In this document: positions 1 through 64,000 of the stretch, piece after piece
Position numbering within the stretch: position 1 is the first letter of the stretch
Layout of the letters: the number at the start of each line of letters is the position of its first letter
Assembly: GCF_900176885.1 (NCBI RefSeq)
Contig: NZ_LT839648.1
Coordinates: 2,570,618-2,634,617, forward strand
Source of the DNA: Oceanobacillus senegalensis
Lineage (GTDB): Bacteria; Bacillota; Bacilli; Bacillales; Amphibacillaceae
Direction of reading: 5' to 3'
Length of the DNA stretch: 64,000 nt
Notes under the pieces: generated by a model
The model's database searches: none
What the model was told of the DNA's origin: nothing
Seen by the model: only the letters and a program-made list of their open reading frames with translations
Made by a program: the position numbers and the translations under genes

Positions 1-408
1 TTGTTTTGTGGGAAGTACTGCTTCAAATGTACCTGCGACTTTTACTTCCCCTTCCAAATTTCGAGCTTGAACCTCACCGATCAATATGTTGTCTTCCTTT
101 TTCATTTCAATTACTTTTCCAACAACTTCGATTACCTCACCAGGAAGAGTCATTTTTCGAAATCTGACATTATATTTTTTTATGTTTTTTCTAGGAATCC
201 AACTTGTCACAGCTTTTGAGGCAATCCCCATAATGAGCATTCCATGAGCAATTACTCCTGTTCCTGCTTGCTCACCTACTTCCTCAACAGTGTGTAACGG
301 ATTAAAATCTCCTGAAGCACCTGCATATTTTACAAGTTGAACTCTCGTAATCTCAGAATCTCGAACTACTGGGAAACTATCTCCTTTTTGGAAATCCTCA
401 AAATACAT
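1..408 (-). CDS. MaoC-like dehydratase, C-terminal-type half (partial, runs off the window)
   Basis: The first 136 codons are present and the 3' end lies outside the window. The product starts MYFEDFQKGD and carries the hotdog-fold hydratase pattern with the catalytic Asp/His region GDFNPLHT (about residues 33-40) and the helix segment IAHGMLIMG. This family adds water to 2-enoyl-CoA, usually giving the (R)-3-hydroxyacyl-CoA. The ATG at 408 follows a strong GGGGAGGGAG site. The next gene upstream encodes a MaoC_N-type protein 23 bp away, so the two are probably the two halves of one heteromeric hydratase, as in steroid and MFE-2-like systems. The family is clear; the substrate is unknown. Confidence 0.85.
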   Translation of the reverse strand, partial: MYFEDFQKGDSFPVVRDSEITRVQLVKYAGASGDFNPLHTVEEVGEQAGTGVIAHGMLIMGIASKAVTSWIPRKNIKKYNVRFRKMTLPGEVIEVVGKVIEMKKEDNILIGEVQARNLEGEVKVAGTFEAVLPTKQ

Positions 409-431
409 CTTAATCACTCCCTCCCCTTTAA

Positions 432-884
432 TTAATGACGTTCTATCGTAACACCTTTTGATTTTGCAACCAATTCACCGTTTAGATTAAAATACTTGTT
501 CTCTGTTGTAATTAAATTCATTCCACCAGATGACCCTTGTTTAACGACAACATCAACAACTTTCGACTCTACAGAAAGGACATCTCCAACATAAATGTCA
601 CCGATAAATTCATATTCTTGTTCACCATGTAAAACTTTTACCGGGTTAATTTGAAGTTTTTTCACTTTTTCCTCAAAACTCGGTCCAGCCCAGAAGTCAA
701 CTGAGGTGAGAAAGGTTAAAGGAATTGGTATTCCTTTAAATCCTTCTTTTTTGGCCGATTCCAAATCATAATAAATTGGATTGTCCTCTCCAATTGCTTC
801 TGCAAATTCTCTAACTTTACCCTTTTCTATTTCCATCGTATATGGTTCATATTGCACACCAATTAAATCTTTTACATTTGCCAA
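432..884 (-). CDS. MaoC_N-type hydratase subunit
   Basis: This 150-residue protein has the N-terminal hotdog domain of R-specific enoyl-CoA hydratases (FAS1_DH/MaoC_N type): an AEAIGEDNPIYYD segment near residues 28-40, then IPIPLTFLTSVDFW and the LHGEQEYEFIG strand. Such halves usually lack the complete catalytic dyad and shape the substrate tunnel, while the partner carries Asp/His. The start is TTG at 884, chosen because GAGGTG lies seven bases upstream and no ATG is suitably placed. It sits between the SDR gene and the partner MaoC gene in operon A. The hetero-hydratase role is inference. Confidence 0.82.
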   Translation of the reverse strand: MANVKDLIGVQYEPYTMEIEKGKVREFAEAIGEDNPIYYDLESAKKEGFKGIPIPLTFLTSVDFWAGPSFEEKVKKLQINPVKVLHGEQEYEFIGDIYVGDVLSVESKVVDVVVKQGSSGGMNLITTENKYFNLNGELVAKSKGVTIERH

Positions 885-919
885 TTTTGCTCACCTCATT
901 TTAAATGTTCTATTTTTAG

Positions 920-1831
920 TCAAACTAATGGATCATACGGGAATACATCTGCACTTACTTCTAGTGGTGTAAAGCTGTTTTTCAACGCTCCCTTAACAGA
1001 TGCTAAACTTTCAATATTCCATCCTTCTGAATTGTAGGTTGAACGAACAGGACGTGGTTGAGAGAAAACAACAATTTCTTTCCCTCTTACACCAAAGAAT
1101 TGTCCAGTTACATCATCCGCCTCATTAGATGCAAGAAATGCTACGAGTGGTGCAATATGTGCTGGGGTCATTTGTTGTATCTTTTTCACTCGTTCTTTTT
1201 CTGCATCAGTTTCAGTTGGAATCGTACCTATTAGGCGACTCCAAGCAAATGGTGCAACTGCATTTGCAGTAACATTATATCGTTGCATATCTAGAGCAGT
1301 AATTTTTGTTAAACCAGCAATTCCAAGTTTTGCTGCAGCATAATTTGCTTGCCCGATATTTCCAATTAGACCAGAAGTTGATGTGAAGTTTACAAATCTA
1401 CCACTCTTTTGTTCTTTAAATAATGGAGCAGCCAATCTTGTCATGTTAAATGTTCCTTTTAAGTGCACCGAAATAACAGAGTCAAATTCCTCTTCACTCA
1501 TTTTGAAAACCATCCGGTCTCTTAGGATTCCTGCATTATTTACCACAATGTCAAGACGTCCAAAAGTTTCAATTGCGGTATTTACGATGTTTTGAGCACT
1601 TTCAAATTCTGCTACAGAATCATAGTTTCCTACTGCTTCACCACCAGTGTCTTTGATTTCTTTAACTACTTCATCTGCTACTTTTGTATCATTTCCTGCT
1701 CCATCAGAAGAGCCACCTAAATCGTTTACAACAACCTTTGCACCTTCTTTTGCCATAAGTAATGCGATTTCACGCCCAATACCACGACCTGATCCTGTTA
1801 CAATTGCTACTTTTCCATCAAGATTTTTCAT
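920..1831 (-). CDS. MFE-2-like short-chain dehydrogenase ((R)-3-hydroxyacyl-CoA dehydrogenase type)
   Basis: This is a classical SDR of about 303 residues. It has the TGSGRGIG cofactor loop (about 12-20), NNAG (about 98-101), and catalytic Ser in the FTSTSG segment with Tyr164 and Lys168 in NYAAAK. The VVNDLGGSSDGAG stretch and the roughly 50-residue C-terminal extension are typical of the dehydrogenase domain of peroxisomal multifunctional enzyme type 2 rather than FabG. It should oxidise an (R)-3-hydroxyacyl-CoA with NAD+. The ATG at 1831 is eight bases after AAGGAAG; a GTG one codon earlier is possible. With the two MaoC genes downstream it forms a split MFE-2-like module. Confidence 0.83.
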   Translation of the reverse strand: MKNLDGKVAIVTGSGRGIGREIALLMAKEGAKVVVNDLGGSSDGAGNDTKVADEVVKEIKDTGGEAVGNYDSVAEFESAQNIVNTAIETFGRLDIVVNNAGILRDRMVFKMSEEEFDSVISVHLKGTFNMTRLAAPLFKEQKSGRFVNFTSTSGLIGNIGQANYAAAKLGIAGLTKITALDMQRYNVTANAVAPFAWSRLIGTIPTETDAEKERVKKIQQMTPAHIAPLVAFLASNEADDVTGQFFGVRGKEIVVFSQPRPVRSTYNSEGWNIESLASVKGALKNSFTPLEVSADVFPYDPLV

Positions 1832-1855
1832 CACTCACTCTTCCTTTCAATTTAT

Positions 1856-3031
1856 TTATAGTCCTAGATCTTTAGAGATAATTACTTTCATAATTTCATT
1901 AGAACCAGCGAAAATGGATGTAATTGGAATATCACGATATCTTTTGGCAATCTTGTATTCTTCCATATATCCATAGCCACCATGCAATTGCATGCATTCT
2001 GCTGCAACTTTCTTCGCCATATCAGTAACCCACCATTTAGCCATCGATACCTCTGTTACGATATCCTCTTCATTCATATGTTTCTTAATTAAATTATCTA
2101 AAAAGACACGGCCAATTTGGATTTCTGTTGCCATTTCCACAATCTTAAATTGCGTATTTTGAAACTTGCTTATTGGTCGACCAAAGGCTTCTCTTTCTTT
2201 CACATATTTTGTTGTTAATTGAAGCATATCTTCTGCAGCAACAAGTGCATTCACAGCACATAGTAAGCGTTCTTGTTGTAATTTAGTCATAAGATGATAG
2301 AACCCTTTTCCTTCTTCTCCGATAAGATTTGCTGCTGGAACTCTAACATCTTCAAAAATCAATTCTGCTGTATCCTGGCTATGCATTCCAATCTTATCTA
2401 GCCTTCTACCACGAGAGAAACCAGGAGTACCTCGCTCAACTAGAAATAAACTTATCCCTCTATGTGAAGGTTGTGCTGTCGGATCTGTTTTGCATGCAAC
2501 AACAATTAAATCCGAATGTATTCCATTAGTAATAAATGTTTTTTGCCCATTTATAATAAAATCATTTCCATCTCGTACAGCAGTAGTTTGTATATTTGCT
2601 AAGTCAGATCCAGCTCCAGGTTCTGTCATGGCAACAGCTGTTACGATATCCCCATTTACACACCCTGGAAGATATTTTTGTTTCTGTTCTTCTGTACCAA
2701 AAGATGCGATATAGGGAACAATAATGTTACTGTGTGTACCAATCCCACTTATTCCAGCACCAACCCTTTGTAATTCTTCATGCAGAATAATCGCAAACGC
2801 AAAATCTAATCCTAAACCACCATATTCTTCATCTACCCATGGACAGATAAATCCTTGTTGTCCCATCTTATTCCAAAATTCACGAGGTACAATTTTATCT
2901 TTCTCCCACTGGTCATAGTACGGGACTGCTTCTTTTTCCAAGAATTTCCGAATGGAATCACGAAACATATAGTGCTCTTCTGTGAAAAAAGAACGCTTAG
3001 CCTTATGTGATTCTAATATTGCTCCCGTCAT
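1856..3031 (-). CDS. Acyl-CoA dehydrogenase (long-chain type)
   Basis: This is a full-length flavoprotein of about 391 residues. The FAD/substrate signature AMTEPGAGSDLANI lies near residue 125, with QTTAVRDGNDFIINGQK after it, REAFGRPI near 275, and LHGGYGYMEEY near 350. The C-terminal segment reads IFAGSNEI, so the short-chain-type catalytic Glu of YEGT is Ala. Long-chain and isovaleryl enzymes place the base elsewhere. The ATG at 3031 is used because TTGGGAGG is the ribosome site; the TTG inside it is not the start. The gene follows the lyase gene by a few bases in operon A. The acyl substrate cannot be read from sequence. Confidence 0.9.
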   Translation of the reverse strand: MTGAILESHKAKRSFFTEEHYMFRDSIRKFLEKEAVPYYDQWEKDKIVPREFWNKMGQQGFICPWVDEEYGGLGLDFAFAIILHEELQRVGAGISGIGTHSNIIVPYIASFGTEEQKQKYLPGCVNGDIVTAVAMTEPGAGSDLANIQTTAVRDGNDFIINGQKTFITNGIHSDLIVVACKTDPTAQPSHRGISLFLVERGTPGFSRGRRLDKIGMHSQDTAELIFEDVRVPAANLIGEEGKGFYHLMTKLQQERLLCAVNALVAAEDMLQLTTKYVKEREAFGRPISKFQNTQFKIVEMATEIQIGRVFLDNLIKKHMNEEDIVTEVSMAKWWVTDMAKKVAAECMQLHGGYGYMEEYKIAKRYRDIPITSIFAGSNEIMKVIISKDLGL

Positions 3032-3046
3032 CTTACTGCCTCCCAA

Positions 3047-3832
3047 TCATTTTTTAGCTATTAGCGATTTATAATCAGTGTTTTCTTCAATGTAATCGTA
3101 TAATTGTTGGCCAACACTATCTTTTCTGCCTAATTCGATTTCCTCAACGACATGAGCGACTAATCCAACAGCACGTGATGCAACACCAAATGATTTAACA
3201 ACTCGATAATCAAAATCCATGTCAGATAAAATCGCACCAATTGCTCCGATTGCATTTAAAGTAATTGTTTTACCTTTGGACTTACAAAATTGTTTGTGGA
3301 TTTCGAGTAATAACTCTGAATTTTTGCCAAGAAACCCTAATTCACTAGCAATTTCGAATAACTTTGTAGTTCTTGGATCTTCAGGCTTATGCATTGGATG
3401 ACCAAAGCCAGGAAGTTGGAGACCATTTTCTTTTCTTTCTTTAATAACAATTTCTGCTAACTGCTCCACACCTTTTTGATCCCCATGTTTTTCATAAGCT
3501 TTTTGAAGCATTTCTGCTACATACTCCATTGCTCCAAGATATACCGTCCCGGCACCTAACAACCCTGCTGCAATTGATGCTTGTACTGCTTCAGGTGCTC
3601 CAAGGTACGTTAATCTTGTTGATACAGAACTTGGTGTGAAACCATGCTCACAAATGGCTACTAAAATTGCATTAAGCATCTTGGATTCCTTTTCCGTTGG
3701 CTTTTTGTGCTTCGCCCCAAGAAATGCCATGTCGGCAAGTGTAATATTTCCGATTAAATCTTCTGTTAAATCATAACCGTGTACATCAATCCTATCTGGT
3801 GTTGATTTACCAATTCTTGTTTTAAATTCCAT
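3047..3832 (-). CDS. Citryl-CoA lyase-like protein, citrate-synthase fold (copy 1)
   Basis: This 261-residue protein resembles the C-terminal catalytic part of citrate synthase and the free-standing citryl-CoA lyases. A catalytic-His region CEHGFTPSS sits near 62-70, the GFGHPMHKPEDPR segment near 142-154, and SRAVGLVAHVVEE near 221-233. The family cleaves or forms a C-C bond between acetyl-CoA and a 2-oxo acid. It is shorter than citrate synthase (about 370-430) because the large N-terminal helical domain is absent. A closely similar copy lies at 9167-9952. Next to acyl-CoA dehydrogenases it probably performs a retro-Claisen or retro-aldol cleavage in catabolism, not citrate synthesis. The substrate is unknown. 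Confidence 0.78.
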   Translation of the reverse strand: MEFKTRIGKSTPDRIDVHGYDLTEDLIGNITLADMAFLGAKHKKPTEKESKMLNAILVAICEHGFTPSSVSTRLTYLGAPEAVQASIAAGLLGAGTVYLGAMEYVAEMLQKAYEKHGDQKGVEQLAEIVIKERKENGLQLPGFGHPMHKPEDPRTTKLFEIASELGFLGKNSELLLEIHKQFCKSKGKTITLNAIGAIGAILSDMDFDYRVVKSFGVASRAVGLVAHVVEEIELGRKDSVGQQLYDYIEENTDYKSLIAKK

Positions 3833-3835
3833 ATT

Positions 3836-5005
3836 TTATCCCCCTATTTTGCTTAAACTTTTATAATTTTTCTTTAATTGAGCCGCAATGATATTCTTTT
3901 GGATCTCAGAAGTACCCTCATAGATTCGTGTAATTCTTGCATCTCTATAGAAACGTTCAATTGGATATTCACTCATATATCCAATACCACCATGAATTTG
4001 TAATGCCTTATCTGCAACACGGCTATAAACTTCTGATCCCAGTAATTTCACACCAGCAGCCTCTTTAATAACCTTCATTCCTTGATCTACCATCCATGCA
4101 ACACGATATGTCATACTACGAAGTGTTTCTGTATCCAAATCCATCTCGGCAAGGTAATGCTGAATGATCTGCTGTTCAAAAATTGGTTTTCCAAATTGCT
4201 CCCTTTCCATAGCATAATCCAAAGAAAGTTCCATTAATTTAACACATGAACCAAGGTTACGTGCTGCCAATCCAGCTCTACCATTTGCCAAAATTTTTAA
4301 AGCGTTTACGTAACCTTCCCCTTCTACACCCAACACATTTTCTACAGGAACTTCGCAATCTTCAAAGAATAGTTCAACAGATTGCGAACCATGTAATCCC
4401 ATCTTTTTCTCGATATTACCAACAAAAAAGCCTGGAGAATCTCTGTCTACAATAAATGATGTAATTCCTTTTGCACCTTTATTAGGATCTGTTACCGCCA
4501 TTACTGTAAATACATCAGCAATATTACCGTTTGTAATGTAATGTTTGGAACCATTAATGATATACTTATCACCCTTACGAACAGCAGTTGTCTTTATGTT
4601 ACTGGCATTTGATCCTGCTGAGGGTTCTGTTAAGGCAAATGCTCCAATATATTCACCAGTTGCTAATTTAGGAAGATACTTTTGTTTTTGTTCTTCATTT
4701 CCCATCTCTACTATTCCTACAGATCCAATTCCTGTATGTGCGCCAATAAGTGTTGTATATCCGTTTAAGGTTTTTCCAATTTCCTCATAAATTGCTGCTT
4801 TTCCTACCATCCCAATTCCAAGACCACCATATTCGGCGGGGATACTTAACCCAAACAACCCCATTTCCTTACTCATTTGCATAATCTCTTCTGGAATATA
4901 ATCGTTTTCTTCCATTTCTTGAGCTCTAGGATCAACCGTGTTATAAATAAAGTCCTTAACAGTAGACTTTAACGCCTGAATATCTTCATCTAAATGAAAA
5001 TTCAA
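3836..5005 (-). CDS. Acyl-CoA dehydrogenase (short/branched-chain type)
   Basis: This canonical acyl-CoA dehydrogenase of about 389 residues has ALTEPSAGSNASNI near 120, REQFGKPI near 270, IHGGIGYMSEYPIERFYRDARI near 345, and IYEGTSEIQ, which contains the catalytic Glu near 368. It introduces a 2,3-double bond into an acyl-CoA and passes electrons to ETF. The best start is TTG at 5005, six bases after AGAGGTG; the upstream in-frame GTG at 5014 lies within that ribosome site. It is the first gene of operon A, four bases ahead of the lyase gene. Operon A has a very long upstream gap with a strong promoter at 5427-5455. Confidence 0.9.
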   Translation of the reverse strand: MNFHLDEDIQALKSTVKDFIYNTVDPRAQEMEENDYIPEEIMQMSKEMGLFGLSIPAEYGGLGIGMVGKAAIYEEIGKTLNGYTTLIGAHTGIGSVGIVEMGNEEQKQKYLPKLATGEYIGAFALTEPSAGSNASNIKTTAVRKGDKYIINGSKHYITNGNIADVFTVMAVTDPNKGAKGITSFIVDRDSPGFFVGNIEKKMGLHGSQSVELFFEDCEVPVENVLGVEGEGYVNALKILANGRAGLAARNLGSCVKLMELSLDYAMEREQFGKPIFEQQIIQHYLAEMDLDTETLRSMTYRVAWMVDQGMKVIKEAAGVKLLGSEVYSRVADKALQIHGGIGYMSEYPIERFYRDARITRIYEGTSEIQKNIIAAQLKKNYKSLSKIGG

Positions 5006-5713
5006 AATAATCACCTCTATATTTATTTTTAATAATTAAAATTTAATAAATTCTGAATTTTGTAGTTATAATGCAATTTCATTGATTTATTATGATTTGT
5101 TTTGAATGGGCTAAGTTGGGTTAGTATTACAGTAGTTGTTGAATACAAGTAGTCTTAGGTTAGTTGTGTAGATCTGGAATGAGGTAAATCTAGAGTGCTA
5201 GTATTTTATGTATAATGAATCACCCCCTAAAGGATTTCTAAAATTAAAACGATATACATAGGTCCTTATCTGGTTGTACTTGGGAATCGGGGAAAAGAAC
5301 ATATTGATTTTATCTCATCTATACAACCCTAAACATAAAATTTTGGAGGCATTTTCAACAGCTGGTACAGCATATTTGTTTTTAGTTTTTATCTTGTTCA
5401 TAGAATTTCTTCCCCTCTTAAGGTTTATTTTATATACAATAAAAATTTTTGTCAATAAAATTTTCTGAATTTATTAAAATAAAATACTTATTAGAAATAA
5501 CTATATAGTTGAAAAACTTTGTACTTTTGCAATTATCTTATTAATCCACCTAGTAAGTAACCTTGTTTTTAGTAGATCTTTTATAATGGTAAATATCTTG
5601 TATTTAATATCATGCACAGAATAGCTACTTTCTTGATAACCGTATATAATACCTCTTCACACTTTTGTATCGACATAAAGGTAAAGGTTATAAGCATATA
5701 CCATCTAAATGTC
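5006..5713. other. Long non-coding gap upstream of operon A
   Basis: About 700 AT-rich bases separate operon A from operon B. I see no convincing gene on either strand; a 64-codon plus-strand frame at 5274-5468 lacks a good ribosome site and any recognisable family. The gap holds a strong minus-strand promoter at 5427-5455. Transcription from it would give a leader of about 410 nucleotides before the first gene, room for a regulatory RNA structure. I did not identify a known riboswitch fold. Confidence 0.5.
5427..5455 (-). promoter_or_regulatory. Sigma-A promoter of operon A, copy of the 19430-19458 element
   Basis: On the minus strand TTGACA (5450-5455) and TAAAAT (5427-5432) are separated by exactly 17 bases. 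The 28-base core differs at only three positions from the element at 19430-19458 upstream of another acyl-CoA dehydrogenase operon. Spacer identity beyond the -35 and -10 boxes suggests an overlapping shared operator. The regulator is unknown. Confidence 0.6.
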
Positions 5714-5747
5714 AAAATCCCCACTGACTATAGATCGTGGGGATTTT
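5714..5747 (-). terminator. Rho-independent terminator of operon B
   Basis: The arms AAAATCCCCAC (5714-5724) and GTGGGGATTTT (5737-5747) form an 11-bp stem with a 12-base loop, about 60 bases after the last gene of operon B. The T tract is short on the minus strand and longer on the plus strand, so it may act in both directions. Confidence 0.7.
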
Positions 5748-5809
5748 TCAACCATATTTTGTAAATTTCCATAAATTATTCTTCTAAATAAATACTCCTC
5801 ATAAATTTT

Positions 5810-6589
5810 TTACATTCCCTTAAAATCCGGCTTCCGTTTATCCAAAAATGAATGAACACCTTCACTCTTATCTTCTGTACTCATAAGAACTGCTTGTGCG
5901 AGATTTTCTATCATCAACCCAGTTTTCAAATCTGACTCCGTTCCATAATTCATTGCGATTTTCGCTAACTTAACTGCCAATGGACCCTTCGCTACAATTT
6001 TTTTTGTATATTCTTTAACTACATTGGTTAACTTATCAGGGGCAGTAACTTCAGATACTAACCCGATGTGTTCTGCCTCCTTTCCACTTATTATTTTACC
6101 TGTTAAAATCATGTCCAAAGCCTTCCCTTTTCCAACTAATCTTGCTAACCTTTGCGTACCACCAGCACCAGGTATTATTGATAAATTTAATTCTGGTAAT
6201 CCAAATTTTGCATTTGTTGATGCAATTCGTATATCGCATGCCATTGCCAATTCACATCCACCACCAAGTGCATAACCATTAACCATAGCAATTGTTGGTT
6301 TACTAAAATTCTCTACTACATCATATACAGCTTGCATCCCATCATTTTTCAAAGTATCGATAGCTGTCTTTTCGATTAACTGGTTAATATCCGCACCCGA
6401 AGCAAAAGCTTTGTCACCTGTACCAGTAAATACTACACATCCGACTTCGTTATTGTTAGATAACACTTCAAGAGCATCCACAATCTCAATAAGTGTTTGT
6501 TTATCTAATGCATTTCTAACTTCAGGTCTATTAATAGCTAGGTATGCCGTATTCTGTTCTATATTCACGATAATATTTTCATAGGACAT
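5810..6589 (-). CDS. Enoyl-CoA hydratase/isomerase (crotonase) family protein
   Basis: This 259-residue crotonase has the oxyanion-hole segments SGADINQL (about 66) and NGYALGGGCELAMACDIRIAS (about 105-125), and PELNLSIIPGAGGTQRL with the conserved catalytic Glu near 132. It should hydrate a trans-2-enoyl-CoA to the (S)-3-hydroxyacyl-CoA. It is the last gene of operon B, and its start overlaps the end of the AidB-like dehydrogenase gene by 11 bases, showing translational coupling. It differs in stereochemical type from the MaoC hydratases of operon A. Family assignment is firm. Confidence 0.88.
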   Translation of the reverse strand: MSYENIIVNIEQNTAYLAINRPEVRNALDKQTLIEIVDALEVLSNNNEVGCVVFTGTGDKAFASGADINQLIEKTAIDTLKNDGMQAVYDVVENFSKPTIAMVNGYALGGGCELAMACDIRIASTNAKFGLPELNLSIIPGAGGTQRLARLVGKGKALDMILTGKIISGKEAEHIGLVSEVTAPDKLTNVVKEYTKKIVAKGPLAVKLAKIAMNYGTESDLKTGLMIENLAQAVLMSTEDKSEGVHSFLDKRKPDFKGM

Positions 6590-8363
6590 TTTTTAACAAC
6601 CTTTCTATTGCTGCTTCTGGAAGGTGTTCCCAATCAATAATTGATTCTAGCCATTCCAATCTGGATTTCTCAAAAGCTGAAGTTTTCATTTCAGGGAATA
6701 CTAAGTATTCATGAATATATTGTAATGATAAAAATAATTTACGGTACCCTTGCTTATTAGAAAGTTGATACTCGGATTCCTCCAATAATAAACTTACTAC
6801 TAACAAATGGTACATCTGATTCAACATCTTTTTAGCATAAATGCTGTAATCAACATCTTCATTTTCATAAATTAATTGATATACATTACCTTCAACTTTA
6901 TTTTTTATAGCCATAAAAATATTTGCTACCTTATTGACATGAGAATTTTGTAGATTTAAAATACGCCTTTCGATATCATCAAAAAATACTTCACCTGCTT
7001 TATTTTTCTTTATAGCTCGAATTACATCTAATGCCACTATGTTGGTCGTACCTTCCCAGATTGAACCAACTTGCGCATCCCGAACTAGCTTTGAATCAAC
7101 CCAATCTTCTATATAACCATTTCCCCCTCGTATTTCCATCGCTTCAGTAGTAGTATACCGTGCACGCTTACAAATATATCCCTTTAGAATCGGTGTCAAT
7201 ATACGTAATAATACTTTTGATCTTTCACTACCATTTTCAGAGTCATCAAACACTTTGGCTGTATAGAATATCGCGGAAGCAGCCGCTTCAGTATCTAACA
7301 ATATTTCAAATACACTTTCTTTCATTAAAGGTAATTCAATAAGTGGCTTTCCAAATGCAACCCTTCCTCTAGTGGTTTGAAGAACTTCAAGATAACTACG
7401 CCTCATCAAGGCAGCAGAACGTACAGAATTAGATAGGCGTGATGAATTAACCATGGACATCATTTGCTTAAAACCATTTTCGATATCTCCTACTGCATAT
7501 CCAATTGCACCTTCAAATGTTACTTCCCCTGTAGCCATATCCCTTGTGCCAAATTTATCTTTTAAACGATTAATTTTGAATCTATTATGCTCTCCGTTTT
7601 CAAGTCTTTTAGGCACTAAAAACATAGCTAATCCACGAGTTCCAGATTGTGCATTTTCTGGCCTTGCGAGAACTAATGCAACATCTGCGGAAACATTAGA
7701 ACAAAACCATTTGTCACCCCAAATTTGCCAATGATCCCCGACTTGCTTTGCTTCAACATTATTAAGACCAACATCAGATCCACCTTGTTTTTCAGTCATA
7801 AACTGTGCAGCTGTCCAATAGTTATCCGTATCAGTACTTAGTAAGTTTGGTAAATATTTTTCCTTTAGATCATCATTACCAAATTTCTCAATAATGCTTG
7901 CTGCAGCATCTGTCATACTCATAGGACAACATAATCCAAATTCTGACTGAGCAAATAAATACCAAAAGGAATATTTTTCTACTCTAGAAAATGGATTGGG
8001 CCATCCCATTACTCCTGCTCTATGTGACATTGCAACTAAACCAAATTTGCTGTATCCGATTTCTTCCATGCGCTTATATGAAGAATGATATTTAACTTCA
8101 TTTGTAATTTGACCCCGTTTATTAAAGGAAACTAGCTCAGGAGGGTTGCGATCAGCCTCCCGAGAAAGTTCATCCAGTTCTTCCCCTGCTACTTCTCCTA
8201 ATTCAGCAAGAAGAGGCATTACTTTAGCAAATTCTTCTTCACGCAAATACATATTTAATAAGAAAGAGAGATTCGAATCAGTATGAAAATAATTTAGTCC
8301 TGTTGCTTCAGGCATATTGCCAATTTTAGCTTTATTCTTATGAACAGTTAATTTATTTCCCAT
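6579..8363 (-). CDS. AidB-like large acyl-CoA dehydrogenase
   Basis: This 594-residue protein is longer than ordinary acyl-CoA dehydrogenases (about 380-400) and carries the FMTEKQGGSDVGLN signature near 188, as in AidB and related enzymes. WGDKWFCSN, IRGGNGYIEDW near 445 and GSIWEGTTNI near 466 with the catalytic-type Glu follow, then a helical C-terminal extension of about 120 residues. Family members oxidise acyl-CoAs or, as AidB, bind DNA in alkylation stress. A place inside an acyl-CoA operon favours a metabolic role. The ATG at 8363 follows GGGGAGGA. The substrate, perhaps bulky or branched, is inference. Confidence 0.83.
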   Translation of the reverse strand: MGNKLTVHKNKAKIGNMPEATGLNYFHTDSNLSFLLNMYLREEEFAKVMPLLAELGEVAGEELDELSREADRNPPELVSFNKRGQITNEVKYHSSYKRMEEIGYSKFGLVAMSHRAGVMGWPNPFSRVEKYSFWYLFAQSEFGLCCPMSMTDAAASIIEKFGNDDLKEKYLPNLLSTDTDNYWTAAQFMTEKQGGSDVGLNNVEAKQVGDHWQIWGDKWFCSNVSADVALVLARPENAQSGTRGLAMFLVPKRLENGEHNRFKINRLKDKFGTRDMATGEVTFEGAIGYAVGDIENGFKQMMSMVNSSRLSNSVRSAALMRRSYLEVLQTTRGRVAFGKPLIELPLMKESVFEILLDTEAAASAIFYTAKVFDDSENGSERSKVLLRILTPILKGYICKRARYTTTEAMEIRGGNGYIEDWVDSKLVRDAQVGSIWEGTTNIVALDVIRAIKKNKAGEVFFDDIERRILNLQNSHVNKVANIFMAIKNKVEGNVYQLIYENEDVDYSIYAKKMLNQMYHLLVVSLLLEESEYQLSNKQGYRKLFLSLQYIHEYLVFPEMKTSAFEKSRLEWLESIIDWEHLPEAAIERLLKNVL

Positions 8364-8406
8364 AACATCCTCCCCTCATTGCCCGTATTTATCAAATTCC
8401 CCAGTA

Positions 8407-9147
8407 TTACATATATCGTCCGCCAGTTACTTCAATAACGTTACCTGTAATATAATCAGAGTAATCCGAACTCAAAAATACAACTGCTTTAGCAATATCA
8501 CTAGGTGAGCCAATTTTTAGCATAGGTATCTCTTCTATTTTTTTCTGACGTATTTTTTCAGGTACTGCACGTGTCATATCCGTATCGATGAATCCTGGTT
8601 GAATAGCATTTACATTTACTTGAAATTTTGCTAATTCTTTTGCCGCTGCTTTTGTCATTCCTACAATCCCTGCTTTAGCTCCAGAATAATTTACTTGTCC
8701 TATGTTACCTACTTTTCCAGCAATTGAAGATATATTAACAATTTTTCCAGTTTCGTTTTGTCTCATATGCTTAGCAGCTGCCTGCATACATAAGAAGGTC
8801 CCCTTCATATGTACATTTATTACTTGATCAAATTGTTCTTCAGACATTTTGTGTAACATGGAGTCTCTAGTAATCCCTGCATTATTAACTAAAATATCAA
8901 TCCTACCGAATGTGTCAATTGCACTGTCAATAAAACTTTGAGCATTATCTTTATCAGATACATCCACTTTATAACCAAAACCTTCCGTACCAATTTCAGT
9001 TACTTCATTTGCCACCATATTAGCAGCCTCTATGTTTAGGTCTCCAACCACAACATTGGCTCCATGATTTGCTAATAATAATGAAACTTCTCTCCCTATC
9101 CCTTGGCCTGCACCTGTTACTACTGCAACCTTACCTTTTAAATCCAT
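8407..9147 (-). CDS. FabG-like short-chain dehydrogenase
   Basis: This SDR of about 246 residues is close to 3-oxoacyl-ACP/CoA reductases. It has the TGAGQGIG loop, NNAG near 88-91, Ser in NISSIAG near 140 and YSGAK with Tyr and Lys near 154-158. The C-terminus GNVIEVTGGRYM is typical of the family. In this catabolic operon it probably oxidises a 3-hydroxyacyl-CoA rather than serving fatty acid synthesis. The ATG at 9147 is chosen over the one at 9153 because GGAG lies nine bases upstream of it. It lies between the second lyase gene and the AidB-like gene. Confidence 0.85.
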   Translation of the reverse strand: MDLKGKVAVVTGAGQGIGREVSLLLANHGANVVVGDLNIEAANMVANEVTEIGTEGFGYKVDVSDKDNAQSFIDSAIDTFGRIDILVNNAGITRDSMLHKMSEEQFDQVINVHMKGTFLCMQAAAKHMRQNETGKIVNISSIAGKVGNIGQVNYSGAKAGIVGMTKAAAKELAKFQVNVNAIQPGFIDTDMTRAVPEKIRQKKIEEIPMLKIGSPSDIAKAVVFLSSDYSDYITGNVIEVTGGRYM

Positions 9148-9166
9148 AATCATTCACTCCATATCC

Positions 9167-9952
9167 TTATATTTGTAGATGATTACCTTGGTAATCTGTG
9201 TTTTCTTCAATGTAATCAAATAGTTTTTGTCCAATACTATCTTTTCGCCCATACTCAATCTCTTCTGCTATATGGGCAACTAACCCAACAGCTCTGGAAG
9301 CGACAGCGAAAGATTTTACCAGCTGAAAGTCAATGTCCATATCTGACATAATTGCACCGATTGCTCCTACCGCATTTAGTGTAATCGTTTTACCTTTCGA
9401 ATCACAGAATTGATTATGAATCTCCACTAATAATTGTGAATTCTTACCATAAAAACCTAACTCTTTAGCAATTTTAAATAATCTTGTAGTACGTGGATCT
9501 TCAGGTTTATGAACGGGATGACCAAATCCCGGCAGCATAAGCCCTGCTTCTTTTCTCTCATTAATAACTACAGTTGCTAATTCACTTATGTCTTTTTTGT
9601 CTGGATATTTGTCATTTGCTTTTTGAAGCATTTCCGCTACATACTCCATAGCCCCGAGATAAACTGTACCAGCACCGAGTAATCCAGCTGCAACCGATGC
9701 CTGAACAGCTTCAGGTGCTCCTAAATGCGTTAATCGTGTTGAGATTGAACTTGGAGTAAATCCGTGTTCGCATATTGCGACCAATATAGCATTTAACATT
9801 TTAGATTCATTTTCAGTAGGTTTTCGATGCTTTGCCCCTAAAAATGCCATATCGGCTAGAGTAATGTTACCTATTAAATCCTCAGTTAAGTTGTATCCAT
9901 GTACATAAATATTATCTGTTGTTGATTTTCCAATTTGCGTTTTAAATTCCAT
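9167..9952 (-). CDS. Citryl-CoA lyase-like protein, citrate-synthase fold (copy 2)
   Basis: This paralogue of the protein at 3047-3832 has the same length and nearly the same sequence through the core: CEHGFTPSS near 62, GFGHPVHKPEDPR near 142, and SRAVGLVAHIAEE near 221. The residues that differ are mainly in the peripheral helix near 115-130 and at the C-terminus. It belongs to the free-standing citryl-CoA lyase branch of the citrate synthase superfamily. The ATG at 9952 follows GGAGG. One copy in each of two adjacent acyl-CoA operons suggests related C-C cleavage steps on different substrates. Confidence 0.78.
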   Translation of the reverse strand: MEFKTQIGKSTTDNIYVHGYNLTEDLIGNITLADMAFLGAKHRKPTENESKMLNAILVAICEHGFTPSSISTRLTHLGAPEAVQASVAAGLLGAGTVYLGAMEYVAEMLQKANDKYPDKKDISELATVVINERKEAGLMLPGFGHPVHKPEDPRTTRLFKIAKELGFYGKNSQLLVEIHNQFCDSKGKTITLNAVGAIGAIMSDMDIDFQLVKSFAVASRAVGLVAHIAEEIEYGRKDSIGQKLFDYIEENTDYQGNHLQI

Positions 9953-9955
9953 CAA

Positions 9956-10065
9956 AAGACCTCCTCGTATATTTACTCATAGCACCTAAGAGCACTATTT
10001 TTCCTACTATTCGGACATTTATTTTGATATTTGGACACTATCTAATGTAAGTACAGTCATACGAT
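9956..10065 (-). promoter_or_regulatory. Intergenic segment with a direct repeat
   Basis: This gap between the thioesterase gene and the second lyase gene contains two direct copies of a TTYGGACA motif, near 10010-10016 and 10032-10039. They could be a binding site or chance. No clear promoter or terminator is visible. Confidence 0.25.
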
Positions 10066-10485
10066 TTACTCCAATTTAAACAAATAAAATGTACCCTGCG
10101 CTGTACCTAGTATTTCATTATTTTCGTTTAACACTTTTGCCTCAACGAACTGAATTCTATTTCCAGAGTTTAATAGATTTGCAGTTGCATATATAGTCCC
10201 TTCAGAAACTGGCTTTATAAAGTTCGTCGTTAACGTTATAGTGGCTAGTCGAACTTTCTTCGAGGAGCGAATAGTTGCGCCAATAACTGAATCAAGAAGT
10301 GATGTTATTGCCCCTCCGTGTATTACATTATTTGAGTTCATCAACTGATTTTTTACTGGCATATGAATAATAACCTTACCTGATTCAAGCTTTTTAAACG
10401 ATATACCCATATGCTTCCAATAAGGAGAATTTTCGAATTCATTTCTTAGCCATTGCAAATAATCTTGTGAGATGACTTGGTCCAT
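10066..10485 (-). CDS. PaaI-family hotdog thioesterase
   Basis: This 139-residue protein has the PaaI/YdiI thioesterase pattern: NVIHGGAITSLLDSVIG near 53-69 with the conserved HGG and the acidic catalytic residue, then TITLTTNFIKPV near 84-95. It hydrolyses acyl-CoA thioesters, often to free CoA trapped in dead-end intermediates. It lies between the acyl-CoA ligase gene and the second lyase gene in operon B, which fits CoA recycling during degradation. The substrate is unknown. Confidence 0.82.
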   Translation of the reverse strand: MDQVISQDYLQWLRNEFENSPYWKHMGISFKKLESGKVIIHMPVKNQLMNSNNVIHGGAITSLLDSVIGATIRSSKKVRLATITLTTNFIKPVSEGTIYATANLLNSGNRIQFVEAKVLNENNEILGTAQGTFYLFKLE

Positions 10486-10514
10486 AAACTTGCCCCCTTT
10501 TTTCTAAAGAATAG

Positions 10515-12656
10515 CTAGACGGAAGTGACTGTTGAAGTTGTACTTTCCTTCCATACAATAACCCCATCTAATGCGATAACACCTTCTCCTTTTTCCAAAA
10601 CCATTAATGGATTAATGTCCATTTCTTTTATTTTCCCTCTATTTTGTGAAGCGAATTGTGAAATTTTAACAATCACTTCTGTCAGTTTCTCAACATCTTT
10701 CTCTTTCTCCCCCCTAACTCCTTCAAGAAGTGGAAAGCCTTTTAGTTCTTTCAACATTTCATATGCTTCATCCACTTGTATAGGTGCACGTCGTATTGAA
10801 GCATCCTTTAATACTTCAATAAATATTCCACCAAGACCACAAACAATTAAAGGACCAAATTGAGGATCTTCTTTAACTCCAATAAACATTTCAGTTCCAT
10901 TCTTTTTAATCATTTCTTCAATTAATACTCCGTTTATATTTGCACCTGGGGCATGTTTATTTACTGAATTTATAATTTCATCATAAGCGACTTTGAGTTC
11001 AGCACTATTTTTTATACCAAGTTTTACTCCACCTACATCAGTTTTATGAGTAATTTCATTAGAAACTACCTTACAAACTACTGGAAATTCTAGTTCACCT
11101 TCTATATTGACTAAATCAGTACGATTCTTAACTAATATATTTTTAGGTACGCTTATTTGCATAGAATCCAGCATTTCTTTAACTTTATCTTCCGTCCAAA
11201 CCCCTTTATTATGAACCAATTCATCATTAACCTGTTTATTCTCACTAAATTCTTGATTACTCTTATAGTAGTAATTTGAATAATCTACTAAATATTTAAT
11301 AGCTAACATAGTGTTATAGGATGTAAGAAATACCGGAACGCCCGCTTCTGATAGAATGTCTCGCCCTTCCCCTGTTAGCTCGTTTGTACCAGTAAGTGTA
11401 ACAATGATTGGTTTTTCTGTTTTTTTATCGATATTAGCTATTTTGTTACAAATATCCTTACCTAGCTCACCACCAAAAGTAGTTTGGACTACAATGGTAT
11501 CTACATTATCATCTTTTATTAATACTTCTAAAGTTTCAGTAAAGATGTGCTGTTCTTTTAGAGCCTGTGCAGTTATATCTATTGGATTAAGTGCAGATCC
11601 ATACGGTGGTATGATTCTCTCAATCGTTGATTGTGTATCCGGCGACAAGCGAACAAGCTCCAAACCTAATGGCTCACTGTAATCAGCCATTGCGATTCCT
11701 GCCGCACCAGAATTTGAGATTGTAACAACTTTATTTCCGTTTGCTTTCTTATTTCTTGAAAATATTTTCATAGCAGCAACCATATCATCAATATCATTTA
11801 CCGTAACTAAACCATATTGTTTTGCAATTGCTTCAAAGGTTTTTTCAGATCCAGCTAATGATGCGGTATGAGACAATGCAGCTTTTTTACCTAAATGAGA
11901 TCGCCCAGCCTTCAAAATAATAAGTGGTTTACCCAACTCTTTAGAACGTTTTGCTATTCTTATCAACATTTCTCCATCAGGAATACTTTCTAAATAGCCA
12001 GCAACAACATCGGTTTCATCATCTTCAAGCATATATTCCATACAGTCCAAAGTATGAATATCCATTTGGTTTCCTGTATTTACTATATAAGAAAATCCGA
12101 TATTTTCCTCTTGAGCCAAACCAAATAATGAAAATCCAAATGCTCCACTCTGTGAGGCAAACCCTACATTCCCTTTCTTAAACCCCTCCTTTGTTTCAAA
12201 CGAAGTAGCAAATCCAATTGGTATACTTTCTTTAACATTTAATAGACCAACACAATTCGGTCCGAGAATATGAATACCCGCATTTTTTGCCTTTTTTAAC
12301 ACTCTTTCTTGGAGTTGTTTCCCTTCTTTGCCAACTTCAGCAAAACCAGAACCAAAAAGAACTAAATATTTAATCTTTTTTTGTTCACATTCGTCTAGTA
12401 TTTGCATTATCCTCTTATGCGAAACAGCTATTAAAGCTACATCAACTTCACCGGGAATATCTAGTAAAGATGCATAGCAAGTTAAACCTTTTATTTCATC
12501 GTATTTAGGATTTACAGGATAAATATCTCCTTTATATTCATGAAGTGTTAAATTACTTAATGGTTTTCCACTTATTGAAGAAAAATTTTTTGATACTCCT
12601 ACAATAGCTATTGATTTTGGATTTAGGAAATGATCCATTGCTTCTTGCTTAAACAT
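10515..12656 (-). CDS. Acyl-CoA synthetase (NDP-forming), fused alpha-beta acetate--CoA ligase type
   Basis: This 713-residue protein fuses a CoA-binding Rossmann domain (about 5-135), a succinyl-CoA-ligase-like flavodoxin region (about 150-460) and a C-terminal ATP-grasp domain (about 485-705). LSHTASLAG contains the probable phospho-His at 263. ATP-grasp motifs PVVCKVVSNEITHKTDVGG and MDINPLMV are present. The family makes acyl-CoA from a carboxylate, ATP and CoA with release of ADP and phosphate, so it probably activates the acid imported by the adjacent TRAP system. The ATG follows AAGGAGG and overlaps the permease stop codon by one base (TAATG), showing coupling. Confidence 0.85.
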   Translation of the reverse strand: MFKQEAMDHFLNPKSIAIVGVSKNFSSISGKPLSNLTLHEYKGDIYPVNPKYDEIKGLTCYASLLDIPGEVDVALIAVSHKRIMQILDECEQKKIKYLVLFGSGFAEVGKEGKQLQERVLKKAKNAGIHILGPNCVGLLNVKESIPIGFATSFETKEGFKKGNVGFASQSGAFGFSLFGLAQEENIGFSYIVNTGNQMDIHTLDCMEYMLEDDETDVVAGYLESIPDGEMLIRIAKRSKELGKPLIILKAGRSHLGKKAALSHTASLAGSEKTFEAIAKQYGLVTVNDIDDMVAAMKIFSRNKKANGNKVVTISNSGAAGIAMADYSEPLGLELVRLSPDTQSTIERIIPPYGSALNPIDITAQALKEQHIFTETLEVLIKDDNVDTIVVQTTFGGELGKDICNKIANIDKKTEKPIIVTLTGTNELTGEGRDILSEAGVPVFLTSYNTMLAIKYLVDYSNYYYKSNQEFSENKQVNDELVHNKGVWTEDKVKEMLDSMQISVPKNILVKNRTDLVNIEGELEFPVVCKVVSNEITHKTDVGGVKLGIKNSAELKVAYDEIINSVNKHAPGANINGVLIEEMIKKNGTEMFIGVKEDPQFGPLIVCGLGGIFIEVLKDASIRRAPIQVDEAYEMLKELKGFPLLEGVRGEKEKDVEKLTEVIVKISQFASQNRGKIKEMDINPLMVLEKGEGVIALDGVIVWKESTTSTVTSV

Positions 12657-14572
12657 TATAAAGCCTCCTTTTTATTGCTTTCCTCTAATTTTTCATTTTT
12701 AGTTAGAATAAAATTAGTTATATATATAATAAATGTAACAACAATACCAATAACATCCGTGAGTTCTCCAGGGATTAACATTAATACACCTGTTAGTATC
12801 AATAAGCCTCTAACTAGATAATTACTTATCGTTCCAAACCCAATTAAGTAACCTTCTAAAGCAGAGGACAATATAAAAACACCTATTACCGCTGAAGCGA
12901 CACTCACTATTATTTCCATAGTTGTTCCACGTCCTATTAACGCTGGTTGATAGACAATGAAAAAAGGAATTAAGTAAGTAATTGCACCTAAACGCATTGC
13001 GGTAAATCCTGTTTTCATTGGTTTAGATTTAGCTATTCCTGCAGCTGCAAATGAAGCTAATGCAACTGGGGGTGTTATATATGAAACTGTAGCCCAATAG
13101 ACAACAAACAGATGAGCTGCAATTGGATCAACACCAATTTGGACTAGTGCTGGCGCCATAATAATTGCAAGAAACACATAAACTGCAGATACTGTCATAC
13201 CCATTCCTAATATAAAGCTAGTTATTGCACCAGCTATTAGTATAAGAAACATACTATCTCCAGCAGCTGCAACTAATTCTCTTGAAAAGGAAAATGAAAC
13301 CCCTGTCGCAGATAATGCCCCAACAATAAGACCAACACCAGCTATAATACAAATAATCTCTGCCAATACTTTACCCATATCAACAACCATTTCTGAAATT
13401 TGTTTAACGTTCATTCTTGTTTTCTTATTTATCATCGCTACTAAAAATAACACTACGGTTGCATAATAAGGAGCTTGCCCCTCTGAGTTTAAAAACACAA
13501 TAAAGTAAATCAACATTACCAACGAGAATATGAAAAACCATCCACCTTTTAATGTTTCCCATATCGAAGGAATCTTTTCCTTTGGTAAACCTCTCAGATT
13601 ATTTTTAGCTGCATATCCATCTGCCTGGACTAGTAATCCAATAAAGTATAAAAGAGCAGGGATGGCTGCAGCGATGGCAATTTCAAAATAAGGGATGGCT
13701 AGAAACGATGCCATTAAGAATGCGGCAGTACCCATTATTGGAGGTGTTATTGTACCACCAGTGGATGAAACAGATTCAATAGCTGCAGCATAATGAGGTT
13801 TATAACCTGACTTTTTCATTGCTGGTATAGTCATTGCACCTGTAGTAATAGTATTTGAAATAGCACTTCCGCTAAGCATTCCAAAAAACGCACTTCCTAC
13901 AACGGCAACCTTAGCCTCTCCGCCTCTATATTTACCAAATAAAGATTGTGCAAGCTTAAAGAAGAATTCTCCTCCCCCAGTATGGCTTAAGACCACACCG
14001 AAAACTAAAAAACCTATAATTAAGTTCCCAAATGTAGTTAAAGGAATACCTAAAACACTATTTGCACTCATAATATGGTTTCTTGCAGTTGTAAAAAAAT
14101 CATAAGATTGTCCCTGTAAAAAACTAATTGGAATGCTATTGGAAATAAGAGGATAAAGAGAAATAGCTAGACAAATAATAGCTAAGACTAACCCACCAGT
14201 TCTACGAAGAGCTTCTAACAGTAGAATCCAAAATACGATACTAAAATAGGTTGCTAACTGGGGTGCATTCCACTCCCAGCCCTCCATAATCATTCGCTCA
14301 CCTTGCGTACCAAAATAAATTGCAATTATTAAAGATACTACAAAAAAAACGATATCAAACCATGCTATCGAAGAATGATTTTTTTTCGCAGGAAAGATCA
14401 AAAATGCGATAGGCAAAAAACAAGCTAACAGATAATATAAAAAGGAATTTTGGATTGGATTAAACCCAAAAAGTTCTAAGTAAAACAACATATTCACTGA
14501 TAAAAATATACCAACTGCAGTTGATACAATCACCATTATTCTCCAAAAAGTGTTTAACCTACCAGACATCAT
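12656..14572 (-). CDS. TRAP transporter permease, fused 4TM/12TM (TAXI type)
   Basis: This membrane protein of about 638 residues has many hydrophobic helices. The N-terminal part corresponds to the small DctQ-like subunit and the rest to DctM, with conserved GSAISNTITTGAMTIPAMKKSGY near 235 and ITPPVALASFAAAGIA near 500. It is the secondary, ion-driven permease that pairs with the TAXI binding protein encoded just upstream. The ATG at 14572 follows GGGGTG; the earlier in-frame start at 14596 lacks a site. The gene ends in a TAATG overlap with the acyl-CoA ligase, so import and activation of the same acid is likely. Confidence 0.87.
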   Translation of the reverse strand: MMSGRLNTFWRIMVIVSTAVGIFLSVNMLFYLELFGFNPIQNSFLYYLLACFLPIAFLIFPAKKNHSSIAWFDIVFFVVSLIIAIYFGTQGERMIMEGWEWNAPQLATYFSIVFWILLLEALRRTGGLVLAIICLAISLYPLISNSIPISFLQGQSYDFFTTARNHIMSANSVLGIPLTTFGNLIIGFLVFGVVLSHTGGGEFFFKLAQSLFGKYRGGEAKVAVVGSAFFGMLSGSAISNTITTGAMTIPAMKKSGYKPHYAAAIESVSSTGGTITPPIMGTAAFLMASFLAIPYFEIAIAAAIPALLYFIGLLVQADGYAAKNNLRGLPKEKIPSIWETLKGGWFFIFSLVMLIYFIVFLNSEGQAPYYATVVLFLVAMINKKTRMNVKQISEMVVDMGKVLAEIICIIAGVGLIVGALSATGVSFSFSRELVAAAGDSMFLILIAGAITSFILGMGMTVSAVYVFLAIIMAPALVQIGVDPIAAHLFVVYWATVSYITPPVALASFAAAGIAKSKPMKTGFTAMRLGAITYLIPFFIVYQPALIGRGTTMEIIVSVASAVIGVFILSSALEGYLIGFGTISNYLVRGLLILTGVLMLIPGELTDVIGIVVTFIIYITNFILTKNEKLEESNKKEAL

Positions 14573-14623
14573 ACTTTCACCCCTATCTTTTAACATTTGG
14601 GTTTACCCATTTACTATAAAGAT

Positions 14624-14646
14624 GCCAACCAGCTTGTGTGGCTGGC
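14624..14646 (-). other. Intercistronic RNA hairpin between TAXI binding-protein and permease genes
   Basis: On the minus strand, GCCAGCCA and TGGTTGGC can pair over a 7-base loop with one G-U pair and no U tract. It sits in the 96-base gap between the binding-protein and permease genes. It could protect upstream mRNA or lower read-through so that binding protein exceeds permease. A similar arrangement occurs at 35185-35218. Confidence 0.45.
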
Positions 14647-14668
14647 TCTTTATAAATCAAAGTAAATA

Positions 14669-15844
14669 CTAATCAACAAGTTCTGCTTTTCTTTCCATCC
14701 AAAACTCTGGAAAGTCATCATCAGAAATACCTTGTTCTTCTGCCTCTTTAACAACCTGCTCCCATGCTTCCATTAATACATCATATCTTTCTACTAACCT
14801 ATCATTCTTTGCTTGTTTTTCCTCGTCCCACAACCCATTTTCTTCAAAGAACTTAATTGCGCCTTCATGGAAAGGAATTCCTCGTGGGTCAGTTAATACT
14901 TCGTCAATGGAATAAGATGACAAGCTGGAAGTAGCATCCTTATAATTATCAAAGTGGTCATTCATTACATTTAATAATTCATAGATAACTTCTGGGTCTT
15001 GATTCTCATAGCCTGCGATTAAATATCCATGTCCCATTACATCTGTATCCTCATCCATACCTGCACCTATATCAGATGTTTCAGAGAAAAACCAAGATGC
15101 AACTTCTTGTAAATCTCCCCAGCTCTCACTATCATTAGGATCCATTTCTAACCAACGAATTCCGCCTTTACTATCAGCTTCAAACATTGTAGAAGCAACA
15201 GGGTTTATACCCGCAACGTCTATTTGCCCTTGTATTAGTGCATCGCCTTGACCAGAATATGAAGTCAATTCAACCACTTCTACGTCATCCCATGTTAATC
15301 CAGCAAAAGCCAACATTGCTTCATTTTTTATATTAACTGATGAGTTTCCCGCAATCCTCGGAACCTTTTTCCCTTTTAAATCTTCAATTGATTCAATATC
15401 TGAATCCTCTCGAACAGCAAAACCGTAAAGACTTACCGGCGCCCAAATTGCTCGTACATCTTGGGGTCCCCAATCCTTTTGAGCAAATTCTTCCATTGCT
15501 TCAAATGCAAACTGAATCTCGTCACCCACTTTACCAATAGATGCAGTTCCGTCTCTCAAAGGAACCATTCTTCCTACACCACTAGCAGATGGCAACATTC
15601 TGACTTGCATACCTAATTGCTCTGTGAATGTATTTGCAATCGCTGACATTTCAGCATATCCCCCGGAGCCAACATCATACACACTCCAAGTCATCTCTTC
15701 AGGAAGTCCACTACTTGTATTACTATTTCCTTCATTTGTCGAACCAGATGAAGAATTCTTATTATCAGTAGTACTACTACATCCAATTACAATCAAAGCA
15801 ATTAACATCATTAATGCTAAAGCTAATAACTTTTTCGATTTCAT
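14669..15844 (-). CDS. TAXI-family TRAP substrate-binding lipoprotein
   Basis: This 391-residue protein has a lipoprotein signal peptide ending in IVIGC (Cys22), a Ser/Asn/Gly-rich linker, and a TAXI-type binding domain starting TWSVYDVGSGGY near 51, with PSASGVGRMVPLRDG near 84. Anchored outside the membrane, it delivers a carboxylate to the TRAP permease. The ATG follows a good GAGGAGG. It is the first gene of operon B, just downstream of an IclR regulator gene. The ligand is unknown; a carboxylic acid is expected from the linked acyl-CoA ligase. Confidence 0.87.
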   Translation of the reverse strand: MKSKKLLALALMMLIALIVIGCSSTTDNKNSSSGSTNEGNSNTSSGLPEEMTWSVYDVGSGGYAEMSAIANTFTEQLGMQVRMLPSASGVGRMVPLRDGTASIGKVGDEIQFAFEAMEEFAQKDWGPQDVRAIWAPVSLYGFAVREDSDIESIEDLKGKKVPRIAGNSSVNIKNEAMLAFAGLTWDDVEVVELTSYSGQGDALIQGQIDVAGINPVASTMFEADSKGGIRWLEMDPNDSESWGDLQEVASWFFSETSDIGAGMDEDTDVMGHGYLIAGYENQDPEVIYELLNVMNDHFDNYKDATSSLSSYSIDEVLTDPRGIPFHEGAIKFFEENGLWDEEKQAKNDRLVERYDVLMEAWEQVVKEAEEQGISDDDFPEFWMERKAELVD

Positions 15845-15915
15845 TTTCTACCTCCTCGTATCCACTTAAAATGTTTTTATTACTTATACTCAATATTAGA
15901 CATGTTTTACAAAAC

Positions 15916-16716
15916 CTATATTCCATTAAGTTTTAAAGTTATTTCGTTTGCTTTTTCTTTAACCAGTCCACCTAAGCTGTGCAGGTCGTTTCTAGATAAC
16001 TGTGCTGTTAATCCGAACAGTGCAATTACCATTTCAACCTCTTTATGACTATTAAAAATGGGGGCTGCAATTCCACAAATCCCTTTAATATACTCTCCAT
16101 ATGTTGTTGAATAGCCACTTTCTCTAATAAATTCAAAATCGTCTTCAAGTAATTTAATATCATGCTGTGATAATTCTCTAAGACCATTGTTTTCATTTAA
16201 AAAATACTTTCTTTCTTCTTCAGGTAAATATGCTAAAAAACATTTGCCATATGATCCGTCTGTTATTAAAAAATGTCTACCTACCGAAACATTTACACCA
16301 TAATCCTCTCCCTCCACCTTTGATAGAATTGTAAGTTTATCTTTCCCAACTCGACTAACTAGGACAGATGTTAGACCAGTATTTTTTGCTAATACTTTTA
16401 AATATGGCCTGATCATGGAAACATAATCTAAATGTTCTTTTGCTCTATCTCCCAAAACAATTAGATATGGTCCTAATGTATATCTCTTATCCTTCGCCTT
16501 ATATCTAACTATGGCTAATTCTTCGAGTTGTTGTAAAAGCCGATAACAAGTTGCGGTATTTAGTGATAAAGCATTAGCAATCTCTGTCAAAGTACTTTCT
16601 CTAAATTGTTTTCTACTTAATAATCTTAGTATTTTAAAAGTATTTTCTATTGCAGGAACGGAATACTTTCTTTTTTTATTTTCAGATATTTCCATTAGGC
16701 CACTCATCCTTACCAT
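15916..16716 (-). CDS. IclR-family transcriptional regulator
   Basis: This 266-residue protein has an N-terminal winged helix (about 20-80; SVPAIENTFKILRLLS and LSLNTATCYRLLQQLEEL) and a C-terminal IclR effector domain with DGSYGKCFLAYLPEEERKYF near 170-190. IclR proteins sense small acids and control nearby degradation operons. The ATG at 16716 lacks a clear ribosome site; an in-frame ATG at 16695 has AAGGA eleven bases upstream and may be the real start. It lies 71 bases upstream of operon B, its most likely target, on the same strand. Confidence 0.85.
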   Translation of the reverse strand: MVRMSGLMEISENKKRKYSVPAIENTFKILRLLSRKQFRESTLTEIANALSLNTATCYRLLQQLEELAIVRYKAKDKRYTLGPYLIVLGDRAKEHLDYVSMIRPYLKVLAKNTGLTSVLVSRVGKDKLTILSKVEGEDYGVNVSVGRHFLITDGSYGKCFLAYLPEEERKYFLNENNGLRELSQHDIKLLEDDFEFIRESGYSTTYGEYIKGICGIAAPIFNSHKEVEMVIALFGLTAQLSRNDLHSLGGLVKEKANEITLKLNGI

Positions 16717-16944
16717 TTTTTATATAAAGGAATGATTTTATTGTTAAATTTATTAATATTCGATTTATATTTTATTATCAGAAAATTATATTTAAAAAAT
16801 AAGATACTATACAATTTAATACATTAAAGCCTTATATCACCATTTCCCATAATTCGATACAAAAATAACACCTTTGTCCAACTCTGAAATATTTCAACTG
16901 ATTTTTTTCATTTCACATTACTAACACATCACTCTTCAATAAAT
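16717..16944. other. AT-rich intergenic gap
   Basis: This gap separates the IclR gene from the two-gene dehydrogenase operon. It is very AT-rich. I see no gene, clear terminator or well-formed promoter; the IclR promoter should lie here. Confidence 0.4.
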
Positions 16945-18105
16945 TTAAGCCTTCTCAAGCTGAGCTGAATTGCCCCTAGATAATTCTAATAAATTTTCTA
17001 AGATAAATTCAGACATTAACGTAGGATGAATTATGTCATACATATGACTCATAGAAGATTTATACCAAAAATGAATGCTTTCTTCCCATGTAAACCCCAT
17101 TCCTCCATGTAACTGAATTGCATCTTCACACACCTTTTTATAAATATCAGTTACAAAATAACGAATGGAGATTAAATGAAATATATTTTCATTTAAATTA
17201 TCTGCGGCAAGTTGTGTAGTAGTATAAATACTAAAACTACGAGCTTTTTCAATTGCTACATGCATATCAGCAATCATGTGCTTTACTGACTGAAAGGAAC
17301 CTACCGGTACTCCAAACTGATTTCTTTCTTTTACATAATTCACAGTTCTCTTTAGTACTTCATCAGCTCCACCTAGCATTTCCCCGTTTAAGTGAATTAG
17401 ATAATTAACAAATTGTTCTTTCAATAATAAATTATAATTTGTATTCTCATCCTTAATAATGTCCAGGTCCTCGGTCGAAACACCTTCTATTAATATTGTT
17501 CCTTGTGGTTTTGATAGGTCTATTGATTCATTAGGTACTATCGTAATATTTGGATTTTCTAGATTTAATAAGGCAACTGTTAAATGACCAATCTCGTTGA
17601 TAAATGGTAAAAATAAATAATCTGCATGTTGAGCAAACTGAACTTGTTTAATTTCTCCTTTTATTGTCTGTGTATTAACATCAATCCTAGGCCATATTAG
17701 CTCTATTCCAGTTGAAGTTCTCTCAAAACGAGGTAATGCAGAAGTTAAAATCAATTCTCCCGACTTCACCTTTTCTACAACTTTATCAAGAGTTTTGTTT
17801 AGGTTCAACTTGCTTAATAAAGGCACTGTAAAGCCAGCTGTTAATGAATATGGACCCGGAAAGAGATTTTTACCAAATGATTCACTCAAGTACATGATAT
17901 CAGTTAAACTAATATCTATAGATGAGTCTGAATCACTTTGGATTTCCAACCAACCACTTTTCCCTAATTTTCCCCATAAATCTTTTGAAAAGCCTTGTTG
18001 ATTTTCAACTATCCTAGTAAAATTCTCAAAAGGCATTTCTTTCTTTATTAATGAGTCAAGCGCTTGTTTCAGCAATTCAAAATCATCAGAATATTTATAT
18101 TCCAT
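16945..18105 (-). CDS. Divergent acyl-CoA dehydrogenase subunit
   Basis: This 386-residue protein keeps the acyl-CoA dehydrogenase C-terminal half: RNQFGVPVGSFQSVKHMIADM near 275 and IQLHGGMGFTWEE near 330. The N-terminal and middle regions are diverged; the usual (T/S)EPxAGSD signature is missing, and the YEGT catalytic-Glu motif is replaced by HMYDIIHP. Such proteins commonly form the non-catalytic or half-site partner in heteromeric enzymes like PimC/PimD or steroid FadE pairs. The start follows AAGGAAGGAGATAAG. It begins one base after the stop of a second dehydrogenase gene, so the two are probably co-subunits. Confidence 0.82.
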   Translation of the reverse strand: MEYKYSDDFELLKQALDSLIKKEMPFENFTRIVENQQGFSKDLWGKLGKSGWLEIQSDSDSSIDISLTDIMYLSESFGKNLFPGPYSLTAGFTVPLLSKLNLNKTLDKVVEKVKSGELILTSALPRFERTSTGIELIWPRIDVNTQTIKGEIKQVQFAQHADYLFLPFINEIGHLTVALLNLENPNITIVPNESIDLSKPQGTILIEGVSTEDLDIIKDENTNYNLLLKEQFVNYLIHLNGEMLGGADEVLKRTVNYVKERNQFGVPVGSFQSVKHMIADMHVAIEKARSFSIYTTTQLAADNLNENIFHLISIRYFVTDIYKKVCEDAIQLHGGMGFTWEESIHFWYKSSMSHMYDIIHPTLMSEFILENLLELSRGNSAQLEKA

Positions 18106-18106
18106 C

Positions 18107-19270
18107 TTATCTCCTTCCTTTCGAACTAGGTAATCCTAGAGATTTAGCAATAATATTCTTTTGGACTTGTGTCGTTCCTGCATAAATTGTTTCTGCTCTT
18201 GATGCAAGGAATTTCTCCATCCAAACATGATTTTCATCCTTAACAAGTGCATTTTCCCCTAATAAGTCAACCCCTAAATTAAGTAAATCTTGATGACTTT
18301 CACTCCAAACAAGTTTAGCGATCGCAGGTATAGAACCTGTATTTTCCCCCTGAGAAATCAACGCAATATTCCGTAAAGACACACTTTTTAATATTTCACA
18401 AGATAGATAGGCTTGAACTAATTTATTTAAGAATATAGAACTGTTAGCATTTGCTTGTCCTGAAAGCATCTTTTCTTGGGTCATGGAAATAAGTTGTTGA
18501 AATTCTTGTTGCATTTTTAGGGAGCGCTGCGCAAAGTGTATTCCTCGTTCATTAGATAAAGCGTAATTTGCCATTTCCCAACCATTATTTATTTCTCCAA
18601 CAACATCATCTTTCGGAACAATAGCATTATCTAGGAAAACTTCAGAAAGTTCTGTTTCACCCGCTATGTTTGTAATTGGTTGCACCGTTACGCCGGGTTG
18701 TATTAAATCTAAAATCATCATACTTATTCCTTTATATCTCGATTTATCCGTCCGCACTAAAACATAACACTTATTGGCATATGGTGCATATGATGTCCAG
18801 ACCTTTTGACCATTAAGTATATAATGATTACCCTTATCCTCGGCTTTTGTTTGTAATCCAGCTAAATCTGATCCAGCATTTGGCTCAGAAAAACCTTGAC
18901 ACCAAATATCTTCATGTTGAAGCATCCTTGGAAGGTAATACTCTTTTTGTTTTTCAGTCCCATATTTGATTAAGGTCATACCGAAAATTCCAATTCCGTT
19001 AGAATTTAAAACTTCAGGTGCATTAATACGGACTAATTCCTCAATATAGATTAATTGCTGCTCAATCGTTAAACCTAACCCTCCATACTTTTTCGGCCAT
19101 GATGGAGCTACCCAACCTGCATCAGCTAACATTCTTCCCCATTGCTTTCTTCGATCCACCAACTGTTCTCCAGTTACTTCTTTCTTCCATTCTAATGGAA
19201 AATTATTATTTAACCATTCTCGAAATGATTCTCTAAATTGTTCTGCATCCTGAGAATATTTAAAATCCAT
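18107..19270 (-). CDS. Acyl-CoA dehydrogenase, partner subunit
   Basis: This acyl-CoA dehydrogenase of about 387 residues has QGFSEPNAGSDLAGLQTKAED near 120, NGQKVWTSYA near 147, and IYAGTTQVQKNIIAKSLGLP at the C-terminus. The YEGT catalytic Glu is Ala here. The pattern matches the large subunit of heteromeric dehydrogenases acting on ring, dicarboxylic or side-chain CoA esters. The ATG at 19270 is used because GGGGGAGAGAGG lies just upstream; an earlier in-frame ATG at 19303 would precede that site. It is the first gene of a two-gene operon driven from 19430-19458. Confidence 0.86.
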   Translation of the reverse strand: MDFKYSQDAEQFRESFREWLNNNFPLEWKKEVTGEQLVDRRKQWGRMLADAGWVAPSWPKKYGGLGLTIEQQLIYIEELVRINAPEVLNSNGIGIFGMTLIKYGTEKQKEYYLPRMLQHEDIWCQGFSEPNAGSDLAGLQTKAEDKGNHYILNGQKVWTSYAPYANKCYVLVRTDKSRYKGISMMILDLIQPGVTVQPITNIAGETELSEVFLDNAIVPKDDVVGEINNGWEMANYALSNERGIHFAQRSLKMQQEFQQLISMTQEKMLSGQANANSSIFLNKLVQAYLSCEILKSVSLRNIALISQGENTGSIPAIAKLVWSESHQDLLNLGVDLLGENALVKDENHVWMEKFLASRAETIYAGTTQVQKNIIAKSLGLPSSKGRR

Positions 19271-19303
19271 ATACCTCTCTCCCCCTTTACCTATTAATTT
19301 CAA

Positions 19304-19656
19304 CCATTCATCAGTAGTATTCCCCCTACTTATACAAAAATAATATATAATCTTTTACTAAAATCCCAACCTTGCAACCGCTTACTAAAATACTATTTTG
19401 GGAACCTATTATTTTATTTCTTATTAGCAATTTTATATACTAACAAAATTTTTGTCAACCAAGAATTTGAACTTTTGAAAATTATTTAAATATAATGTTT
19501 TTAACGAAAATTTTTAAAAAATAAATATTAAATATAACGATGGTTAAACCCTATTTTTCTGTTATAAAATTAAGAACAAAGATTTTTGTTTTTGATCCAA
19601 ATATTCTTATCAAGTTGTCCGTCAACAAATTTTTTAATGTCCAAGACAATAAAAAA
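19304..19656. other. Intergenic region upstream of the paired dehydrogenase operon
   Basis: About 350 very AT-rich bases with no gene on either strand. The region holds the promoter at 19430-19458 and abuts the terminator of the MmgE/PrpD cluster. Nothing else recognisable is seen. Confidence 0.45.
19430..19458 (-). promoter_or_regulatory. Sigma-A promoter of the paired dehydrogenase operon
   Basis: On the minus strand TTGACA (19453-19458) and TAAAAT (19430-19435) are 17 bases apart. The 28-base core is almost identical to the element at 5427-5455. The expected leader to the ATG at 19270 is about 150 bases. Confidence 0.6.
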
Positions 19657-19681
19657 TTACCAAGCCACTAAAGCTTGGTAA
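19657..19681 (-). terminator. Rho-independent terminator of the C5-dicarboxylate-type cluster
   Basis: On the minus strand TTACCAAGC and GCTTGGTAA form a 9-bp stem with a 7-base loop followed by a run of six T, immediately after the MmgE/PrpD stop codon. It is a textbook terminator and marks the 3' end of the cluster starting at 30614. Confidence 0.85.
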
Positions 19682-19691
19682 CTTTTGCTAA

Positions 19692-21047
19692 CTATACCCC
19701 AGCCCTATCAAACAAACGAAAAATCTCTCCAACCTCACTGACATTCTCCAAATCCAACACCTGGTTAGCTAAATTCCTTCGCTCATCCTCCGATAGTTCT
19801 GTTGCCAATTTCAAAAACTTCTCACGTAACTCTGAACCAAATACTGGATTCTCAGGATCTCCCTTTGGATAATCGGTCTGTTTTATGATTTTCTCACCTG
19901 ATGTAAAGGAAACCTCAACAATTACCCCCCATTTCTCGGGATAATTATCGTTAATCTCCGGATCTACTTCTACCTGAACTTTTTTCATCAAGTTACGAAT
20001 TTTCCCGTTCCATAATGTATCCTGATTAAAGGCGTCCAGTCCACCCTCACCTTTAACTAAAGCTAGAGCCGTACAATACTGAAGACTAAACTTTGATGCA
20101 TATTCTGTGTTAGGATTATCATTATCCGTGATATCCAGCGCCACCTGGTATGTTTTTACACGTACACCTTTAATGTCGTCCTCAGAAATTCCCTTTTCCT
20201 TCTTCAAGTCAATCAATAAATCCATGGCATGGTGTGTATGTCGACAAGACGCATGGATTTTAAAACCATTTTCCATGATTTTAAACTTATTTCCTAACTG
20301 ATTGGTCACCTTTGATTCATCGAACGTTTCACTCATTGCTTGGAAGAAACCACGATCACCCTCTAATATCTTACTAGCTCCAGTAAAGCCTTTTTGTGCC
20401 AACAACCCACTGATTACACCATTCATGGCAGCTTTTCCAGGATGAAGCTGTTTTGACATTGCCCCGTCCTCAATAAATTCCCATAACCCAGCAGCTTGTG
20501 TACCAGCACTTCCTAGAGCATGAATGATTTGTTCCTCATTTAGATTTAACAATTTTGCCACAGCTGCAGTTGCACCAAATGTTCCACAAGTAGCCGTATT
20601 ATGCCAGTAGTAATAATGAGAAGGTGTCACCGCTTCACCAATTCGAAACCCTACCTCATAACCAATAATAACTGCAGTAATCAAGTCTTTTCCAGATAAT
20701 TTCTTCCATTCCGCAACAGCTAGGGCTGCAGGAACAACAACAGTTGCAGCGTGAATGATGGATGCCTTATGAATATCGTCCAATTCAACAATATGGCTAG
20801 ATGCACCATTTACCAGAGCAGCCTGAGCAACCGATGTTTTTCCACCCGTAACTAATGTTGCTTGTGGTGTTCCACCCATTTCTATCGCAAAATCATGAAT
20901 CATTTGTACGGGGGCTTTTGTTGACCCAGCAATGGCTGAGCCAAAGTAATCTAAAATACATAGTTTCGTAAATTCTACTACCTCATCTGGAAAATCGTCA
21001 TAATTGGTTTCCATTATATACGTAGCCAATTCTTTACTTAATCCCAT
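19692..21047 (-). CDS. MmgE/PrpD family protein
   Basis: This 451-residue protein is full length for the MmgE/PrpD family (2-methylcitrate dehydratase, cis-aconitate decarboxylase/IRG1 and relatives). It shows FTKLCILDYFGSAIAGS near 26-42, GASSHIVELDDIHKASIIHAATVVVPAALA near 85, ATCGTFGATAAVAKLL near 150, and SCRHTHHAMDLL near 272. The family eliminates or decarboxylates tricarboxylates or isomerises related acids. It is the last gene of the cluster, after MaoC, CaiB and CitE genes. That combination resembles proteobacterial itaconate loci, which also carry an MmgE/PrpD gene. The exact reaction is not readable. Confidence 0.85.
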   Translation of the reverse strand: MGLSKELATYIMETNYDDFPDEVVEFTKLCILDYFGSAIAGSTKAPVQMIHDFAIEMGGTPQATLVTGGKTSVAQAALVNGASSHIVELDDIHKASIIHAATVVVPAALAVAEWKKLSGKDLITAVIIGYEVGFRIGEAVTPSHYYYWHNTATCGTFGATAAVAKLLNLNEEQIIHALGSAGTQAAGLWEFIEDGAMSKQLHPGKAAMNGVISGLLAQKGFTGASKILEGDRGFFQAMSETFDESKVTNQLGNKFKIMENGFKIHASCRHTHHAMDLLIDLKKEKGISEDDIKGVRVKTYQVALDITDNDNPNTEYASKFSLQYCTALALVKGEGGLDAFNQDTLWNGKIRNLMKKVQVEVDPEINDNYPEKWGVIVEVSFTSGEKIIKQTDYPKGDPENPVFGSELREKFLKLATELSEDERRNLANQVLDLENVSEVGEIFRLFDRAGV

Positions 21048-21064
21048 TATTCTTTCCCCCTTTA

Positions 21065-21595
21065 TTAGTCTACCTTTAACTGTTCATTTTCTAGTACCTT
21101 GTCTAACAAATCGTTCGTTCTATTCGGAGCAAATTCTTTCTTATAAATCATAAATGTACGTTTATAAGAAATAACAACTTCCTCCCGATGGTTATATCCA
21201 ATCGTTTTGACAGTTACAATCCCAACATTTGGACGAGATTTAGACTCTCGTTTTTGTAGTACCTCCGAATAAGAATAGATCGTGTCCCCCTCGAATACTG
21301 GATTAGGTAGGCGAATTTCATCCCAGCCAAGATTTGCCATCGCATTTTGTGAGATATCGGTAACCGACTGTCCAGTCACCAAAGCTAGTGTAAACGTAGA
21401 GTCTACTAAAGGTTTCTTAAACTCCGTCTGCTCCGAATAATAATCATCGAAATGAATTGGATTTGTATTTTGTGTTAATAATGTCACCCAAATATTGTCT
21501 GTTTTTGTTACCGTTCTCCCCAGTGGATGGGCATAAATATCACCTATTTCAAAATCCTCATAGAATCGACCCTTCCATCCATCCTTTACACTCAT
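21065..21595 (-). CDS. MaoC-family hydratase, itaconyl/mesaconyl-CoA hydratase-like
   Basis: This single-domain MaoC protein of 176 residues has the pattern typical of itaconyl- and mesaconyl-CoA hydratases: GRFYEDFEIGDIYAHPLGRTVT near 9-30, TQNTNPIHFDDYYSEQTEFKKPLVDS near 41-66 with the catalytic His and Asp, and NLGWDEIRLPNPVFEGDTI near 88-106. It should convert the C5 enoyl-CoA to citramalyl-CoA. It lies between the CoA-transferase gene (15 bases) and the MmgE/PrpD gene (18 bases). The ATG follows AAGGAGG. The substrate is inferred from family and neighbours. Confidence 0.82.
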   Translation of the reverse strand: MSVKDGWKGRFYEDFEIGDIYAHPLGRTVTKTDNIWVTLLTQNTNPIHFDDYYSEQTEFKKPLVDSTFTLALVTGQSVTDISQNAMANLGWDEIRLPNPVFEGDTIYSYSEVLQKRESKSRPNVGIVTVKTIGYNHREEVVISYKRTFMIYKKEFAPNRTNDLLDKVLENEQLKVD

Positions 21596-21609
21596 GATGA
21601 ACCTCCTTT

Positions 21610-22767
21610 TTAATTTTTTACAAAGTCTTTACTAAATCCTAATTCTGCCAATATTTTATCAGTGTGTTCCCCTAGTTCAGGAACAGGGTTCATCACAGGA
21701 TTAATACCATTCATTGTTACAGGTGGTTTCAATGCAGAGATCTCTCCAGTAGGTGTCTGTACGTTAGTCCAACGATTTCTAGCTGCTAGTTGTGGGTGAT
21801 CATAGAAATCTTGTAAATTGTTCAATCTAGCATTAGCTATTTTTGCTTCTTCCAGACGGTTAATTACCTTAGCCGAATTTAATGTATCAAAACTTTGCTC
21901 AATGATAGATTTTAACTCGTTACGATTTTCTGACCGTTTAGAATTATTCTCAAATCTAGCATCTGTTGCAAGTTCTGGTTTTTCAAGGACGATATCACAG
22001 AACTTTTTCCATTCTCTTTCGTTCTGTAGTCCGATAAAAACCGTTTTCTCATCCCCACATACAAACGGACCATATGGATAAATCGTTGCATGACTTGCTC
22101 CCGTACGTTTTGGTTCTTTCCCACCATAAACGGAGTAATACATTGGAAAACCCATCCACTCTCCAAGTGCTTCTAACATAGACACTTCCATGATAGTGCC
22201 TTTTCCTGTTTTCCCACGGTTTAGAAGTGCAGTTAATACGCCAGAATATATGTACATTCCAGCTGCAATGTCTGCAATTGAAATGCCTGTTTTGGACGGT
22301 GTATCTTCACTACCTGTGACAGACACAAGCCCGGCCTCACATTGGATTAATAAGTCATATGCCTTTTTATGTTCATAGGATCCATTTTTCCCATAACCGG
22401 AAAGGCTAGAAACAATAAGCTGTTGATTCTTCTCAACCAATTCTTCTGGAATAAAACCCATTCGTTCTATAGCTCCAGGTGCTAAATTTTGAACGAATAC
22501 ATCTGCTTCTTCCAAAAGTTTACTTAGTACTTGTTTCCCTTCATCTGATTTCAAATCAAGGGTAATGGATTCTTTGGAGCGATTACACCATACAAAATGA
22601 CTGGACATTCCATTTACCGTCGTATCATAGTTTCTTGCAAAGTCCCCTGTTTCAGGGCGTTCTACCTTAATCACACGTGCCCCTAAATCTGCCAATTGTC
22701 TGGTTGCAAAAGGAACTGCAATCGCCTGTTCTAAAGAAATAACCGTAACACCTTCTAAAGGTAACAT
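21610..22767 (-). CDS. CaiB/BaiF family CoA-transferase
   Basis: This 385-residue class III CoA-transferase has KVERPETGDFARNYD near 35-49, NRSKESITLDLKS near 61, and KKAYDLLIQCEAGL near 138-151, where the Asp of AYD is the expected nucleophile. It moves CoA from a donor such as succinyl-CoA to a carboxylate. With the adjacent CitE-like lyase and MaoC hydratase it fits itaconate, mesaconate or citramalate activation. The ATG follows GAGGAGG. Spacing to both neighbours is short, so it is part of one operon. Confidence 0.86.
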   Translation of the reverse strand: MLPLEGVTVISLEQAIAVPFATRQLADLGARVIKVERPETGDFARNYDTTVNGMSSHFVWCNRSKESITLDLKSDEGKQVLSKLLEEADVFVQNLAPGAIERMGFIPEELVEKNQQLIVSSLSGYGKNGSYEHKKAYDLLIQCEAGLVSVTGSEDTPSKTGISIADIAAGMYIYSGVLTALLNRGKTGKGTIMEVSMLEALGEWMGFPMYYSVYGGKEPKRTGASHATIYPYGPFVCGDEKTVFIGLQNEREWKKFCDIVLEKPELATDARFENNSKRSENRNELKSIIEQSFDTLNSAKVINRLEEAKIANARLNNLQDFYDHPQLAARNRWTNVQTPTGEISALKPPVTMNGINPVMNPVPELGEHTDKILAELGFSKDFVKN

Positions 22768-22793
22768 CTAAATTCCTCCTCGTTTCTTTTTTA

Positions 22794-23648
22794 CTAATAA
22801 TTCATATCTACATGCAACAAAATTTTCCTTGCCCGTTCTGCTACTGGTATATCAATCATTTTCCCATCTACCTGAATGGCAGCTTCACCTTTATCCAAAG
22901 ACTCGCTATATACTTGTACTATTTTCTTTGCCTCTTCAATTTCTTCAGGAGATGGAGAAAAAATTCGATTAACCGTATTTATTTGATTGGGGTGGATCAG
23001 TAATTTCCCTTGGAAACCCAATCTTTTCCCAAGCTCAGTTTCCTCTCTCAACCCTTCCTCGTCTTTGAAATTAGTAAATACAGAATCGACAGGGGCTTCG
23101 ATTCCTGCTGCACGTGATACTTCAACCAATTTAGACTTCGCGTAAAGCAATTCGGTTCCATGAATATCTGTAGTTATATTCGAATCCAACCTAAAATCCT
23201 CCGCACCAAAAGCTAAACAGTGAATCTGTTTACTTGCAGTTGCAATTTCATATGCATGATAAAGGCCTGCAGCGGTTTCAATAAGAGGAACAATTAATAT
23301 CTGTTTATCAATGCGATATTTCTTTTTTAAACTGTTTAGAATGTAATCTGTTATCACTATATCTTCTTTTGTCTCAACTTTTGGCAAAACAACCCCTGTT
23401 AAACCGTCTTTTACGATTTCATATAAATCATCCAGGAAATAAGATGTGGTGCGATCATTAATTCGAACGAAATTCATAGTGCTTTTTAATTCTTGAATAA
23501 TCTTAGAAACTTTTAATCTTGCGCTCCCTTTTTCCGAATCTGAAACAGCATCTTCCAAATCAAAAATCAAAGCATTTGCTTTTAGTTGATACGTTTTAGC
23601 TAAATGTTTATCATTATTCCCTGGAATAAACATCCATGACTTAAACAT
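22794..23648 (-). CDS. HpcH/HpaI (CitE-like) lyase, probable citramalyl-CoA lyase
   Basis: This 284-residue TIM-barrel protein has RSWMFIPG-like start KSWMFIPGNNDKHL, metal and substrate motifs FDLEDAVSDSEK near 29-40, VLPKVETKEDI near 87, LIETAAGLYHA near 121 and FGAEDFRLD near 145. CitE-like enzymes of this length, without other citrate lyase subunits, cleave citramalyl-, malyl- or methylmalyl-CoA to acetyl-CoA plus a 2-oxo acid. Here the expected products are pyruvate and acetyl-CoA. No citrate lyase alpha or gamma subunit is nearby, which argues against citrate lyase. Confidence 0.84.
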   Translation of the reverse strand: MFKSWMFIPGNNDKHLAKTYQLKANALIFDLEDAVSDSEKGSARLKVSKIIQELKSTMNFVRINDRTTSYFLDDLYEIVKDGLTGVVLPKVETKEDIVITDYILNSLKKKYRIDKQILIVPLIETAAGLYHAYEIATASKQIHCLAFGAEDFRLDSNITTDIHGTELLYAKSKLVEVSRAAGIEAPVDSVFTNFKDEEGLREETELGKRLGFQGKLLIHPNQINTVNRIFSPSPEEIEEAKKIVQVYSESLDKGEAAIQVDGKMIDIPVAERARKILLHVDMNY

Positions 23649-23661
23649 GAAATCCTCCTCT

Positions 23662-25296
23662 CTAAGGTAAACCAGTTATATTAAAATTCCAGACTAATGG
23701 TAAATACGCGTAAATGATGGCAGTTAACAAAACAGAAAATGTAATATTTAACCAAAATCCTGCTTTTGCCATATCTGATATGGTGAGAACACCTGAACTA
23801 AATACGATGGCATTTGGCGGTGTAGCAATTGGGAACATAAATGCACAAGAAGCAGCAATTGTAGTACCTACTAAAAACGCCAATGGATCAACTTCTAACG
23901 CAACTGCTAACGCCCCCATAATTGGTATTAACATGGTTGCTGTCGCGGTATTTGATGTAATTTCCGTTAAAAAAATAACTAAAAATATAACAAAAAATAG
24001 AATCGCAGCGAACGGCAAGTTTGATAGTCCAGTTAATTGATTACCAATCCATTCTGTTAGACCTGAGCTGGTAAATCCTGCAGCAATGGCAAGGCCACCA
24101 CCAAATAAAATTAAAATCCCCCATGGCAACTTGGTAGCAGTTTCCCAATTAAGAATCGTTTCTCCTTTTTGTTTGGATGGGAGGAGAAAAAGAATGAATG
24201 CTGCTGCCATTGCAATAATCGCATCTGAAATATTTGGTGATACATATGGTTGAAGTAGGAAAGTTCGAGTAATCCAGGCCAATGCTGTTACTACAAACAC
24301 TGTTGCAACCATTTTTTCTTCAATACTCATTGGACCTAATTCTTTTTTCTGGTTGCTTATAATCTCCTTACCACCTGGCAATTCACTAAGCTTAAATCGG
24401 AATAAAACTTTAACGAGTAAAAAGTAAGAAATGGAGGTGAATAGAATGGCAACTGGAACACCAAATAGCATCCAACTTGCAAAAGAAATATTTATTCCAT
24501 AAGTTTCATTAACGAAACCAACAAGAATGGCATTAGGTGGTGTACCAATTAATGTGCCAAGGCCACCTGTTAGTGCAGAGTAGGATATGGCTAACATTAA
24601 AGCTTTACCAAATCTCTTTTTCGTAGCTTCCTTCCCATTCACATGATGTTGATCTAGTAACTCATCAAACTTCAGTATGATTGCCGTCCCAATTGGAACC
24701 ATCATCATCGTTGTGGCAGTACTTGAAATCCACATCGATAAAAAAGCTGTTGCAACCATAAAACCTAATATCAGTCTTTCTGCACTTGTACCAACCACAC
24801 TAATAATGGTTAATGCAATTCTTCGATGTAAATTCCATCTTTCCATTGCTAGGGCAACTAGAAATCCTCCCATAAACAAGAAAATGATATCTGAGCTATA
24901 GGATGAAGTAGTTGTACTTATATCTAAGGCACCAGTTAGTGGAAACAATAAAATCGGCAGAAGTGCCGTTACGGGAATGGGCATGGCCTCTGTCATCCAC
25001 CAAACCGCCATCCATAATGTAACGGCTAATACTGCTTTCCCTTCACTAGATAAACCATTTGGTTCAAATAAAAGTATAATAAGTAAAAATAGTAGTGGAC
25101 CTGTAACTAAACCAATTTTCTGAGGAGTATTATAAATAGGTGTTGGAGGTTTATTTGACTGTTGTTTCTTTCCCTGTTGCTTGCTAGATTCCACTAGTGC
25201 TTCCGATCCATGAACGGAAAATAGGGATAAAAGTTGCTTTATACCCTTGTGCTCCCGCCACAGGACATTATTTGTTTTTGTTATTATTTGCCTCAT
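23662..25296 (-). CDS. DASS-family sodium:dicarboxylate symporter
   Basis: This 544-residue membrane protein of the divalent anion:Na+ symporter (SLC13/CitT) family has an unusual polar N-terminal extension of about 60 residues, then WMTEAMPIPVTALLPILLFP near 100 and two pseudo-symmetric binding motifs. The C-terminal one is a canonical SNTATA (near 460); the N-terminal one reads SSTATT instead of SNT. It probably imports the di- or tricarboxylate used by the cluster. It is encoded between the GntR regulator and the CitE-like lyase. The ATG follows AGAGGTG. Confidence 0.87.
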   Translation of the reverse strand: MRQIITKTNNVLWREHKGIKQLLSLFSVHGSEALVESSKQQGKKQQSNKPPTPIYNTPQKIGLVTGPLLFLLIILLFEPNGLSSEGKAVLAVTLWMAVWWMTEAMPIPVTALLPILLFPLTGALDISTTTSSYSSDIIFLFMGGFLVALAMERWNLHRRIALTIISVVGTSAERLILGFMVATAFLSMWISSTATTMMMVPIGTAIILKFDELLDQHHVNGKEATKKRFGKALMLAISYSALTGGLGTLIGTPPNAILVGFVNETYGINISFASWMLFGVPVAILFTSISYFLLVKVLFRFKLSELPGGKEIISNQKKELGPMSIEEKMVATVFVVTALAWITRTFLLQPYVSPNISDAIIAMAAAFILFLLPSKQKGETILNWETATKLPWGILILFGGGLAIAAGFTSSGLTEWIGNQLTGLSNLPFAAILFFVIFLVIFLTEITSNTATATMLIPIMGALAVALEVDPLAFLVGTTIAASCAFMFPIATPPNAIVFSSGVLTISDMAKAGFWLNITFSVLLTAIIYAYLPLVWNFNITGLP

Positions 25297-25453
25297 ATTT
25301 TCACCTCTTTTACTGAGAATAGGAGAATCTTAAAAATGGATTGGCAACCTTATAAAAATAATATTGTGACTTTTTAGACTTTTGTTTGCGCATTAAGATA
25401 AAGGAAACTAATCTATCTGAGAAGGAGCCCTTAATAATAAGAAGAACTCCTAT

Positions 25454-26119
25454 TTATTGAAAATCATTATTTTCCATAGAGGCAATCAGTTCCTTACCTG
25501 TTCTTTCAATGTGCTTGGCCAGATATTCTCCCGCTTTCTCTACATCACCTTGATAGATAGACTCCATAATCGCCTCATGTTCCTTATTTGACTTTTGTAT
25601 CTGACCTGGAATTAGTTGTGGTGTATCTTGGGCAAATCCATGGGAAATCGTTTCAATAAAACCAAGTAGACGTGGGCTATTACAACGACTGAATAATAAA
25701 TTATGAAACTTAACATTTAACTCCACATAAGATTCACCTGTACTAGCACTCACCATTTCTTGATGCAATAATGATAATTGTTTAAAGTCATTCTCTGTAA
25801 AATACTGTATACTCTTCTTTAATGCAACTGGCTCTAGTAAAATTCGAAGTTCATAAATTTCTTGAATATCTTGTTTTTGAATGGTCCTTACAACCGCACC
25901 TTTATGAGGTTCAATCTTTACAAGACCCTCTAGCTCCAATGTACGTAACGCTTCTCTTACTGGCATTCGACTTACTCCAATCAAATCAGCTAACTCAGCT
26001 TGTACGAGGCGTTCCCCTGGTGTAAAGTCCCCTTTTAAAATAGCCCTTCTTAATATACTACATACACGACTATGCAACATTTCCCTATTACCAATACGTA
26101 AATCCAATTTCTCCGCCAT
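25454..26119 (-). CDS. GntR-family regulator, FadR/FCD subfamily
   Basis: This regulator of about 221 residues has an N-terminal winged helix (RVCSILRRAILKGDFTPGERLVQAELADLIGVSRMPVREALRTLE) and a C-terminal all-helical FCD domain that binds small carboxylates through a metal-binding His set. The ATG at 26119 follows TAGGAG; an upstream in-frame GTG at 26161 has no site. It lies inside the cluster, and an inverted repeat typical of this family lies upstream of the first gene at 30636-30652. It is probably the local carboxylate-responsive repressor. Confidence 0.87.
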   Translation of the reverse strand: MAEKLDLRIGNREMLHSRVCSILRRAILKGDFTPGERLVQAELADLIGVSRMPVREALRTLELEGLVKIEPHKGAVVRTIQKQDIQEIYELRILLEPVALKKSIQYFTENDFKQLSLLHQEMVSASTGESYVELNVKFHNLLFSRCNSPRLLGFIETISHGFAQDTPQLIPGQIQKSNKEHEAIMESIYQGDVEKAGEYLAKHIERTGKELIASMENNDFQ

Positions 26120-26204
26120 CTCGAATTCTCCTAAATTTTTTATGGATAAGGTATCATTCACTTATTTTTAAAAATAATAGGCTTCCCTTCTTCTATTTTG
26201 TGAA

Positions 26205-26762
26205 TCATACATCTGATTGTTTATAATTTGCTATCCCTTCTTGGTAATAATCGCCACCATACATATCATTAATGACAATTGCTGGAAAGTTCTTCACTTC
26301 CATTTTTCTAATGGCTTCTGTTCCTAAATCCTCGTAAGCAATGACTTCAACTTTTTTAATCGTTTTTGCAATTAGGGCTGCCGAACCACCTACTGCGGCA
26401 AAATATACCGCATGATTTTCTTTAATTGCCTGTTTTACTTGTTCATTGCGGTACCCTTTTCCTATCATTCCTTTCATACCTAATTCAAGTAACTTTGGCG
26501 TATATGCGTCCATTCTCGAACTAGTGGTAGGCCCTGCAGAACCAATTACCTGTCCTGGCTTTGCAGGTGTGGGGCCAACATAATAGATAATCTGATTCTT
26601 TATATCAAATGGAATTTCCCCACCGTTCTCAAGGGATTCAGCCATTCTTTTATGTGCTGCATCACGAGCTGTATAAATTGTTCCTGTGAGACGTACTTGA
26701 TCCCCCGCCCTTAAATCTTTTACTATATCATCGTCTAGTGGTAGTTTGATAGATTTAGGCAT
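26205..26762 (-). CDS. Class I fumarase/tartrate dehydratase beta subunit
   Basis: This 185-residue protein matches the C-terminal (TtdB-like) domain of class I hydro-lyases: GDQVRLTGTIYTARDAAHKR near 20-39, GPTTSSRMDAYTP near 77-89, GMIGKG near 95, and INDMYGGDYY near 163-172. With the alpha subunit encoded 16 bases upstream it forms an iron-sulfur hydro-lyase for fumarate, tartrate or mesaconate. The cluster context favours mesaconate/citramalate interconversion, but fumarase activity is also possible. The ATG follows AAAGGAG. Confidence 0.88.
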   Translation of the reverse strand: MPKSIKLPLDDDIVKDLRAGDQVRLTGTIYTARDAAHKRMAESLENGGEIPFDIKNQIIYYVGPTPAKPGQVIGSAGPTTSSRMDAYTPKLLELGMKGMIGKGYRNEQVKQAIKENHAVYFAAVGGSAALIAKTIKKVEVIAYEDLGTEAIRKMEVKNFPAIVINDMYGGDYYQEGIANYKQSDV

Positions 26763-26778
26763 TTCTTTTACTCCTTTA

Positions 26779-27621
26779 TTACAAGATTGCTACTTGATGT
26801 CTACTTGCATGGCAATTCAGGTTAACAGCTACTGGCAATGTAGCAATATGACATGCCTCTGCTTCAATTTTTACATCAAGTGCTGTCGTTGACCCTCCTA
26901 ATCCCTGTGGTCCAATACCTAATCGATTAATTTCCCTCATCAGTTCTTCCTCTAAATCTGCAATCGTTTTGTCTGGATTACGTTCACCAATTGGCCGAAA
27001 CAATGACTTCTTTGCTAAGAAAGCACAGCGTTCAAAGTTACCACCAATACCAATACCAACGACTAATGGTGGACATGCATTCGGTCCTGCCACCTTTACG
27101 ATATCTAAGATATAATTCTTGATTCCAGTAAGACCATCAGAAGGTTTCAGCATTTTCATATCACTCATATTTTCTGCGCCTCCACCTTTGGCTGTCATAT
27201 GGATGGTGATTTGATCCCCTTCAACCAATTCTATATGGATAACTGCAGGAGTATTATCCCCTGTATTCATACGGTTTAATGGATCACCTACAATCGAACT
27301 TCGTAGATAACCTTCACCATAACCTTTCCGTACTCCTTCATTAATTGCATCCGAAAGTTTACCACCATCAATATGACAATCTTGACCAACCTCAACAATA
27401 AAGACAGCCGTTCCCGTATCTTGACACATTGGGACATATTCTGTTGTTGCTACATTTGCATTGTCTACGAGTTGCTGGAGTACATCTTTTCCAACAGGTG
27501 ATTCTTCCGTACGTAATGCTTTCTGAAATGCTTCAAACACATCTTCGCCCAAATGATAGTTTGCTTCTTGGCACATGGAAGCTACATTTTGAACGAGTTC
27601 TTCATACGTTATTTTTCTCAC
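26779..27621 (-). CDS. Class I fumarase/tartrate dehydratase alpha subunit
   Basis: This protein of about 280 residues is the [4Fe-4S] domain of class I hydro-lyases. Cluster ligands are expected at Cys in MCQDTGTAVF near 61, GGNFERCAFLAKK near 188, and the later Cys in IEAEACHIATLP. GGGAENMSDMKML near 145 is a family signature. The start is GTG at 27621, six bases after AAAGGTG; the upstream GTG in frame is inside that site. It pairs with the beta gene downstream and is separated from the dehydrogenase gene upstream by a perfect hairpin at 27656-27691. Confidence 0.88.
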   Translation of the reverse strand: MRKITYEELVQNVASMCQEANYHLGEDVFEAFQKALRTEESPVGKDVLQQLVDNANVATTEYVPMCQDTGTAVFIVEVGQDCHIDGGKLSDAINEGVRKGYGEGYLRSSIVGDPLNRMNTGDNTPAVIHIELVEGDQITIHMTAKGGGAENMSDMKMLKPSDGLTGIKNYILDIVKVAGPNACPPLVVGIGIGGNFERCAFLAKKSLFRPIGERNPDKTIADLEEELMREINRLGIGPQGLGGSTTALDVKIEAEACHIATLPVAVNLNCHASRHQVAIL

Positions 27622-27655
27622 ATTAATCACCTTTCTAAATAGTGGATAATCGGGT

Positions 27656-27691
27656 AACTTCCATTAGCAGGATAAGCTGCTAATGGAAGTT
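27656..27691 (-). other. Perfect 15-bp hairpin inside the cluster
   Basis: The arms AACTTCCATTAGCAG (27656-27670) and CTGCTAATGGAAGTT (27677-27691) pair perfectly over a 6-base loop. No T tract follows on the minus strand, so this looks like an attenuator, RNA-stability hairpin or processing site between the dehydrogenase gene and the hydro-lyase alpha gene, not a full terminator. Confidence 0.6.
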
Positions 27692-27703
27692 CATTCAATT
27701 CAT

Positions 27704-28864
27704 TTAAAACGATCTTGGTAGTCCAAGAACGTGTTGACCAATGTACGTTGTAACTAGGTTATTGGTAACAGGTGCAACAATGAATAAACGGGCTTCTCTA
27801 AATTTACGTTCAATATTGTATTCTTTTGCAAATCCATATCCACCATACGTTGTCATCGCAGCATTAGCAGCTTTCCAAGTAGATTCCGTTGCCAAATACT
27901 TCGCCATATTTGCTTCCGCTCCGCACTTTTCCCCTGCGTCAAATAGTTTTGCTGCCTTATCTCTCATTAATGTTGCAGCTTCAATATCCATATACGATTG
28001 TGCGATTGGAAATTGAACCCCTTGATTTTGACCAATTGGACGATTAAAGACAACACGTTCGTTTGCGTATTGGACAGATCTATCGACAAAGTATTTTCCG
28101 TCCCCAAGACTTTCTGATGCTACTAGGATACGTTCTGCGTTCATTCCGCTTAATACATACTTAAATCCCTTTCCCTCTAACCCAATCAAGTTTTCTTCAG
28201 GAATCTCCGCATTTTCAAAGAAAACTTCCGTTGTCGCATGGTTAATCATTGTATCAATTGGGCGAATCGTAATATTGTCTTGCTGATCTTTCATATCAAG
28301 AATAAATAAGCTTAGTCCATCCGTTTTCTTCGCTACTTGGTCTTTAGGTGTTGTTCTAGCTAGAAGTAACATCAGATCGGAATGCTCTGTACGAGAGATA
28401 AATATTTTTTGCCCATTTACAATATATTTATCCCCTTGTTTAACTGCAGTGGTGGTAATACTTGTCGTATCACTTCCAGCAGTAGGTTCCGTAATACCAA
28501 ATGCTTGAAGTCTTAATTCTCCACTAGCAATTTTCGGAAGGTAACGTTGTTTTTGTTCCTCACTACCATGTCTCAAGATGGCTCCCATGGTATACATTTG
28601 CGCATGCCCTGCACCTGAATTCCCACCAGAACGGTTGATTTCCTCCAAAATAATTCCAGCTTCCAACATCCCAAGACCAGCTCCACCATATTCTTCTGGA
28701 ATCAATACAGATAACCAGCCCTCGTTTGTTAACGCTTTAATAAATTCTTCTGGATATTCATCCTTTTCGTCGGTTTCCCTCCAGTAAGTTTCTGGAAACT
28801 TATCACATAATGCACGAACACTTTCACGGATTAATTCAAGATCTTGAACAGTACTTGTAGCCAT
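27704..28864 (-). CDS. Acyl-CoA dehydrogenase family protein of the C5 cluster
   Basis: This 386-residue acyl-CoA dehydrogenase has GITEPTAGSDTTSITT near 119, KYIVNGQKIFISR near 142, and YGGYGFAKEYNIERKFREARL near 340. The usual YEGT region is FIVAPVTNNLV, so the typical catalytic Glu is absent; this variant recurs in dehydrogenases ending in HVLGLPRS. A similar gene occurs in proteobacterial itaconate loci. It could oxidise methylsuccinyl-CoA or a related C5 ester. The ATG follows AAAAGGGGAAATG. Family certain, substrate inferred. Confidence 0.85.
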   Translation of the reverse strand: MATSTVQDLELIRESVRALCDKFPETYWRETDEKDEYPEEFIKALTNEGWLSVLIPEEYGGAGLGMLEAGIILEEINRSGGNSGAGHAQMYTMGAILRHGSEEQKQRYLPKIASGELRLQAFGITEPTAGSDTTSITTTAVKQGDKYIVNGQKIFISRTEHSDLMLLLARTTPKDQVAKKTDGLSLFILDMKDQQDNITIRPIDTMINHATTEVFFENAEIPEENLIGLEGKGFKYVLSGMNAERILVASESLGDGKYFVDRSVQYANERVVFNRPIGQNQGVQFPIAQSYMDIEAATLMRDKAAKLFDAGEKCGAEANMAKYLATESTWKAANAAMTTYGGYGFAKEYNIERKFREARLFIVAPVTNNLVTTYIGQHVLGLPRSF

Positions 28865-28881
28865 TTTACATTTCCCCTTTT

Positions 28882-29676
28882 TTATTTATTTTTCCAATTT
28901 GGTTGGCGTTTTTCATTAAATGCAAGAATCCCTTCCTGCCTATCTTCTGAATTAGCAGTTTTATAATAATTATTAAGCTCGATGGTTAACGCTGTGTGAA
29001 GGTCAGTTTGCAGTCCGTTATTAACTGACTCTTTCAGTGTTTTTAAAGATAATGGTGCATTTTTAGCAATTTCTCTAGCAACCTGTAAGGTGTTTTCTTC
29101 CAATTTTTCTATGCTAAAGACATCATTTAAAAGCCCTAATTCTTTAGCTCTTTTGGAATCCATTTGGCTTCCTCTAAAAAGGTATTCTTTTGCAATCCCG
29201 ACAGGAATAACACGTGGTAGGTTTTGTGTACCGCCTACACCTGGGATGATTCCAATTTTCGCCTCTGGTAGTCCTAATCTGGCGTGTGAAGCAGAATAGC
29301 GAAGGTCACAACTTAACGCCATTTCCAATCCCCCGCCTAAAGCATAACCATTAATCGCCGCAATAACTGGATACGGAAAATCACGGATCTCCTTGAATGC
29401 GTTCTCAAAAATATCGTGTTGTTTCTTCCATTGTTTATTTGTCATACCATTTCTTTCTTTAAGGTCTGCCCCAACACAGAAGCTCTTTTCACCATTAGCA
29501 GTAATAATTAAAACACGTATATCTTCATCCTCTTTAAGTTCTTGAAGACTATTTAATAAATCAAGACCCATTTGTGTGTTCATTGCATTCATGGAATTAG
29601 GTCTGTTTAGTGTGATGGTATAAACACCTTTAGTTTCCTCGTCTTTTTTGATCAATAATGTTTCATATTGCTCCAT
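28882..29676 (-). CDS. Enoyl-CoA hydratase/isomerase family protein
   Basis: This 264-residue crotonase has FCVGADLKERNGM near 66-78, NGYALGGGLEMALSCDLRYS near 110-129 and LPEAKIGIIPGVGGTQNLPR near 135-154. It should hydrate or isomerise a short enoyl-CoA. It lies between the HMG-CoA-lyase-like gene and the dehydrogenase gene; this trio resembles leucine-type branched-acid degradation (methylglutaconyl-CoA hydratase plus HMG-CoA lyase), which is an alternative reading for part of the cluster. The ATG follows a run of G. Confidence 0.87.
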   Translation of the reverse strand: MEQYETLLIKKDEETKGVYTITLNRPNSMNAMNTQMGLDLLNSLQELKEDEDIRVLIITANGEKSFCVGADLKERNGMTNKQWKKQHDIFENAFKEIRDFPYPVIAAINGYALGGGLEMALSCDLRYSASHARLGLPEAKIGIIPGVGGTQNLPRVIPVGIAKEYLFRGSQMDSKRAKELGLLNDVFSIEKLEENTLQVAREIAKNAPLSLKTLKESVNNGLQTDLHTALTIELNNYYKTANSEDRQEGILAFNEKRQPNWKNK

Positions 29677-29687
29677 TTTATTCCCCC

Positions 29688-30614
29688 CTATGCTTCCGTC
29701 GGTATTTTATATTGACGGTTAGACTTACCAGCTTTCAATACATAACTAGATAATTCATGACCCATCAATTCTTTTAATCTTCTTGATGCTGCTATAAGTT
29801 TATCCAAATCAACACCTGTGTCTATTCCCATATTGTGCAGCATATGTACAACATCTTCGGTACACACATTACCTGTCGCACCAGGTGCGAATGGACAACC
29901 ACCAAGCCCTCCTAATGAAGCATCAAAACTAGTAATGCCAGCTTCTATTCCAGCTAGAATATTAGAAAGTCCCATTCCTCTTGTATTATGAAAATGTAGA
30001 TTAAAAGCTTGTTCAGGGAAACTTTCCCTCATCATTTTTACAAATTCATAGACTTGTTTTGGATTGGCCATTCCTGTTGTATCAGCAAAGGTTATTAAAT
30101 TGGCTCTCAATTCGATTACCTGTTTTACGATTTCTTTCACTCGCTTAACTGGTACTTCCCCTTCAAACGGACAACCGAATGATGTTGCGATAGATACCTC
30201 TAGTTTTATATCGCTATTATCACAAAATTCCTTGATTGCCTTTAATCTTTCTAGCGATTTTTCTGTCGTTTGCCTTACATTTTGGAGGTTATGTGTATTA
30301 CTTGCAGAAAAAACAAAATTAACTCGTTTTACCCCATGTTTTGCTGCATTTTCAGTTCCCTTTAAATTAGGAACTAAAGCAACTAGATTGAGCGCTTCAC
30401 GGTGTTTGATTAACTCAAATAATTCTCCAGAGTTAGCCATTTGTGGTACTGCCTTTGGATGAACGAAAGAGCCAAATTCTAGATTCGTAGTATTTGCTTC
30501 GTATAACAAATTGACTAATTCCTGCTTTTCATTGACAGATAAAATCTTATCTTCCAATTGAATACCATCTCGAAGAATGACCTCATTAATGGTTACCTTC
30601 TGAGGTAGGCTCAT
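29688..30614 (-). CDS. Hydroxymethylglutaryl-CoA lyase-like protein
   Basis: This HMGL-like TIM barrel of about 308 residues has NEVILRDGIQLEDK near 10-23 (the RDGxQ active-site motif), metal-binding HFH near 207-209, and the signature GGCPFAPGATGN with active-site Cys near 238-249. It cleaves a 3-hydroxy-3-methylglutaryl-type CoA ester to acetyl-CoA and an oxo acid. The ATG at 30614 follows GGAGGGGAG; an earlier in-frame ATG has no site. It is the first gene of the cluster, downstream of a strong promoter and a GntR-type inverted repeat. Confidence 0.86.
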   Translation of the reverse strand: MSLPQKVTINEVILRDGIQLEDKILSVNEKQELVNLLYEANTTNLEFGSFVHPKAVPQMANSGELFELIKHREALNLVALVPNLKGTENAAKHGVKRVNFVFSASNTHNLQNVRQTTEKSLERLKAIKEFCDNSDIKLEVSIATSFGCPFEGEVPVKRVKEIVKQVIELRANLITFADTTGMANPKQVYEFVKMMRESFPEQAFNLHFHNTRGMGLSNILAGIEAGITSFDASLGGLGGCPFAPGATGNVCTEDVVHMLHNMGIDTGVDLDKLIAASRRLKELMGHELSSYVLKAGKSNRQYKIPTEA

Positions 30615-30635
30615 GAACTCCCCTCCTATTGTTTT

Positions 30636-30652
30636 TTGTATATTGGATACAA
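30636..30652 (-). promoter_or_regulatory. Probable GntR operator
   Basis: TTGTAT and ATACAA form a perfect 6-bp inverted repeat around a 5-base spacer, placed between the -10 box at 30762 and the first start codon at 30614. GntR/FCD regulators commonly bind TTGTATACAA-like palindromes, though usually with a shorter spacer. The regulator gene lies in the same cluster. Confidence 0.5.
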
Positions 30653-30761
30653 TATATTTATTTTTAAAATCGCTTTCAGGAAGAAAACGATTCATAAACG
30701 AATTTTAATATAATTTAAATTAAAAAACCTCTTAATTTTCAGATAATACTTACTTGTTTTA

Positions 30762-30790
30762 ATTATACGTAATTTCATTTTATCTGTAAA
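30762..30790 (-). promoter_or_regulatory. Sigma-A promoter of the C5-dicarboxylate-type cluster
   Basis: On the minus strand TTTACA (30785-30790) and TATAAT (30762-30767) are separated by exactly 17 bases. It is the best promoter in this gap and points to the HMG-CoA-lyase-like gene, giving a leader of about 140 bases that contains the inverted repeat. Confidence 0.6.
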
Positions 30791-30801
30791 GACTAAATTT
30801 A

Positions 30802-31614
30802 CTAAATATTAATTTTCCTCTTTATGTCTTCTAATATTGATGTAACAATGTGCAACGTATCATACTCTCCCTCTGAATACTCTATTAATTTATAATTTTT
30901 CGGGAACAGTTTTCGCTTTATCTCATATGCTATATTTCCTTGGTTATATAGTTCCTCCACTTTTGCATAAATTTCCTCAAGATAGATCATTTTTTTTCTT
31001 AACATGGCTCTACCATTTGGAACAAATCCAGTGTGTGAACAAAAAAGGCTTTCAAAATTTAAACTCAGTAATTTCCTTATGGAGTGAATTATCATTGGAA
31101 TGGACTCATCTTTCATGATAATTTTTGTTTCAGGAGATATGTACAAATCTCCAGCAAATAACCTACCAGACTCTTCATGAAATAATGAAACATGATCATT
31201 AGCATGACCAGGAGTATAAATAACCTTCCATTCAAGATTGGCAGACTGAATAGTTGACTCTACTGGGAGCACTTCAAATGGCTTCCTAATTCCCCAGGTT
31301 TGTTGACGGTACATGGGATATGAAACAGGTTTTTCACATATCTCTATTCCCTTTGGATGAATATATATAGGTACATTTTTGTTTTCTTTAATCCATGAAG
31401 CAGTACCCGTATGATCTTCATGACTATGTGTCAACATAACTAAATTAAATGAATGCTCCTGATAAAACGGTATTAACTCCTCAAGTAAAATGACAGGACC
31501 TGTATCAATTAACATCCCATCTACTATATACATATAAACTGTTCGGCCTGCTTTACCAAGCTTGGTAACCAGCTTGACACAATTGACATCTTCAAGTTCT
31601 GTCATATGTATCAT
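30802..31614 (-). CDS. MBL-fold metallo-hydrolase
   Basis: This 270-residue metallo-beta-lactamase-fold protein has the metal motif THSHEDHTG (62-70), IYTPGHANDHVSLFHE with a further His near 138, and LFAGDLYI near 153. Proteins of this class hydrolyse thioesters, lactones or glyoxalase-type substrates. It lies 28 bases after the second DASS transporter gene and is probably co-transcribed with it. The start at 31614 has GGAGG at a wide spacing; an ATG three codons later is an alternative. The substrate is unknown. Confidence 0.84.
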   Translation of the reverse strand: MIHMTELEDVNCVKLVTKLGKAGRTVYMYIVDGMLIDTGPVILLEELIPFYQEHSFNLVMLTHSHEDHTGTASWIKENKNVPIYIHPKGIEICEKPVSYPMYRQQTWGIRKPFEVLPVESTIQSANLEWKVIYTPGHANDHVSLFHEESGRLFAGDLYISPETKIIMKDESIPMIIHSIRKLLSLNFESLFCSHTGFVPNGRAMLRKKMIYLEEIYAKVEELYNQGNIAYEIKRKLFPKNYKLIEYSEGEYDTLHIVTSILEDIKRKINI

Positions 31615-31642
31615 CTTCCAAACACAACCTCCTACTAGTAAT

Positions 31643-33082
31643 TTATGGCCAGAATCCTAACCATCTCCACCATGTGAACGCGACTACTATCGTAATAATG
31701 ATACTTATGACCGTTCCAATGATTCCTGAAGCATAAAAATCCCGTTGTTCAATCAGCCCAGTTCCGTGAACCACCACATTCGGCATGGTCTCTACAACTA
31801 AAATAAATCCAAATAATAGGGTAACAGAGGCTGCAAAGCTCATGACTACTGGGTCAATTCCCGCTTCTATGGACAAGCCAATTAACACTGGCAATAATGT
31901 AACTACAGCCGTAGAGACATTTGTTACTCCTAAATGAAAGATTTGCGAAATAATAACAACTAGAATGATTCCTATCCAAGGATTTCCAATAGCCTCCAGG
32001 ACTACACCTGCCGTAAATAAATTTGCAAGAATATCTATTGCACCTGTTTCAATTAAGCAGAAACCAAGTGATAAGGTTGCTCCGATTAGTAGTACCATAT
32101 CAAAATTCACTTGGACCATTTTCTTCCAATTTACAAACCCAAAACCTGGAAGGGACATAAGAATGACCGCAATTAATGCTGGAACGGTTGGGTGATATCC
32201 ATGGATAGATTGCGTCATCCATAATAAAACCGTGAAACTTAATATCGCTAAACATTTCTTTTCCTTTTTACTGATTGAACCCAGTTCATTCCTTTTAACA
32301 GACATATCCCTTTTCAGTTCTTGAAAGGAATAGTCTTCAGGTCTAAACTGCCTCCATAGCATGAGCGGAATACAAAGAATAAGCAAAAGCCAAATTGGAA
32401 GCGCATAGAGTAACCAATCGAAATAGGATAATGAACCTCCCGTATAAATAGTTAGAATTTCAATAGCTAGGATATTCCCAACAGCAGCTGTTAAAATAGC
32501 TGTACCACTTATATTGCCCGCAAACGCTGTACCTACAAGCATTAGCTTACTAAAGTTACTCCCTTGTTTAGCACCTACCGCGTTAATTACAGAAACGACT
32601 ACTGGTACCATTAACTGTACTCTTACTGCAGTTGCTGGAATAAAAAATGCTTGAATCTGCATTAACAGAAAAAATCCCATAAAGATATTTTTTGCGGAAC
32701 TTCCACACTTTGCAAGAAAAGCGTAAGTGATTCTGTCCATTAGTGCCGTTTGATTTACCCCCTGGGCAATCATCATTCCTGCAATAATCAGAAAAACTGC
32801 AGGAGAGGAAAAACCACTTAACACCGTTTCAGCTGAAACAGCATTAAACAGGAATAATAATATCAATGCTAGAACCGAGGTCATCCCAAGCGGAATAGGT
32901 TCCAGGGCCCATAATAGAACACCAAAAGCCATTACAGAAATCGCAACTCTTGGTGACCAAGCAACACTCTCAGGCAAAAAAATCAATAGGCCCAAAAATA
33001 TCATTGCTGAAATAACGAAAGAAACAATCTTTTTATTCCCTTTTATATGTACTTTATTTAATAAATGACTTTGAGCCTTCAT
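31643..33082 (-). CDS. SLC13/DASS-family anion transporter
   Basis: This 479-residue membrane protein has about a dozen hydrophobic helices and the DASS layout: WALEPIPLGMTSVLALILLF near 59 and two half-helix binding motifs. These are degenerate, reading PATAVRVQ and NVSTAV instead of SNT. It probably transports a dicarboxylate or sulfonate-like anion with sodium. It is a diverged relative of the DASS protein at 23662-25296. It is preceded by a strong hairpin terminator (33127-33169), so it probably has its own promoter. Confidence 0.82.
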   Translation of the reverse strand: MKAQSHLLNKVHIKGNKKIVSFVISAMIFLGLLIFLPESVAWSPRVAISVMAFGVLLWALEPIPLGMTSVLALILLFLFNAVSAETVLSGFSSPAVFLIIAGMMIAQGVNQTALMDRITYAFLAKCGSSAKNIFMGFFLLMQIQAFFIPATAVRVQLMVPVVVSVINAVGAKQGSNFSKLMLVGTAFAGNISGTAILTAAVGNILAIEILTIYTGGSLSYFDWLLYALPIWLLLILCIPLMLWRQFRPEDYSFQELKRDMSVKRNELGSISKKEKKCLAILSFTVLLWMTQSIHGYHPTVPALIAVILMSLPGFGFVNWKKMVQVNFDMVLLIGATLSLGFCLIETGAIDILANLFTAGVVLEAIGNPWIGIILVVIISQIFHLGVTNVSTAVVTLLPVLIGLSIEAGIDPVVMSFAASVTLLFGFILVVETMPNVVVHGTGLIEQRDFYASGIIGTVISIIITIVVAFTWWRWLGFWP

Positions 33083-33126
33083 GTTTCTCTCAACTTCTTC
33101 CTATTTTTGTACTAAGAGATAGATAA

Positions 33127-33169
33127 ATAGAAATGTATAGCATTATTTATAGATGCTATACATTTCTAT
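33127..33169 (-). terminator. Strong hairpin after the second TRAP permease gene
   Basis: ATAGAAATGTATAGCA and TGCTATACATTTCTAT pair over 16 bp with an 11-base loop, 17 bases after the permease stop codon. The T tract on the minus strand is imperfect (TTTAT). Position and stem length support a terminator. Confidence 0.65.
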
Positions 33170-33185
33170 GAGATACCTTCTTAAA

Positions 33186-35144
33186 CTACGCCGCCCTTTC
33201 AACCGTATGGGTGTTATTCATATACTTTTGAATTGCTATTACAACAACTACTACGCCGATTCCAATTAAATCGGTTACCAAGCCTGATAACATAAATAGT
33301 ATTGCGGCACCAATTAGTAAGATTCTACTGTACCATTTTGCTGGCTTCTTAAAGAACCAAGCCTGCACTGATGCAGATAAGAGATAAACTCCAACTAGTG
33401 CCGTTATGGAAGCTATAATGATCCCAAGTGTAGAGTCCGTTCTCATTAACAATTCAGGACTGAAGAAGAACATGAACGGTACAATAAATGCTGCCAAACC
33501 AAGTTTGAAAGCATCAACCCCTGTTTTCATTGGGTCGGTACCCGTTATTCCCGCTGCAGCAAAAGCAGCCAAGGCCACAGGTGGTGTAATCGCTGAAATA
33601 ACAGCAAAATAGAAGACAAACATATGTGCCGTCAATGGGGCAATTCCCATGTTAATTAAACCAGGAGCAACTGCAGATGCTGCAACCGCATAAGCAGCTG
33701 TTGTCGGCATTCCCATCCCCAAAATAATAGAAATTGCCATAGCAAAAATTAGGGCAATCAACATATTATTATCAGCTATAGCTAGTAACATCGAACTAAA
33801 ACGCTGTCCTATACCTGTAAGGGCAATGACACCTACGATAATACCGGCACAAGCAACGATAGCAATTAGTTGGATAGCATTTTTCATACCAAGTTCCAAG
33901 GCTTCTAAAATATGCTTAAATCCCATGCGTGTATCCTTACTAAATAAACTAAGAATGTAGCAAGAAATAATTCCCGCTGTCCCAGCGAAAATAACAGAAA
34001 ATCCTTGTACTAGCATAGTGATTAATAAAATGATTGGAATAAATAGATATGCCTTCTTCAAAATAGATTTTAAATTCGGTAACTGATCCCGACTTAATCC
34101 CATCATTCCAGCTTTTAAAGCTTTAAAATCTACCATAAAATATACAGAAGTGAAATATAGAATCGCCGGAATGGTAGCTGCAATAATTATTTCCGAATAA
34201 GGCATACCAGTGATTTCTGCCATCAGGAATGCACCCGCACCCATAATTGGTGGTAATAACTGTCCCCCTGCTGATGCTGTGGCTTCTGTTGCAGCTGCAA
34301 AACGAGGAGGGTATCCTGTTCGTTTCATCAGTGGAATAGTTAAAGACCCTGTGGCTACCACATTACCAGCTGAGGTACCATTAATCATGCCCATTAATCC
34401 AGAAGAAAAGATAGCTACTTTCGCTGGCCCCCCTCTCAGGCTACCAGCTAATGCAAATGCAACATTAATGAAATATTGCCCAACACCTGACATTTGCAAG
34501 AATGCACCAAATATGATGAACAAAATAATATATTTTGCAGAAACCGCAGTTGTTACTCCAAAGACACCATCTAGACCGAAAACATACGTTACAAATCTTT
34601 CTAGAGAATATCCGTTATGATTTAAAATACCTGGCAAATAGGGACCAGCAAATACATAAGCCACAAACACAGAAGCTAAGATTGGCAACACCCATCCACT
34701 TGTGCGACGAGTTAATTCCAAAACAAGTAACAACCCTACTAATGCCACATAGAAATCTATCGTCGTTGGTGTTACCCCAAAACGAAAGACAAGTTGTTCT
34801 AAATTAGCATAGATATAAAATCCAATATATATAGATGCTATAATGAGTAGCCAATCAATAATATGAACTTTATTGGTTTTCTGTCTCCAACCAGGATATA
34901 ACATAAGCCCTAATACCATCCCAAAAACTAAGTGGGTACTTCTAAACACCCAAGGATCAATAGGATTTAGATTAAGAATATACAAATGATAAAGAGCACC
35001 AATGACAGCAATCACCATAAACAAATAACGTACCCATCCTGTTAAATTACGTGTATTAGACGAAGCTTCTAACGCTTCTTCATCGACTGTTATATCTATT
35101 TTATTATTTGTCTTTACTTTTGATGGCTTGTTTTTTTCTTCCAC
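33186..35144 (-). CDS. TRAP transporter permease, fused 4TM/12TM (TAXI type)
   Basis: This fused DctQM-type permease of about 652 residues starts with a charged cytoplasmic segment of about 35 residues, then many hydrophobic helices. Signature stretches are GMINGTSAGNVVATGSLTIPLMKRTGY near 255 and ITPPVALAAFAAAGITGTDPMKTG near 530. It pairs with the TAXI binding protein encoded 88 bases upstream. GTG at 35144 is the likely start, eight bases after GGAGG. It resembles the permease at 12656-14572, so the window has two TAXI systems. Confidence 0.87.
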   Translation of the reverse strand: MEEKNKPSKVKTNNKIDITVDEEALEASSNTRNLTGWVRYLFMVIAVIGALYHLYILNLNPIDPWVFRSTHLVFGMVLGLMLYPGWRQKTNKVHIIDWLLIIASIYIGFYIYANLEQLVFRFGVTPTTIDFYVALVGLLLVLELTRRTSGWVLPILASVFVAYVFAGPYLPGILNHNGYSLERFVTYVFGLDGVFGVTTAVSAKYIILFIIFGAFLQMSGVGQYFINVAFALAGSLRGGPAKVAIFSSGLMGMINGTSAGNVVATGSLTIPLMKRTGYPPRFAAATEATASAGGQLLPPIMGAGAFLMAEITGMPYSEIIIAATIPAILYFTSVYFMVDFKALKAGMMGLSRDQLPNLKSILKKAYLFIPIILLITMLVQGFSVIFAGTAGIISCYILSLFSKDTRMGFKHILEALELGMKNAIQLIAIVACAGIIVGVIALTGIGQRFSSMLLAIADNNMLIALIFAMAISIILGMGMPTTAAYAVAASAVAPGLINMGIAPLTAHMFVFYFAVISAITPPVALAAFAAAGITGTDPMKTGVDAFKLGLAAFIVPFMFFFSPELLMRTDSTLGIIIASITALVGVYLLSASVQAWFFKKPAKWYSRILLIGAAILFMLSGLVTDLIGIGVVVVVIAIQKYMNNTHTVERAA

Positions 35145-35184
35145 AGCATCCACCTCCTAAAACGGAATGATTTTATATGTTTTT

Positions 35185-35218
35185 AATAGATTCCCTATCT
35201 TTAGACGGGGAATCTATT
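35185..35218 (-). other. Intercistronic RNA hairpin between TAXI binding-protein and permease genes
   Basis: AATAGATTCCC (35185-35195) and GGGAATCTATT (35208-35218) pair over 11 bp with a 12-base loop in the short gap between the two genes. On the minus strand it is followed by A residues, so it is not a terminator there. It mirrors the hairpin at 14624-14646. Confidence 0.55.
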
Positions 35219-35232
35219 ATTTTAGTATCTAA

Positions 35233-36285
35233 TTACTCATTATTATTTTCTTCCCATTCTGGTGGATAAACAGCCTCAGGAAGGTCAATTCCTATTTCTT
35301 CATAGTAGCGGATAGCACCAGGGTGTAATGGAAACTCTTGATTTTTTAAGATTGCTGCAGGATCTTCCGCTTCTTTTGCAGATGCGTGTGTACTAATCAT
35401 TTGATCAATATTTTCGTGATAGGCTTTAACAAAATCATAAACAAAATCTTCATTTGCATCTTTCTGTATGACCCCAAAGTTAAATTGAGCCATGGTTTCT
35501 AAATCATCATTTAGCTGTTCATACGTATCAGCAGGAATTGTATATTCCGTGAAATAAGGCAGTTCCTCCATTACCGTTTTTCTATCTTCCTCGCTAAGGC
35601 CATAGATATTTATATCCATCTGAGTCTCCACTTCCGTTACTGAAGAAATAGGAATCCCAGCTGAGAACCCTATGTGATCCAATTGTCCATCTAACATCTG
35701 AGATGCCATATCACTTGCACCCGCCTGAACCTGATCACCTGTTTCAATTCCTAATACTTCATATATTAAAGGATTGTATGTTCCAGGAGTTCCTCCAGCT
35801 GGACCGACCCCAACTCTTTCCCCTTCATGATCTCTAATGCTTGTTGCACCAGAATCAGCAGAAGACCACCAGTGGAATGGAGTATGATACATTGGGAAAA
35901 TAACACGAATATCTTTATACTCCTTATTGGTCCATACCCCATCATTGTAATATCCTTCATAAAGCGGTCCGTTCGTTACCATTCCGATTTGAATATCACC
36001 TTGATCAAGTAATTGGATATTATGCACGGGACCACCAGTTACTTCAACATTTGATGTAATGTCAAGATGCTCTTCTAATAAGTTAGCTAAACCGCCTCCC
36101 CATATGTAGTAGGTTCCTCCCTGAGAAGCTGTTCCTATTGTTACGGTACTTGGATATTCTGATGATCCAGCACTTTCTCCCCCTGAGTTACCACTAGCAT
36201 CCTCAGCATTGTCACTACAAGCCGAGAGTACAATCAATACCATCGCAACCATGATAAAAAAGGTTAGATTTTTGATACGTTTCAT
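35233..36285 (-). CDS. TAXI-family TRAP substrate-binding lipoprotein
   Basis: This 350-residue lipoprotein has a signal peptide ending LSAC (Cys23), a Ser/Gly-rich linker and a TAXI domain starting VTIGTASQGGTYYIWGGGLANLLEEH near 49. GVGPAGGTPGTYNP near 158 and LHPGAIRYYEEIG near 327 are typical of the family. It feeds the fused permease downstream. The ATG follows AAAGGAGG. It lies between that permease gene and the DctB-like gene, so dicarboxylates are the likely ligands, but this is inference from neighbours. Confidence 0.87.
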   Translation of the reverse strand: MKRIKNLTFFIMVAMVLIVLSACSDNAEDASGNSGGESAGSSEYPSTVTIGTASQGGTYYIWGGGLANLLEEHLDITSNVEVTGGPVHNIQLLDQGDIQIGMVTNGPLYEGYYNDGVWTNKEYKDIRVIFPMYHTPFHWWSSADSGATSIRDHEGERVGVGPAGGTPGTYNPLIYEVLGIETGDQVQAGASDMASQMLDGQLDHIGFSAGIPISSVTEVETQMDINIYGLSEEDRKTVMEELPYFTEYTIPADTYEQLNDDLETMAQFNFGVIQKDANEDFVYDFVKAYHENIDQMISTHASAKEAEDPAAILKNQEFPLHPGAIRYYEEIGIDLPEAVYPPEWEENNNE

Positions 36286-36301
36286 CGCTTTTTCCTCCTT
36301 T

Positions 36302-37330
36302 TTATTCCTTAAATTTTGGAAGATATTTTATATACTGTGCCCCATACCTCTTGGCAAAAGAATCATACAAAGGGGTAAGTGCTTCTTCCCATTGTTTTCT
36401 TTCCTCATCATTTAGTTCATGTATTTCGATGCAATTGCAAGATTGTAGTACTTCATATTTTTCGGCATTTATTTCCCTAGCTCGCTTTGCTTCCCATTCC
36501 GTTACATCGTTCATAACATCCAGAAGTGTAACCTGAATATCCTCAGGTAGATTCTTCCAGAAATCTGCATTAATGATTACAAAATAACCTAAGTATCCAT
36601 GGTTACTTACAGTCATATAGTCTTGAACAGTATGAATATTTTTGTTTACAATATTAGAAAATGTGTTTTCTTGTGCATCAAGTTGACCACTTTCTAATAC
36701 GGAAAAAACTTGATAAAACGTCTCAACTTGTGGTTCAGCCTCTAATAGTTTAAACTGTTCTCCCAATAGTTCACTATCCATAATTCTAAACTTTAAATTT
36801 CGGAAATCCTCAGGTGTATAAAGAGGTGTTTTATTGCTTGTCATTTGTTTAAAACCGTTTTCCCAAAAACCAAGTAAGTACATTCCTTCTTGTTCCAGTT
36901 TCATTTTTAGTACTTCCCCTACAGGGCTTCTAATGTACTCTTTAACTTCACTAGCATTTTTAAATGCAAATGGTAAATCTAGTACTTGCCATTCTGGAAC
37001 TAATGTAGCAATTTTAGATGTTGCAGGAGCAATCATTTGCACATCCCCATCTTTTATTGCCTCTATTTCCTCACCATCTTTGTACAAGAAACTATTTGGA
37101 AAAACCTGAACCTCGACTTGTCCATTTGTTCTTTCTTCTACTAACTTAGCAAAACGCCTACTTTCCATTCCTTTTGGTGTATTTTCACCAACAACATGGG
37201 AGAAGCGAATAACAATTCGTTCATCCTCACTAAGTTGTTCATGGTCAACCGGGTAGCTTCTCATACTGCATGAAACTAATAATGTACTTGAAATAAGAAA
37301 TAATAGTATAAAACCTTTTTTACTAAAAAT
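36302..37330 (-). CDS. dctB: DctB-like dicarboxylate-binding lipoprotein, no standard start codon visible
   Basis: This DctP-type binding protein has RIVIRFSHVVGENTPKGMESRRFAKLVEERT and EVQVFPNSFLYKDGEE, then MDSELLGEQFKLLEAEPQVETFYQVFSVLESGQLDAQENT. No DctQ or DctM gene is adjacent; the neighbours encode a DctR/DctS pair and a DctP symporter, as in the Bacillus subtilis dct locus where DctB is a sensory partner of DctS. Translation upstream of the ATG at 37264 encodes a lipoprotein signal peptide (FILLFLISSTLLVSCS), but the frame reaches a stop at 37348 with no ATG, GTG or TTG. ATT at 37330 is the only near-start. Confidence 0.72.
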   Translation of the reverse strand: MFSKKGFILLFLISSTLLVSCSMRSYPVDHEQLSEDERIVIRFSHVVGENTPKGMESRRFAKLVEERTNGQVEVQVFPNSFLYKDGEEIEAIKDGDVQMIAPATSKIATLVPEWQVLDLPFAFKNASEVKEYIRSPVGEVLKMKLEQEGMYLLGFWENGFKQMTSNKTPLYTPEDFRNLKFRIMDSELLGEQFKLLEAEPQVETFYQVFSVLESGQLDAQENTFSNIVNKNIHTVQDYMTVSNHGYLGYFVIINADFWKNLPEDIQVTLLDVMNDVTEWEAKRAREINAEKYEVLQSCNCIEIHELNDEERKQWEEALTPLYDSFAKRYGAQYIKYLPKFKE

Positions 37331-37495
37331 TTTACTTAATAATACCTACACCCCCTTATTATTTTTAGGAATATTAAACCAATTTGGATATTTCTTATTA
37401 TAAAGCGCTTACAATTATGTAGCAATAATAAAAACATAATAATCTTTTTGGTCTTTTTGTTCTCAAATGTTCTGATAATCTTCTAGAGAATATTA

Positions 37496-37536
37496 AATGA
37501 AGGATTCCATCTAAATGGTATGATGAATCCTTCATT
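37496..37536 (-). terminator. Probable terminator after dctR
   Basis: AATGAAGGATTC and GAATCCTTCATT form a 12-bp perfect stem 19 bases after the dctR stop codon, with a 17-base loop that can itself pair partly (CCAT/ATGG). The T tract on the minus strand is weak. It probably separates dctSR from dctB. Confidence 0.6.
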
Positions 37537-37554
37537 ATCTACTAGAACATTCTG

Positions 37555-38220
37555 CTAAATATAGTAATAGTTAGTTGGCCTTCCTACACGTCCATATTCC
37601 ATTTGAATATTTATCTTACTTTGCTTGGATAAATAATCTAAATAACGTCGAACGGTCACTCTGGCCATTCCTAAATAATCTGCTAATTGTTCAGCTGATA
37701 CAGGTTTTTCTTGTTCAACTAATACCATTAATACCTGTTTTAACGTTCCCTCACTTAGTCCTTTTGGAAGTTCCTCATTCACCTTCATATCCTTTATCTT
37801 TGTCCATTCATCAATTTCCTTTTGACTTACTGTCTCAGAATCTTGAAGTTTCTTCCACATTTTCAAGTAATGATCTAATGCTAATTTAAAACGATCAAAT
37901 CGAAATGGTTTTACAATATAATCAATGGCACCTAACTGAAATAACTGGTGCACAGTTTTTGTATCTTTTGCTGCCGTAATCATAATAATATCTGCAGGAA
38001 TTTCACTTTTTCTCATTTCGCTTATTACTTCCAACCCAGAACAATCAGGCAAGTACACGTCCATTAATACAAGATCAGGTTGTTTCTGATTAATCAATTC
38101 GAGCGCTATTTTACCTGTTTCAGCACTTCCAATTAGTTGAAATTGGGGAATTTTCTCTAGAAATGACTTATTCACTTCCAATACCATTGGATCATCTTCA
38201 ACAATTAGAACATTAACCAT
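37555..38220 (-). CDS. dctR: Response regulator, CitB/DctR family
   Basis: This regulator of about 221 residues has a receiver domain (acidic pair in VEDDP near 7-11, phospho-Asp in LVLMDVYLPDCSG near 54, Lys in IVKPFRFDR near 104) and a C-terminal winged-helix output with LADYLGMARVTVRRYLDYL near 186. It belongs to the CitB group that pairs with CitA/DcuS-type kinases for di- and tricarboxylates. It is 17 bases after the kinase gene. The second of two adjacent ATGs is better spaced from AAGGGTG. Confidence 0.87.
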   Translation of the reverse strand: MVNVLIVEDDPMVLEVNKSFLEKIPQFQLIGSAETGKIALELINQKQPDLVLMDVYLPDCSGLEVISEMRKSEIPADIIMITAAKDTKTVHQLFQLGAIDYIVKPFRFDRFKLALDHYLKMWKKLQDSETVSQKEIDEWTKIKDMKVNEELPKGLSEGTLKQVLMVLVEQEKPVSAEQLADYLGMARVTVRRYLDYLSKQSKINIQMEYGRVGRPTNYYYI

Positions 38221-38237
38221 CATTTCACCCTTCTTTC

Positions 38238-39809
38238 CTATACGTTCATTTCTATTTCAAATTTGGTACCTTCATTTTTTTCGGAGGTTACTCGTAACGT
38301 GCCTTGTTTTGCATCAATAATTTCTTTTACTACATGTAAACCGATTCCCCTGCCCTCTTTGGCCTTCGAACTATAACCCTGCTTAAATATTTTGTTTTTT
38401 TCTGATTCGGATATTCCTTTACCAGTGTCTTTCACCGAAATATATAAATGGTTTTCATTCCCCTTAATGAAACATTCCACATTTTTTTCTATCTGACTTT
38501 CACATGCTTCCATGGCATTATCTAGCAAATTTCCAAGAAGTGTAATGATATCACCTGGACTCAATCCCTGAATCACTTCTTCTAAATAACTTTCCCTATC
38601 GATTAATAATTGCACTCCAAGCTCCCTTGCTCTTGAACGTTTTCCAAGGATAAGTCCAGAAATGGAGTAATGTTGAATACGACTTCTTAAAAATTGAACC
38701 ATATCTTCTTCAAAAGATGTTTCATCCATGATAATATCCAACGCCTCATCCGTTCTCCCTAATTGGATGAGACCAGCAATGCTGTGAAGTTTATTCATAT
38801 ATTCATGATTCTGTGCACGCAAAGCAGCAACCAGACTTCTAACACCCGTTAACTCTTCCCCTAATCGCTGTGCATCCGAGCGATTTTTCAAGTTAATTAG
38901 GTATCCTGTAAACAAATCTTTTACAAAAATTGGGTAGATGGAAATCAAATACATTTCCCCTTTAATACTGATTGCCCTATTACTAATCTCTCTATTTACT
39001 TGTATTTGTTCTAGTATCCATGAGTCTGGAAATATATCTTTGATTGAAGAATTTTTAGAAAGGGTAAAATCTGTATACGCTGTTGCCAAATTATTCATAA
39101 AGGTAACCTTCCCTTTGCTGTCCGTTGCAATTATTCCTGTATCAAGCGTTTCCATAATCATAGAACGTTCTTCAAATAATCTAGCAATCTCATACGGTTC
39201 TAAATAATAGGTTTGCTTTTTGACATTGTTTGCTAATAGCCATGCACCTGCAAGTCCTATTAGAAGGCCCCATACCAATGATAGAATTAAATCGGATTGA
39301 TATTCTTCCAAAAGCGACTGAAAGGTGGGTGCTAGAATGCCTACTACAGCAACTCCTACCTGTTCTATACCTTCTTCATCCATAATTGGAACAAATGCCC
39401 GAATGGCAAATCCAAGCTCACCTATCGCTTTTGAAGTATACTCCAATTCAGAAAAAGCAGCTTTTTCATCGCCACCTAAAAATTTCTTACCGATTCTGGA
39501 TTCGGATGGATGGGAATAACGAATTCCATCCATGTCCAAAATGACAATATAATCTACATTTGTGGATAAGCGAATTCGTTCCACAACAGGCTGTATCATC
39601 TTAGAACCGTCCACTTTTCCAACAGAATTACGAATATCATCCAATTGAGCAATGGTTCTTGCAATAGCTATAGCACGTTCACCAATTTCCTCTTCAAATG
39701 ATTTAGATATACTGATTAACATAGTTACTCCACTGACAAATACAGAAGAAAATACTAATATGGAAGAAAGAATGAGTATTTTTGTACGTAACTTTATTCG
39801 TTTATTCAT
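38238..39809 (-). CDS. dctS: Sensor histidine kinase, CitA/DcuS family
   Basis: This kinase of about 523 residues has a first membrane helix near 10-32, an extracellular PDC/CACHE-type sensor domain (DYIVILDMDGIRYSHPSESRIGKKF near 91), a second helix near 174-195, a PAS domain (DTGIIATDSKGKVTFMN), a DHp region with RAQNHEYMNKLHSIAGL (His is the likely phosphorylation site), and an ATPase domain with LLDNAMEAC and DTGKGI. The ATG at 39809 follows GTGAGG. By homology it senses dicarboxylates with the DctB-like lipoprotein and phosphorylates DctR. Confidence 0.88.
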   Translation of the reverse strand: MNKRIKLRTKILILSSILVFSSVFVSGVTMLISISKSFEEEIGERAIAIARTIAQLDDIRNSVGKVDGSKMIQPVVERIRLSTNVDYIVILDMDGIRYSHPSESRIGKKFLGGDEKAAFSELEYTSKAIGELGFAIRAFVPIMDEEGIEQVGVAVVGILAPTFQSLLEEYQSDLILSLVWGLLIGLAGAWLLANNVKKQTYYLEPYEIARLFEERSMIMETLDTGIIATDSKGKVTFMNNLATAYTDFTLSKNSSIKDIFPDSWILEQIQVNREISNRAISIKGEMYLISIYPIFVKDLFTGYLINLKNRSDAQRLGEELTGVRSLVAALRAQNHEYMNKLHSIAGLIQLGRTDEALDIIMDETSFEEDMVQFLRSRIQHYSISGLILGKRSRARELGVQLLIDRESYLEEVIQGLSPGDIITLLGNLLDNAMEACESQIEKNVECFIKGNENHLYISVKDTGKGISESEKNKIFKQGYSSKAKEGRGIGLHVVKEIIDAKQGTLRVTSEKNEGTKFEIEMNV

Positions 39810-40253
39810 TGATAGCCTCACTTGTTTTTTTAACTTCCTATTATAAATAGATAATTTATATAGTTATTGAAGATTTTATATGTACATACCTATTACTTTA
39901 TAATATTACGAAAATTATTATATATCAATAAATTAGTAAAAGTCGTTACCAGGGTGTACATAATATCTTCAATAGAGGACTCGACTGTCATATCTCTAGA
40001 GAAGTAATAACAACTGACTGCTGATATTAGTCAATTAACTTAAGGTCTTCTACTAAACGTAATTACTATAATTTTTAGGGGAGTTGTTTTTGCATCACGA
40101 TGCTTCCAGTTTCACAGTAAATTAAAGTACATTACGGTATGAATTCTCTTAACAATCGGTAAAATACTATTACGACTGTCTATGCAGATTATCTCTTAAA
40201 ATTTGATTGATATAGGATTAAGGGTATAAGTTCTATATAAGGAGGTGAATGAA
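39810..40253. promoter_or_regulatory. Divergent control region between dctS and dctP
   Basis: About 440 AT-rich bases separate the divergent dctS and dctP genes. No gene is seen. The promoters of both directions and any DctR site should lie here. A TATAAT-like hexamer occurs near 40069, but I could not fix a -35 box or a clear repeated operator. Confidence 0.4.
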
Positions 40254-41474
40254 GTGAAAGCAATATGGAACAAATATTTAGAAGCATCTCTTATTATGAA
40301 AATTACCATTGCGCTCATTTTGGGTGTAATTACCGGAATCCTATTTGGTCAAGATGCTGAGGTCCTATCCCCTTTTGGAGACCTTTTACTGCGATTGCTT
40401 AAATTCCTAATTATTCCGCTCATTTTATTTACACTCATTGTTGGCGTTAACCAAACAAAAATAGGTAATTTAGGAAAAATGGGTGGAAAAGTATTTCTGT
40501 ATTATACTTTTACCTCTGCCTTAGCTATAGTAGTAGGATTAATCGTTGCTAGCATTTTTAATCCTGGAACTGGGATGACACTTGATACTGCCGAAGCATT
40601 CGAAGTCCCTGATGATCCTGGATTCATCAGTGTCTTATTAAATATTGTCCCAGATAATATTATCACAGCGTTCGGTGAGCTAAATCTGCTAGGAATTATT
40701 TTCACTGCACTCTCATTCGGAATTGCCATCTCATGGTTACGATCATCTAAAGAATTTGGCGAGCTGGGTGAGCATGTCTATAAAGTGGTGGAAGGGTTAA
40801 ATGAGGCAACTCTAGCTATTATGAAGGTAGTTCTTCAATATGTACCAATTGGAATTTTTGCTATTATTGCGGAAACAGTAGGAAACCAAGGGATGGACAC
40901 CTTAACATCTTTAGGAAACATGATTGTAGTACTATATATAGCCTTGCTTGTACATGTTGCTATATATATTCTTTTAATGATTTTATTTAAGGTTTCGCCA
41001 GGCAGATTTTTCACCCATGCCCGTACCCCAATTATTACAGCTTTTGTTAGTCAAAGTAGTTCAGGTACATTACCACTGACACTAAATGCAGCCAAAGATT
41101 TAGGATTATCTAAGAGTTTATATGGATTTAGTCTACCTTTAGGAGCTACCATTAATATGGATGGAGCAGCGATTCGAATTGCCATTTCTGCTGTATTTGC
41201 TGCAAATGTCATCGGAGATCCATTAAGCTTTTCCGAAATGCTACAAGTCGTAGTAATAGGAACGTTGGCATCCATCGGTACTGCTGGTGTACCCGGAGCA
41301 GGTATCATTATGATTGCAACTGTTTTTGTTCAGTTAGGTTTACCTATGGAGGCAGTTGCTTTACTAACTGCCATTGATGCCCTCATTGGAATGGGGTGCA
41401 CAGCTCTAAATGTTACAGGAGACTTAGTTGGAACGTCGATTATTGATAAGACAGAAAATAGAGACGCAAGGTAA
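40254..41474 (+). CDS. dctP: Dicarboxylate:cation symporter of the DAACS family
   Basis: This DctA/GltP-type symporter of about 406 residues has RLLKFLIIPLILFTLIVGVNQ near 44-64, the serine-rich loop SQSSSGTLPLTLNAA near 265, GATINMDGAAIRIAISAVFAA near 295, and GVPGAGIIM near 345. It imports fumarate, malate or succinate with protons or sodium. GTG at 40254 is eight bases after GGAGG; the GTG at 40245 overlaps that site. Divergent from dctS, it matches the DctBSR-DctP arrangement of Bacillus and is the expected DctR target. Confidence 0.88.
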   Translation: MKAIWNKYLEASLIMKITIALILGVITGILFGQDAEVLSPFGDLLLRLLKFLIIPLILFTLIVGVNQTKIGNLGKMGGKVFLYYTFTSALAIVVGLIVASIFNPGTGMTLDTAEAFEVPDDPGFISVLLNIVPDNIITAFGELNLLGIIFTALSFGIAISWLRSSKEFGELGEHVYKVVEGLNEATLAIMKVVLQYVPIGIFAIIAETVGNQGMDTLTSLGNMIVVLYIALLVHVAIYILLMILFKVSPGRFFTHARTPIITAFVSQSSSGTLPLTLNAAKDLGLSKSLYGFSLPLGATINMDGAAIRIAISAVFAANVIGDPLSFSEMLQVVVIGTLASIGTAGVPGAGIIMIATVFVQLGLPMEAVALLTAIDALIGMGCTALNVTGDLVGTSIIDKTENRDAR

Positions 41475-41494
41475 ATACCCTCGCGTCTCTTTAC
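41460..41494 (+). terminator. Terminator overlapping the end of dctP
   Basis: AGAGACGC at the end of the reading frame pairs with GCGTCTCT (41483-41490), followed by TTTA. AGG and CCC extend the stem with a small bulge. The stem includes the last codons of the gene. Confidence 0.65.
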
Positions 41495-41776
41495 TAATTA
41501 ATCCCGAACTAATATAAAATCACGCTATTCATTTTATTTTACCCGTAAATAGTGACTAAATTTCTACACAGTAATTTCTTTTTATTACGCTTCTCCTCCC
41601 AATAAAAATCGCTATCATAATTCACCTATGATACCATCTATCCACTGACAGTATCATTTACGTTAATGTTTAAGTAGCACATTATCTAACAAACTGTCTC
41701 ATGAATATTCATAAAACGAATACCATACATATAATTAAAAGGTGGAAAAATAGTAATATAAGGATGGGTGATCAAC
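41495..41776. other. Gap between dctP and katE
   Basis: About 280 AT-rich bases with no gene. It should hold the catalase promoter. I looked for a sigma-B type GTTT...GGGTA pair and did not find a convincing one. The catalase ribosome site AAGGATGG ends the gap. Confidence 0.4.
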
Positions 41777-43834
41777 ATGGATAAAAAACCATCAAGAAAC
41801 CAAAACCCTAATAACCAAGACAAAAAGCAAGACCAATTAGATCGGTATCGTATACAAAATACCGGTAAACCAATGACGACCAATCAGGATAGAAAAATAT
41901 CAAACGACTCAGAGACTTTAAAGGCTGGAGAACGTGGTCCTTCCTTACATCAAGATTGGCATTACTTCGAAAAAATGACACACTTTGTCCAGGAAGAGGA
42001 ACCAGAAAGAGTGGTTCATGCAAGAGGTTACAGTGCCCACGGAGAGTTTGAATGCTATCAGTCTATGAGGCATGTGACAAAAGCAGGTTTTTTACAGGAT
42101 CCTGGGAAAAAGACTCCAATAACGTGCCGCTTTTCTACCGTACAAGGGCCTAGAGGGTCTTATGATACGGCAAGAGATTTACGTTGTAAGGGGGTTAAGT
42201 TTTATACGGAGGAAGGAAATTACGATTTGACAACCATTGCGATGCCTGTATTAATTAACCAAGATCCTATGAAATTTCCGGACGTAATTCATGCGTATCA
42301 AGCAAAGTCGGATGATGACATTCCAACAGCAACCGGTGCACACGATCATTTTTGGGATTATATAGCCAATAATCCAGAAGCGCTTCATATGGTGCAATGG
42401 GTTATGTCAGATCGTGGCATCGTGAGAAGTTACCGAATGATGGAATCGTGGTCTATTAATACGTATTTGTTTGTTAACGATGCAGGTGTTGCAACCTTTG
42501 TTCGATTTGTCTGGAAACCAGTCCTTGGTGTTCATTCCCTGCTTCAGGATGAAGCGATAAAACTTGGCGGAATCGACCCAGACTTTCACCGGAAGGATTT
42601 ACGTGAAGCAATCGACAAGGGCGCTTATCCTGAATATGAATTAGGTGTTCAGCTTATTTCACTGGAGGATGAATTTAAATACGACTTTGATATTCTTGAC
42701 CCTGCGAAATTTTGGCCGGAAGAGTTAATTCCTGTTCAACTTATCGGGAAATTGACCTTAAATAGAAATATTGATAACTACCATACGGAATCCGAACAAG
42801 TAGCATTTAATCCCGCGAATGTCGTTCCGGGAATTGACTTTTCCAATGATCCCGTATTGCAGGGTAGATTAATTGCTTACCATAATGCACAAGTACATCG
42901 GATTGGCACAAACTTCCAGGAGTTACCAATTAACAAACCAATCTGTCCATTTCACAATAACCAGCGCCGAGGCCCTATGAGATATCGAATTGATGTGGAT
43001 CAAGTTAACTATCACCAAAATTCACTAGCAAATAACACGCCATATACAACCCTACCGGAAGCTGGAGGATATGAGTCTTATCCAAAAAAAGTGGACGGAG
43101 TCGTCATCCGTGGTCGAAGTGAATCATTTAATGATTTCTTTACCCAACCAAGGATTTTTTGGAACAGTATGACACCTGTTGAGAAACAACATACAATTGA
43201 AGGGTTCAGTTATCAACTTGGAAAAGTAAGAAGCGAGTCTGTCCGACAACAAAACGTTAATTTGTTGGTTAACGTTGACAAGGAAATGGCGTCCATCATC
43301 GCCGATAATATTGGTGTAGAACGTCCCAAAGGATCCCATGTTCCTGTATCTACAGCCTATCCTTCCCTCAGTCAGGCCAATACCCCTAAATATGCATTTA
43401 CGCAAAAAGTAGGTGTACTAATTGGAGATGGTTTTAATACTAATGAGGTAACCAATGTACTTCATTTATTTAAACAGAATGGGATTTTTGTTACCATTGT
43501 TAGTGATACACTCGGCAAGGTTACAGGTTCTGATGGTTCAACACTAAAAGTGAATGAAACTTTTCTTACAGCAAGTCCTTATCTGTTTGATGCCATTTAT
43601 GTTGTTGGTGGAAATTCCAAAAATGAGGCGTATTTTCAGCAAAATATCATGAACTTCGTTAGTAAAGCTTATAAGCAATATAAACCAATTGGTGTTTCCT
43701 CTACTGGACAGTCTTTTATTCAATCATCTCAAAAAAATAATTTAGCTGGTGTCGTTTTTGCTACAAATAATCCAAACTTCGGAGGGGATTTTGTCTCTGC
43801 CATAGCACAACAACGCTTCTGGAATAGAACATAA
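41777..43834 (+). CDS. katE: Large-subunit (clade 2, HPII/KatE-type) catalase
   Basis: This catalase of about 685 residues has a core plus a C-terminal flavodoxin/GATase-like domain (VGVLIGDGFNTNEV onwards, about 545-670), the hallmark of large-subunit catalases. The distal His lies in VVHARGYSAHGEF near 81 and the distal Asn in LINQDPMKFPD near 154. The proximal heme-ligand segment is RLIAYHNAQVHRIG, with the Tyr kept but the usual YxDTQ altered. It decomposes hydrogen peroxide in the cytoplasm. The ATG at 41777 is taken over an in-frame GTG nine bases earlier within the ribosome-site region. Confidence 0.88.
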   Translation: MDKKPSRNQNPNNQDKKQDQLDRYRIQNTGKPMTTNQDRKISNDSETLKAGERGPSLHQDWHYFEKMTHFVQEEEPERVVHARGYSAHGEFECYQSMRHVTKAGFLQDPGKKTPITCRFSTVQGPRGSYDTARDLRCKGVKFYTEEGNYDLTTIAMPVLINQDPMKFPDVIHAYQAKSDDDIPTATGAHDHFWDYIANNPEALHMVQWVMSDRGIVRSYRMMESWSINTYLFVNDAGVATFVRFVWKPVLGVHSLLQDEAIKLGGIDPDFHRKDLREAIDKGAYPEYELGVQLISLEDEFKYDFDILDPAKFWPEELIPVQLIGKLTLNRNIDNYHTESEQVAFNPANVVPGIDFSNDPVLQGRLIAYHNAQVHRIGTNFQELPINKPICPFHNNQRRGPMRYRIDVDQVNYHQNSLANNTPYTTLPEAGGYESYPKKVDGVVIRGRSESFNDFFTQPRIFWNSMTPVEKQHTIEGFSYQLGKVRSESVRQQNVNLLVNVDKEMASIIADNIGVERPKGSHVPVSTAYPSLSQANTPKYAFTQKVGVLIGDGFNTNEVTNVLHLFKQNGIFVTIVSDTLGKVTGSDGSTLKVNETFLTASPYLFDAIYVVGGNSKNEAYFQQNIMNFVSKAYKQYKPIGVSSTGQSFIQSSQKNNLAGVVFATNNPNFGGDFVSAIAQQRFWNRT

Positions 43835-43916
43835 TTTTGTTTTTAGCTTCCATACGGGGGGGAGATAACGTAAGCATTATTTCCCTACTCATTCATATAA
43901 AAAGGAGGGAAATGAA

Positions 43917-44111
43917 ATGTATAATAAAAATTTCATAAAGCAATCTTTATCCTCCCAAAATCTACCCTTTCATGAAACCGACCTCCAGCATATTCAAAAC
44001 ATACTTGTTACGGTAAATAAAGCGCAAGAATCCCTAAAAGCGTTTCCTTATCTAAATAATACAGTGCCAATTACAATCATTGATAAGAGGTTGATGCTAT
44101 GCCAGAAATAG
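43917..44111 (+). CDS. AtzG-like (DUF4089-type) small amidase subunit
   Basis: This 64-residue protein follows a strong AAAGGAGGGAAATGA site and overlaps the amidase gene by 13 bases. Its pattern (a short helix with NLPFHETDLQHIQNILVTVNK, then AQESLKAFPYLNN and a Pro-Ile tail) resembles AtzG/DUF4089 proteins, the GatC-like subunits of AtzE-type amidases. It probably stabilises or complements the amidase encoded next. Similarity is judged by eye on a very short protein, so the name is moderately sure; the coupling is clear. Confidence 0.65.
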   Translation: MYNKNFIKQSLSSQNLPFHETDLQHIQNILVTVNKAQESLKAFPYLNNTVPITIIDKRLMLCQK

Positions 44112-45484
44112 GCCTTTTAACCGCAACTGAACTTTCACCTTTAATAAAGTCAAGACAACTATCTCCTGTAGAATTGACAAAACATTTGCTAAACCGAATC
44201 GATACTATCGATCCAACCATCCATTCATATATCACCCCTCTTCACGAACTAGCCCTTAAACAAGCAAGAGAAGCTGAAACCGACATTATGCACGGCCACT
44301 ATAAAGGACCTCTACACGGAATCCCAATCGGTATCAAAGACAATTATTATACAAAAGGCATCCGAACGACAGATGGCTCAAAACTATTCAAAAATTTTAT
44401 TCCTAACATAACTGCTACCGCAGCGAAAAAACTGCTAAGAGCAGGTGGAATTATGTTGGGAAAACTAAACATGCATGAATTTGCTCTCGGATCCACAGGA
44501 ACCAATCTCATCTTTGGTACTACACGCAATCCTTGGAACATTCATTATATGCCAGGTGGTTCAAGTGGAGGGAGTAGCGCTGCTCTAGCAGCTGGGCTTA
44601 CAACGCTCGCTACAGGTTCTGATACATTTGGATCCATTCGCTTACCCGCCGCGATGTGTGGAATTTACGGGTTAAAGCCAACCTATGGGCTTGTCAGCAC
44701 TTATGGCATGTTTCCGTCAGCCTGGTCCTTAGATTCCGCTGGTCCAATGGCACGTTCCGTATCAGACCTAGCTCTTATGCTAAATGTCATGGCAGGTTTT
44801 GATGCAAATGATCCGTCAAGCCTTCATATACCAATTCCTAATTACACTGAGGACTTAAATAAGGAAATAAAAGGAATAAAAATTGGTATTCCTAAGCACT
44901 ATCTTAAGGGATTGGAAACAGATGTAGAAAAACTCTTTCATAATGCCGTAGCAACCATACAAGATTTAGGAGCTGAAATAAAAGAAATAAAGATTCCTGA
45001 ATTATCGATGTCCACATTTTCAGGCTATAGTGTTGTAGGTGGAGAAGCATCCGCTTTTCATTATGAATGGCTACAGGATTATGCAGCGGATTATGGAGCG
45101 GATAATCGCATTTTCCTTCTTTCCGGGGCATTATCCTATTCACCACAATACGTCAAAGCCCAACAAGCCAGAAGAAAGCTAGTAGAAGCGTTTCATAATG
45201 CTTTTGAAAATGTTGACATTATGCTCGGTCCGACAATACCTATCACAACTCCCGCATTCTCGCAGAATTGGGTCGAACAAAATTTAGAGGTTATTAGACG
45301 CTGCTTGCCATTTACCGTTCCCGTTAATTTGACAGGGACACCGAGCTTATCCGTACCAATGGGCTTCTGTTCACAAGGGCTTCCTGTCGGCATGCAATTT
45401 ATTGGAAATCACCTTTCTGAAAAACTTTTACTTCAAGTTGGAAGGGCATGGGAACGTATCAATCCCTACCGTTTTCGTGTTTAA
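44099..45484 (+). CDS. Amidase signature family hydrolase (GatA/AtzE-like)
   Basis: This 461-residue amidase has the full Ser-cisSer-Lys apparatus: catalytic Lys in PIGIKDNYYTKG near 80, cis-Ser in MPGGSSGGSSAALAAGL near 155-171, and nucleophile Ser in GSDTFGSIRLPAA near 177-189 (a Phe replaces the more usual Gly or Asn). It hydrolyses an amide or biuret-like bond. It overlaps the small AtzG-like gene, unlike a GatCAB operon, and no gatB lies nearby, so it is not the tRNA amidotransferase. The substrate is unknown. Confidence 0.85.
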   Translation: MPEIGLLTATELSPLIKSRQLSPVELTKHLLNRIDTIDPTIHSYITPLHELALKQAREAETDIMHGHYKGPLHGIPIGIKDNYYTKGIRTTDGSKLFKNFIPNITATAAKKLLRAGGIMLGKLNMHEFALGSTGTNLIFGTTRNPWNIHYMPGGSSGGSSAALAAGLTTLATGSDTFGSIRLPAAMCGIYGLKPTYGLVSTYGMFPSAWSLDSAGPMARSVSDLALMLNVMAGFDANDPSSLHIPIPNYTEDLNKEIKGIKIGIPKHYLKGLETDVEKLFHNAVATIQDLGAEIKEIKIPELSMSTFSGYSVVGGEASAFHYEWLQDYAADYGADNRIFLLSGALSYSPQYVKAQQARRKLVEAFHNAFENVDIMLGPTIPITTPAFSQNWVEQNLEVIRRCLPFTVPVNLTGTPSLSVPMGFCSQGLPVGMQFIGNHLSEKLLLQVGRAWERINPYRFRV

Positions 45485-45504
45485 GAGGATATTGGGAAAA
45501 AGTA

Positions 45505-45570
45505 TTTTCTAACGCAAAATCTCGAACATAATTGGGACAAAAAACCCTCTGGAATTATATCTCGAATCCT
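45505..45570. repeat. Diverged copy A of an intergenic repeat
   Basis: This segment, just after the amidase stop codon, shares the order TTTC-AACGCAAAA-CGAACATAAT-GG-CCTGGA-ATAT-TCG with 48019-48076, with small insertions. Both lie directly 3' of a plus-strand gene. No coding potential is seen. Confidence 0.5.
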
Positions 45571-45584
45571 TGCGACTTTCTAAT

Positions 45585-45630
45585 AAAAAACAGCTATGAA
45601 CCTGTTACATCCAGGTCATAGCTGCTTTTT
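45585..45630. terminator. Bidirectional terminator between amidase and ACAD-like genes
   Basis: CAGCTATGAACCTG and CAGGTCATAGCTG form a 13-bp stem with one bulged A (45591-45624), flanked by A6 on the left and CTTTTT on the right. It can terminate both the plus-strand amidase and the convergent minus-strand gene. The outer stem is the same as at 54949-54990. Confidence 0.8.
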
Positions 45631-45714
45631 ACATCCAACTATTGGTTGAGTTATGATTTCAATACCATAACAATCAAGTTATTTGTCTCTTAAAAATAAG
45701 ATGATAATCTTAAC

Positions 45715-46785
45715 CTATTTCCAATCAACTAACATTTTTTTCAAGTGTTTTACAGTCGGTGTAAGGTTTAATAGAAAATAAGATTCTCTTAGTCTTCTAG
45801 ATGGATGACTTTTTTGAAGATACGCCGCACCGCCATAGTGAAGCATGTCACCATGAACCGCTTCCATTATTAAATAGTCAACTTCTAATCGAAGTCGTAT
45901 CAATTCTTTCAATTGATTTTGCAGTTCATTTCCTTCTATTAAGGAAATAAGCATTCCTTTCAACGAGTGATACTTTTCTTCTATATACTCTGGTTGAACG
46001 TCTAGAAATCGATTAATAGCCCCCTGCTTTTTTGGCGCCTTTTTCATTGATTGAATTGAAGCTGAAATAACCCCGAGACCGAGTGGAATTTGATAAAGTA
46101 CAAAAATGGGACGTATCATATCTGTAAAACTTCTAGCATTGGAAGAAATTATCCAATAATCTGGAACGAAAACATCTTTAAACTTACAAGCATAGGTGGC
46201 ACTTCCATTTACACCAATGTAATTCACTTGTTCTTTCAATGTTAATCCCTTCGCATAACACGGTACAAAGGCCATCATTTCCTGTTCCCCACCAACAGAT
46301 GCAATCACACCAAACCAGTGGTCATCATGTAAATTGGATACTGCTCCTAAGTTTCCGTTTATCACGTACCCTCCATCTGTTCGAACTGCCCTTAGATGAA
46401 GTGGCTCTAACCCCGAAAAATACTTCATTGGGTTAGACAATCCGGTACCACCAAGAATTTCTCCTTTTTCCAACTTAGTCAATAATTCACTTCTAAGGTA
46501 TTCATTATTGGTATGTCGTAAATAGGTTAATGCAGCTAGATGGCACCATAAGTTAAATCCCGTCGTCATACAAGATTCCGAGGTCTTTTCAACAGTCAAT
46601 GCTTCCCTTTCTAGCGTTTCCACAAAAGAATGATCAATAGAGTTAAAAAGTCCCTTCTCCCCAAGATTCGAAATGTAATCCTTTGCATAATAGGATTCCA
46701 AATCGATTTTCTTCACAAACGGTTTTAGATTTTCTTTTATAATGGAATCTAACAATTGGTCGGTTCTAGTTTGTTCCATAATCAT
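45715..46785 (-). CDS. Acyl-CoA dehydrogenase-like flavoprotein
   Basis: This divergent acyl-CoA dehydrogenase-fold protein of about 356 residues has TGLSNPMKYFSG in place of the usual TEPxAGSD signature, a recognisable middle strand domain (YVINGNLGAVSNL) and HYGGAAYLQKSHPSRRLRE near the C-terminus. No YEGT-type catalytic Glu is present. It could be a class D flavin monooxygenase (DszC/SfnC-like) rather than a dehydrogenase. ATG at 46785 is chosen, six bases after GGGGG; upstream in-frame starts lack sites. It is co-transcribed with the DUF4242 gene and shares a promoter motif with an ABC importer operon. Confidence 0.75.
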   Translation of the reverse strand: MIMEQTRTDQLLDSIIKENLKPFVKKIDLESYYAKDYISNLGEKGLFNSIDHSFVETLEREALTVEKTSESCMTTGFNLWCHLAALTYLRHTNNEYLRSELLTKLEKGEILGGTGLSNPMKYFSGLEPLHLRAVRTDGGYVINGNLGAVSNLHDDHWFGVIASVGGEQEMMAFVPCYAKGLTLKEQVNYIGVNGSATYACKFKDVFVPDYWIISSNARSFTDMIRPIFVLYQIPLGLGVISASIQSMKKAPKKQGAINRFLDVQPEYIEEKYHSLKGMLISLIEGNELQNQLKELIRLRLEVDYLIMEAVHGDMLHYGGAAYLQKSHPSRRLRESYFLLNLTPTVKHLKKMLVDWK

Positions 46786-46863
46786 TTTCATCCCCCATTT
46801 GTTTCCAGCAAAATGCCTCATACGAAATAACCTCCCAATCAACGGAGGCTTTCGAGTCAATTA

Positions 46864-47394
46864 TTAATCATTATTGATTTCTGTAATTGAATCGATTGGA
46901 GTCTTCACAGCTTCACGTGCACGTTTTACTGCTGATTCATCTGGTGCGTCATAAAAGCAAAGGCATTTTGACATATCCTCACATACATACGTTCTTGAGA
47001 AGGAAACTTCCGGTACCTCTGCGTAATGAACGGAATTCTTTTTCTTTCTATCCAAATAAGCATCCATTGTAAGATCTTCTGGTAGATTCCATTCCACCAA
47101 ATAATTAACATTATCTGCTTGTTTCTTCACTTCGTCTAACTCTTTTCCAACTAGTCTAACCTCTTTGACAAGTTGAGTGGAAACTCCTTGATTTTTCAAG
47201 TTTTCCTCTAAAACATGACTTTGTTCTGCTTCGAAAATGAAAAAGGTTCTAGAAAAATCTTTAGAAACCTGTACTTCAATTAAATGGATATTTTTTGGCT
47301 CCAAATTTCCTTTTAATTCAGAAACCTTATTTTCAAAAAGCTCCTTGCTATTATTTACCCCATTAAATTCTGCCTCAACTAAATAAAGACTCAT
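46864..47394 (-). CDS. Tandem DUF4242-domain protein
   Basis: The C-terminal half of this 176-residue protein (about 95-172: YLVEWNLPEDLTMDAYLDRKK, FSRTYVCEDMSKCLCFYDAPDE) matches the small ferredoxin-like DUF4242 family. The N-terminal half has the same order of elements (YLVEAEFNG, FSRTFFIFEAEQ), so it appears to be an internal duplication. The function is unknown; related proteins bind metal or act as small enzyme-like subunits. The ATG follows AAGGAGAGG. It is the first gene of the operon, divergent from the HxlR regulator. Confidence 0.72.
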   Translation of the reverse strand: MSLYLVEAEFNGVNNSKELFENKVSELKGNLEPKNIHLIEVQVSKDFSRTFFIFEAEQSHVLEENLKNQGVSTQLVKEVRLVGKELDEVKKQADNVNYLVEWNLPEDLTMDAYLDRKKKNSVHYAEVPEVSFSRTYVCEDMSKCLCFYDAPDESAVKRAREAVKTPIDSITEINND

Positions 47395-47479
47395 GTTTTT
47401 TCCTCTCCTTCATAATTAATTAACTTAAAACCAAAAGTGGACAATTCCTATTAATTTAATATGATTTATCTTTAAAGTT

Positions 47480-47516
47480 ATTTTATTATACTAACTTCAA
47501 AAAATCAACCTAATAT
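47480..47516 (-). promoter_or_regulatory. Promoter of the DUF4242 operon with shared motif
   Basis: On the minus strand TTGATT (47503-47508) and TAAAAT (47480-47485) are 17 bases apart. The 18-base plus-strand sequence AAAAAATCAACCTAATAT (47499-47516) occurs identically at 50975-50992 at the same position relative to the ABC operon promoter, which suggests a common operator. Confidence 0.6.
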
Positions 47517-47570
47517 TATAATATTTATATTATGTTATAATTTTAAAAAAGATAATTGGAGGTTCATAAA

Positions 47571-47999
47571 ATGAAACCAACCTATAACCTACCTTGTAAT
47601 ATTGCGCAAACTTTGAATATTGTTGGAGATCGCTGGACATTGTTAATTATTCATGAAATATTAATTGGGAACACCCGTTTTAACGATATTAAAAATAATT
47701 TAAACGGCATTTCCTCCAACCTTTTATCAGAACGATTGAAATATCTGGAGGATAATGGATTAATTTCAACTACACTATATTCAAATCATCCTCCTCGATA
47801 CGCCTATACATTAACTGAAAGTGGCAACGATTTAAAAGACGTCTTTAACGCTTTTATTATTTGGGGAGAGAAACATTTGGAAACGTGTTACAAGACCCTT
47901 GTTCATGACACGTGCAATCATGAAGTAGAGATATCTTACTATTGTCCCCATTGTGAAGAAATGGTTGATCATCCAACTGTTGTCGAATTAAAAGATTGA
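47571..47999 (+). CDS. HxlR-family transcriptional regulator
   Basis: This 142-residue protein begins KPTYNLPCNIAQTLNIVGDRWTLLIIHEIL, the HxlR winged-helix hallmark with a conserved Cys near 9, then RFNDIKNNLNGISSNLLSERLKYLEDNGLI and YTLTESGNDL. The C-terminal tail has CNHEVEISYYCPHCEE, a possible metal or redox site. The ATG at 47571 follows TTGGAGG. Divergent from the DUF4242 operon, it probably controls that operon and the ABC importer, which share an 18-base upstream motif. Confidence 0.87.
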   Translation: MKPTYNLPCNIAQTLNIVGDRWTLLIIHEILIGNTRFNDIKNNLNGISSNLLSERLKYLEDNGLISTTLYSNHPPRYAYTLTESGNDLKDVFNAFIIWGEKHLETCYKTLVHDTCNHEVEISYYCPHCEEMVDHPTVVELKD

Positions 48000-48376
48000 A
48001 AGGCTCGGACAAAGGTTTGTTTTTCAACGCAAAACCGAACATAATCGGAAAATCCCCCTGGAGATATTTCGCACCTTAACTGATGACTAGCTTAGGCCAA
48101 CGCGATGTGGGTCACGAAGGCGTTGCCACGAAAAGGGGGTCGGTGGAGCGAATAACCGTAGTCCCAGGACTTAGCGTTCTTAGCCTTTGTTCCTCGAGTC
48201 GCACTACGGTATCTCACTTAGGCCTATCATCCCGCTGGAGAAGAGCGCTTCTTTAGTGAAACGTATTCGTGGGAAAATCCAATGCAATTTCAAGAATTCT
48301 ACATATGTTTCTCCACTAAATAGTACTTTGTTCATCATTCGACTTGAATACGTTGGTTATGTCCCACCTCTTATTT
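48000..48376. repeat. GC-richer non-coding block containing repeat copy B
   Basis: Immediately after the HxlR stop codon lies a stretch visibly richer in G and C than its surroundings (about 48001-48260). Its first part (48019-48076) is a diverged copy of 45505-45570. It contains short inverted arms (AACGC...GCGTT near 48097-48124, AGCGCT near 48245) and an 8-base direct repeat CTTAGGCC. A 93-codon frame over 48187-48468 has no family and overlaps the ABC permease. The block could be a mobile-element remnant or a structured RNA. Confidence 0.5.
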
Positions 48377-49144
48377 TTAGTCATTCGAAGTCATTCCCCA
48401 CTGTATTTCCAACCATCTTTCCAATAAACGAATACTCTTATCAAGAAGTAAACCGCATATTCCGATAAAAATAATACCCGCTAATACAAGATCTAGCCGC
48501 ATTAAATTTCTAGCATCAACTATTAAATAACCTAATCCTGATTGGGCACCAACCATTTCCCCCGATACTAGGAAAATCCAGGCAGTACCTATTCCGATAT
48601 GAAGTCCATTAGCTATAGCCGGAAATGCTGCTGGAAAAATAATCTTTGACATAAGCTGTGGTTGTTTAATTTCCAAATTACTTGCTAATTTTAAATAAGT
48701 AGAATCCACCTTCTTAACACCTGCAACGGTAGATAGTAGGATGGGAAAAAAGGACGCAATAAAAATAATAACAATAGCAGGTGCATTTCCAATTCCGAAC
48801 CAAAGAACGATAAACGGTGCCCAAGCTATTGGGGCTACTGGTCTTAATACCTGAACGATTGGATCAACAATACCCCATACCTTCTGCATCCGACCCAAGA
48901 ACAGTCCAAGTAAAATAGCTGATATAGCCGCCGTTACATAGCCAATCATAAATCGGCCCATACTCACGCTAAAATGTTCCAATAACGTTCCATTAATAAT
49001 CATAGAAACAGTCGCTTGAAAAACCATTAATGGTGTTGGCAAGAGCGCTTCCTCAATATCTGTTACTATAATAATAAATTGCCAAATTACTAAAATAATA
49101 ATTGCACCTATTAACATATTCTTCGTTTTCATTAATGCCTTCAT
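48377..49144 (-). CDS. ABC transporter permease (SsuC/NrtB/TauC type)
   Basis: This 255-residue permease has about six membrane helices and the cytoplasmic EAA-like loop VDSTYLKLASNLEIKQPQLMSKIIFPAAFPAIANGLHIGIG near 145-187, typical of sulfonate, taurine, nitrate and pyrimidine-precursor importers. It is the last gene of a three-gene ABC operon (ATPase, binding protein, permease). The start at 49144 has GAGGTG very close; an ATG four codons later after AAGG is possible. The ligand is not readable. Confidence 0.85.
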   Translation of the reverse strand: MKALMKTKNMLIGAIIILVIWQFIIIVTDIEEALLPTPLMVFQATVSMIINGTLLEHFSVSMGRFMIGYVTAAISAILLGLFLGRMQKVWGIVDPIVQVLRPVAPIAWAPFIVLWFGIGNAPAIVIIFIASFFPILLSTVAGVKKVDSTYLKLASNLEIKQPQLMSKIIFPAAFPAIANGLHIGIGTAWIFLVSGEMVGAQSGLGYLIVDARNLMRLDLVLAGIIFIGICGLLLDKSIRLLERWLEIQWGMTSND

Positions 49145-49148
49145 ATCA

Positions 49149-50102
49149 TCACCTCGCTTTTTCTATAAATGAATTATCAACAAAATCTTCATATGCTGGT
49201 GGATTTCCAATTAATTCCATTTCAATTAAATAATCACTTAACTTCACATATGCATCTTTATTAAGTCGCAAGTTATCATATGAAATCCATTTTAAGGATA
49301 GATCTAATACTTCTTCATCAACTTCCATGTAATCAGATGAAATATGGTGTACACCCTCATTTTTTGTTTCTGCCACTCTTCCTGCATCAACATAACCATC
49401 CACAAAGCTTTGGACTAATTCCTTATTCTCTCCTATAAAATCTTCACGTAAGACTAGCGCACAGTCCACCGAATCTTCCCAAAGCTCTTCAGATTGGTGC
49501 AATACATGCCCGTTTCCCATGATGATAGACTGAGCACCAAAGGGTTCGGCCACGACATAACCTGCAATTCGATCTGTAGCAAGTGCTGCTGGCATTTCTG
49601 CTGGACTCATTTCAATGGGAGTTACATCCTCATACTCCATTCCTTCTCTTTTTAACATTTCAAAAAGCAAAATATTATGGACAGAAAACTTATGAGGAAT
49701 GGCAAACTTTTCTCCTTTCAAGTCACTGACATGTTGAATATCATTGGAAACTACCAGCGCATTTCCATCACGATGCCCAAGTGCTACCGCTTTCAAGTCA
49801 ATTCCTAGTTCCTTTGATTTCATAGCTACGGTTACTAATGTGGATGCACCATCAATTCTACCTGTATTTAGGGCATCCATTAAGTCGACCCAAGAAGGGA
49901 ATTTGACCAATTCCAATTGGTAATTAGCATCCCTGTCATTTAGCATTTCAGCTTGAATATATAAAGGTACCGCATGTGTAATTGGCAAATATCCAATTTT
50001 AATCGTCGGTTTTCCCTCACTACTTCCATTTGTTGAATTGGTACAAGCACCTAGCACAACCAGTGTAATACTAAGATATAATAACCAAAAAGACTTCTTC
50101 AT
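49149..50102 (-). CDS. ABC transporter substrate-binding lipoprotein (SsuA/NMT1-like)
   Basis: This 317-residue lipoprotein has a signal peptide ending LGAC (Cys20) and an NMT1/SsuA-type domain: IKIGYLPITHAVPLYIQAEML near 35, LMDALNTGRIDGASTLVTVAMK near 73, and AGYVVAEPFGAQSI near 178. Ligands in this family are sulfonates, nitrate/bicarbonate or thiamine precursors. The next gene is the permease, 4 bases away. Linkage to an ACAD-like possible monooxygenase and nearness to sulfur genes make an organosulfur ligand plausible but unproven. Confidence 0.84.
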   Translation of the reverse strand: MKKSFWLLYLSITLVVLGACTNSTNGSSEGKPTIKIGYLPITHAVPLYIQAEMLNDRDANYQLELVKFPSWVDLMDALNTGRIDGASTLVTVAMKSKELGIDLKAVALGHRDGNALVVSNDIQHVSDLKGEKFAIPHKFSVHNILLFEMLKREGMEYEDVTPIEMSPAEMPAALATDRIAGYVVAEPFGAQSIIMGNGHVLHQSEELWEDSVDCALVLREDFIGENKELVQSFVDGYVDAGRVAETKNEGVHHISSDYMEVDEEVLDLSLKWISYDNLRLNKDAYVKLSDYLIEMELIGNPPAYEDFVDNSFIEKAR

Positions 50103-50115
50103 CTTTTAGACCCCT

Positions 50116-50901
50116 TTAAATATTAAATTCCATTGGTGGTGTAGCCCCATTAATCTGGAACTCGTTTAATATAAGCTTTCGATAATATTGAAAGTCATCT
50201 CCACTCCTATCCCTTGGCTTATAATTCTTAATTGGAATCTCTCGTTGAATGTGGCCAGGATCTTTTCCCATTACTATGATTCGATCAGCCAAATAAATAG
50301 CCTCATCTACATCATGCGTAACTATGATAATGGTTGTATTCGCCTTTTGTTGGATATTTAGTAACTCATCTTGTAAGTAATAGCGGTTAAATGTATCCAG
50401 CGCCCCAAATGGTTCATCCATCAAAAGTAGATCCGGTTCAATGGCTAACGCTCGAGCAATGGCCACTCGTTGCTGCATCCCCCCCGATAGTTGGCGAGGG
50501 AATCGATTTATTTTATCCTCTAGTCCTACGAGTTTTATATATTCCAAAGATTGTTTTCGTCGCTCCCTAGGTGATAGATTACTATTTTCTAGGCCTAACT
50601 CCACGTTTTTCAAAACAGATCGCCATGGTAGTAATCCATAATTTTGAAACAACATCACGCTTTTTCTGCTCGGTTTGGTAACCTCCTCTCCATTTAGAAT
50701 TACTTTCCCCTCATTTGCAGGCTCGAATCCACCTATAATATTAAGCAGTGTACTTTTCCCGCATCCGCTTTGCCCCAAAATCGCAATGGTATCACTTTTT
50801 TTAATGTCTATATCAATATTCTCAAGCACAAGCTCTGATTTTCCATTATTCTTAAAACGCTTCGTTATATTTTTTACTTGAATAAACGAATTATTGTTCA
50901 T
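50116..50901 (-). CDS. ABC transporter ATP-binding protein (SsuB/TauB type)
   Basis: This ATPase of about 261 residues has Walker [10 protein letters not shown] near 43, Q-loop [11 protein letters not shown] near 87, signature LSGGMQQR near 137, Walker B LLLMDEP near 157 and the H-loop IIIVTHD near 192. It energises import through the permease encoded two genes downstream. The ATG at 50901 follows GGGGGGAG; an earlier in-frame ATG at 50919 has no site. It is the first gene of the operon, with a promoter at 50956-50984. Confidence 0.88.
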
Positions 50902-50955
50902 AGGCTCCCCCCATTTCATTTAATTCCAATGAGTTTAGTTGGTTTATTGTATGTT

Positions 50956-50992
50956 ATATTATTATACTTAGTTAAAAAAATCAACCTAATAT
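50956..50992 (-). promoter_or_regulatory. Promoter of the ABC operon with shared motif
   Basis: On the minus strand TTGATT (50979-50984) and TAATAT (50956-50961) are 17 bases apart. The plus-strand 18-mer at 50975-50992 is identical to that upstream of the DUF4242 operon, covering the -35 box and the bases just upstream of it. Confidence 0.6.
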
Positions 50993-51131
50993 GACAAATT
51001 CTCTACGACCAATAGTTAATAATTTCTAGAACAATAATGCATTAGGTTTCCATTTGTTTGCATATTGAAACACGTAATCACGAATCATAATGGTATTGTG
51101 ATACAAGGAATTAAATCAAGGGGAGACTTAC

Positions 51132-52085
51132 ATGAGAATTCGCTTTGGCTATGTAGCAAATGCATTAGGATTATGGGATGCAAGTCCTTCAAAAACGATA
51201 ACATTTAAACGATATTCCAATCTTCCAAAACAAGAGCGATTAGAACAACTTCAATCCATTACAGCGCAAAATTTACATCATACGAAAAGAATTTTGAACT
51301 ATAATATGGCACATGAAATTAAACTGTATCGCTTTTCGAGTTCACTTGTCCCCTTAGCTACACATCCGGAAGTGATGTGGGATTTCATTACTCCCTTCAA
51401 AAAAGAATGGGAAGAACTTGGTCAATTACTACATATCCATAAAATGAGGCCGAGTTTTCATCCTAATCAATTTACACTTTTTACAAGTCCAAAAGAACAA
51501 GTGACGATGAATGCTGTAAAAGACATGGAATACCACTACAAAATGCTGAAGGCAATGAATGCCCACAAAAAAGGAATCATTAATATTCATATTGGTGGAG
51601 CCTATGGAGATAAAGTAAAGACGTTAACAAGATTCCACCAAAATTTAAAACAATTACCAGGGGAAATAAAAAAACAAATGACCCTTGAAAATGATGACAA
51701 GACATATAACGTCGAGGAAACACTAGTTACGTGTGAAAAGGAAGGTATTCCGATGATCCTCGACTACCACCATCATATAGCTAATAAAACCAAGGAAGAA
51801 CTCTCTCATTATTTACCAAGGATTTTTAAAACATGGGAAGCATATAATATGGTGCCTAAAGTACATCTATCCTCCCCTAAGTCGGAGCAGGCCTATCGTT
51901 CTCATGCTGATTTTGTCTCTCTTGAATTTGTTCTTCCTTTTTTCAAAATGATTAAGGAACTTAATCAAGATCTTGATGTTATGATCGAAGCCAAACAAAA
52001 GAATCTAGCGATGCACAAACTTGTAGAGGAAGTAGCTTCCATCCGAGGCGTAAAACGAATATCAAGTTCAACTGTGGAATGGTAA
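51132..52085 (+). CDS. uvsE: UV damage endonuclease UvsE (copy 1)
   Basis: This 317-residue UVDE TIM barrel starts RFGYVANALGLWDASPSKTITF and keeps the metal and DNA-binding motifs: FHPNQF near 113, NIHIGGAYGD near 155, LENDD near 184, DYHHHIAN near 212, KVHLSSPK near 240 and MIEAK near 281. It nicks DNA 5' to UV photoproducts and some other lesions, starting an alternative excision repair. The ATG follows AAGGGGAGAC. A second, diverged copy starts 24 bases after its stop codon. Confidence 0.88.
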   Translation: MRIRFGYVANALGLWDASPSKTITFKRYSNLPKQERLEQLQSITAQNLHHTKRILNYNMAHEIKLYRFSSSLVPLATHPEVMWDFITPFKKEWEELGQLLHIHKMRPSFHPNQFTLFTSPKEQVTMNAVKDMEYHYKMLKAMNAHKKGIINIHIGGAYGDKVKTLTRFHQNLKQLPGEIKKQMTLENDDKTYNVEETLVTCEKEGIPMILDYHHHIANKTKEELSHYLPRIFKTWEAYNMVPKVHLSSPKSEQAYRSHADFVSLEFVLPFFKMIKELNQDLDVMIEAKQKNLAMHKLVEEVASIRGVKRISSSTVEW

Positions 52086-52109
52086 ACAGAAAACAAGAGG
52101 TGGTATAGA

Positions 52110-53075
52110 ATGACGCTGGTACGTCTAGGTTATGTTGCAATGAGTATGGAACTTAAAAATGCTTCCCCCTCCAAAACAATGACTTATACGCAATTCCAAA
52201 AAATCGATGACCGTGAAGCAGCGATACGGAAATTAGAACGAATCGCACTTCAAAATTTACACAATACGCTTAGAACTTTAAGGCATAATGCAGCTTCTAG
52301 CATTCATTTCTATCGATTATCTTCTCGTCTTATTCCTTTGGCCAATCACGAAGAACTTCCTGATTGGAATTATATAAAACCATTAAAGGAAGCACTTCGA
52401 GAGCTTGGGAAATTCGCCAAAAGCCAGAGAATTAGAATGGACTTTCATCCGGATCATTTTGTTCTCATTAACTCAACAAAGAAGCATGTTTTGAAAAATT
52501 CCATAAGCACCCTAAAAATGCATTATTTACTATTAAAATCAATGGGGATTGACCCAACCCACCGCTGTGTCATACATGTTGGTGGGAATTATAAAGAAAC
52601 AGAAAAATCACTGGAACGGTTTATCGAAAATTGGATGTATGTCCCACGAGCTATTCAAAAAATGATCATGCTTGAAAATGATGATACTTCATTCACATTA
52701 GGAGATACACTTTACTTATGTGAAAAGCTAGATATCCCGCTTGTATTTGATTACCATCATCATCTTGCCTATCATCAAAATCCGAATTGGGAAGTCCATT
52801 GGGATCGGATTGTACAAACATGGAGGCATTCTGATTTACCAATTAAGATGCATATATCAAGCCCCAAAAGTCAAAAGGCATATCGGCATCATGCAGATTA
52901 TGTAGACTGTGATATGTTTTTTGATTTTCTAAAAGAAATAAAAGGTAGTATACCTCAAATTGACTGTATGATTGAGGCCAAAAGAAAGGATGAAGCTCTT
53001 TTCACATTAATGAAAGAAATTCAAACAAGGAAAGACATTGAGATAATGGACGAATCTTCTTTTTATTTAAAGTGA
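52110..53075 (+). CDS. uvsE: UV damage endonuclease UvsE (copy 2, tandem paralogue)
   Basis: This 321-residue paralogue has the same order of motifs: RLGYVAMSMELKNASPSKTMTY, FHPDHFVLI near 113, VIHVGGNY near 157, MLENDD near 187, DYHHHLAY near 215, KMHISSPKSQKAYR near 246 and MIEAKRK near 287. All expected metal ligands remain, so it should be active. Identity with copy 1 looks well under that of a recent duplication. The ATG follows AAGAGGTGG. The pair is probably co-transcribed. Confidence 0.85.
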   Translation: MTLVRLGYVAMSMELKNASPSKTMTYTQFQKIDDREAAIRKLERIALQNLHNTLRTLRHNAASSIHFYRLSSRLIPLANHEELPDWNYIKPLKEALRELGKFAKSQRIRMDFHPDHFVLINSTKKHVLKNSISTLKMHYLLLKSMGIDPTHRCVIHVGGNYKETEKSLERFIENWMYVPRAIQKMIMLENDDTSFTLGDTLYLCEKLDIPLVFDYHHHLAYHQNPNWEVHWDRIVQTWRHSDLPIKMHISSPKSQKAYRHHADYVDCDMFFDFLKEIKGSIPQIDCMIEAKRKDEALFTLMKEIQTRKDIEIMDESSFYLK

Positions 53076-53166
53076 ATCATAGAAATGAATCATCGGGACG
53101 ATTCTAATGATGATATGCATTACAAGGAAAAAGATAATCGAACTCAAATATTAGGAGGAAGTCAGA

Positions 53167-53595
53167 TTGAATAACGAAGATGTTATAAAAGAACTAAACG
53201 CTTATTTAAAGGGGGAGTTTATGGGAATTCATTCCTATGAACACTACATTCAACATGCTACAGATCCAGACATTAAAACAGTACTTCAACGCATTCAGCG
53301 CGAACACAAAGAACATGCTGCCAAAATAGCAGAGAGAATTCAAAACCTTGGTGGGAAAGCTGTTGATGATAATGGAACAATACTTTCCATAAGAGAAGGA
53401 ATGTTAAAGCTAAAAGGGGTTCCTGATACAACAGAGGATATCTTAAGGAATGCTATTAAAGGACAAGAGATGGGAATGAAAATGACAGAAGAAATTGTTA
53501 GAGGCGATTTAGATGGTGAAAGCAAACAATTGGTTGCAGAGAATTTAGATGAAGACATGGAGCATATTCACCAATTGAATGACTTATTACATTAG
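53167..53595 (+). CDS. Ferritin-like DUF2383-type protein
   Basis: This 142-residue all-helical protein looks ferritin-like: EFMGIHSYEHYIQHATDP near 17-34 and QREHKEHAAKIAERIQNLGGK near 44-64, where Glu and His repeats could bind a di-iron centre, then NAIKGQEMGMKMTEEI near 98 and MEHIHQLNDLLH at the end. DUF2383 proteins are found in stress or spore settings; the function is not settled. The start is TTG at 53167, after TTAGGAGG. It follows the uvsE pair by 91 bases, so it may belong to a stress group. Confidence 0.72.
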   Translation: MNNEDVIKELNAYLKGEFMGIHSYEHYIQHATDPDIKTVLQRIQREHKEHAAKIAERIQNLGGKAVDDNGTILSIREGMLKLKGVPDTTEDILRNAIKGQEMGMKMTEEIVRGDLDGESKQLVAENLDEDMEHIHQLNDLLH

Positions 53596-53711
53596 TAGCA
53601 TCAGTCTTCAACCCACATCACTGCCGAGGGAAGAATAGCTATCCTCCTTCCCTTTTGTAAGGCTGTTTTCTATAATACCTTATAGCTTTTTATTCCCAAT
53701 AGAAGAATAAC

Positions 53712-53737
53712 GCTATCTCTTAGAAGATAGCCTTTTT
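53712..53737 (+). terminator. Terminator between convergent genes
   Basis: GCTATCT and AGATAGC pair over a short loop followed by CTTTTTAAT on the plus strand, just before the end of the convergent AEC carrier gene. A second weaker hairpin (AGGGAAG/CTTCCCT followed by TTTT) lies near 53630-53655. Confidence 0.65.
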
Positions 53738-54674
53738 AATTACTCAAATAATAAACAATCGTGTAAAGAACAGGGATAGTGATAATACATAACAAGGTTG
53801 TTAAGAGTACTCCAATAGATGCAAAATAAGAGTCCCCTCCATATCTCTGCGCATAAAGGGAAATAGTTGGTGCTGAAGGCATACCGGAAACTAAAACGGC
53901 TATGAGCAGCACTGAAAATGGTACAGACAAGGCCGCAAAAGGAAATAAAATAACAGGAATAATAATAAGCCTAGTTAACGATGATTTCCATATATAGATG
54001 CTTTTTATTAATGAAATGAAGTTGTTATATTTCACGTTTGCAATCAGGATTCCTATCAACATCATGGAAAGGGGTATCGTCATTTTCCCCACACTTTCAA
54101 GCCCATCAGATATAACAACAGGCCATCCTATCGGCAAAAAAAATATAACCAAACCTATCAATGTGGATAGAATGCCGGGGTTTAAAAAGATATTTTTCCA
54201 GTCGATTGTTTTCTTATTTCTACTAAATAGATATATTCCATATGTCCAAATAAGGATTAAGTAGCATAAGTTGAAAATCGTTAAATAAACGATTCCTTGT
54301 TCCCCTAAAAGAATATAACTGATGGCATAACCGATAAATCCTTGATTACCAAAAATAATCAGGCCCTCATATACACTTTTCTGTTGCTCTGGAAGTTTCG
54401 ACCTTTTTCTCATCCAGTATGCCAAAAAACAAGAAATACCTAGAATGTACACGGACATCATAATAAACCACATAAATTCTCTTAGTAATGTAATGGAAAA
54501 AGTTATATCCAGAGAATATAAAATAAGGGCAGGCAACGTAATATATAAAATTAATTGGGTTAAAACATCGTTTGCTTTCTCATTTAAAACACCCATTTTC
54601 CTTACCACAAAACCTAAGATAGCAATTCCATACAGTACGAGCATTTCCTGCATAAATGCGCTTAGAGACTCCAC
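53736..54674 (-). CDS. AEC family carrier (auxin efflux/malate permease type)
   Basis: This membrane protein of about 312 residues has ten hydrophobic helices, with the family's N-terminal ILGFVVRKMGVLNEKANDVLTQLILYITLPALI and the C-terminal GMPSAPTISLYAQRYGGDSYFAS segment. AEC members export or exchange organic acids, malate among them. GTG at 54674 is the likely start, following GGAGGGG; in-frame codons further up lack a site. The gene is monocistronic. The substrate is unknown. Confidence 0.84.
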   Translation of the reverse strand: MESLSAFMQEMLVLYGIAILGFVVRKMGVLNEKANDVLTQLILYITLPALILYSLDITFSITLLREFMWFIMMSVYILGISCFLAYWMRKRSKLPEQQKSVYEGLIIFGNQGFIGYAISYILLGEQGIVYLTIFNLCYLILIWTYGIYLFSRNKKTIDWKNIFLNPGILSTLIGLVIFFLPIGWPVVISDGLESVGKMTIPLSMMLIGILIANVKYNNFISLIKSIYIWKSSLTRLIIIPVILFPFAALSVPFSVLLIAVLVSGMPSAPTISLYAQRYGGDSYFASIGVLLTTLLCIITIPVLYTIVYYLSN

Positions 54675-54948
54675 TTTTATCCCCTCCGCTTTACTGTATG
54701 AAACAGTTAGGCAGATGGTTAACTCCATAATTGCAAGGTCCACCTGGGAAAAGAAATGCTTCTTTCCGTTCCCTTTGTAAATTAATTATTATTGGTGGAT
54801 TCATGTTTTTCTTTATCCATTCAGGAAATTCAAATAATACTCATTTTCAACACTTGGGACTATCCCTGCATCAACCGATAGAACTATTTTGTCAGTTCAT
54901 AAGACAGGATTTTATACCTAGTTATCCATGGGTTTACCATACTAGCAA

Positions 54949-54990
54949 AACAGCTATGAACCTATATTTAAATATAGATTCATAGCTGTT
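54949..54990 (-). terminator. Terminator of the sulfate assimilation operon
   Basis: AACAGCTATGAA and TTCATAGCTGTT form the outer stem, and the inner CTATATTTAAATATAG is a further palindrome, giving a nearly continuous 20-bp helix. TTTTGC follows on the minus strand. It lies 28 bases after cysC. The outer stem nearly repeats that of 45591-45624. Confidence 0.8.
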
Positions 54991-55018
54991 AGTACATCTA
55001 ATCCCGAAAATTAAATAA

Positions 55019-55624
55019 TTACTCATTGATATAATCATTATCCCTTAAATAAGAGAGAATAGCCTTGACCGACTCCTCTACGGATAATTCCTCCGTATTA
55101 ATCACGACTTCTGGACTTGATGGTTCTTCATATGGGGCATCGACTCCTGTAAACGCTTTGATTTCACCAGCACGCGCCTTTTTGTATAACCCTTTTGGAT
55201 CGCGTGATTCACAAGCTTCTAGACTACAATTTACATGCACTTCAATAAATTCCTTCTCCTCCAAAATACCCCTAACATTATCACGATCTTCCCTATATGG
55301 TGAAATGAAGGCGGTTAATGTAATCATTCCTGCATCCACCATCAGTTTGGCAACTTCCCCTATACGCCTTATATTCTCTTTCCGATCATCTGGACTAAAC
55401 CCCAAATTACTATTTAAACCATGACGGACATTATCGCCATCTAATCGATAGGTTTGAATATTCCTATCATACAATGCTTTCTCCAGAGCCACTGAAATCG
55501 TAGACTTACCTGATCCGGAAAGTCCTGTAAACCAGATGACAGCACTCTTATGGTTATTCCGCTTTTGCCTCTCTTCTTTTGTTACAGCAGAATCATGCCA
55601 AACCACATTAGTTGATTTGCTCAT
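55019..55624 (-). CDS. cysC: Adenylylsulfate kinase
   Basis: This 201-residue APS kinase has the P-loop GLSGSGKST near 34-42, [12 protein letters not shown] near 59, [10 protein letters not shown] near 85 and the family segment [13 protein letters not shown] near 105. It phosphorylates adenylylsulfate to PAPS with ATP. It is the last gene of the sulfate operon, 24 bases after sat. The ATG follows AAGGAGAG. The downstream reductase is of the APS/PAPS CysH type, so both APS and PAPS may be used. Confidence 0.93.
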
Positions 55625-55648
55625 ACTATCTCTCCTTCTAATAATGGA

Positions 55649-56830
55649 TTATACTTCCTGCATCCCTTTAATAAGTACTTCTGCCACTTCTGGACGGGAA
55701 AACTGTTTTGGTAATTGTTCCCCATTTCGAAGCTTTTCTCTCACTTTTGTTCCACTTAAATGAACATGAGATGACTTATCATGTGGGCACGTTTTTGCTG
55801 TTGCCATGTTCTCACATTTCTGGCAGTAGAAAGCATGCTCAAATTTGAATATTTGAATACCTAATTCTTGTTCATATTCTGAAATCAACTCTTGTGCCTC
55901 ATACGTTCCATAATAGTCACCAACCCCGGCATGATCGCGTCCTACAATAAAATGTGTGCAACCATAATTTTTCCGAACGGTCGCATGGAGAATTGCTTCT
56001 CTTGGACCAGCATACCGCATCGCTGCAGGATAAATAACTAGTCTTGCGCGATCCTTAGGATAATAGTTTTTCAAAATAACTTGATAACTTTCCATCCGAA
56101 CATCTGCTGGAATATCATCGGCCTTAGTCTCACCGACTAATGGATTTAATAGTAACCCATCTACAGACTCTAGTGCAGATTTTTGAATATATTCATGTGC
56201 TCGATGAACAGGGTTTCTTGTTTGAAAACCAACAACTGTTTTCCATCCTAAATCAGCAAACATTTTTCTTGTTTCCGTTGGATCTAAATAAAATTCCTTA
56301 AAATCATCATGATTCGGACGATTTAATAGATAAATAGGTCCAGCTAAATACACATTACCCTTTTCATAAACTCTTTTCACACCTGGATGTGCTTCATCGG
56401 TTGTACCATAGACAAGTTTCGCCTCTTTTTCTTTGTCATATTCAAATTTTTCTTGTAATTCAAGCACACCATATAATTGATTGTCCTCACCATAAAGGGC
56501 AACGGATGAACCGATTTCAAGTTCTTCCGCTTCATTTTCTGATACCGGTAAGGTAATTGGTATACTCCATACCAATCCATTAGACAAGCGCATTTCTTCT
56601 ACTACACGATGGTAATCTTCTCTTCCCATAAAACCCGTAAGTGGACTAAACGCACCGATTGCAATTAGTTCTAAATCTGATATACTCCAAGCATTTAAAG
56701 TTAATGCCTTTAAAGTAGAAGCTTTTTCAATCCACGCTTTTTTCTGTTCACCAGCCAATTCCCTTTGTATAAGTTCCCCACCATGTGGCAAAATTGTTGT
56801 TATATTCCTATCTCTTGTTAATGTCACCAT
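55649..56830 (-). CDS. sat: Sulfate adenylyltransferase
   Basis: This single-subunit ATP sulfurylase of about 393 residues has [16 protein letters not shown] near 192 (the HxxH nucleotide motif), [11 protein letters not shown] near 286 and a Cys-rich C-terminal segment [16 protein letters not shown] near 338. It makes adenylylsulfate from sulfate and ATP. The ATG at 56830 follows AAGGAGG; the upstream ATG at 56848 overlaps the TauE/SafE stop and lacks a site. The gene lies between the TauE/SafE and cysC genes. Confidence 0.92.
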
Positions 56831-56844
56831 GAATTCCTCCTTAT

Positions 56845-57747
56845 TCATTTTTCCATTAAACTAACTTCCTGTTCTTTACGTTCTTCTCCATGTTTACCGT
56901 TTCGATATTTTGCATAAATAATCAGTGAAATCCATCCTATAAATAAACAGAAAAAAACAATGTGTGTCATGGTCTCATTACTAACAAAATATTGAAGTAG
57001 AATATTTGTATTGGTCAGAATGATTAAGCCGCCGACAATAGCTCCTAAAAGATGTAATGGGAGAACTTTAACCAACCAAGCTGCAATTGGAGCAGCAAAA
57101 ACACCACCTAATGCAAAAGCACCAACCCATAACCAATTAATCGCTTCCCACCCTAGAAAAAGTAAAAAACCGATTGATGCTGATAACGTAATTGCAAATT
57201 CACTTGTCGATACCGTTCCGATAACAACACGAGGATTGATTCCCTTTTTCGATAATAAAAGTGGAGTGTTAATTGGTCCCCATCCACCCCCACCAATGGA
57301 ATCTAAAAATCCTGAAATGGCAGCTAGTGGCAAGAGAAACACGCTGGATATTTTTTGCCTGCCCCCTTGCTGATTGACATCCATTTTAAATAGAAATCGA
57401 TAAAGAATATAAATCCCCATTGCCAAAAGAAATATTGAAATAAATGGTTTAATCATTTCCCCATGGATATTACTTAACAAAGCTGCACCGATAAATGCTG
57501 TAATAGCCCCCGGAATAGCCAAACGCACCATTAGTGACTTATCAACATTTCCAAACTTCCAATGCGACACACCCGAAGCTGCAGTTGTAGCAACTTCTGA
57601 GATGTGGATGGTTGCAGAAACAACAGCAGGAGCCACGCCAAACATAAGCAATAAAGAAGATGAGGTTGCACCAAATGCCATTCCTAGTGAACCATCAATT
57701 AGTTGTGCAAAAAAGCCAACGAGTGTGAAGATGAGTAGTTTTTGCAT
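56845..57747 (-). CDS. TauE/SafE family membrane protein, probable sulfate or sulfite permease
   Basis: This 300-residue protein has about eight hydrophobic helices and the two family repeats: [23 protein letters not shown] near 16 and [23 protein letters not shown] near 140-162. TauE/SafE members move small sulfur anions. Place inside the assimilation operon, between sirC and sat, suggests sulfate uptake or sulfite export; B. subtilis uses an unrelated permease (CysP) at the same locus. The ATG follows AAGGAG. Confidence 0.82.
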
Positions 57748-57783
57748 GACGGGCTCCCTTCTTTGTAAACTATAAGTGATTAA

Positions 57784-58398
57784 TTAATCTAGATTTTCTC
57801 TTAGAAATTCTAAAGTGTCCCTCTGTTTTTCGATGTTTAAGAAATCCTTCGATAGTAAATCATTTAAAAGGGCTTTCTTTTCACTTTTTTCTAAAGTAGA
57901 TTGCTTGATTAACTTTCTACATACATATAAAAAGTCCACATAATTCCCGTATGAATGACCATACATCGATTCCAGATTTTTTCTTATTTTCGAAGTAAGA
58001 ATTGGACTAGCTCCACCTGTCGATACACTGATAGTTAGTCTTCCCTGCCTGAATGTACCTGGAAATTCCGTATCTCCCTTTTCCCCATCATCAACAATGT
58101 TCAACAATGTTTCTTGTGGAACATTGTTTTTAATAGACTGATTGACTTCTGGATCATTGGTTGCAGCAATAACAAGAAATGCTTGATGGATGTCTTTAGA
58201 CTGAAAATGTTTTTGCTTCCACCTTAACAGCCCTCGTTTCCTCAAGGAGTGTAGCCTATCCGTTATCTCTGGACTAACGAGCGTAATGACAGCCCCACTT
58301 TCCTTTAGAGACAAAACACGCCGTTCTGCTACGGAGCCTCCGCCAATTATCACAACCTGTTTATCCGCTAAATTTATCATTAATGGTGTAAGTACCAT
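57784..58398 (-). CDS. sirC: Precorrin-2 dehydrogenase (siroheme synthase N-terminal type)
   Basis: This protein of about 204 residues has an NAD-binding start MINLADKQVVIIGGGSVAERRVLSL, ITLVSPEITDRL, LVIAATNDPEVNQSI near 84 and TVSVSTGG-like ISVSTGGASPILTSKIRKNLE near 125. It oxidises precorrin-2 to sirohydrochlorin. The ATG at 58398 is preferred; the in-frame TTG at 58419 has no site. It is 30-odd bases after sirB. No methyltransferase domain is fused, unlike enterobacterial CysG, which matches the separate sumT here. Confidence 0.87.
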   Translation of the reverse strand: MVLTPLMINLADKQVVIIGGGSVAERRVLSLKESGAVITLVSPEITDRLHSLRKRGLLRWKQKHFQSKDIHQAFLVIAATNDPEVNQSIKNNVPQETLLNIVDDGEKGDTEFPGTFRQGRLTISVSTGGASPILTSKIRKNLESMYGHSYGNYVDFLYVCRKLIKQSTLEKSEKKALLNDLLSKDFLNIEKQRDTLEFLRENLD

Positions 58399-58430
58399 CT
58401 TCCTTACCATCCTTTTCAATGTACTGATGA

Positions 58431-59174
58431 TTAAAATTGGTAAGCAGGCTTAAAAGATTCATAGACTCTGTCTTTTAGTGCCTGTTGCATTACCGGATGG
58501 TCACCAAGGTGATGACAGAGCACCACTTTATCCTCTCTATCTAAATCATTTATTTTCCTCTCGATGAAACGCATTAGATAGCCTGTAAACCATAGATATG
58601 GGACCACAAATACTTTTGAATGTCCTTGATCTAAGGCTTGCTTCAAGGATTCTTCAAACAAGGGGGTACACGCTGCCAAATAGCATACATTAACATGTTT
58701 AAATCCGGTTACTTCTTGGAGTTTTTTCCCAATCCATTCAACATCTACCTTTGTCTGAGGATTAGAGCTCCCTCTTCCTACTACTAATACTTTTGCAGCT
58801 TGATCGACGGGTATATTTTTTTCTTCAATTCTTTCTTTTAAGATATGAATTAAACGTTCTTGCACCCCTAATGGCCTTCCATACGAAAAGTGTATGTTTG
58901 GATATTTATCTTTTAGTTGCTGTATTTCTTCAGGAATATCTTGAAAATAATGTCCAGCACTTAAAAGTAAGACTGGAACAATAGCAATTTCCGTTGCTCC
59001 CAATTTAATGAGCCTTTCCATCCCTTGTTCCACATTTGGTTCAGCCAATTCCAGAAAACATATTTCCTGAAGCTCCACTTCTACTTGCGTCTTCACCAAA
59101 CTTAAAAAATCAACTGCTTCCTGACATGCTTCTGGAATTCTGCTTCCATGACTGACATATAAAATACCTTTCAT
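58431..59174 (-). CDS. sirB: Sirohydrochlorin ferrochelatase (CbiX-like)
   Basis: This 247-residue chelatase has two CbiX-type repeats. The first starts YVSHGSRIPEA with metal-binding His near 9 and carries VPVLLLSAGHYFQDIPEEI near 67-85. The second starts VLVVGRGSSNPQTKVDV near 129 and VVPYLWFTGYLMRFIE near 199. It inserts iron into sirohydrochlorin to give siroheme for sulfite reductase. The ATG follows GGAAGAGG. The operon order sumT-sirB-sirC is that of Bacillus. Confidence 0.88.
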   Translation of the reverse strand: MKGILYVSHGSRIPEACQEAVDFLSLVKTQVEVELQEICFLELAEPNVEQGMERLIKLGATEIAIVPVLLLSAGHYFQDIPEEIQQLKDKYPNIHFSYGRPLGVQERLIHILKERIEEKNIPVDQAAKVLVVGRGSSNPQTKVDVEWIGKKLQEVTGFKHVNVCYLAACTPLFEESLKQALDQGHSKVFVVPYLWFTGYLMRFIERKINDLDREDKVVLCHHLGDHPVMQQALKDRVYESFKPAYQF

Positions 59175-59188
59175 CCACCTCTTCCTTT

Positions 59189-59965
59189 CTAGCCAGAAAC
59201 TGCAGGTGTTTGAAATTCATGGTGATTAGCCATTTCTTCAAACCATTTCATTTCCTCTCTAAGGCGAACCACTTCCCCGATAACAATCATTGCTGGATTA
59301 CTTATTCCCCTCGCCTTTTGGGAAATATCTTCTAAAGTTCCTGTAACTGTTTGCTGTTCTTCTGTAGTTCCACAGTGGACTAAGGCAACAGGTGTTAATG
59401 GGGAACGACCGTGATTTATCAATATTTCACATATATGCGGTAGATTTCGTACCCCCATATAAATGCAAAGTGTTTCTGGTCCAAGGGCTAGATGTCTCCA
59501 GTAATCAATCGCATGATATCCCTTTGGCTTAACTCCTGTAACAAAGGCAACGGAAGAACTGTAATTGCGATGTGTCAATGGAATTCCCGCATAAGCAGGT
59601 GCTGCAGAACCAGCCGTTATCCCCGGAACTACTTCAAAAGGAATTCCATTCCTTGCGAGAACTTCCGCCTCTTCCCCACCTCTTCCAAAGATAAATGGAT
59701 CACCACCCTTTAACCTCGTTACTATACAACCATCCTTCGCGTATTTACAGAGAAGATTGTTAATTTCCTCCTGTTTCAAAACATGATAATCTGGACTTTT
59801 TCCACAATATACCAGCCTAGCGTTTTTAGGAGCATGATTCATTAATTCCTCATTAACTAAACGATCATAAATGATAACATCGGACTGCTGGATTGTTTTA
59901 AGTCCCTTTACTGTAATTAGATCTGGATCTCCCGGGCCGGCACCAACCAAATATACTTTCCCCAT
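59189..59965 (-). CDS. sumT: Uroporphyrinogen-III C-methyltransferase
   Basis: This 258-residue SUMT has VYLVGAGPGDPDLITVKG near 4-21, VTRLKGGDPFIFGRGGEEAE near 83-102, VPGITAGSAAPAYAGIPLTHR near 114 and CIYMGVRNLP near 166. It methylates uroporphyrinogen III twice with SAM to form precorrin-2, the first step to siroheme. It lies 18 bases after cysI. The ATG follows AGAGGGTG. The absence of cobalamin genes around it supports siroheme as the purpose. Confidence 0.92.
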   Translation of the reverse strand: MGKVYLVGAGPGDPDLITVKGLKTIQQSDVIIYDRLVNEELMNHAPKNARLVYCGKSPDYHVLKQEEINNLLCKYAKDGCIVTRLKGGDPFIFGRGGEEAEVLARNGIPFEVVPGITAGSAAPAYAGIPLTHRNYSSSVAFVTGVKPKGYHAIDYWRHLALGPETLCIYMGVRNLPHICEILINHGRSPLTPVALVHCGTTEEQQTVTGTLEDISQKARGISNPAMIVIGEVVRLREEMKWFEEMANHHEFQTPAVSG

Positions 59966-59983
59966 TTTTCACCCTCTTCTCTA

Positions 59984-61696
59984 TTAACTGTGAAAATCCA
60001 ATCCCGAATGAACCTCCGCAACATAACCGGCACGAATGACAAAATCTCCGAAATGTTCCCCTTCTTTTCGTTCCTCTTTATATTGAAATAGGATAGGACG
60101 TAAACTTTCTAATATTTCTTCTTCACCTATATTTTCAAGGTACAGTTTATTTAGTCTCTCTCCAGCAAATCCTCCACCTAAGTACATGTTATATTTTCCT
60201 GGTGCTTTTCCAATGAAAGCTATTTCAGCTAAACCTGGTCTTGAACAGCCATTCGGACAGCCTGACATACGAATAACGATTTCTTCTTCGCTTAATCCTG
60301 CTTCCTCAAGAATATCCTCTATTTTCGTTACTAAAGATGGAAGATAACGTTCGGATTCTGCCATAGCCAATCCACAAGTGGGAAGTGCGACACAGGCCAT
60401 GGAATTTCTCCTGAGACCAGAATAATGTTTTCCCTCTGCAATCCCATACCTATCCAATAAATCTTGAATTTCATTCTTTTTCTCATGGGTTACATTTGCG
60501 ATAATTAAATTCTGATTGGGAGTCAAACGTAAATCTCCTGTGTGAATCTTTGCTATTTCCCGTAAAGCGGTTTTAAGCTGATAATCTTCTGTATCTTTCA
60601 CTCGACCATTTTGAATAAACAATGTATAATGCCATTTGCCATCACCTTCTACCCAGCCATATCGGTCACCATTATGTTCAAATTGATAGGGGCGAGATTC
60701 CTCAAGTTTCCATCCTAACCTTCTATTAAGCTCTTCTTTTATCCAATCTAATCCCATTCTATCTACGGTATATTTGAACCTCGCATTTTTACGATCAGAG
60801 CGGTTGCCATGATCCCGTTGAATGGTAATAATTTTTTCAGCTACATCTAATGCATTTTCTTTTGGCGTAAATCCAATGACTCTACCTATCTGTGGATATG
60901 TTTTTGAATTGCCATGGGTCATTCCCATACCACCACCAACGGACACATTAAAGCCAGTAAGTTCTCCATCTTCCAATATGGCAATCAAACCAATATCCTG
61001 TGAAAATACGTCAATATCATTGGAAGGTGGAACAGCGATCCCTATTTTAAATTTACGAGGTAAATAGGTTTTACCGTAAATAGGCTCCACTTCTTCTGGA
61101 TTATTACTTGTGTCTACAATTTTTTCCTTATCAAGCCAAATTTCATGGTATGCACCTGTCCTAGGAGAAAAATGGTCACTCATTTTCCCTGCCAAATAAT
61201 ATACTTCACGATGAACCTCTGATTGATATGGATTTGGATTACACATAACATTTCTGTTTACATCCCCGCAGGCAGCAAGTGTACTGAGTAATGTATCATT
61301 AATTTCTTTCATTGTTGTTTTAAGATTCCTCTTCAGCACACCATGATATTGAAAGGACTGTCTTGTTGTTAATTTCACCGTACCATCTGCATACTTTTCA
61401 GCAAGATCATCTAAAACGAGCCATTGCTCTGGTGTTGTTACCCCACCTGGAGCGCGGACACGTATCATAAACTGGTATGCTGGTTCCAATTTTTGTCTGC
61501 GTCGTTCATCCCTTATATCCCTGTCATCTTGTTGATAACTGCCATGGAATTTTAGTAGTTTCGTATCTTCAGCCGATATTGCCCCAGTAATTGGATCTTG
61601 CAATCCTTCCTTGATGGTCCCGCGCAAATAGTTACTTTTCTCTTTGAGATGTTCTAGTTCATCTAATTGTTTCTCTACGTTTTTACTATCTGCCAC
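59984..61696 (-). CDS. cysI: Sulfite reductase (NADPH) hemoprotein beta-component
   Basis: This 570-residue hemoprotein has [11 protein letters not shown]-like [11 protein letters not shown] near 121, [14 protein letters not shown] near 270 and the siroheme-[4Fe-4S] ligands in [19 protein letters not shown] near 430 and [11 protein letters not shown] near 475. It reduces sulfite to sulfide with six electrons from CysJ. The start is GTG at 61696, nine bases after AAAGGGG. It lies 27 bases after cysJ and directly before the siroheme genes that supply its cofactor. Confidence 0.94.
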
Positions 61697-61722
61697 TCTG
61701 AAAAACCCCTTTCTAATCGAAT

Positions 61723-63555
61723 TTAGTAAACATCACGCTGATACCGTTTTTCTTTTTTCATTTGATTTAAATAATTTTCCGCTTCCTCTTGGCTCATGTT
61801 ACCTTCTTCTTTTAGAACAGTCAGAAGGCTTGAATGTACATCCTTTGCCATATGTTTCTCATCACCGCATACATAAACTCTTGCTCCTTCTTTCAGCCAT
61901 TGATAAAAGTCTTTACTCTTCTCCAAAATACGGTGCTGAACATACACTTTTTCTTTAGAATCACGAGAAAAGGCAACATCCATACGGGTTAGTACACCCT
62001 CTTTCAGCCAATTCTGCCAATCCACTTGATAAAGGAAGTCGGTTGTGAAATGTTGTTCACCAAAAAACAACCATGTTTTCCCCTTTATTTCTAATTCTTC
62101 GCGCTCCTCTAAGAAAGACCTAAACGGGGCGACACCTGTCCCTGGGCCGATTAAAATAACTGGCGTATCCTCGTCAAAAGGAAATTTGAAATTAGGATTA
62201 CGATGAACATAGACAGGCACTAACTCACCTGGTTTAGACCGCTCAGCAAGTTGAACCGAACATACACCATTTCTATCCCGACCATGCGCGTGATACCTAA
62301 CCGCACCAACGGTAAGATGAACCTCATCAGGATTTGCCTGATAGCTACTGGCAATCGAATATTCTCGTGCGGGAATTTTTCTAAGAACTTGAACGAGATC
62401 ACTTGGTTGTAGCTCGTTTGGTGGAAAATCATGAATCAAATCTAGTAAATCCCTTCCATCCATATATTTCTTAAGTGCATCCTCATTATCGATGAAATGT
62501 TTTAACCCATCATTTCGGAAAATTTCAGCAATCTTACTTACCAACGGTTTGGTTAATCGCGTAATCTCAAAATGTGAAATGAGTGCTTCTCGTATCGAAC
62601 GAATTTCTCCTTGTTTATTAACTGGTACGGTTTCATCTGGATTCCAATTTAACTTATCTATTATTTTGTCAACTAAAGAGGTGTCATTTAATGGATATAT
62701 CCCTAAGCTATCTCCTGGTTCAAATTGAAGATTAGACCCCTCTAAAGATAATTCAATATGTCTTGTTTCTTTAATTGATCCCCGTCCATTCAACTTGATG
62801 TTTTCTAAAACCTCAGCCATATAAGGATTGGTCCTTGAATACACAGGCTGTTCAGTGGCAATAGATCCAGCTGCTTCACTACTAGCAAGTTTCGCCTGAT
62901 TTTCCCCTGATTCAGCTAATTTGTTGAATACACCTTCCATCCATTCTCCTGCAGGTTCATCAAAATCTAAATCACAATCAACCCTATCATGGATTCTCTC
63001 CCCACCTAATTCCTCTAATCTTTTATCGAAGTCTTTCCCACTTTGGCAGAAAAACTCGTAAGATTGATCTCCCAAAGATAGGACGGAGAAACGAACCCCA
63101 TTTAACTTAGGTGCCTTTCTACTGTGAAGAAATTCATAGAAGGATACGGCATTCTCTGGAGGGTCTCCCTCCCCATGGGTTGCTGTAATAATGAACAAGT
63201 CTTCTACTTTCTTTAGTTCTTTTGGTTTAAAATCATCCATAACAGAAGCCTTTACCTTAAACTGTCTCTCTTCTAATTTGTTTTCCATTTCTTCAGCTAA
63301 GCTTTGTGCATTTCCTGTTTCTGACCCAAAAAGAATCGTAATTTCTCTGGTTTTTGATTGGTTCTGACTGCTCGTTAACGTTTCTTTTATTTGCACTGGT
63401 GTTGTTCCACCATTTTGTAAGACTTCTAGATTTTGTGTTGCCGATAAATAACCACTAAGCCATATTCTTTGTTCTACCGATAATGAAGGTAGAATCTGAT
63501 TTAAGTTTTCCGATTGTTCTTTACTAAATGGACTATTTGTCACTGTTAACTGCAA
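61723..63555 (-). CDS. cysJ: Sulfite reductase (NADPH) flavoprotein alpha-component
   Basis: This 610-residue diflavin reductase has a flavodoxin domain ([15 protein letters not shown] near 75, [13 protein letters not shown] near 122), the FAD motif [10 protein letters not shown] near 394, [10 protein letters not shown], and the NADPH-binding [15 protein letters not shown] near 465 and [14 protein letters not shown] near 565. It passes electrons from NADPH through FAD and FMN to CysI. The start is TTG at 63555, with a GTGGTGATT site upstream. A gap of about 200 bases separates it from cysH. Confidence 0.93.
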
Positions 63556-63757
63556 AGTTAATCACCACACTGATTTTTTATTGTAGGAAAATGTTATCGA
63601 ACACTAATAACAAGTAGACACACCTTCTTACTAGGATTTAATTCAAAAAATGAATAGTGAATTAATATGAATGATTCATAACATTTTATTCACATATGTT
63701 TACTCGGGTATTGGGTTAAAAAAATATTTTCTATCTATAAATTTATGCACTCATCAA
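63556..63757. other. Gap between cysH and cysJ
   Basis: About 200 AT-rich bases. I see no gene and no strong terminator or promoter; a separate cysJ promoter may exist here but could not be assigned. Confidence 0.35.
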
Positions 63758-64000
63758 TTAATTAGAGCTTTCATCCACCGTATGAAGTCCACATTCCGTT
63801 TTGTTGAAACCAGCCCATCTACCTTCACGTGAATCCCCTGATTCGGCAACTTGGGAAGTACATGGAATACATCCAATACTTGGGTAATTTTGATCATGTA
63901 ACGGATTATAAGGTAAATCATTTTTCTGAATATAATTCCAAACATCGTCCCAAGTCCAATGTATAAGAGGACATACTTTAATGGATTTAAATCGTTCATC
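63758..64000 (-). CDS. cysH: Phosphoadenylyl/adenylylsulfate reductase, C-terminal part (partial)
   Basis: Only the last 80 codons lie in the window. The frame reads [17 protein letters not shown], then [20 protein letters not shown] and [16 protein letters not shown] before the TAA. The CxxC pair and the ECGLH motif are the hallmarks of assimilatory sulfonucleotide reductases; the CxxC type indicates the [4Fe-4S] adenylylsulfate reductase form seen in Bacillus. It makes sulfite for CysIJ. It is the first visible gene of the operon, reading from outside the window. Confidence 0.93.

Follow-up and report, generated by a model that had tools for sequence, protein, structure and literature searches.

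A putative itaconate/methylsuccinate degradation cluster of Bacillota type in Oceanobacillus senegalensis, with a possible second citramalyl-CoA branch

Introduction

A five-gene cluster comprising ich, mcd, mmgE/msi, ict, and ccl is known from Pseudomonas aeruginosa and Cupriavidus necator (PMC12290011, PMC9875883). A stretch of 64,000 nucleotides from Oceanobacillus senegalensis, referred to here as the window, carries an operon of related composition that also contains genes for a crotonase and an HMG-CoA-lyase homologue. Which substrates does this operon serve, and what might a second hydratase and a second lyase contribute? As far as its C5-dicarboxylate core is concerned, the operon is probably the Bacillota counterpart of this itaconate/methylsuccinate cluster, judging from the relationships of the encoded proteins. 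The crotonase and the HMG-CoA-lyase homologue are considered separately.

Organisation of the operon

Eleven co-directional open reading frames (ORFs) occupy the minus strand between 19692 and 30614, and all were confirmed to be present. They are separated by 11, 17, 73, 16, 43, 157, 13, 26, 14, and 17 bp, and are given here in gene order, together with the flanking features.

30802..39821, minus strand: extended upstream locus (metallo-beta-lactamase-fold protein, second DASS transporter, TAXI/TRAP, DctP, two-component response regulator and sensor kinase)
30762..30790, minus strand: promoter-like site upstream of the operon (TTTACA-17-TATAAT, 11/12 consensus matches)
29688..30614, minus strand: HMG-CoA-lyase homologue, 308 aa from the conserved start (longest ORF to 30695); proposed (R)-citramalyl-CoA lyase
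28882..29676, minus strand: crotonase-type enoyl-CoA hydratase (Crotonase family); proposed mesaconyl-C4-CoA hydratase acting on the face opposite to MaoC
27704..28864, minus strand: acyl-CoA dehydrogenase of the Mcd type (identity and clade); predicted methylsuccinyl-C4-CoA dehydrogenase
26779..27630, minus strand: class I [4Fe-4S] hydro-lyase, alpha (TIGR00722 and NF004885 over cut-off); proposed mesaconase
26205..26762, minus strand: class I hydro-lyase, beta (TIGR00723 and NF005310 over cut-off); proposed mesaconase
25454..26161, minus strand: GntR-family regulator, probably local (GntR-type matches, none over cut-off)
23662..25296, minus strand: DASS-family sodium/dicarboxylate symporter, probably for uptake (TIGR00785, 303 bits, cut-off 198.6)
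22794..23648, minus strand: CitE-like lyase (CLYBL match, CitE family); proposed (S)-citramalyl-CoA lyase
21610..22767, minus strand: class III (CaiB) CoA-transferase of the Ict type (identity and clade); predicted itaconate/methylsuccinate/(S)-citramalate CoA-transferase
21065..21595, minus strand: MaoC hot-dog hydratase, RipB-like (NF038241); predicted itaconyl/mesaconyl-C4-CoA hydratase
19692..21047, minus strand: MmgE/PrpD protein (active-site residues, HMM, tree); proposed (S)-(R)-methylsuccinate isomerase
19652..19686, minus strand: terminator-like stem-loop after the last gene of the operon (15 pairs followed by a T-rich tail)

The initial annotation had described eleven same-strand genes framed by one promoter region (30762) and one terminator (19657), and this arrangement was recovered, with the 11/12 site upstream and the 15-pair stem downstream. 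This stem is the longest found in the region, and the promoter-like score is reached by two sites there, the second of which (19458-19430) lies downstream of the operon. Promoter-like sites are not commoner than in shuffled sequence (44 here; shuffles average 42.7 with sd 7.4), and the excess of terminator-like sites is slight (11 here; shuffles average 6.8 with sd 2.5). Both operon signals therefore count as no more than matches to a consensus. Between the GntR and DASS genes, the 157-bp gap could accommodate an internal promoter.

The upstream locus probably serves uptake and sensing. Its metallo-beta-lactamase, second DASS, and TRAP genes occur in identical order in O. halophilus and O. salinisoli, and homologues of several of the TAXI, TRAP, DctP, response regulator, and kinase genes (58-76% identical) adjoin the cluster in Virgibacillus, O. 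damuensis, and one further genome (G074).

Evidence for a C5-dicarboxylate core

The CoA-transferase and the dehydrogenase carry the C5 reading. The reference for comparison was a P. aeruginosa plasmid record, in which the gene order is as published. The CaiB protein is 59.2% identical to the itaconate CoA-transferase of this cluster and falls with it in a 22-row clade (support 100/100), while the dehydrogenase is 59.3% identical to the methylsuccinyl-C4-CoA dehydrogenase and shares a 30-row clade with Mcd of both P. aeruginosa and Cupriavidus (100/99). By identity and common clade, both are orthologous to the Pseudomonas proteins.

The MmgE/PrpD protein is 41% identical to the P. aeruginosa isomerase. 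It retains all seven active-site residues named for that enzyme (H85, E88, H99, Y145, H149, K199, and K263; PMC12290011), and the reference record itself has these residues at the published numbers. When scored with an HMM built from four isomerases, which themselves score 885-895, the window protein reaches 431 bits, compared with 626-733 for three further isomerase-clade proteins and 197-320 for MmgE proteins outside both clades. In the tree it belongs to a 19-row Bacillota clade, whose nearest neighbour is the isomerase clade, although the join is weak (81/60). A published survey applied a cut-off of 550 on a different HMM (PMC12290011), and the window protein would probably not have been counted there.

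These three proteins support the C5-dicarboxylate function proposed in the initial annotation, with one correction as to the substrate. In the characterised Pseudomonas cluster, the dehydrogenase and MmgE serve methylsuccinate rather than itaconate or mesaconate (PMC12290011), and methylsuccinate is therefore no less likely than itaconate to be the substrate here.

The hydratase and the lyase are more distant from the Pseudomonas enzymes. The MaoC protein matches the RipB/Ich model NF038241 (E 1.6e-59) at 200.7 bits, which is below the cut-off of 340 for membership, and seven other Bacillaceae copies are 79-91% identical to it. A tblastn search of the window with P. aeruginosa Ich gave no match at E 10, while three Pseudomonadota controls were detected; among the loci of genomes lacking MaoC, no hydratase of the P. 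aeruginosa type was found either (best E 2.8). The hydratase is MaoC/RipB-like and shows no homology to the Pseudomonas hydratase at this level. The CitE-like lyase has human CLYBL as its best solved relative (E 6e-42), an enzyme termed a citramalyl-CoA lyase in PMC6689899. It falls below the NCBIfam cut-offs of both CitE and RipC/Ccl (RipC, 179.6 bits against 375), and its identity to the citramalyl-CoA lyase of the P. aeruginosa cluster is only 30.6%, which makes it the weakest assignment in the predicted pathway.

Both subunits of the class I hydro-lyase belong to their families, and C69, C186, and C273 of the alpha subunit are presumably candidate cluster ligands. The genome also has a separate gene for a class II fumarase, which scores above its cut-off at 777.8 bits, so the operon enzyme is not the only fumarase and is probably a mesaconase. 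Class I fumarases have been shown to hydrate mesaconate to (S)-citramalate (PMC4682846), which makes these genes good candidates for the mesaconate role originally suggested.

Proposed pathway

The C5 acids would be taken up by the DASS and TRAP transporters. MmgE would interconvert (S)- and (R)-methylsuccinate, and CaiB would transfer CoA from succinyl-CoA to methylsuccinate, itaconate, or (S)-citramalate. The dehydrogenase would convert methylsuccinyl-C4-CoA to mesaconyl-C4-CoA; MaoC would hydrate this product, or itaconyl-CoA, to (S)-citramalyl-CoA, which the CitE-like lyase would cleave into acetyl-CoA and pyruvate. Mesaconate would enter through its hydration to (S)-citramalate by the class I hydro-lyase.

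The crotonase and the HMG-CoA-lyase homologue may constitute another hydratase/lyase pair that takes up the product of the dehydrogenase, the crotonase producing (R)-citramalyl-CoA and the lyase homologue cleaving it. Mesaconyl-C4-CoA might then reach acetyl-CoA and pyruvate by two stereo-complementary routes, through (S)-citramalyl-CoA with MaoC and CitE, and through (R)-citramalyl-CoA with the crotonase and the lyase homologue. We put this forward tentatively, as the likeliest role of the pair but at somewhat below even chances. The same caution applies to its corollary, that the crotonase/lyase pair might stand in place of the MaoC hydratase in a number of further families of the order.

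The lyase scores 322 bits on NF004283 (cut-off 246), as a member of the HMG-CoA lyase family. R42, D43, E73, H234, H236, C267, and N276 (335-aa ORF numbering), which we take to be the catalytic residues, are invariant in 9/9 aligned rows. Position 28 of the longest ORF is the start residue in all nine aligned relatives (with a codon other than ATG in G429), and 30614 is likely the true start of the gene. By both sequence and fold, the best solved relative is 6NDS, an Acinetobacter baumannii HMG-CoA lyase (E 2.1e-78; 44% identity in the fold comparison) that was crystallised with CoA and 3-methylmalate, a C5 acid; a literature search found no publication naming it. In the crotonase, E118 and E138, presumably catalytic, are invariant in 10/10 aligned rows.

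Crotonases and hot-dog hydratases usually have opposite stereochemistry. Applying the naming rules, we derive one and the same spatial arrangement for (S)-HMG-CoA and (R)-citramalyl-CoA. One report describes CitE-type PA0883 and Rv2498c as taking (R)-HMG-CoA, Rv2498c as taking (S)-citramalyl-CoA, and HMG-CoA-lyase-type PA2011 as taking (S)-HMG-CoA (PMC6689899). Together with the matching geometry, this stereochemistry fits an (R)-citramalyl-CoA branch.

Distribution in other genomes

Genes for MmgE, CaiB, MaoC, CitE, and the dehydrogenase occur together in 8 of 159 genomes searched within the family, including that of the window. One more (G053) has all five, but its CitE is 39% identical and lies about 11-12 kb away. 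Clustering of the gene set is far above chance, since it recurs as a cluster across further genera and families: it is found in other Bacillota, and part of it in Thermus and Deinococcus. Among 20 other tabulated genomes, FumA is near the cluster in 19, and a GntR homologue of at least 40% identity lies in the cluster stretch of 16.

The HMG-CoA-lyase branch noted in the initial annotation is really present in the operon and recurs elsewhere. The lyase-crotonase-dehydrogenase triplet is found in the window, in two Oceanobacillus genomes, and in five genomes from five different families of the order, where the MaoC hydratase is missing. G160 has two copies, and in one of them the crotonase and the dehydrogenase are separated by ETF and iron-sulfur genes. 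In a whole-genome search of 19 cluster-bearing genomes, the Mcd-type dehydrogenase was detected in 17 and the MaoC hydratase in 10. Seven genomes have the dehydrogenase without MaoC, and in all seven a crotonase gene adjoins a dehydrogenase copy; a distant MaoC (142 bits) in G298 lies in another cluster. Fisher's test of this alternation gives p = 0.050 when only operon-type crotonases are counted and 0.0098 when the divergent crotonase of G251 is included; 9/10 MaoC genomes come from the window's own family, and the alternation is not independent of phylogeny.

Alternative explanations

The dehydrogenase, crotonase, and lyase could instead form a C6 branch that has the CoA-transferase in common with the C5 route, leading from 3-methylglutaryl-CoA through 3-methylglutaconyl-CoA and (S)-HMG-CoA to acetyl-CoA and acetoacetate. 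These are textbook reactions of the crotonase and HMG-CoA-lyase families. Among solved relatives, human methylglutaconyl-CoA hydratase ranks third for the crotonase and succinate-hydroxymethylglutarate CoA-transferase ranks first for CaiB, and the lyase retains 7/7 of the presumed catalytic residues. The B. subtilis and human HMG-CoA lyases also fit the model of the operon lyase nearly as closely as 6NDS does, and the fold therefore does not separate the substrates. We nevertheless consider a C6 branch unlikely: the dehydrogenase sits in the methylsuccinyl-CoA dehydrogenase clade, the crotonase is the sole hydratase recognised beside the dehydrogenase in the MaoC-less loci read, the eleven operon genes include none for acetoacetate activation, and the lyases of the operon type fall together with three lyases associated with CaiB, apart from the genome's third HMG-CoA lyase.

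It also seems rather improbable that the crotonase and lyase lack a stereochemical role of their own and are either mere bystanders or a redundant aid to the (S)-citramalyl-CoA route. Three genomes, including the window's, do hold both hydratase/lyase pairs, CitE-like genes persist near clusters containing the operon-type lyase, and G362 has the crotonase without that lyase. Against this, all nine copies of the operon-type lyase in the 19 genomes, spread over six families including the window's, are accompanied by crotonase and dehydrogenase; in G251 a divergent crotonase and lyase flank the dehydrogenase, which looks like a separate recruitment; and the usual stereochemistry of the two hydratase types differs. 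An operon for 2-methylcitrate or another PrpD-type substrate, with MmgE/PrpD as a dehydratase, has little beyond the PrpD name of the Pfam families in its favour and is very improbable. No NCBIfam model reaches E 1e-20 with this protein, its matches to 2-methylcitrate dehydratase structures score only 37-39 bits whereas those to IDS epimerase and B. subtilis IRG1 score 141-154, and the neighbouring genes encode a CoA-transferase, dehydrogenase, hydratase, and lyase.

Comparison with known systems

The operon resembles the P. aeruginosa/C. necator cluster in its CaiB protein and dehydrogenase (59% each), an MmgE/PrpD protein that shares the active-site residues, a lyase of the CitE family, and, as in P. 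aeruginosa, a nearby dicarboxylate transporter. It differs in having a MaoC/RipB-like hydratase rather than the 275-aa Pseudomonas type, class I hydro-lyase genes inside the operon, additional crotonase and HMG-CoA-lyase genes, a GntR regulator where the Pseudomonas cluster has LysR, and DASS and TAXI/TRAP transporters. In Yersinia ripABC, RipB represents the closest named family of the operon MaoC, and RipC is matched by the CitE-like lyase at 179.6 bits, below the cut-off of 375. However, the Yersinia CoA-transferase is of the RipA rather than the CaiB type, and the operon adds a dehydrogenase, MmgE, and class I hydro-lyase. A Thermus thermophilus plasmid locus (L052) combines TAXI/TRAP genes with homologues of the dehydrogenase (62.5% identical), CaiB (57.7%), MaoC (69.8%), FumA (50%), FumB (51%), GntR (39%), and CitE-like lyase (28%), whereas MmgE, crotonase, and HMG-CoA lyase are absent from the 14-kb stretch read.

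The reaction proposed for the HMG-CoA-lyase homologue of the operon, EC 4.1.3.46 (listed in PMC8307300), is that of the Chloroflexus aurantiacus (R)-citramalyl-CoA lyase. The Chloroflexus enzyme is itself related to HMG-CoA lyase and has a CaiB-type CoA-transferase as its partner. The Pseudomonas cluster cannot use (R)-citramalate (PMC9875883), but this acid might serve as a substrate here if the two-route reading is true and a fitting CoA-transferase is present. If that reading is true, the branch would represent a new reaction for enzymes now annotated as HMG-CoA lyases and enoyl-CoA hydratases, give a stereochemical reason for crotonase and lyase travelling together, and provide matched enzyme pairs for both citramalyl-CoA enantiomers. 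A published survey placed 96.2% of methylsuccinate isomerases in Pseudomonadota (PMC12290011). The operon suggests that the same route exists among halophilic Bacillaceae as well as in further families of that order; its CoA-transferase and dehydrogenase clearly belong to the same families as in Pseudomonas, and candidate mesaconases are built in.

Operon structure and genomic surroundings

The genome of Oceanobacillus senegalensis (4.3 Mb) carries the operon as eleven minus-strand genes separated by intergenic gaps of 11 to 157 bp, and the closest named records at this locus are those of O. salinisoli and O. halophilus. Both species share the operon's gene content apart from the DASS gene between GntR and CitE, which they lack. 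The single same-strand unit between a promoter and a terminator that was claimed in the initial annotation is real and conserved. Its flanking signals, one of the region's two best promoter-like sites on the 5' side and the region's longest terminator-like stem on the 3' side, are consensus matches that are no evidence alone.

Gene clusters and pairs of the window (coordinates, strand where relevant, content)
19692-30614, minus strand, operon in 5' to 3' order: HMG-CoA lyase, crotonase, acyl-CoA dehydrogenase, class I hydro-lyase alpha, class I hydro-lyase beta, GntR, DASS transporter, CitE-like lyase, CaiB CoA-transferase, MaoC hydratase, MmgE/PrpD
30802-39821, upstream genes: metallo-beta-lactamase-fold protein, second DASS transporter, TAXI/TRAP transporter, DctP protein, two-component system
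16945-19303, just 3' of the operon: adjacent pair of acyl-CoA dehydrogenases
920-16716, same strand as the operon, second acyl-CoA catabolic cluster: acyl-CoA dehydrogenases, two citryl-CoA-lyase-like (PRK06224) proteins, SDRs, crotonase, CoA ligase, 4HBT thioesterase, TAXI/TRAP transporter, IclR regulator
51132-53075: two UvdE-type UV endonuclease genes in tandem

Homologues of several upstream genes adjoin the cluster in relatives, so the functional locus, including these transporter and sensing genes, may extend to about 20 kb. Inverted repeats were sought as possible operators: none lies in the gap between the GntR and DASS genes, whereas the promoter region has four, short and A+T-rich, and the stretch 3' of the operon has 15.

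The dehydrogenase pair just 3' of the operon resembles the two subunits (small and large) of pimeloyl-CoA dehydrogenase, with scores below the cut-off, and has a promoter-like site with 11/12 matches beside it (19458-19430). Its membership of the operon was rejected because of this resemblance, its position past the terminator-like stem, and its absence 3' of MmgE in two compared loci (L012 and L013). Citryl-CoA lyase, acyl-CoA dehydrogenase and SDR genes also occur near MmgE and HMG-CoA lyase genes on a stretch of a Roseibium plasmid (L098). Elsewhere in the O. senegalensis genome (L021:5490-11787), a second CitE-MaoC-CaiB set (identity to the window's proteins 33, 48 and 34%, in that order) is accompanied by an IclR-like regulator and DctP/DctM-like TRAP genes, and possibly serves another C5 or related dicarboxylate route.

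Core pathway

The operon core matches the CHARACTERISED pathway when compared with the Pseudomonas aeruginosa cluster, as annotated on a plasmid whose gene order agrees with the published one. Identity to the P. aeruginosa proteins is 59.2% for CaiB, 59.3% for the dehydrogenase, 40.7% for MmgE, and 30.6% for the CitE-like lyase. In phylogenetic trees, the dehydrogenase and the Pseudomonas proteins form one clade of 30 rows (support 100/99), as do CaiB and its Pseudomonas counterparts (22 rows, 100/100). These identities and shared clades support the core of the C5-dicarboxylate degradation cluster proposed in the initial annotation.

MmgE is the sole match of its kind in the genome (threshold E 0.001). 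All seven residues named for the active site (H88, E91, H102, Y148, H152, K202 and K266) are conserved in it, uniformly displaced by three positions. In the tree it sits among 19 Bacillota rows that form a clade (96/98); the node linking this clade to that of the isomerases (7 rows) is weakly supported (81/60). An HMM built from four isomerases gives it 431 bits, against 885-895 for the four source proteins, 626-733 for the three other members of their clade, and 197-320 for the remaining proteins. A role in the 2-methylcitrate cycle was rejected, as PrpD structures match MmgE poorly and there is no NCBIfam match at E 1e-20. Judged from sequence comparison, the operon core is very probably a Bacillota itaconate/methylsuccinate/mesaconate operon, real, conserved, and well explained.

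Distribution of the crotonase and HMG-CoA-lyase branch

Genomes were sampled by several searches. CitE matches at E 1e-60 occurred in 10 of 159 family genomes; one of these (G155) was excluded from the count of 19 cluster-bearing genomes searched whole, since the 19 kb read held CaiB, CitE and GntR and no other core gene. MmgE matches at E 1e-15 occurred in 44 of 299 order-level genomes, and the window's own genome and ten with more than 500 bits were followed; G275 and G159 had no other core gene within the 19 kb read. Among plasmid records, 717 had an MmgE match and 541 a MaoC match, and 11 of 50 listed matches were sampled. Fetched stretches were tabulated for 20 other genomes: the remaining 18 of the 19, plus Lentibacillus halodurans and Shouchella with one locus each.

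The initial annotation had noted an HMG-CoA-lyase branch beyond the described loci, and this branch is present and recurring; among the openly licensed papers listed by our searches we found neither an HMG-CoA lyase in C5-dicarboxylate clusters nor such a cluster described in Bacillaceae. HMG-CoA-lyase and crotonase genes occurred in three of the eight family genomes first read, the window's own included. Across the 299 genomes of the order, close lyase relatives (E 1e-95 or better) were found in the window's genome and five others (G160, G196, G298, G346 and G429), and in these five the lyase lies within about 11 kb of an MmgE gene, in the order lyase-crotonase-dehydrogenase. In the MmgE-linked copy of G160, genes for ETF alpha, ETF beta, and a large iron-sulfur (CCG domain) protein separate crotonase and dehydrogenase (L104:10417-14296), and are likely to provide the latter with an electron outlet of its own. 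G160 has the triplet a second time, at up to about 13 kb from FumAB, CaiB and CitE genes.

In whole-genome searches, 17 of the 19 cluster-bearing genomes proved to have the Mcd-type dehydrogenase. Ten have the MaoC hydratase (at least 338 bits, the runner-up at 153), nine the operon-type crotonase (at least 475 bits, runner-up 309), and eight the operon-type lyase (at least 549 bits, runner-up 369). Seven genomes have the dehydrogenase and lack a MaoC of the operon kind. Six of these carry the operon-type crotonase, and in the seventh (G251, locus L118) a divergent crotonase and a divergent lyase flank the dehydrogenase on either side. The crotonase occurs in only three of the ten MaoC genomes, all three from the window's clade. 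Fisher's test for this alternation gives p = 0.050 for the operon-type crotonase alone and 0.0098 when G251 is counted, values that are suggestive only, since nine of the ten MaoC genomes come from one family. The pattern thus hints that the crotonase may take MaoC's place in MaoC-less genomes.

Two genomes (G218 and G240) have MmgE and FumAB without the Mcd-type dehydrogenase or either hydratase, and carry succinate-dehydrogenase-like and CoA-ligase genes instead. These were recognised in G218 (L111) by Pfam only and in G240 (L112) by NCBIfam, with the flavoprotein over the cut-off at 1065 bits and the SucC-/SucD-like proteins under it. This variant perhaps performs a CoA-independent oxidation of methylsuccinate to mesaconate.

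Homologues (26-35% identical) of the 4HBT-type thioesterase at window 10066-10485 are found in L105, L107 and L111, three MaoC-less clusters, between MmgE and FumA or beside FumA (Pfam-confirmed in L105 only). Seven Actinomadura loci (L040-L046) encode a MaoC 57-59% identical to that of the window, followed in all seven by distant CaiB and MmgE proteins (28-30%), which suggests a related yet different pathway.

The operon lyase and its proposed substrate

The closest solved relative of the operon lyase, by sequence and by a Foldseek search with a moderately confident AlphaFold model (mean pLDDT 78.8), is structure 6NDS, whose crystals contained CoA and 3-methylmalate, a C5 acid. Bacillus subtilis and human HMG-CoA lyases are close behind as fold matches; a literature search found no paper naming 6NDS. 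Operon-type lyases form one group (97/94) with three CaiB-associated lyases, separate from the third HMG-CoA lyase of the O. senegalensis genome; a fourth CaiB-associated lyase, from G362, falls outside. The three come from Bacillaceae loci (L101:4335-9731, L126 and L127) in which a CaiB CoA-transferase and an HMG-CoA-lyase homologue lie near a GntR gene, accompanied by a sodium:solute symporter in L101 and TRAP genes in L126. Their lyases are the group nearest to that of the operon, and the loci are candidates for (R)-citramalate or HMG utilisation.

Crotonases usually add water to the face opposite to that used by hot-dog hydratases, and the (R)-citramalyl-CoA lyase of Chloroflexus is an HMG-CoA-lyase homologue. 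The dedicated enzyme is known as EC 4.1.3.46 (PMC8307300); passages of a Chloroflexus genome paper do not mention an HMG-CoA-lyase-type citramalyl-CoA lyase. According to PMC6689899, two lyases of the CitE type, PA0883 and Rv2498c, act specifically on (R)-HMG-CoA, and Rv2498c also cleaves (S)-citramalyl-CoA; PA2011, of the HMG-CoA-lyase type, acts specifically on (S)-HMG-CoA. By our own derivation, replacing the CH2COOH arm of HMG-CoA with COOH swaps two priorities, so that (S)-HMG-CoA and (R)-citramalyl-CoA are alike in space. Taken together, opposite-face hydration and these stereospecificities suggest that the crotonase should convert mesaconyl-C4-CoA to (R)-citramalyl-CoA, which would be cleaved by the HMG-CoA-lyase-type enzyme, shaped for it as CitE is not. 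Such a route would account for the joint occurrence of crotonase and lyase. It would also account for the CitE genes that stay near lyase-bearing loci, to whose product mesaconase and CoA-transferase would still deliver (S)-citramalyl-CoA.

Two other readings bear on this (R)-citramalyl-CoA route. The triplet might instead run a C6 branch, from 3-methylglutaryl-CoA through HMG-CoA, in which each of these enzyme families would have its textbook role; we consider this a less likely alternative. It is also possible that the crotonase and lyase are simply redundant to the MaoC and CitE pair, as both pairs occur in the window. Also against the branch, G362 has the crotonase without an operon-type lyase, and G298 has a distant MaoC in another cluster.

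Comparison with known clusters

The initial annotation viewed the operon as an expanded Pseudomonas-like locus. This holds for the class I hydro-lyase, which is encoded in the operon, whereas the hydratase is not homologous to the Pseudomonas type by tblastn: that query had no match in the window, and the Pseudomonas-type hydratase was not found in the loci fetched from MaoC-less genomes.

Hydration of mesaconate to (S)-citramalate is a reaction of class I fumarases, and the same source cites a mesaconase of a soil Bacillus serving methylmalate and mesaconate metabolism (PMC4682846), so this chemistry has a precedent in Bacillus. FumA lies near the cluster in 19 of the 20 other tabulated cluster-bearing genomes, the exception (G172) having its genes at contig edges. 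The idea that the class I enzyme is the sole fumarase and simply serves the TCA cycle was rejected: the genome also encodes a class II fumarase, whose presence would leave the operon enzyme available for mesaconate. Mesaconate use by P. putida with the Pseudomonas cluster required a class I fumarase encoded elsewhere (PMC9875883). The closest family of the window's MaoC hydratase is RipB/Ich of the Yersinia-type cluster, yet it scores below that model's cut-off. With a MaoC/RipB-like hydratase and a core of the Pseudomonas kind, the operon combines features of both described types.
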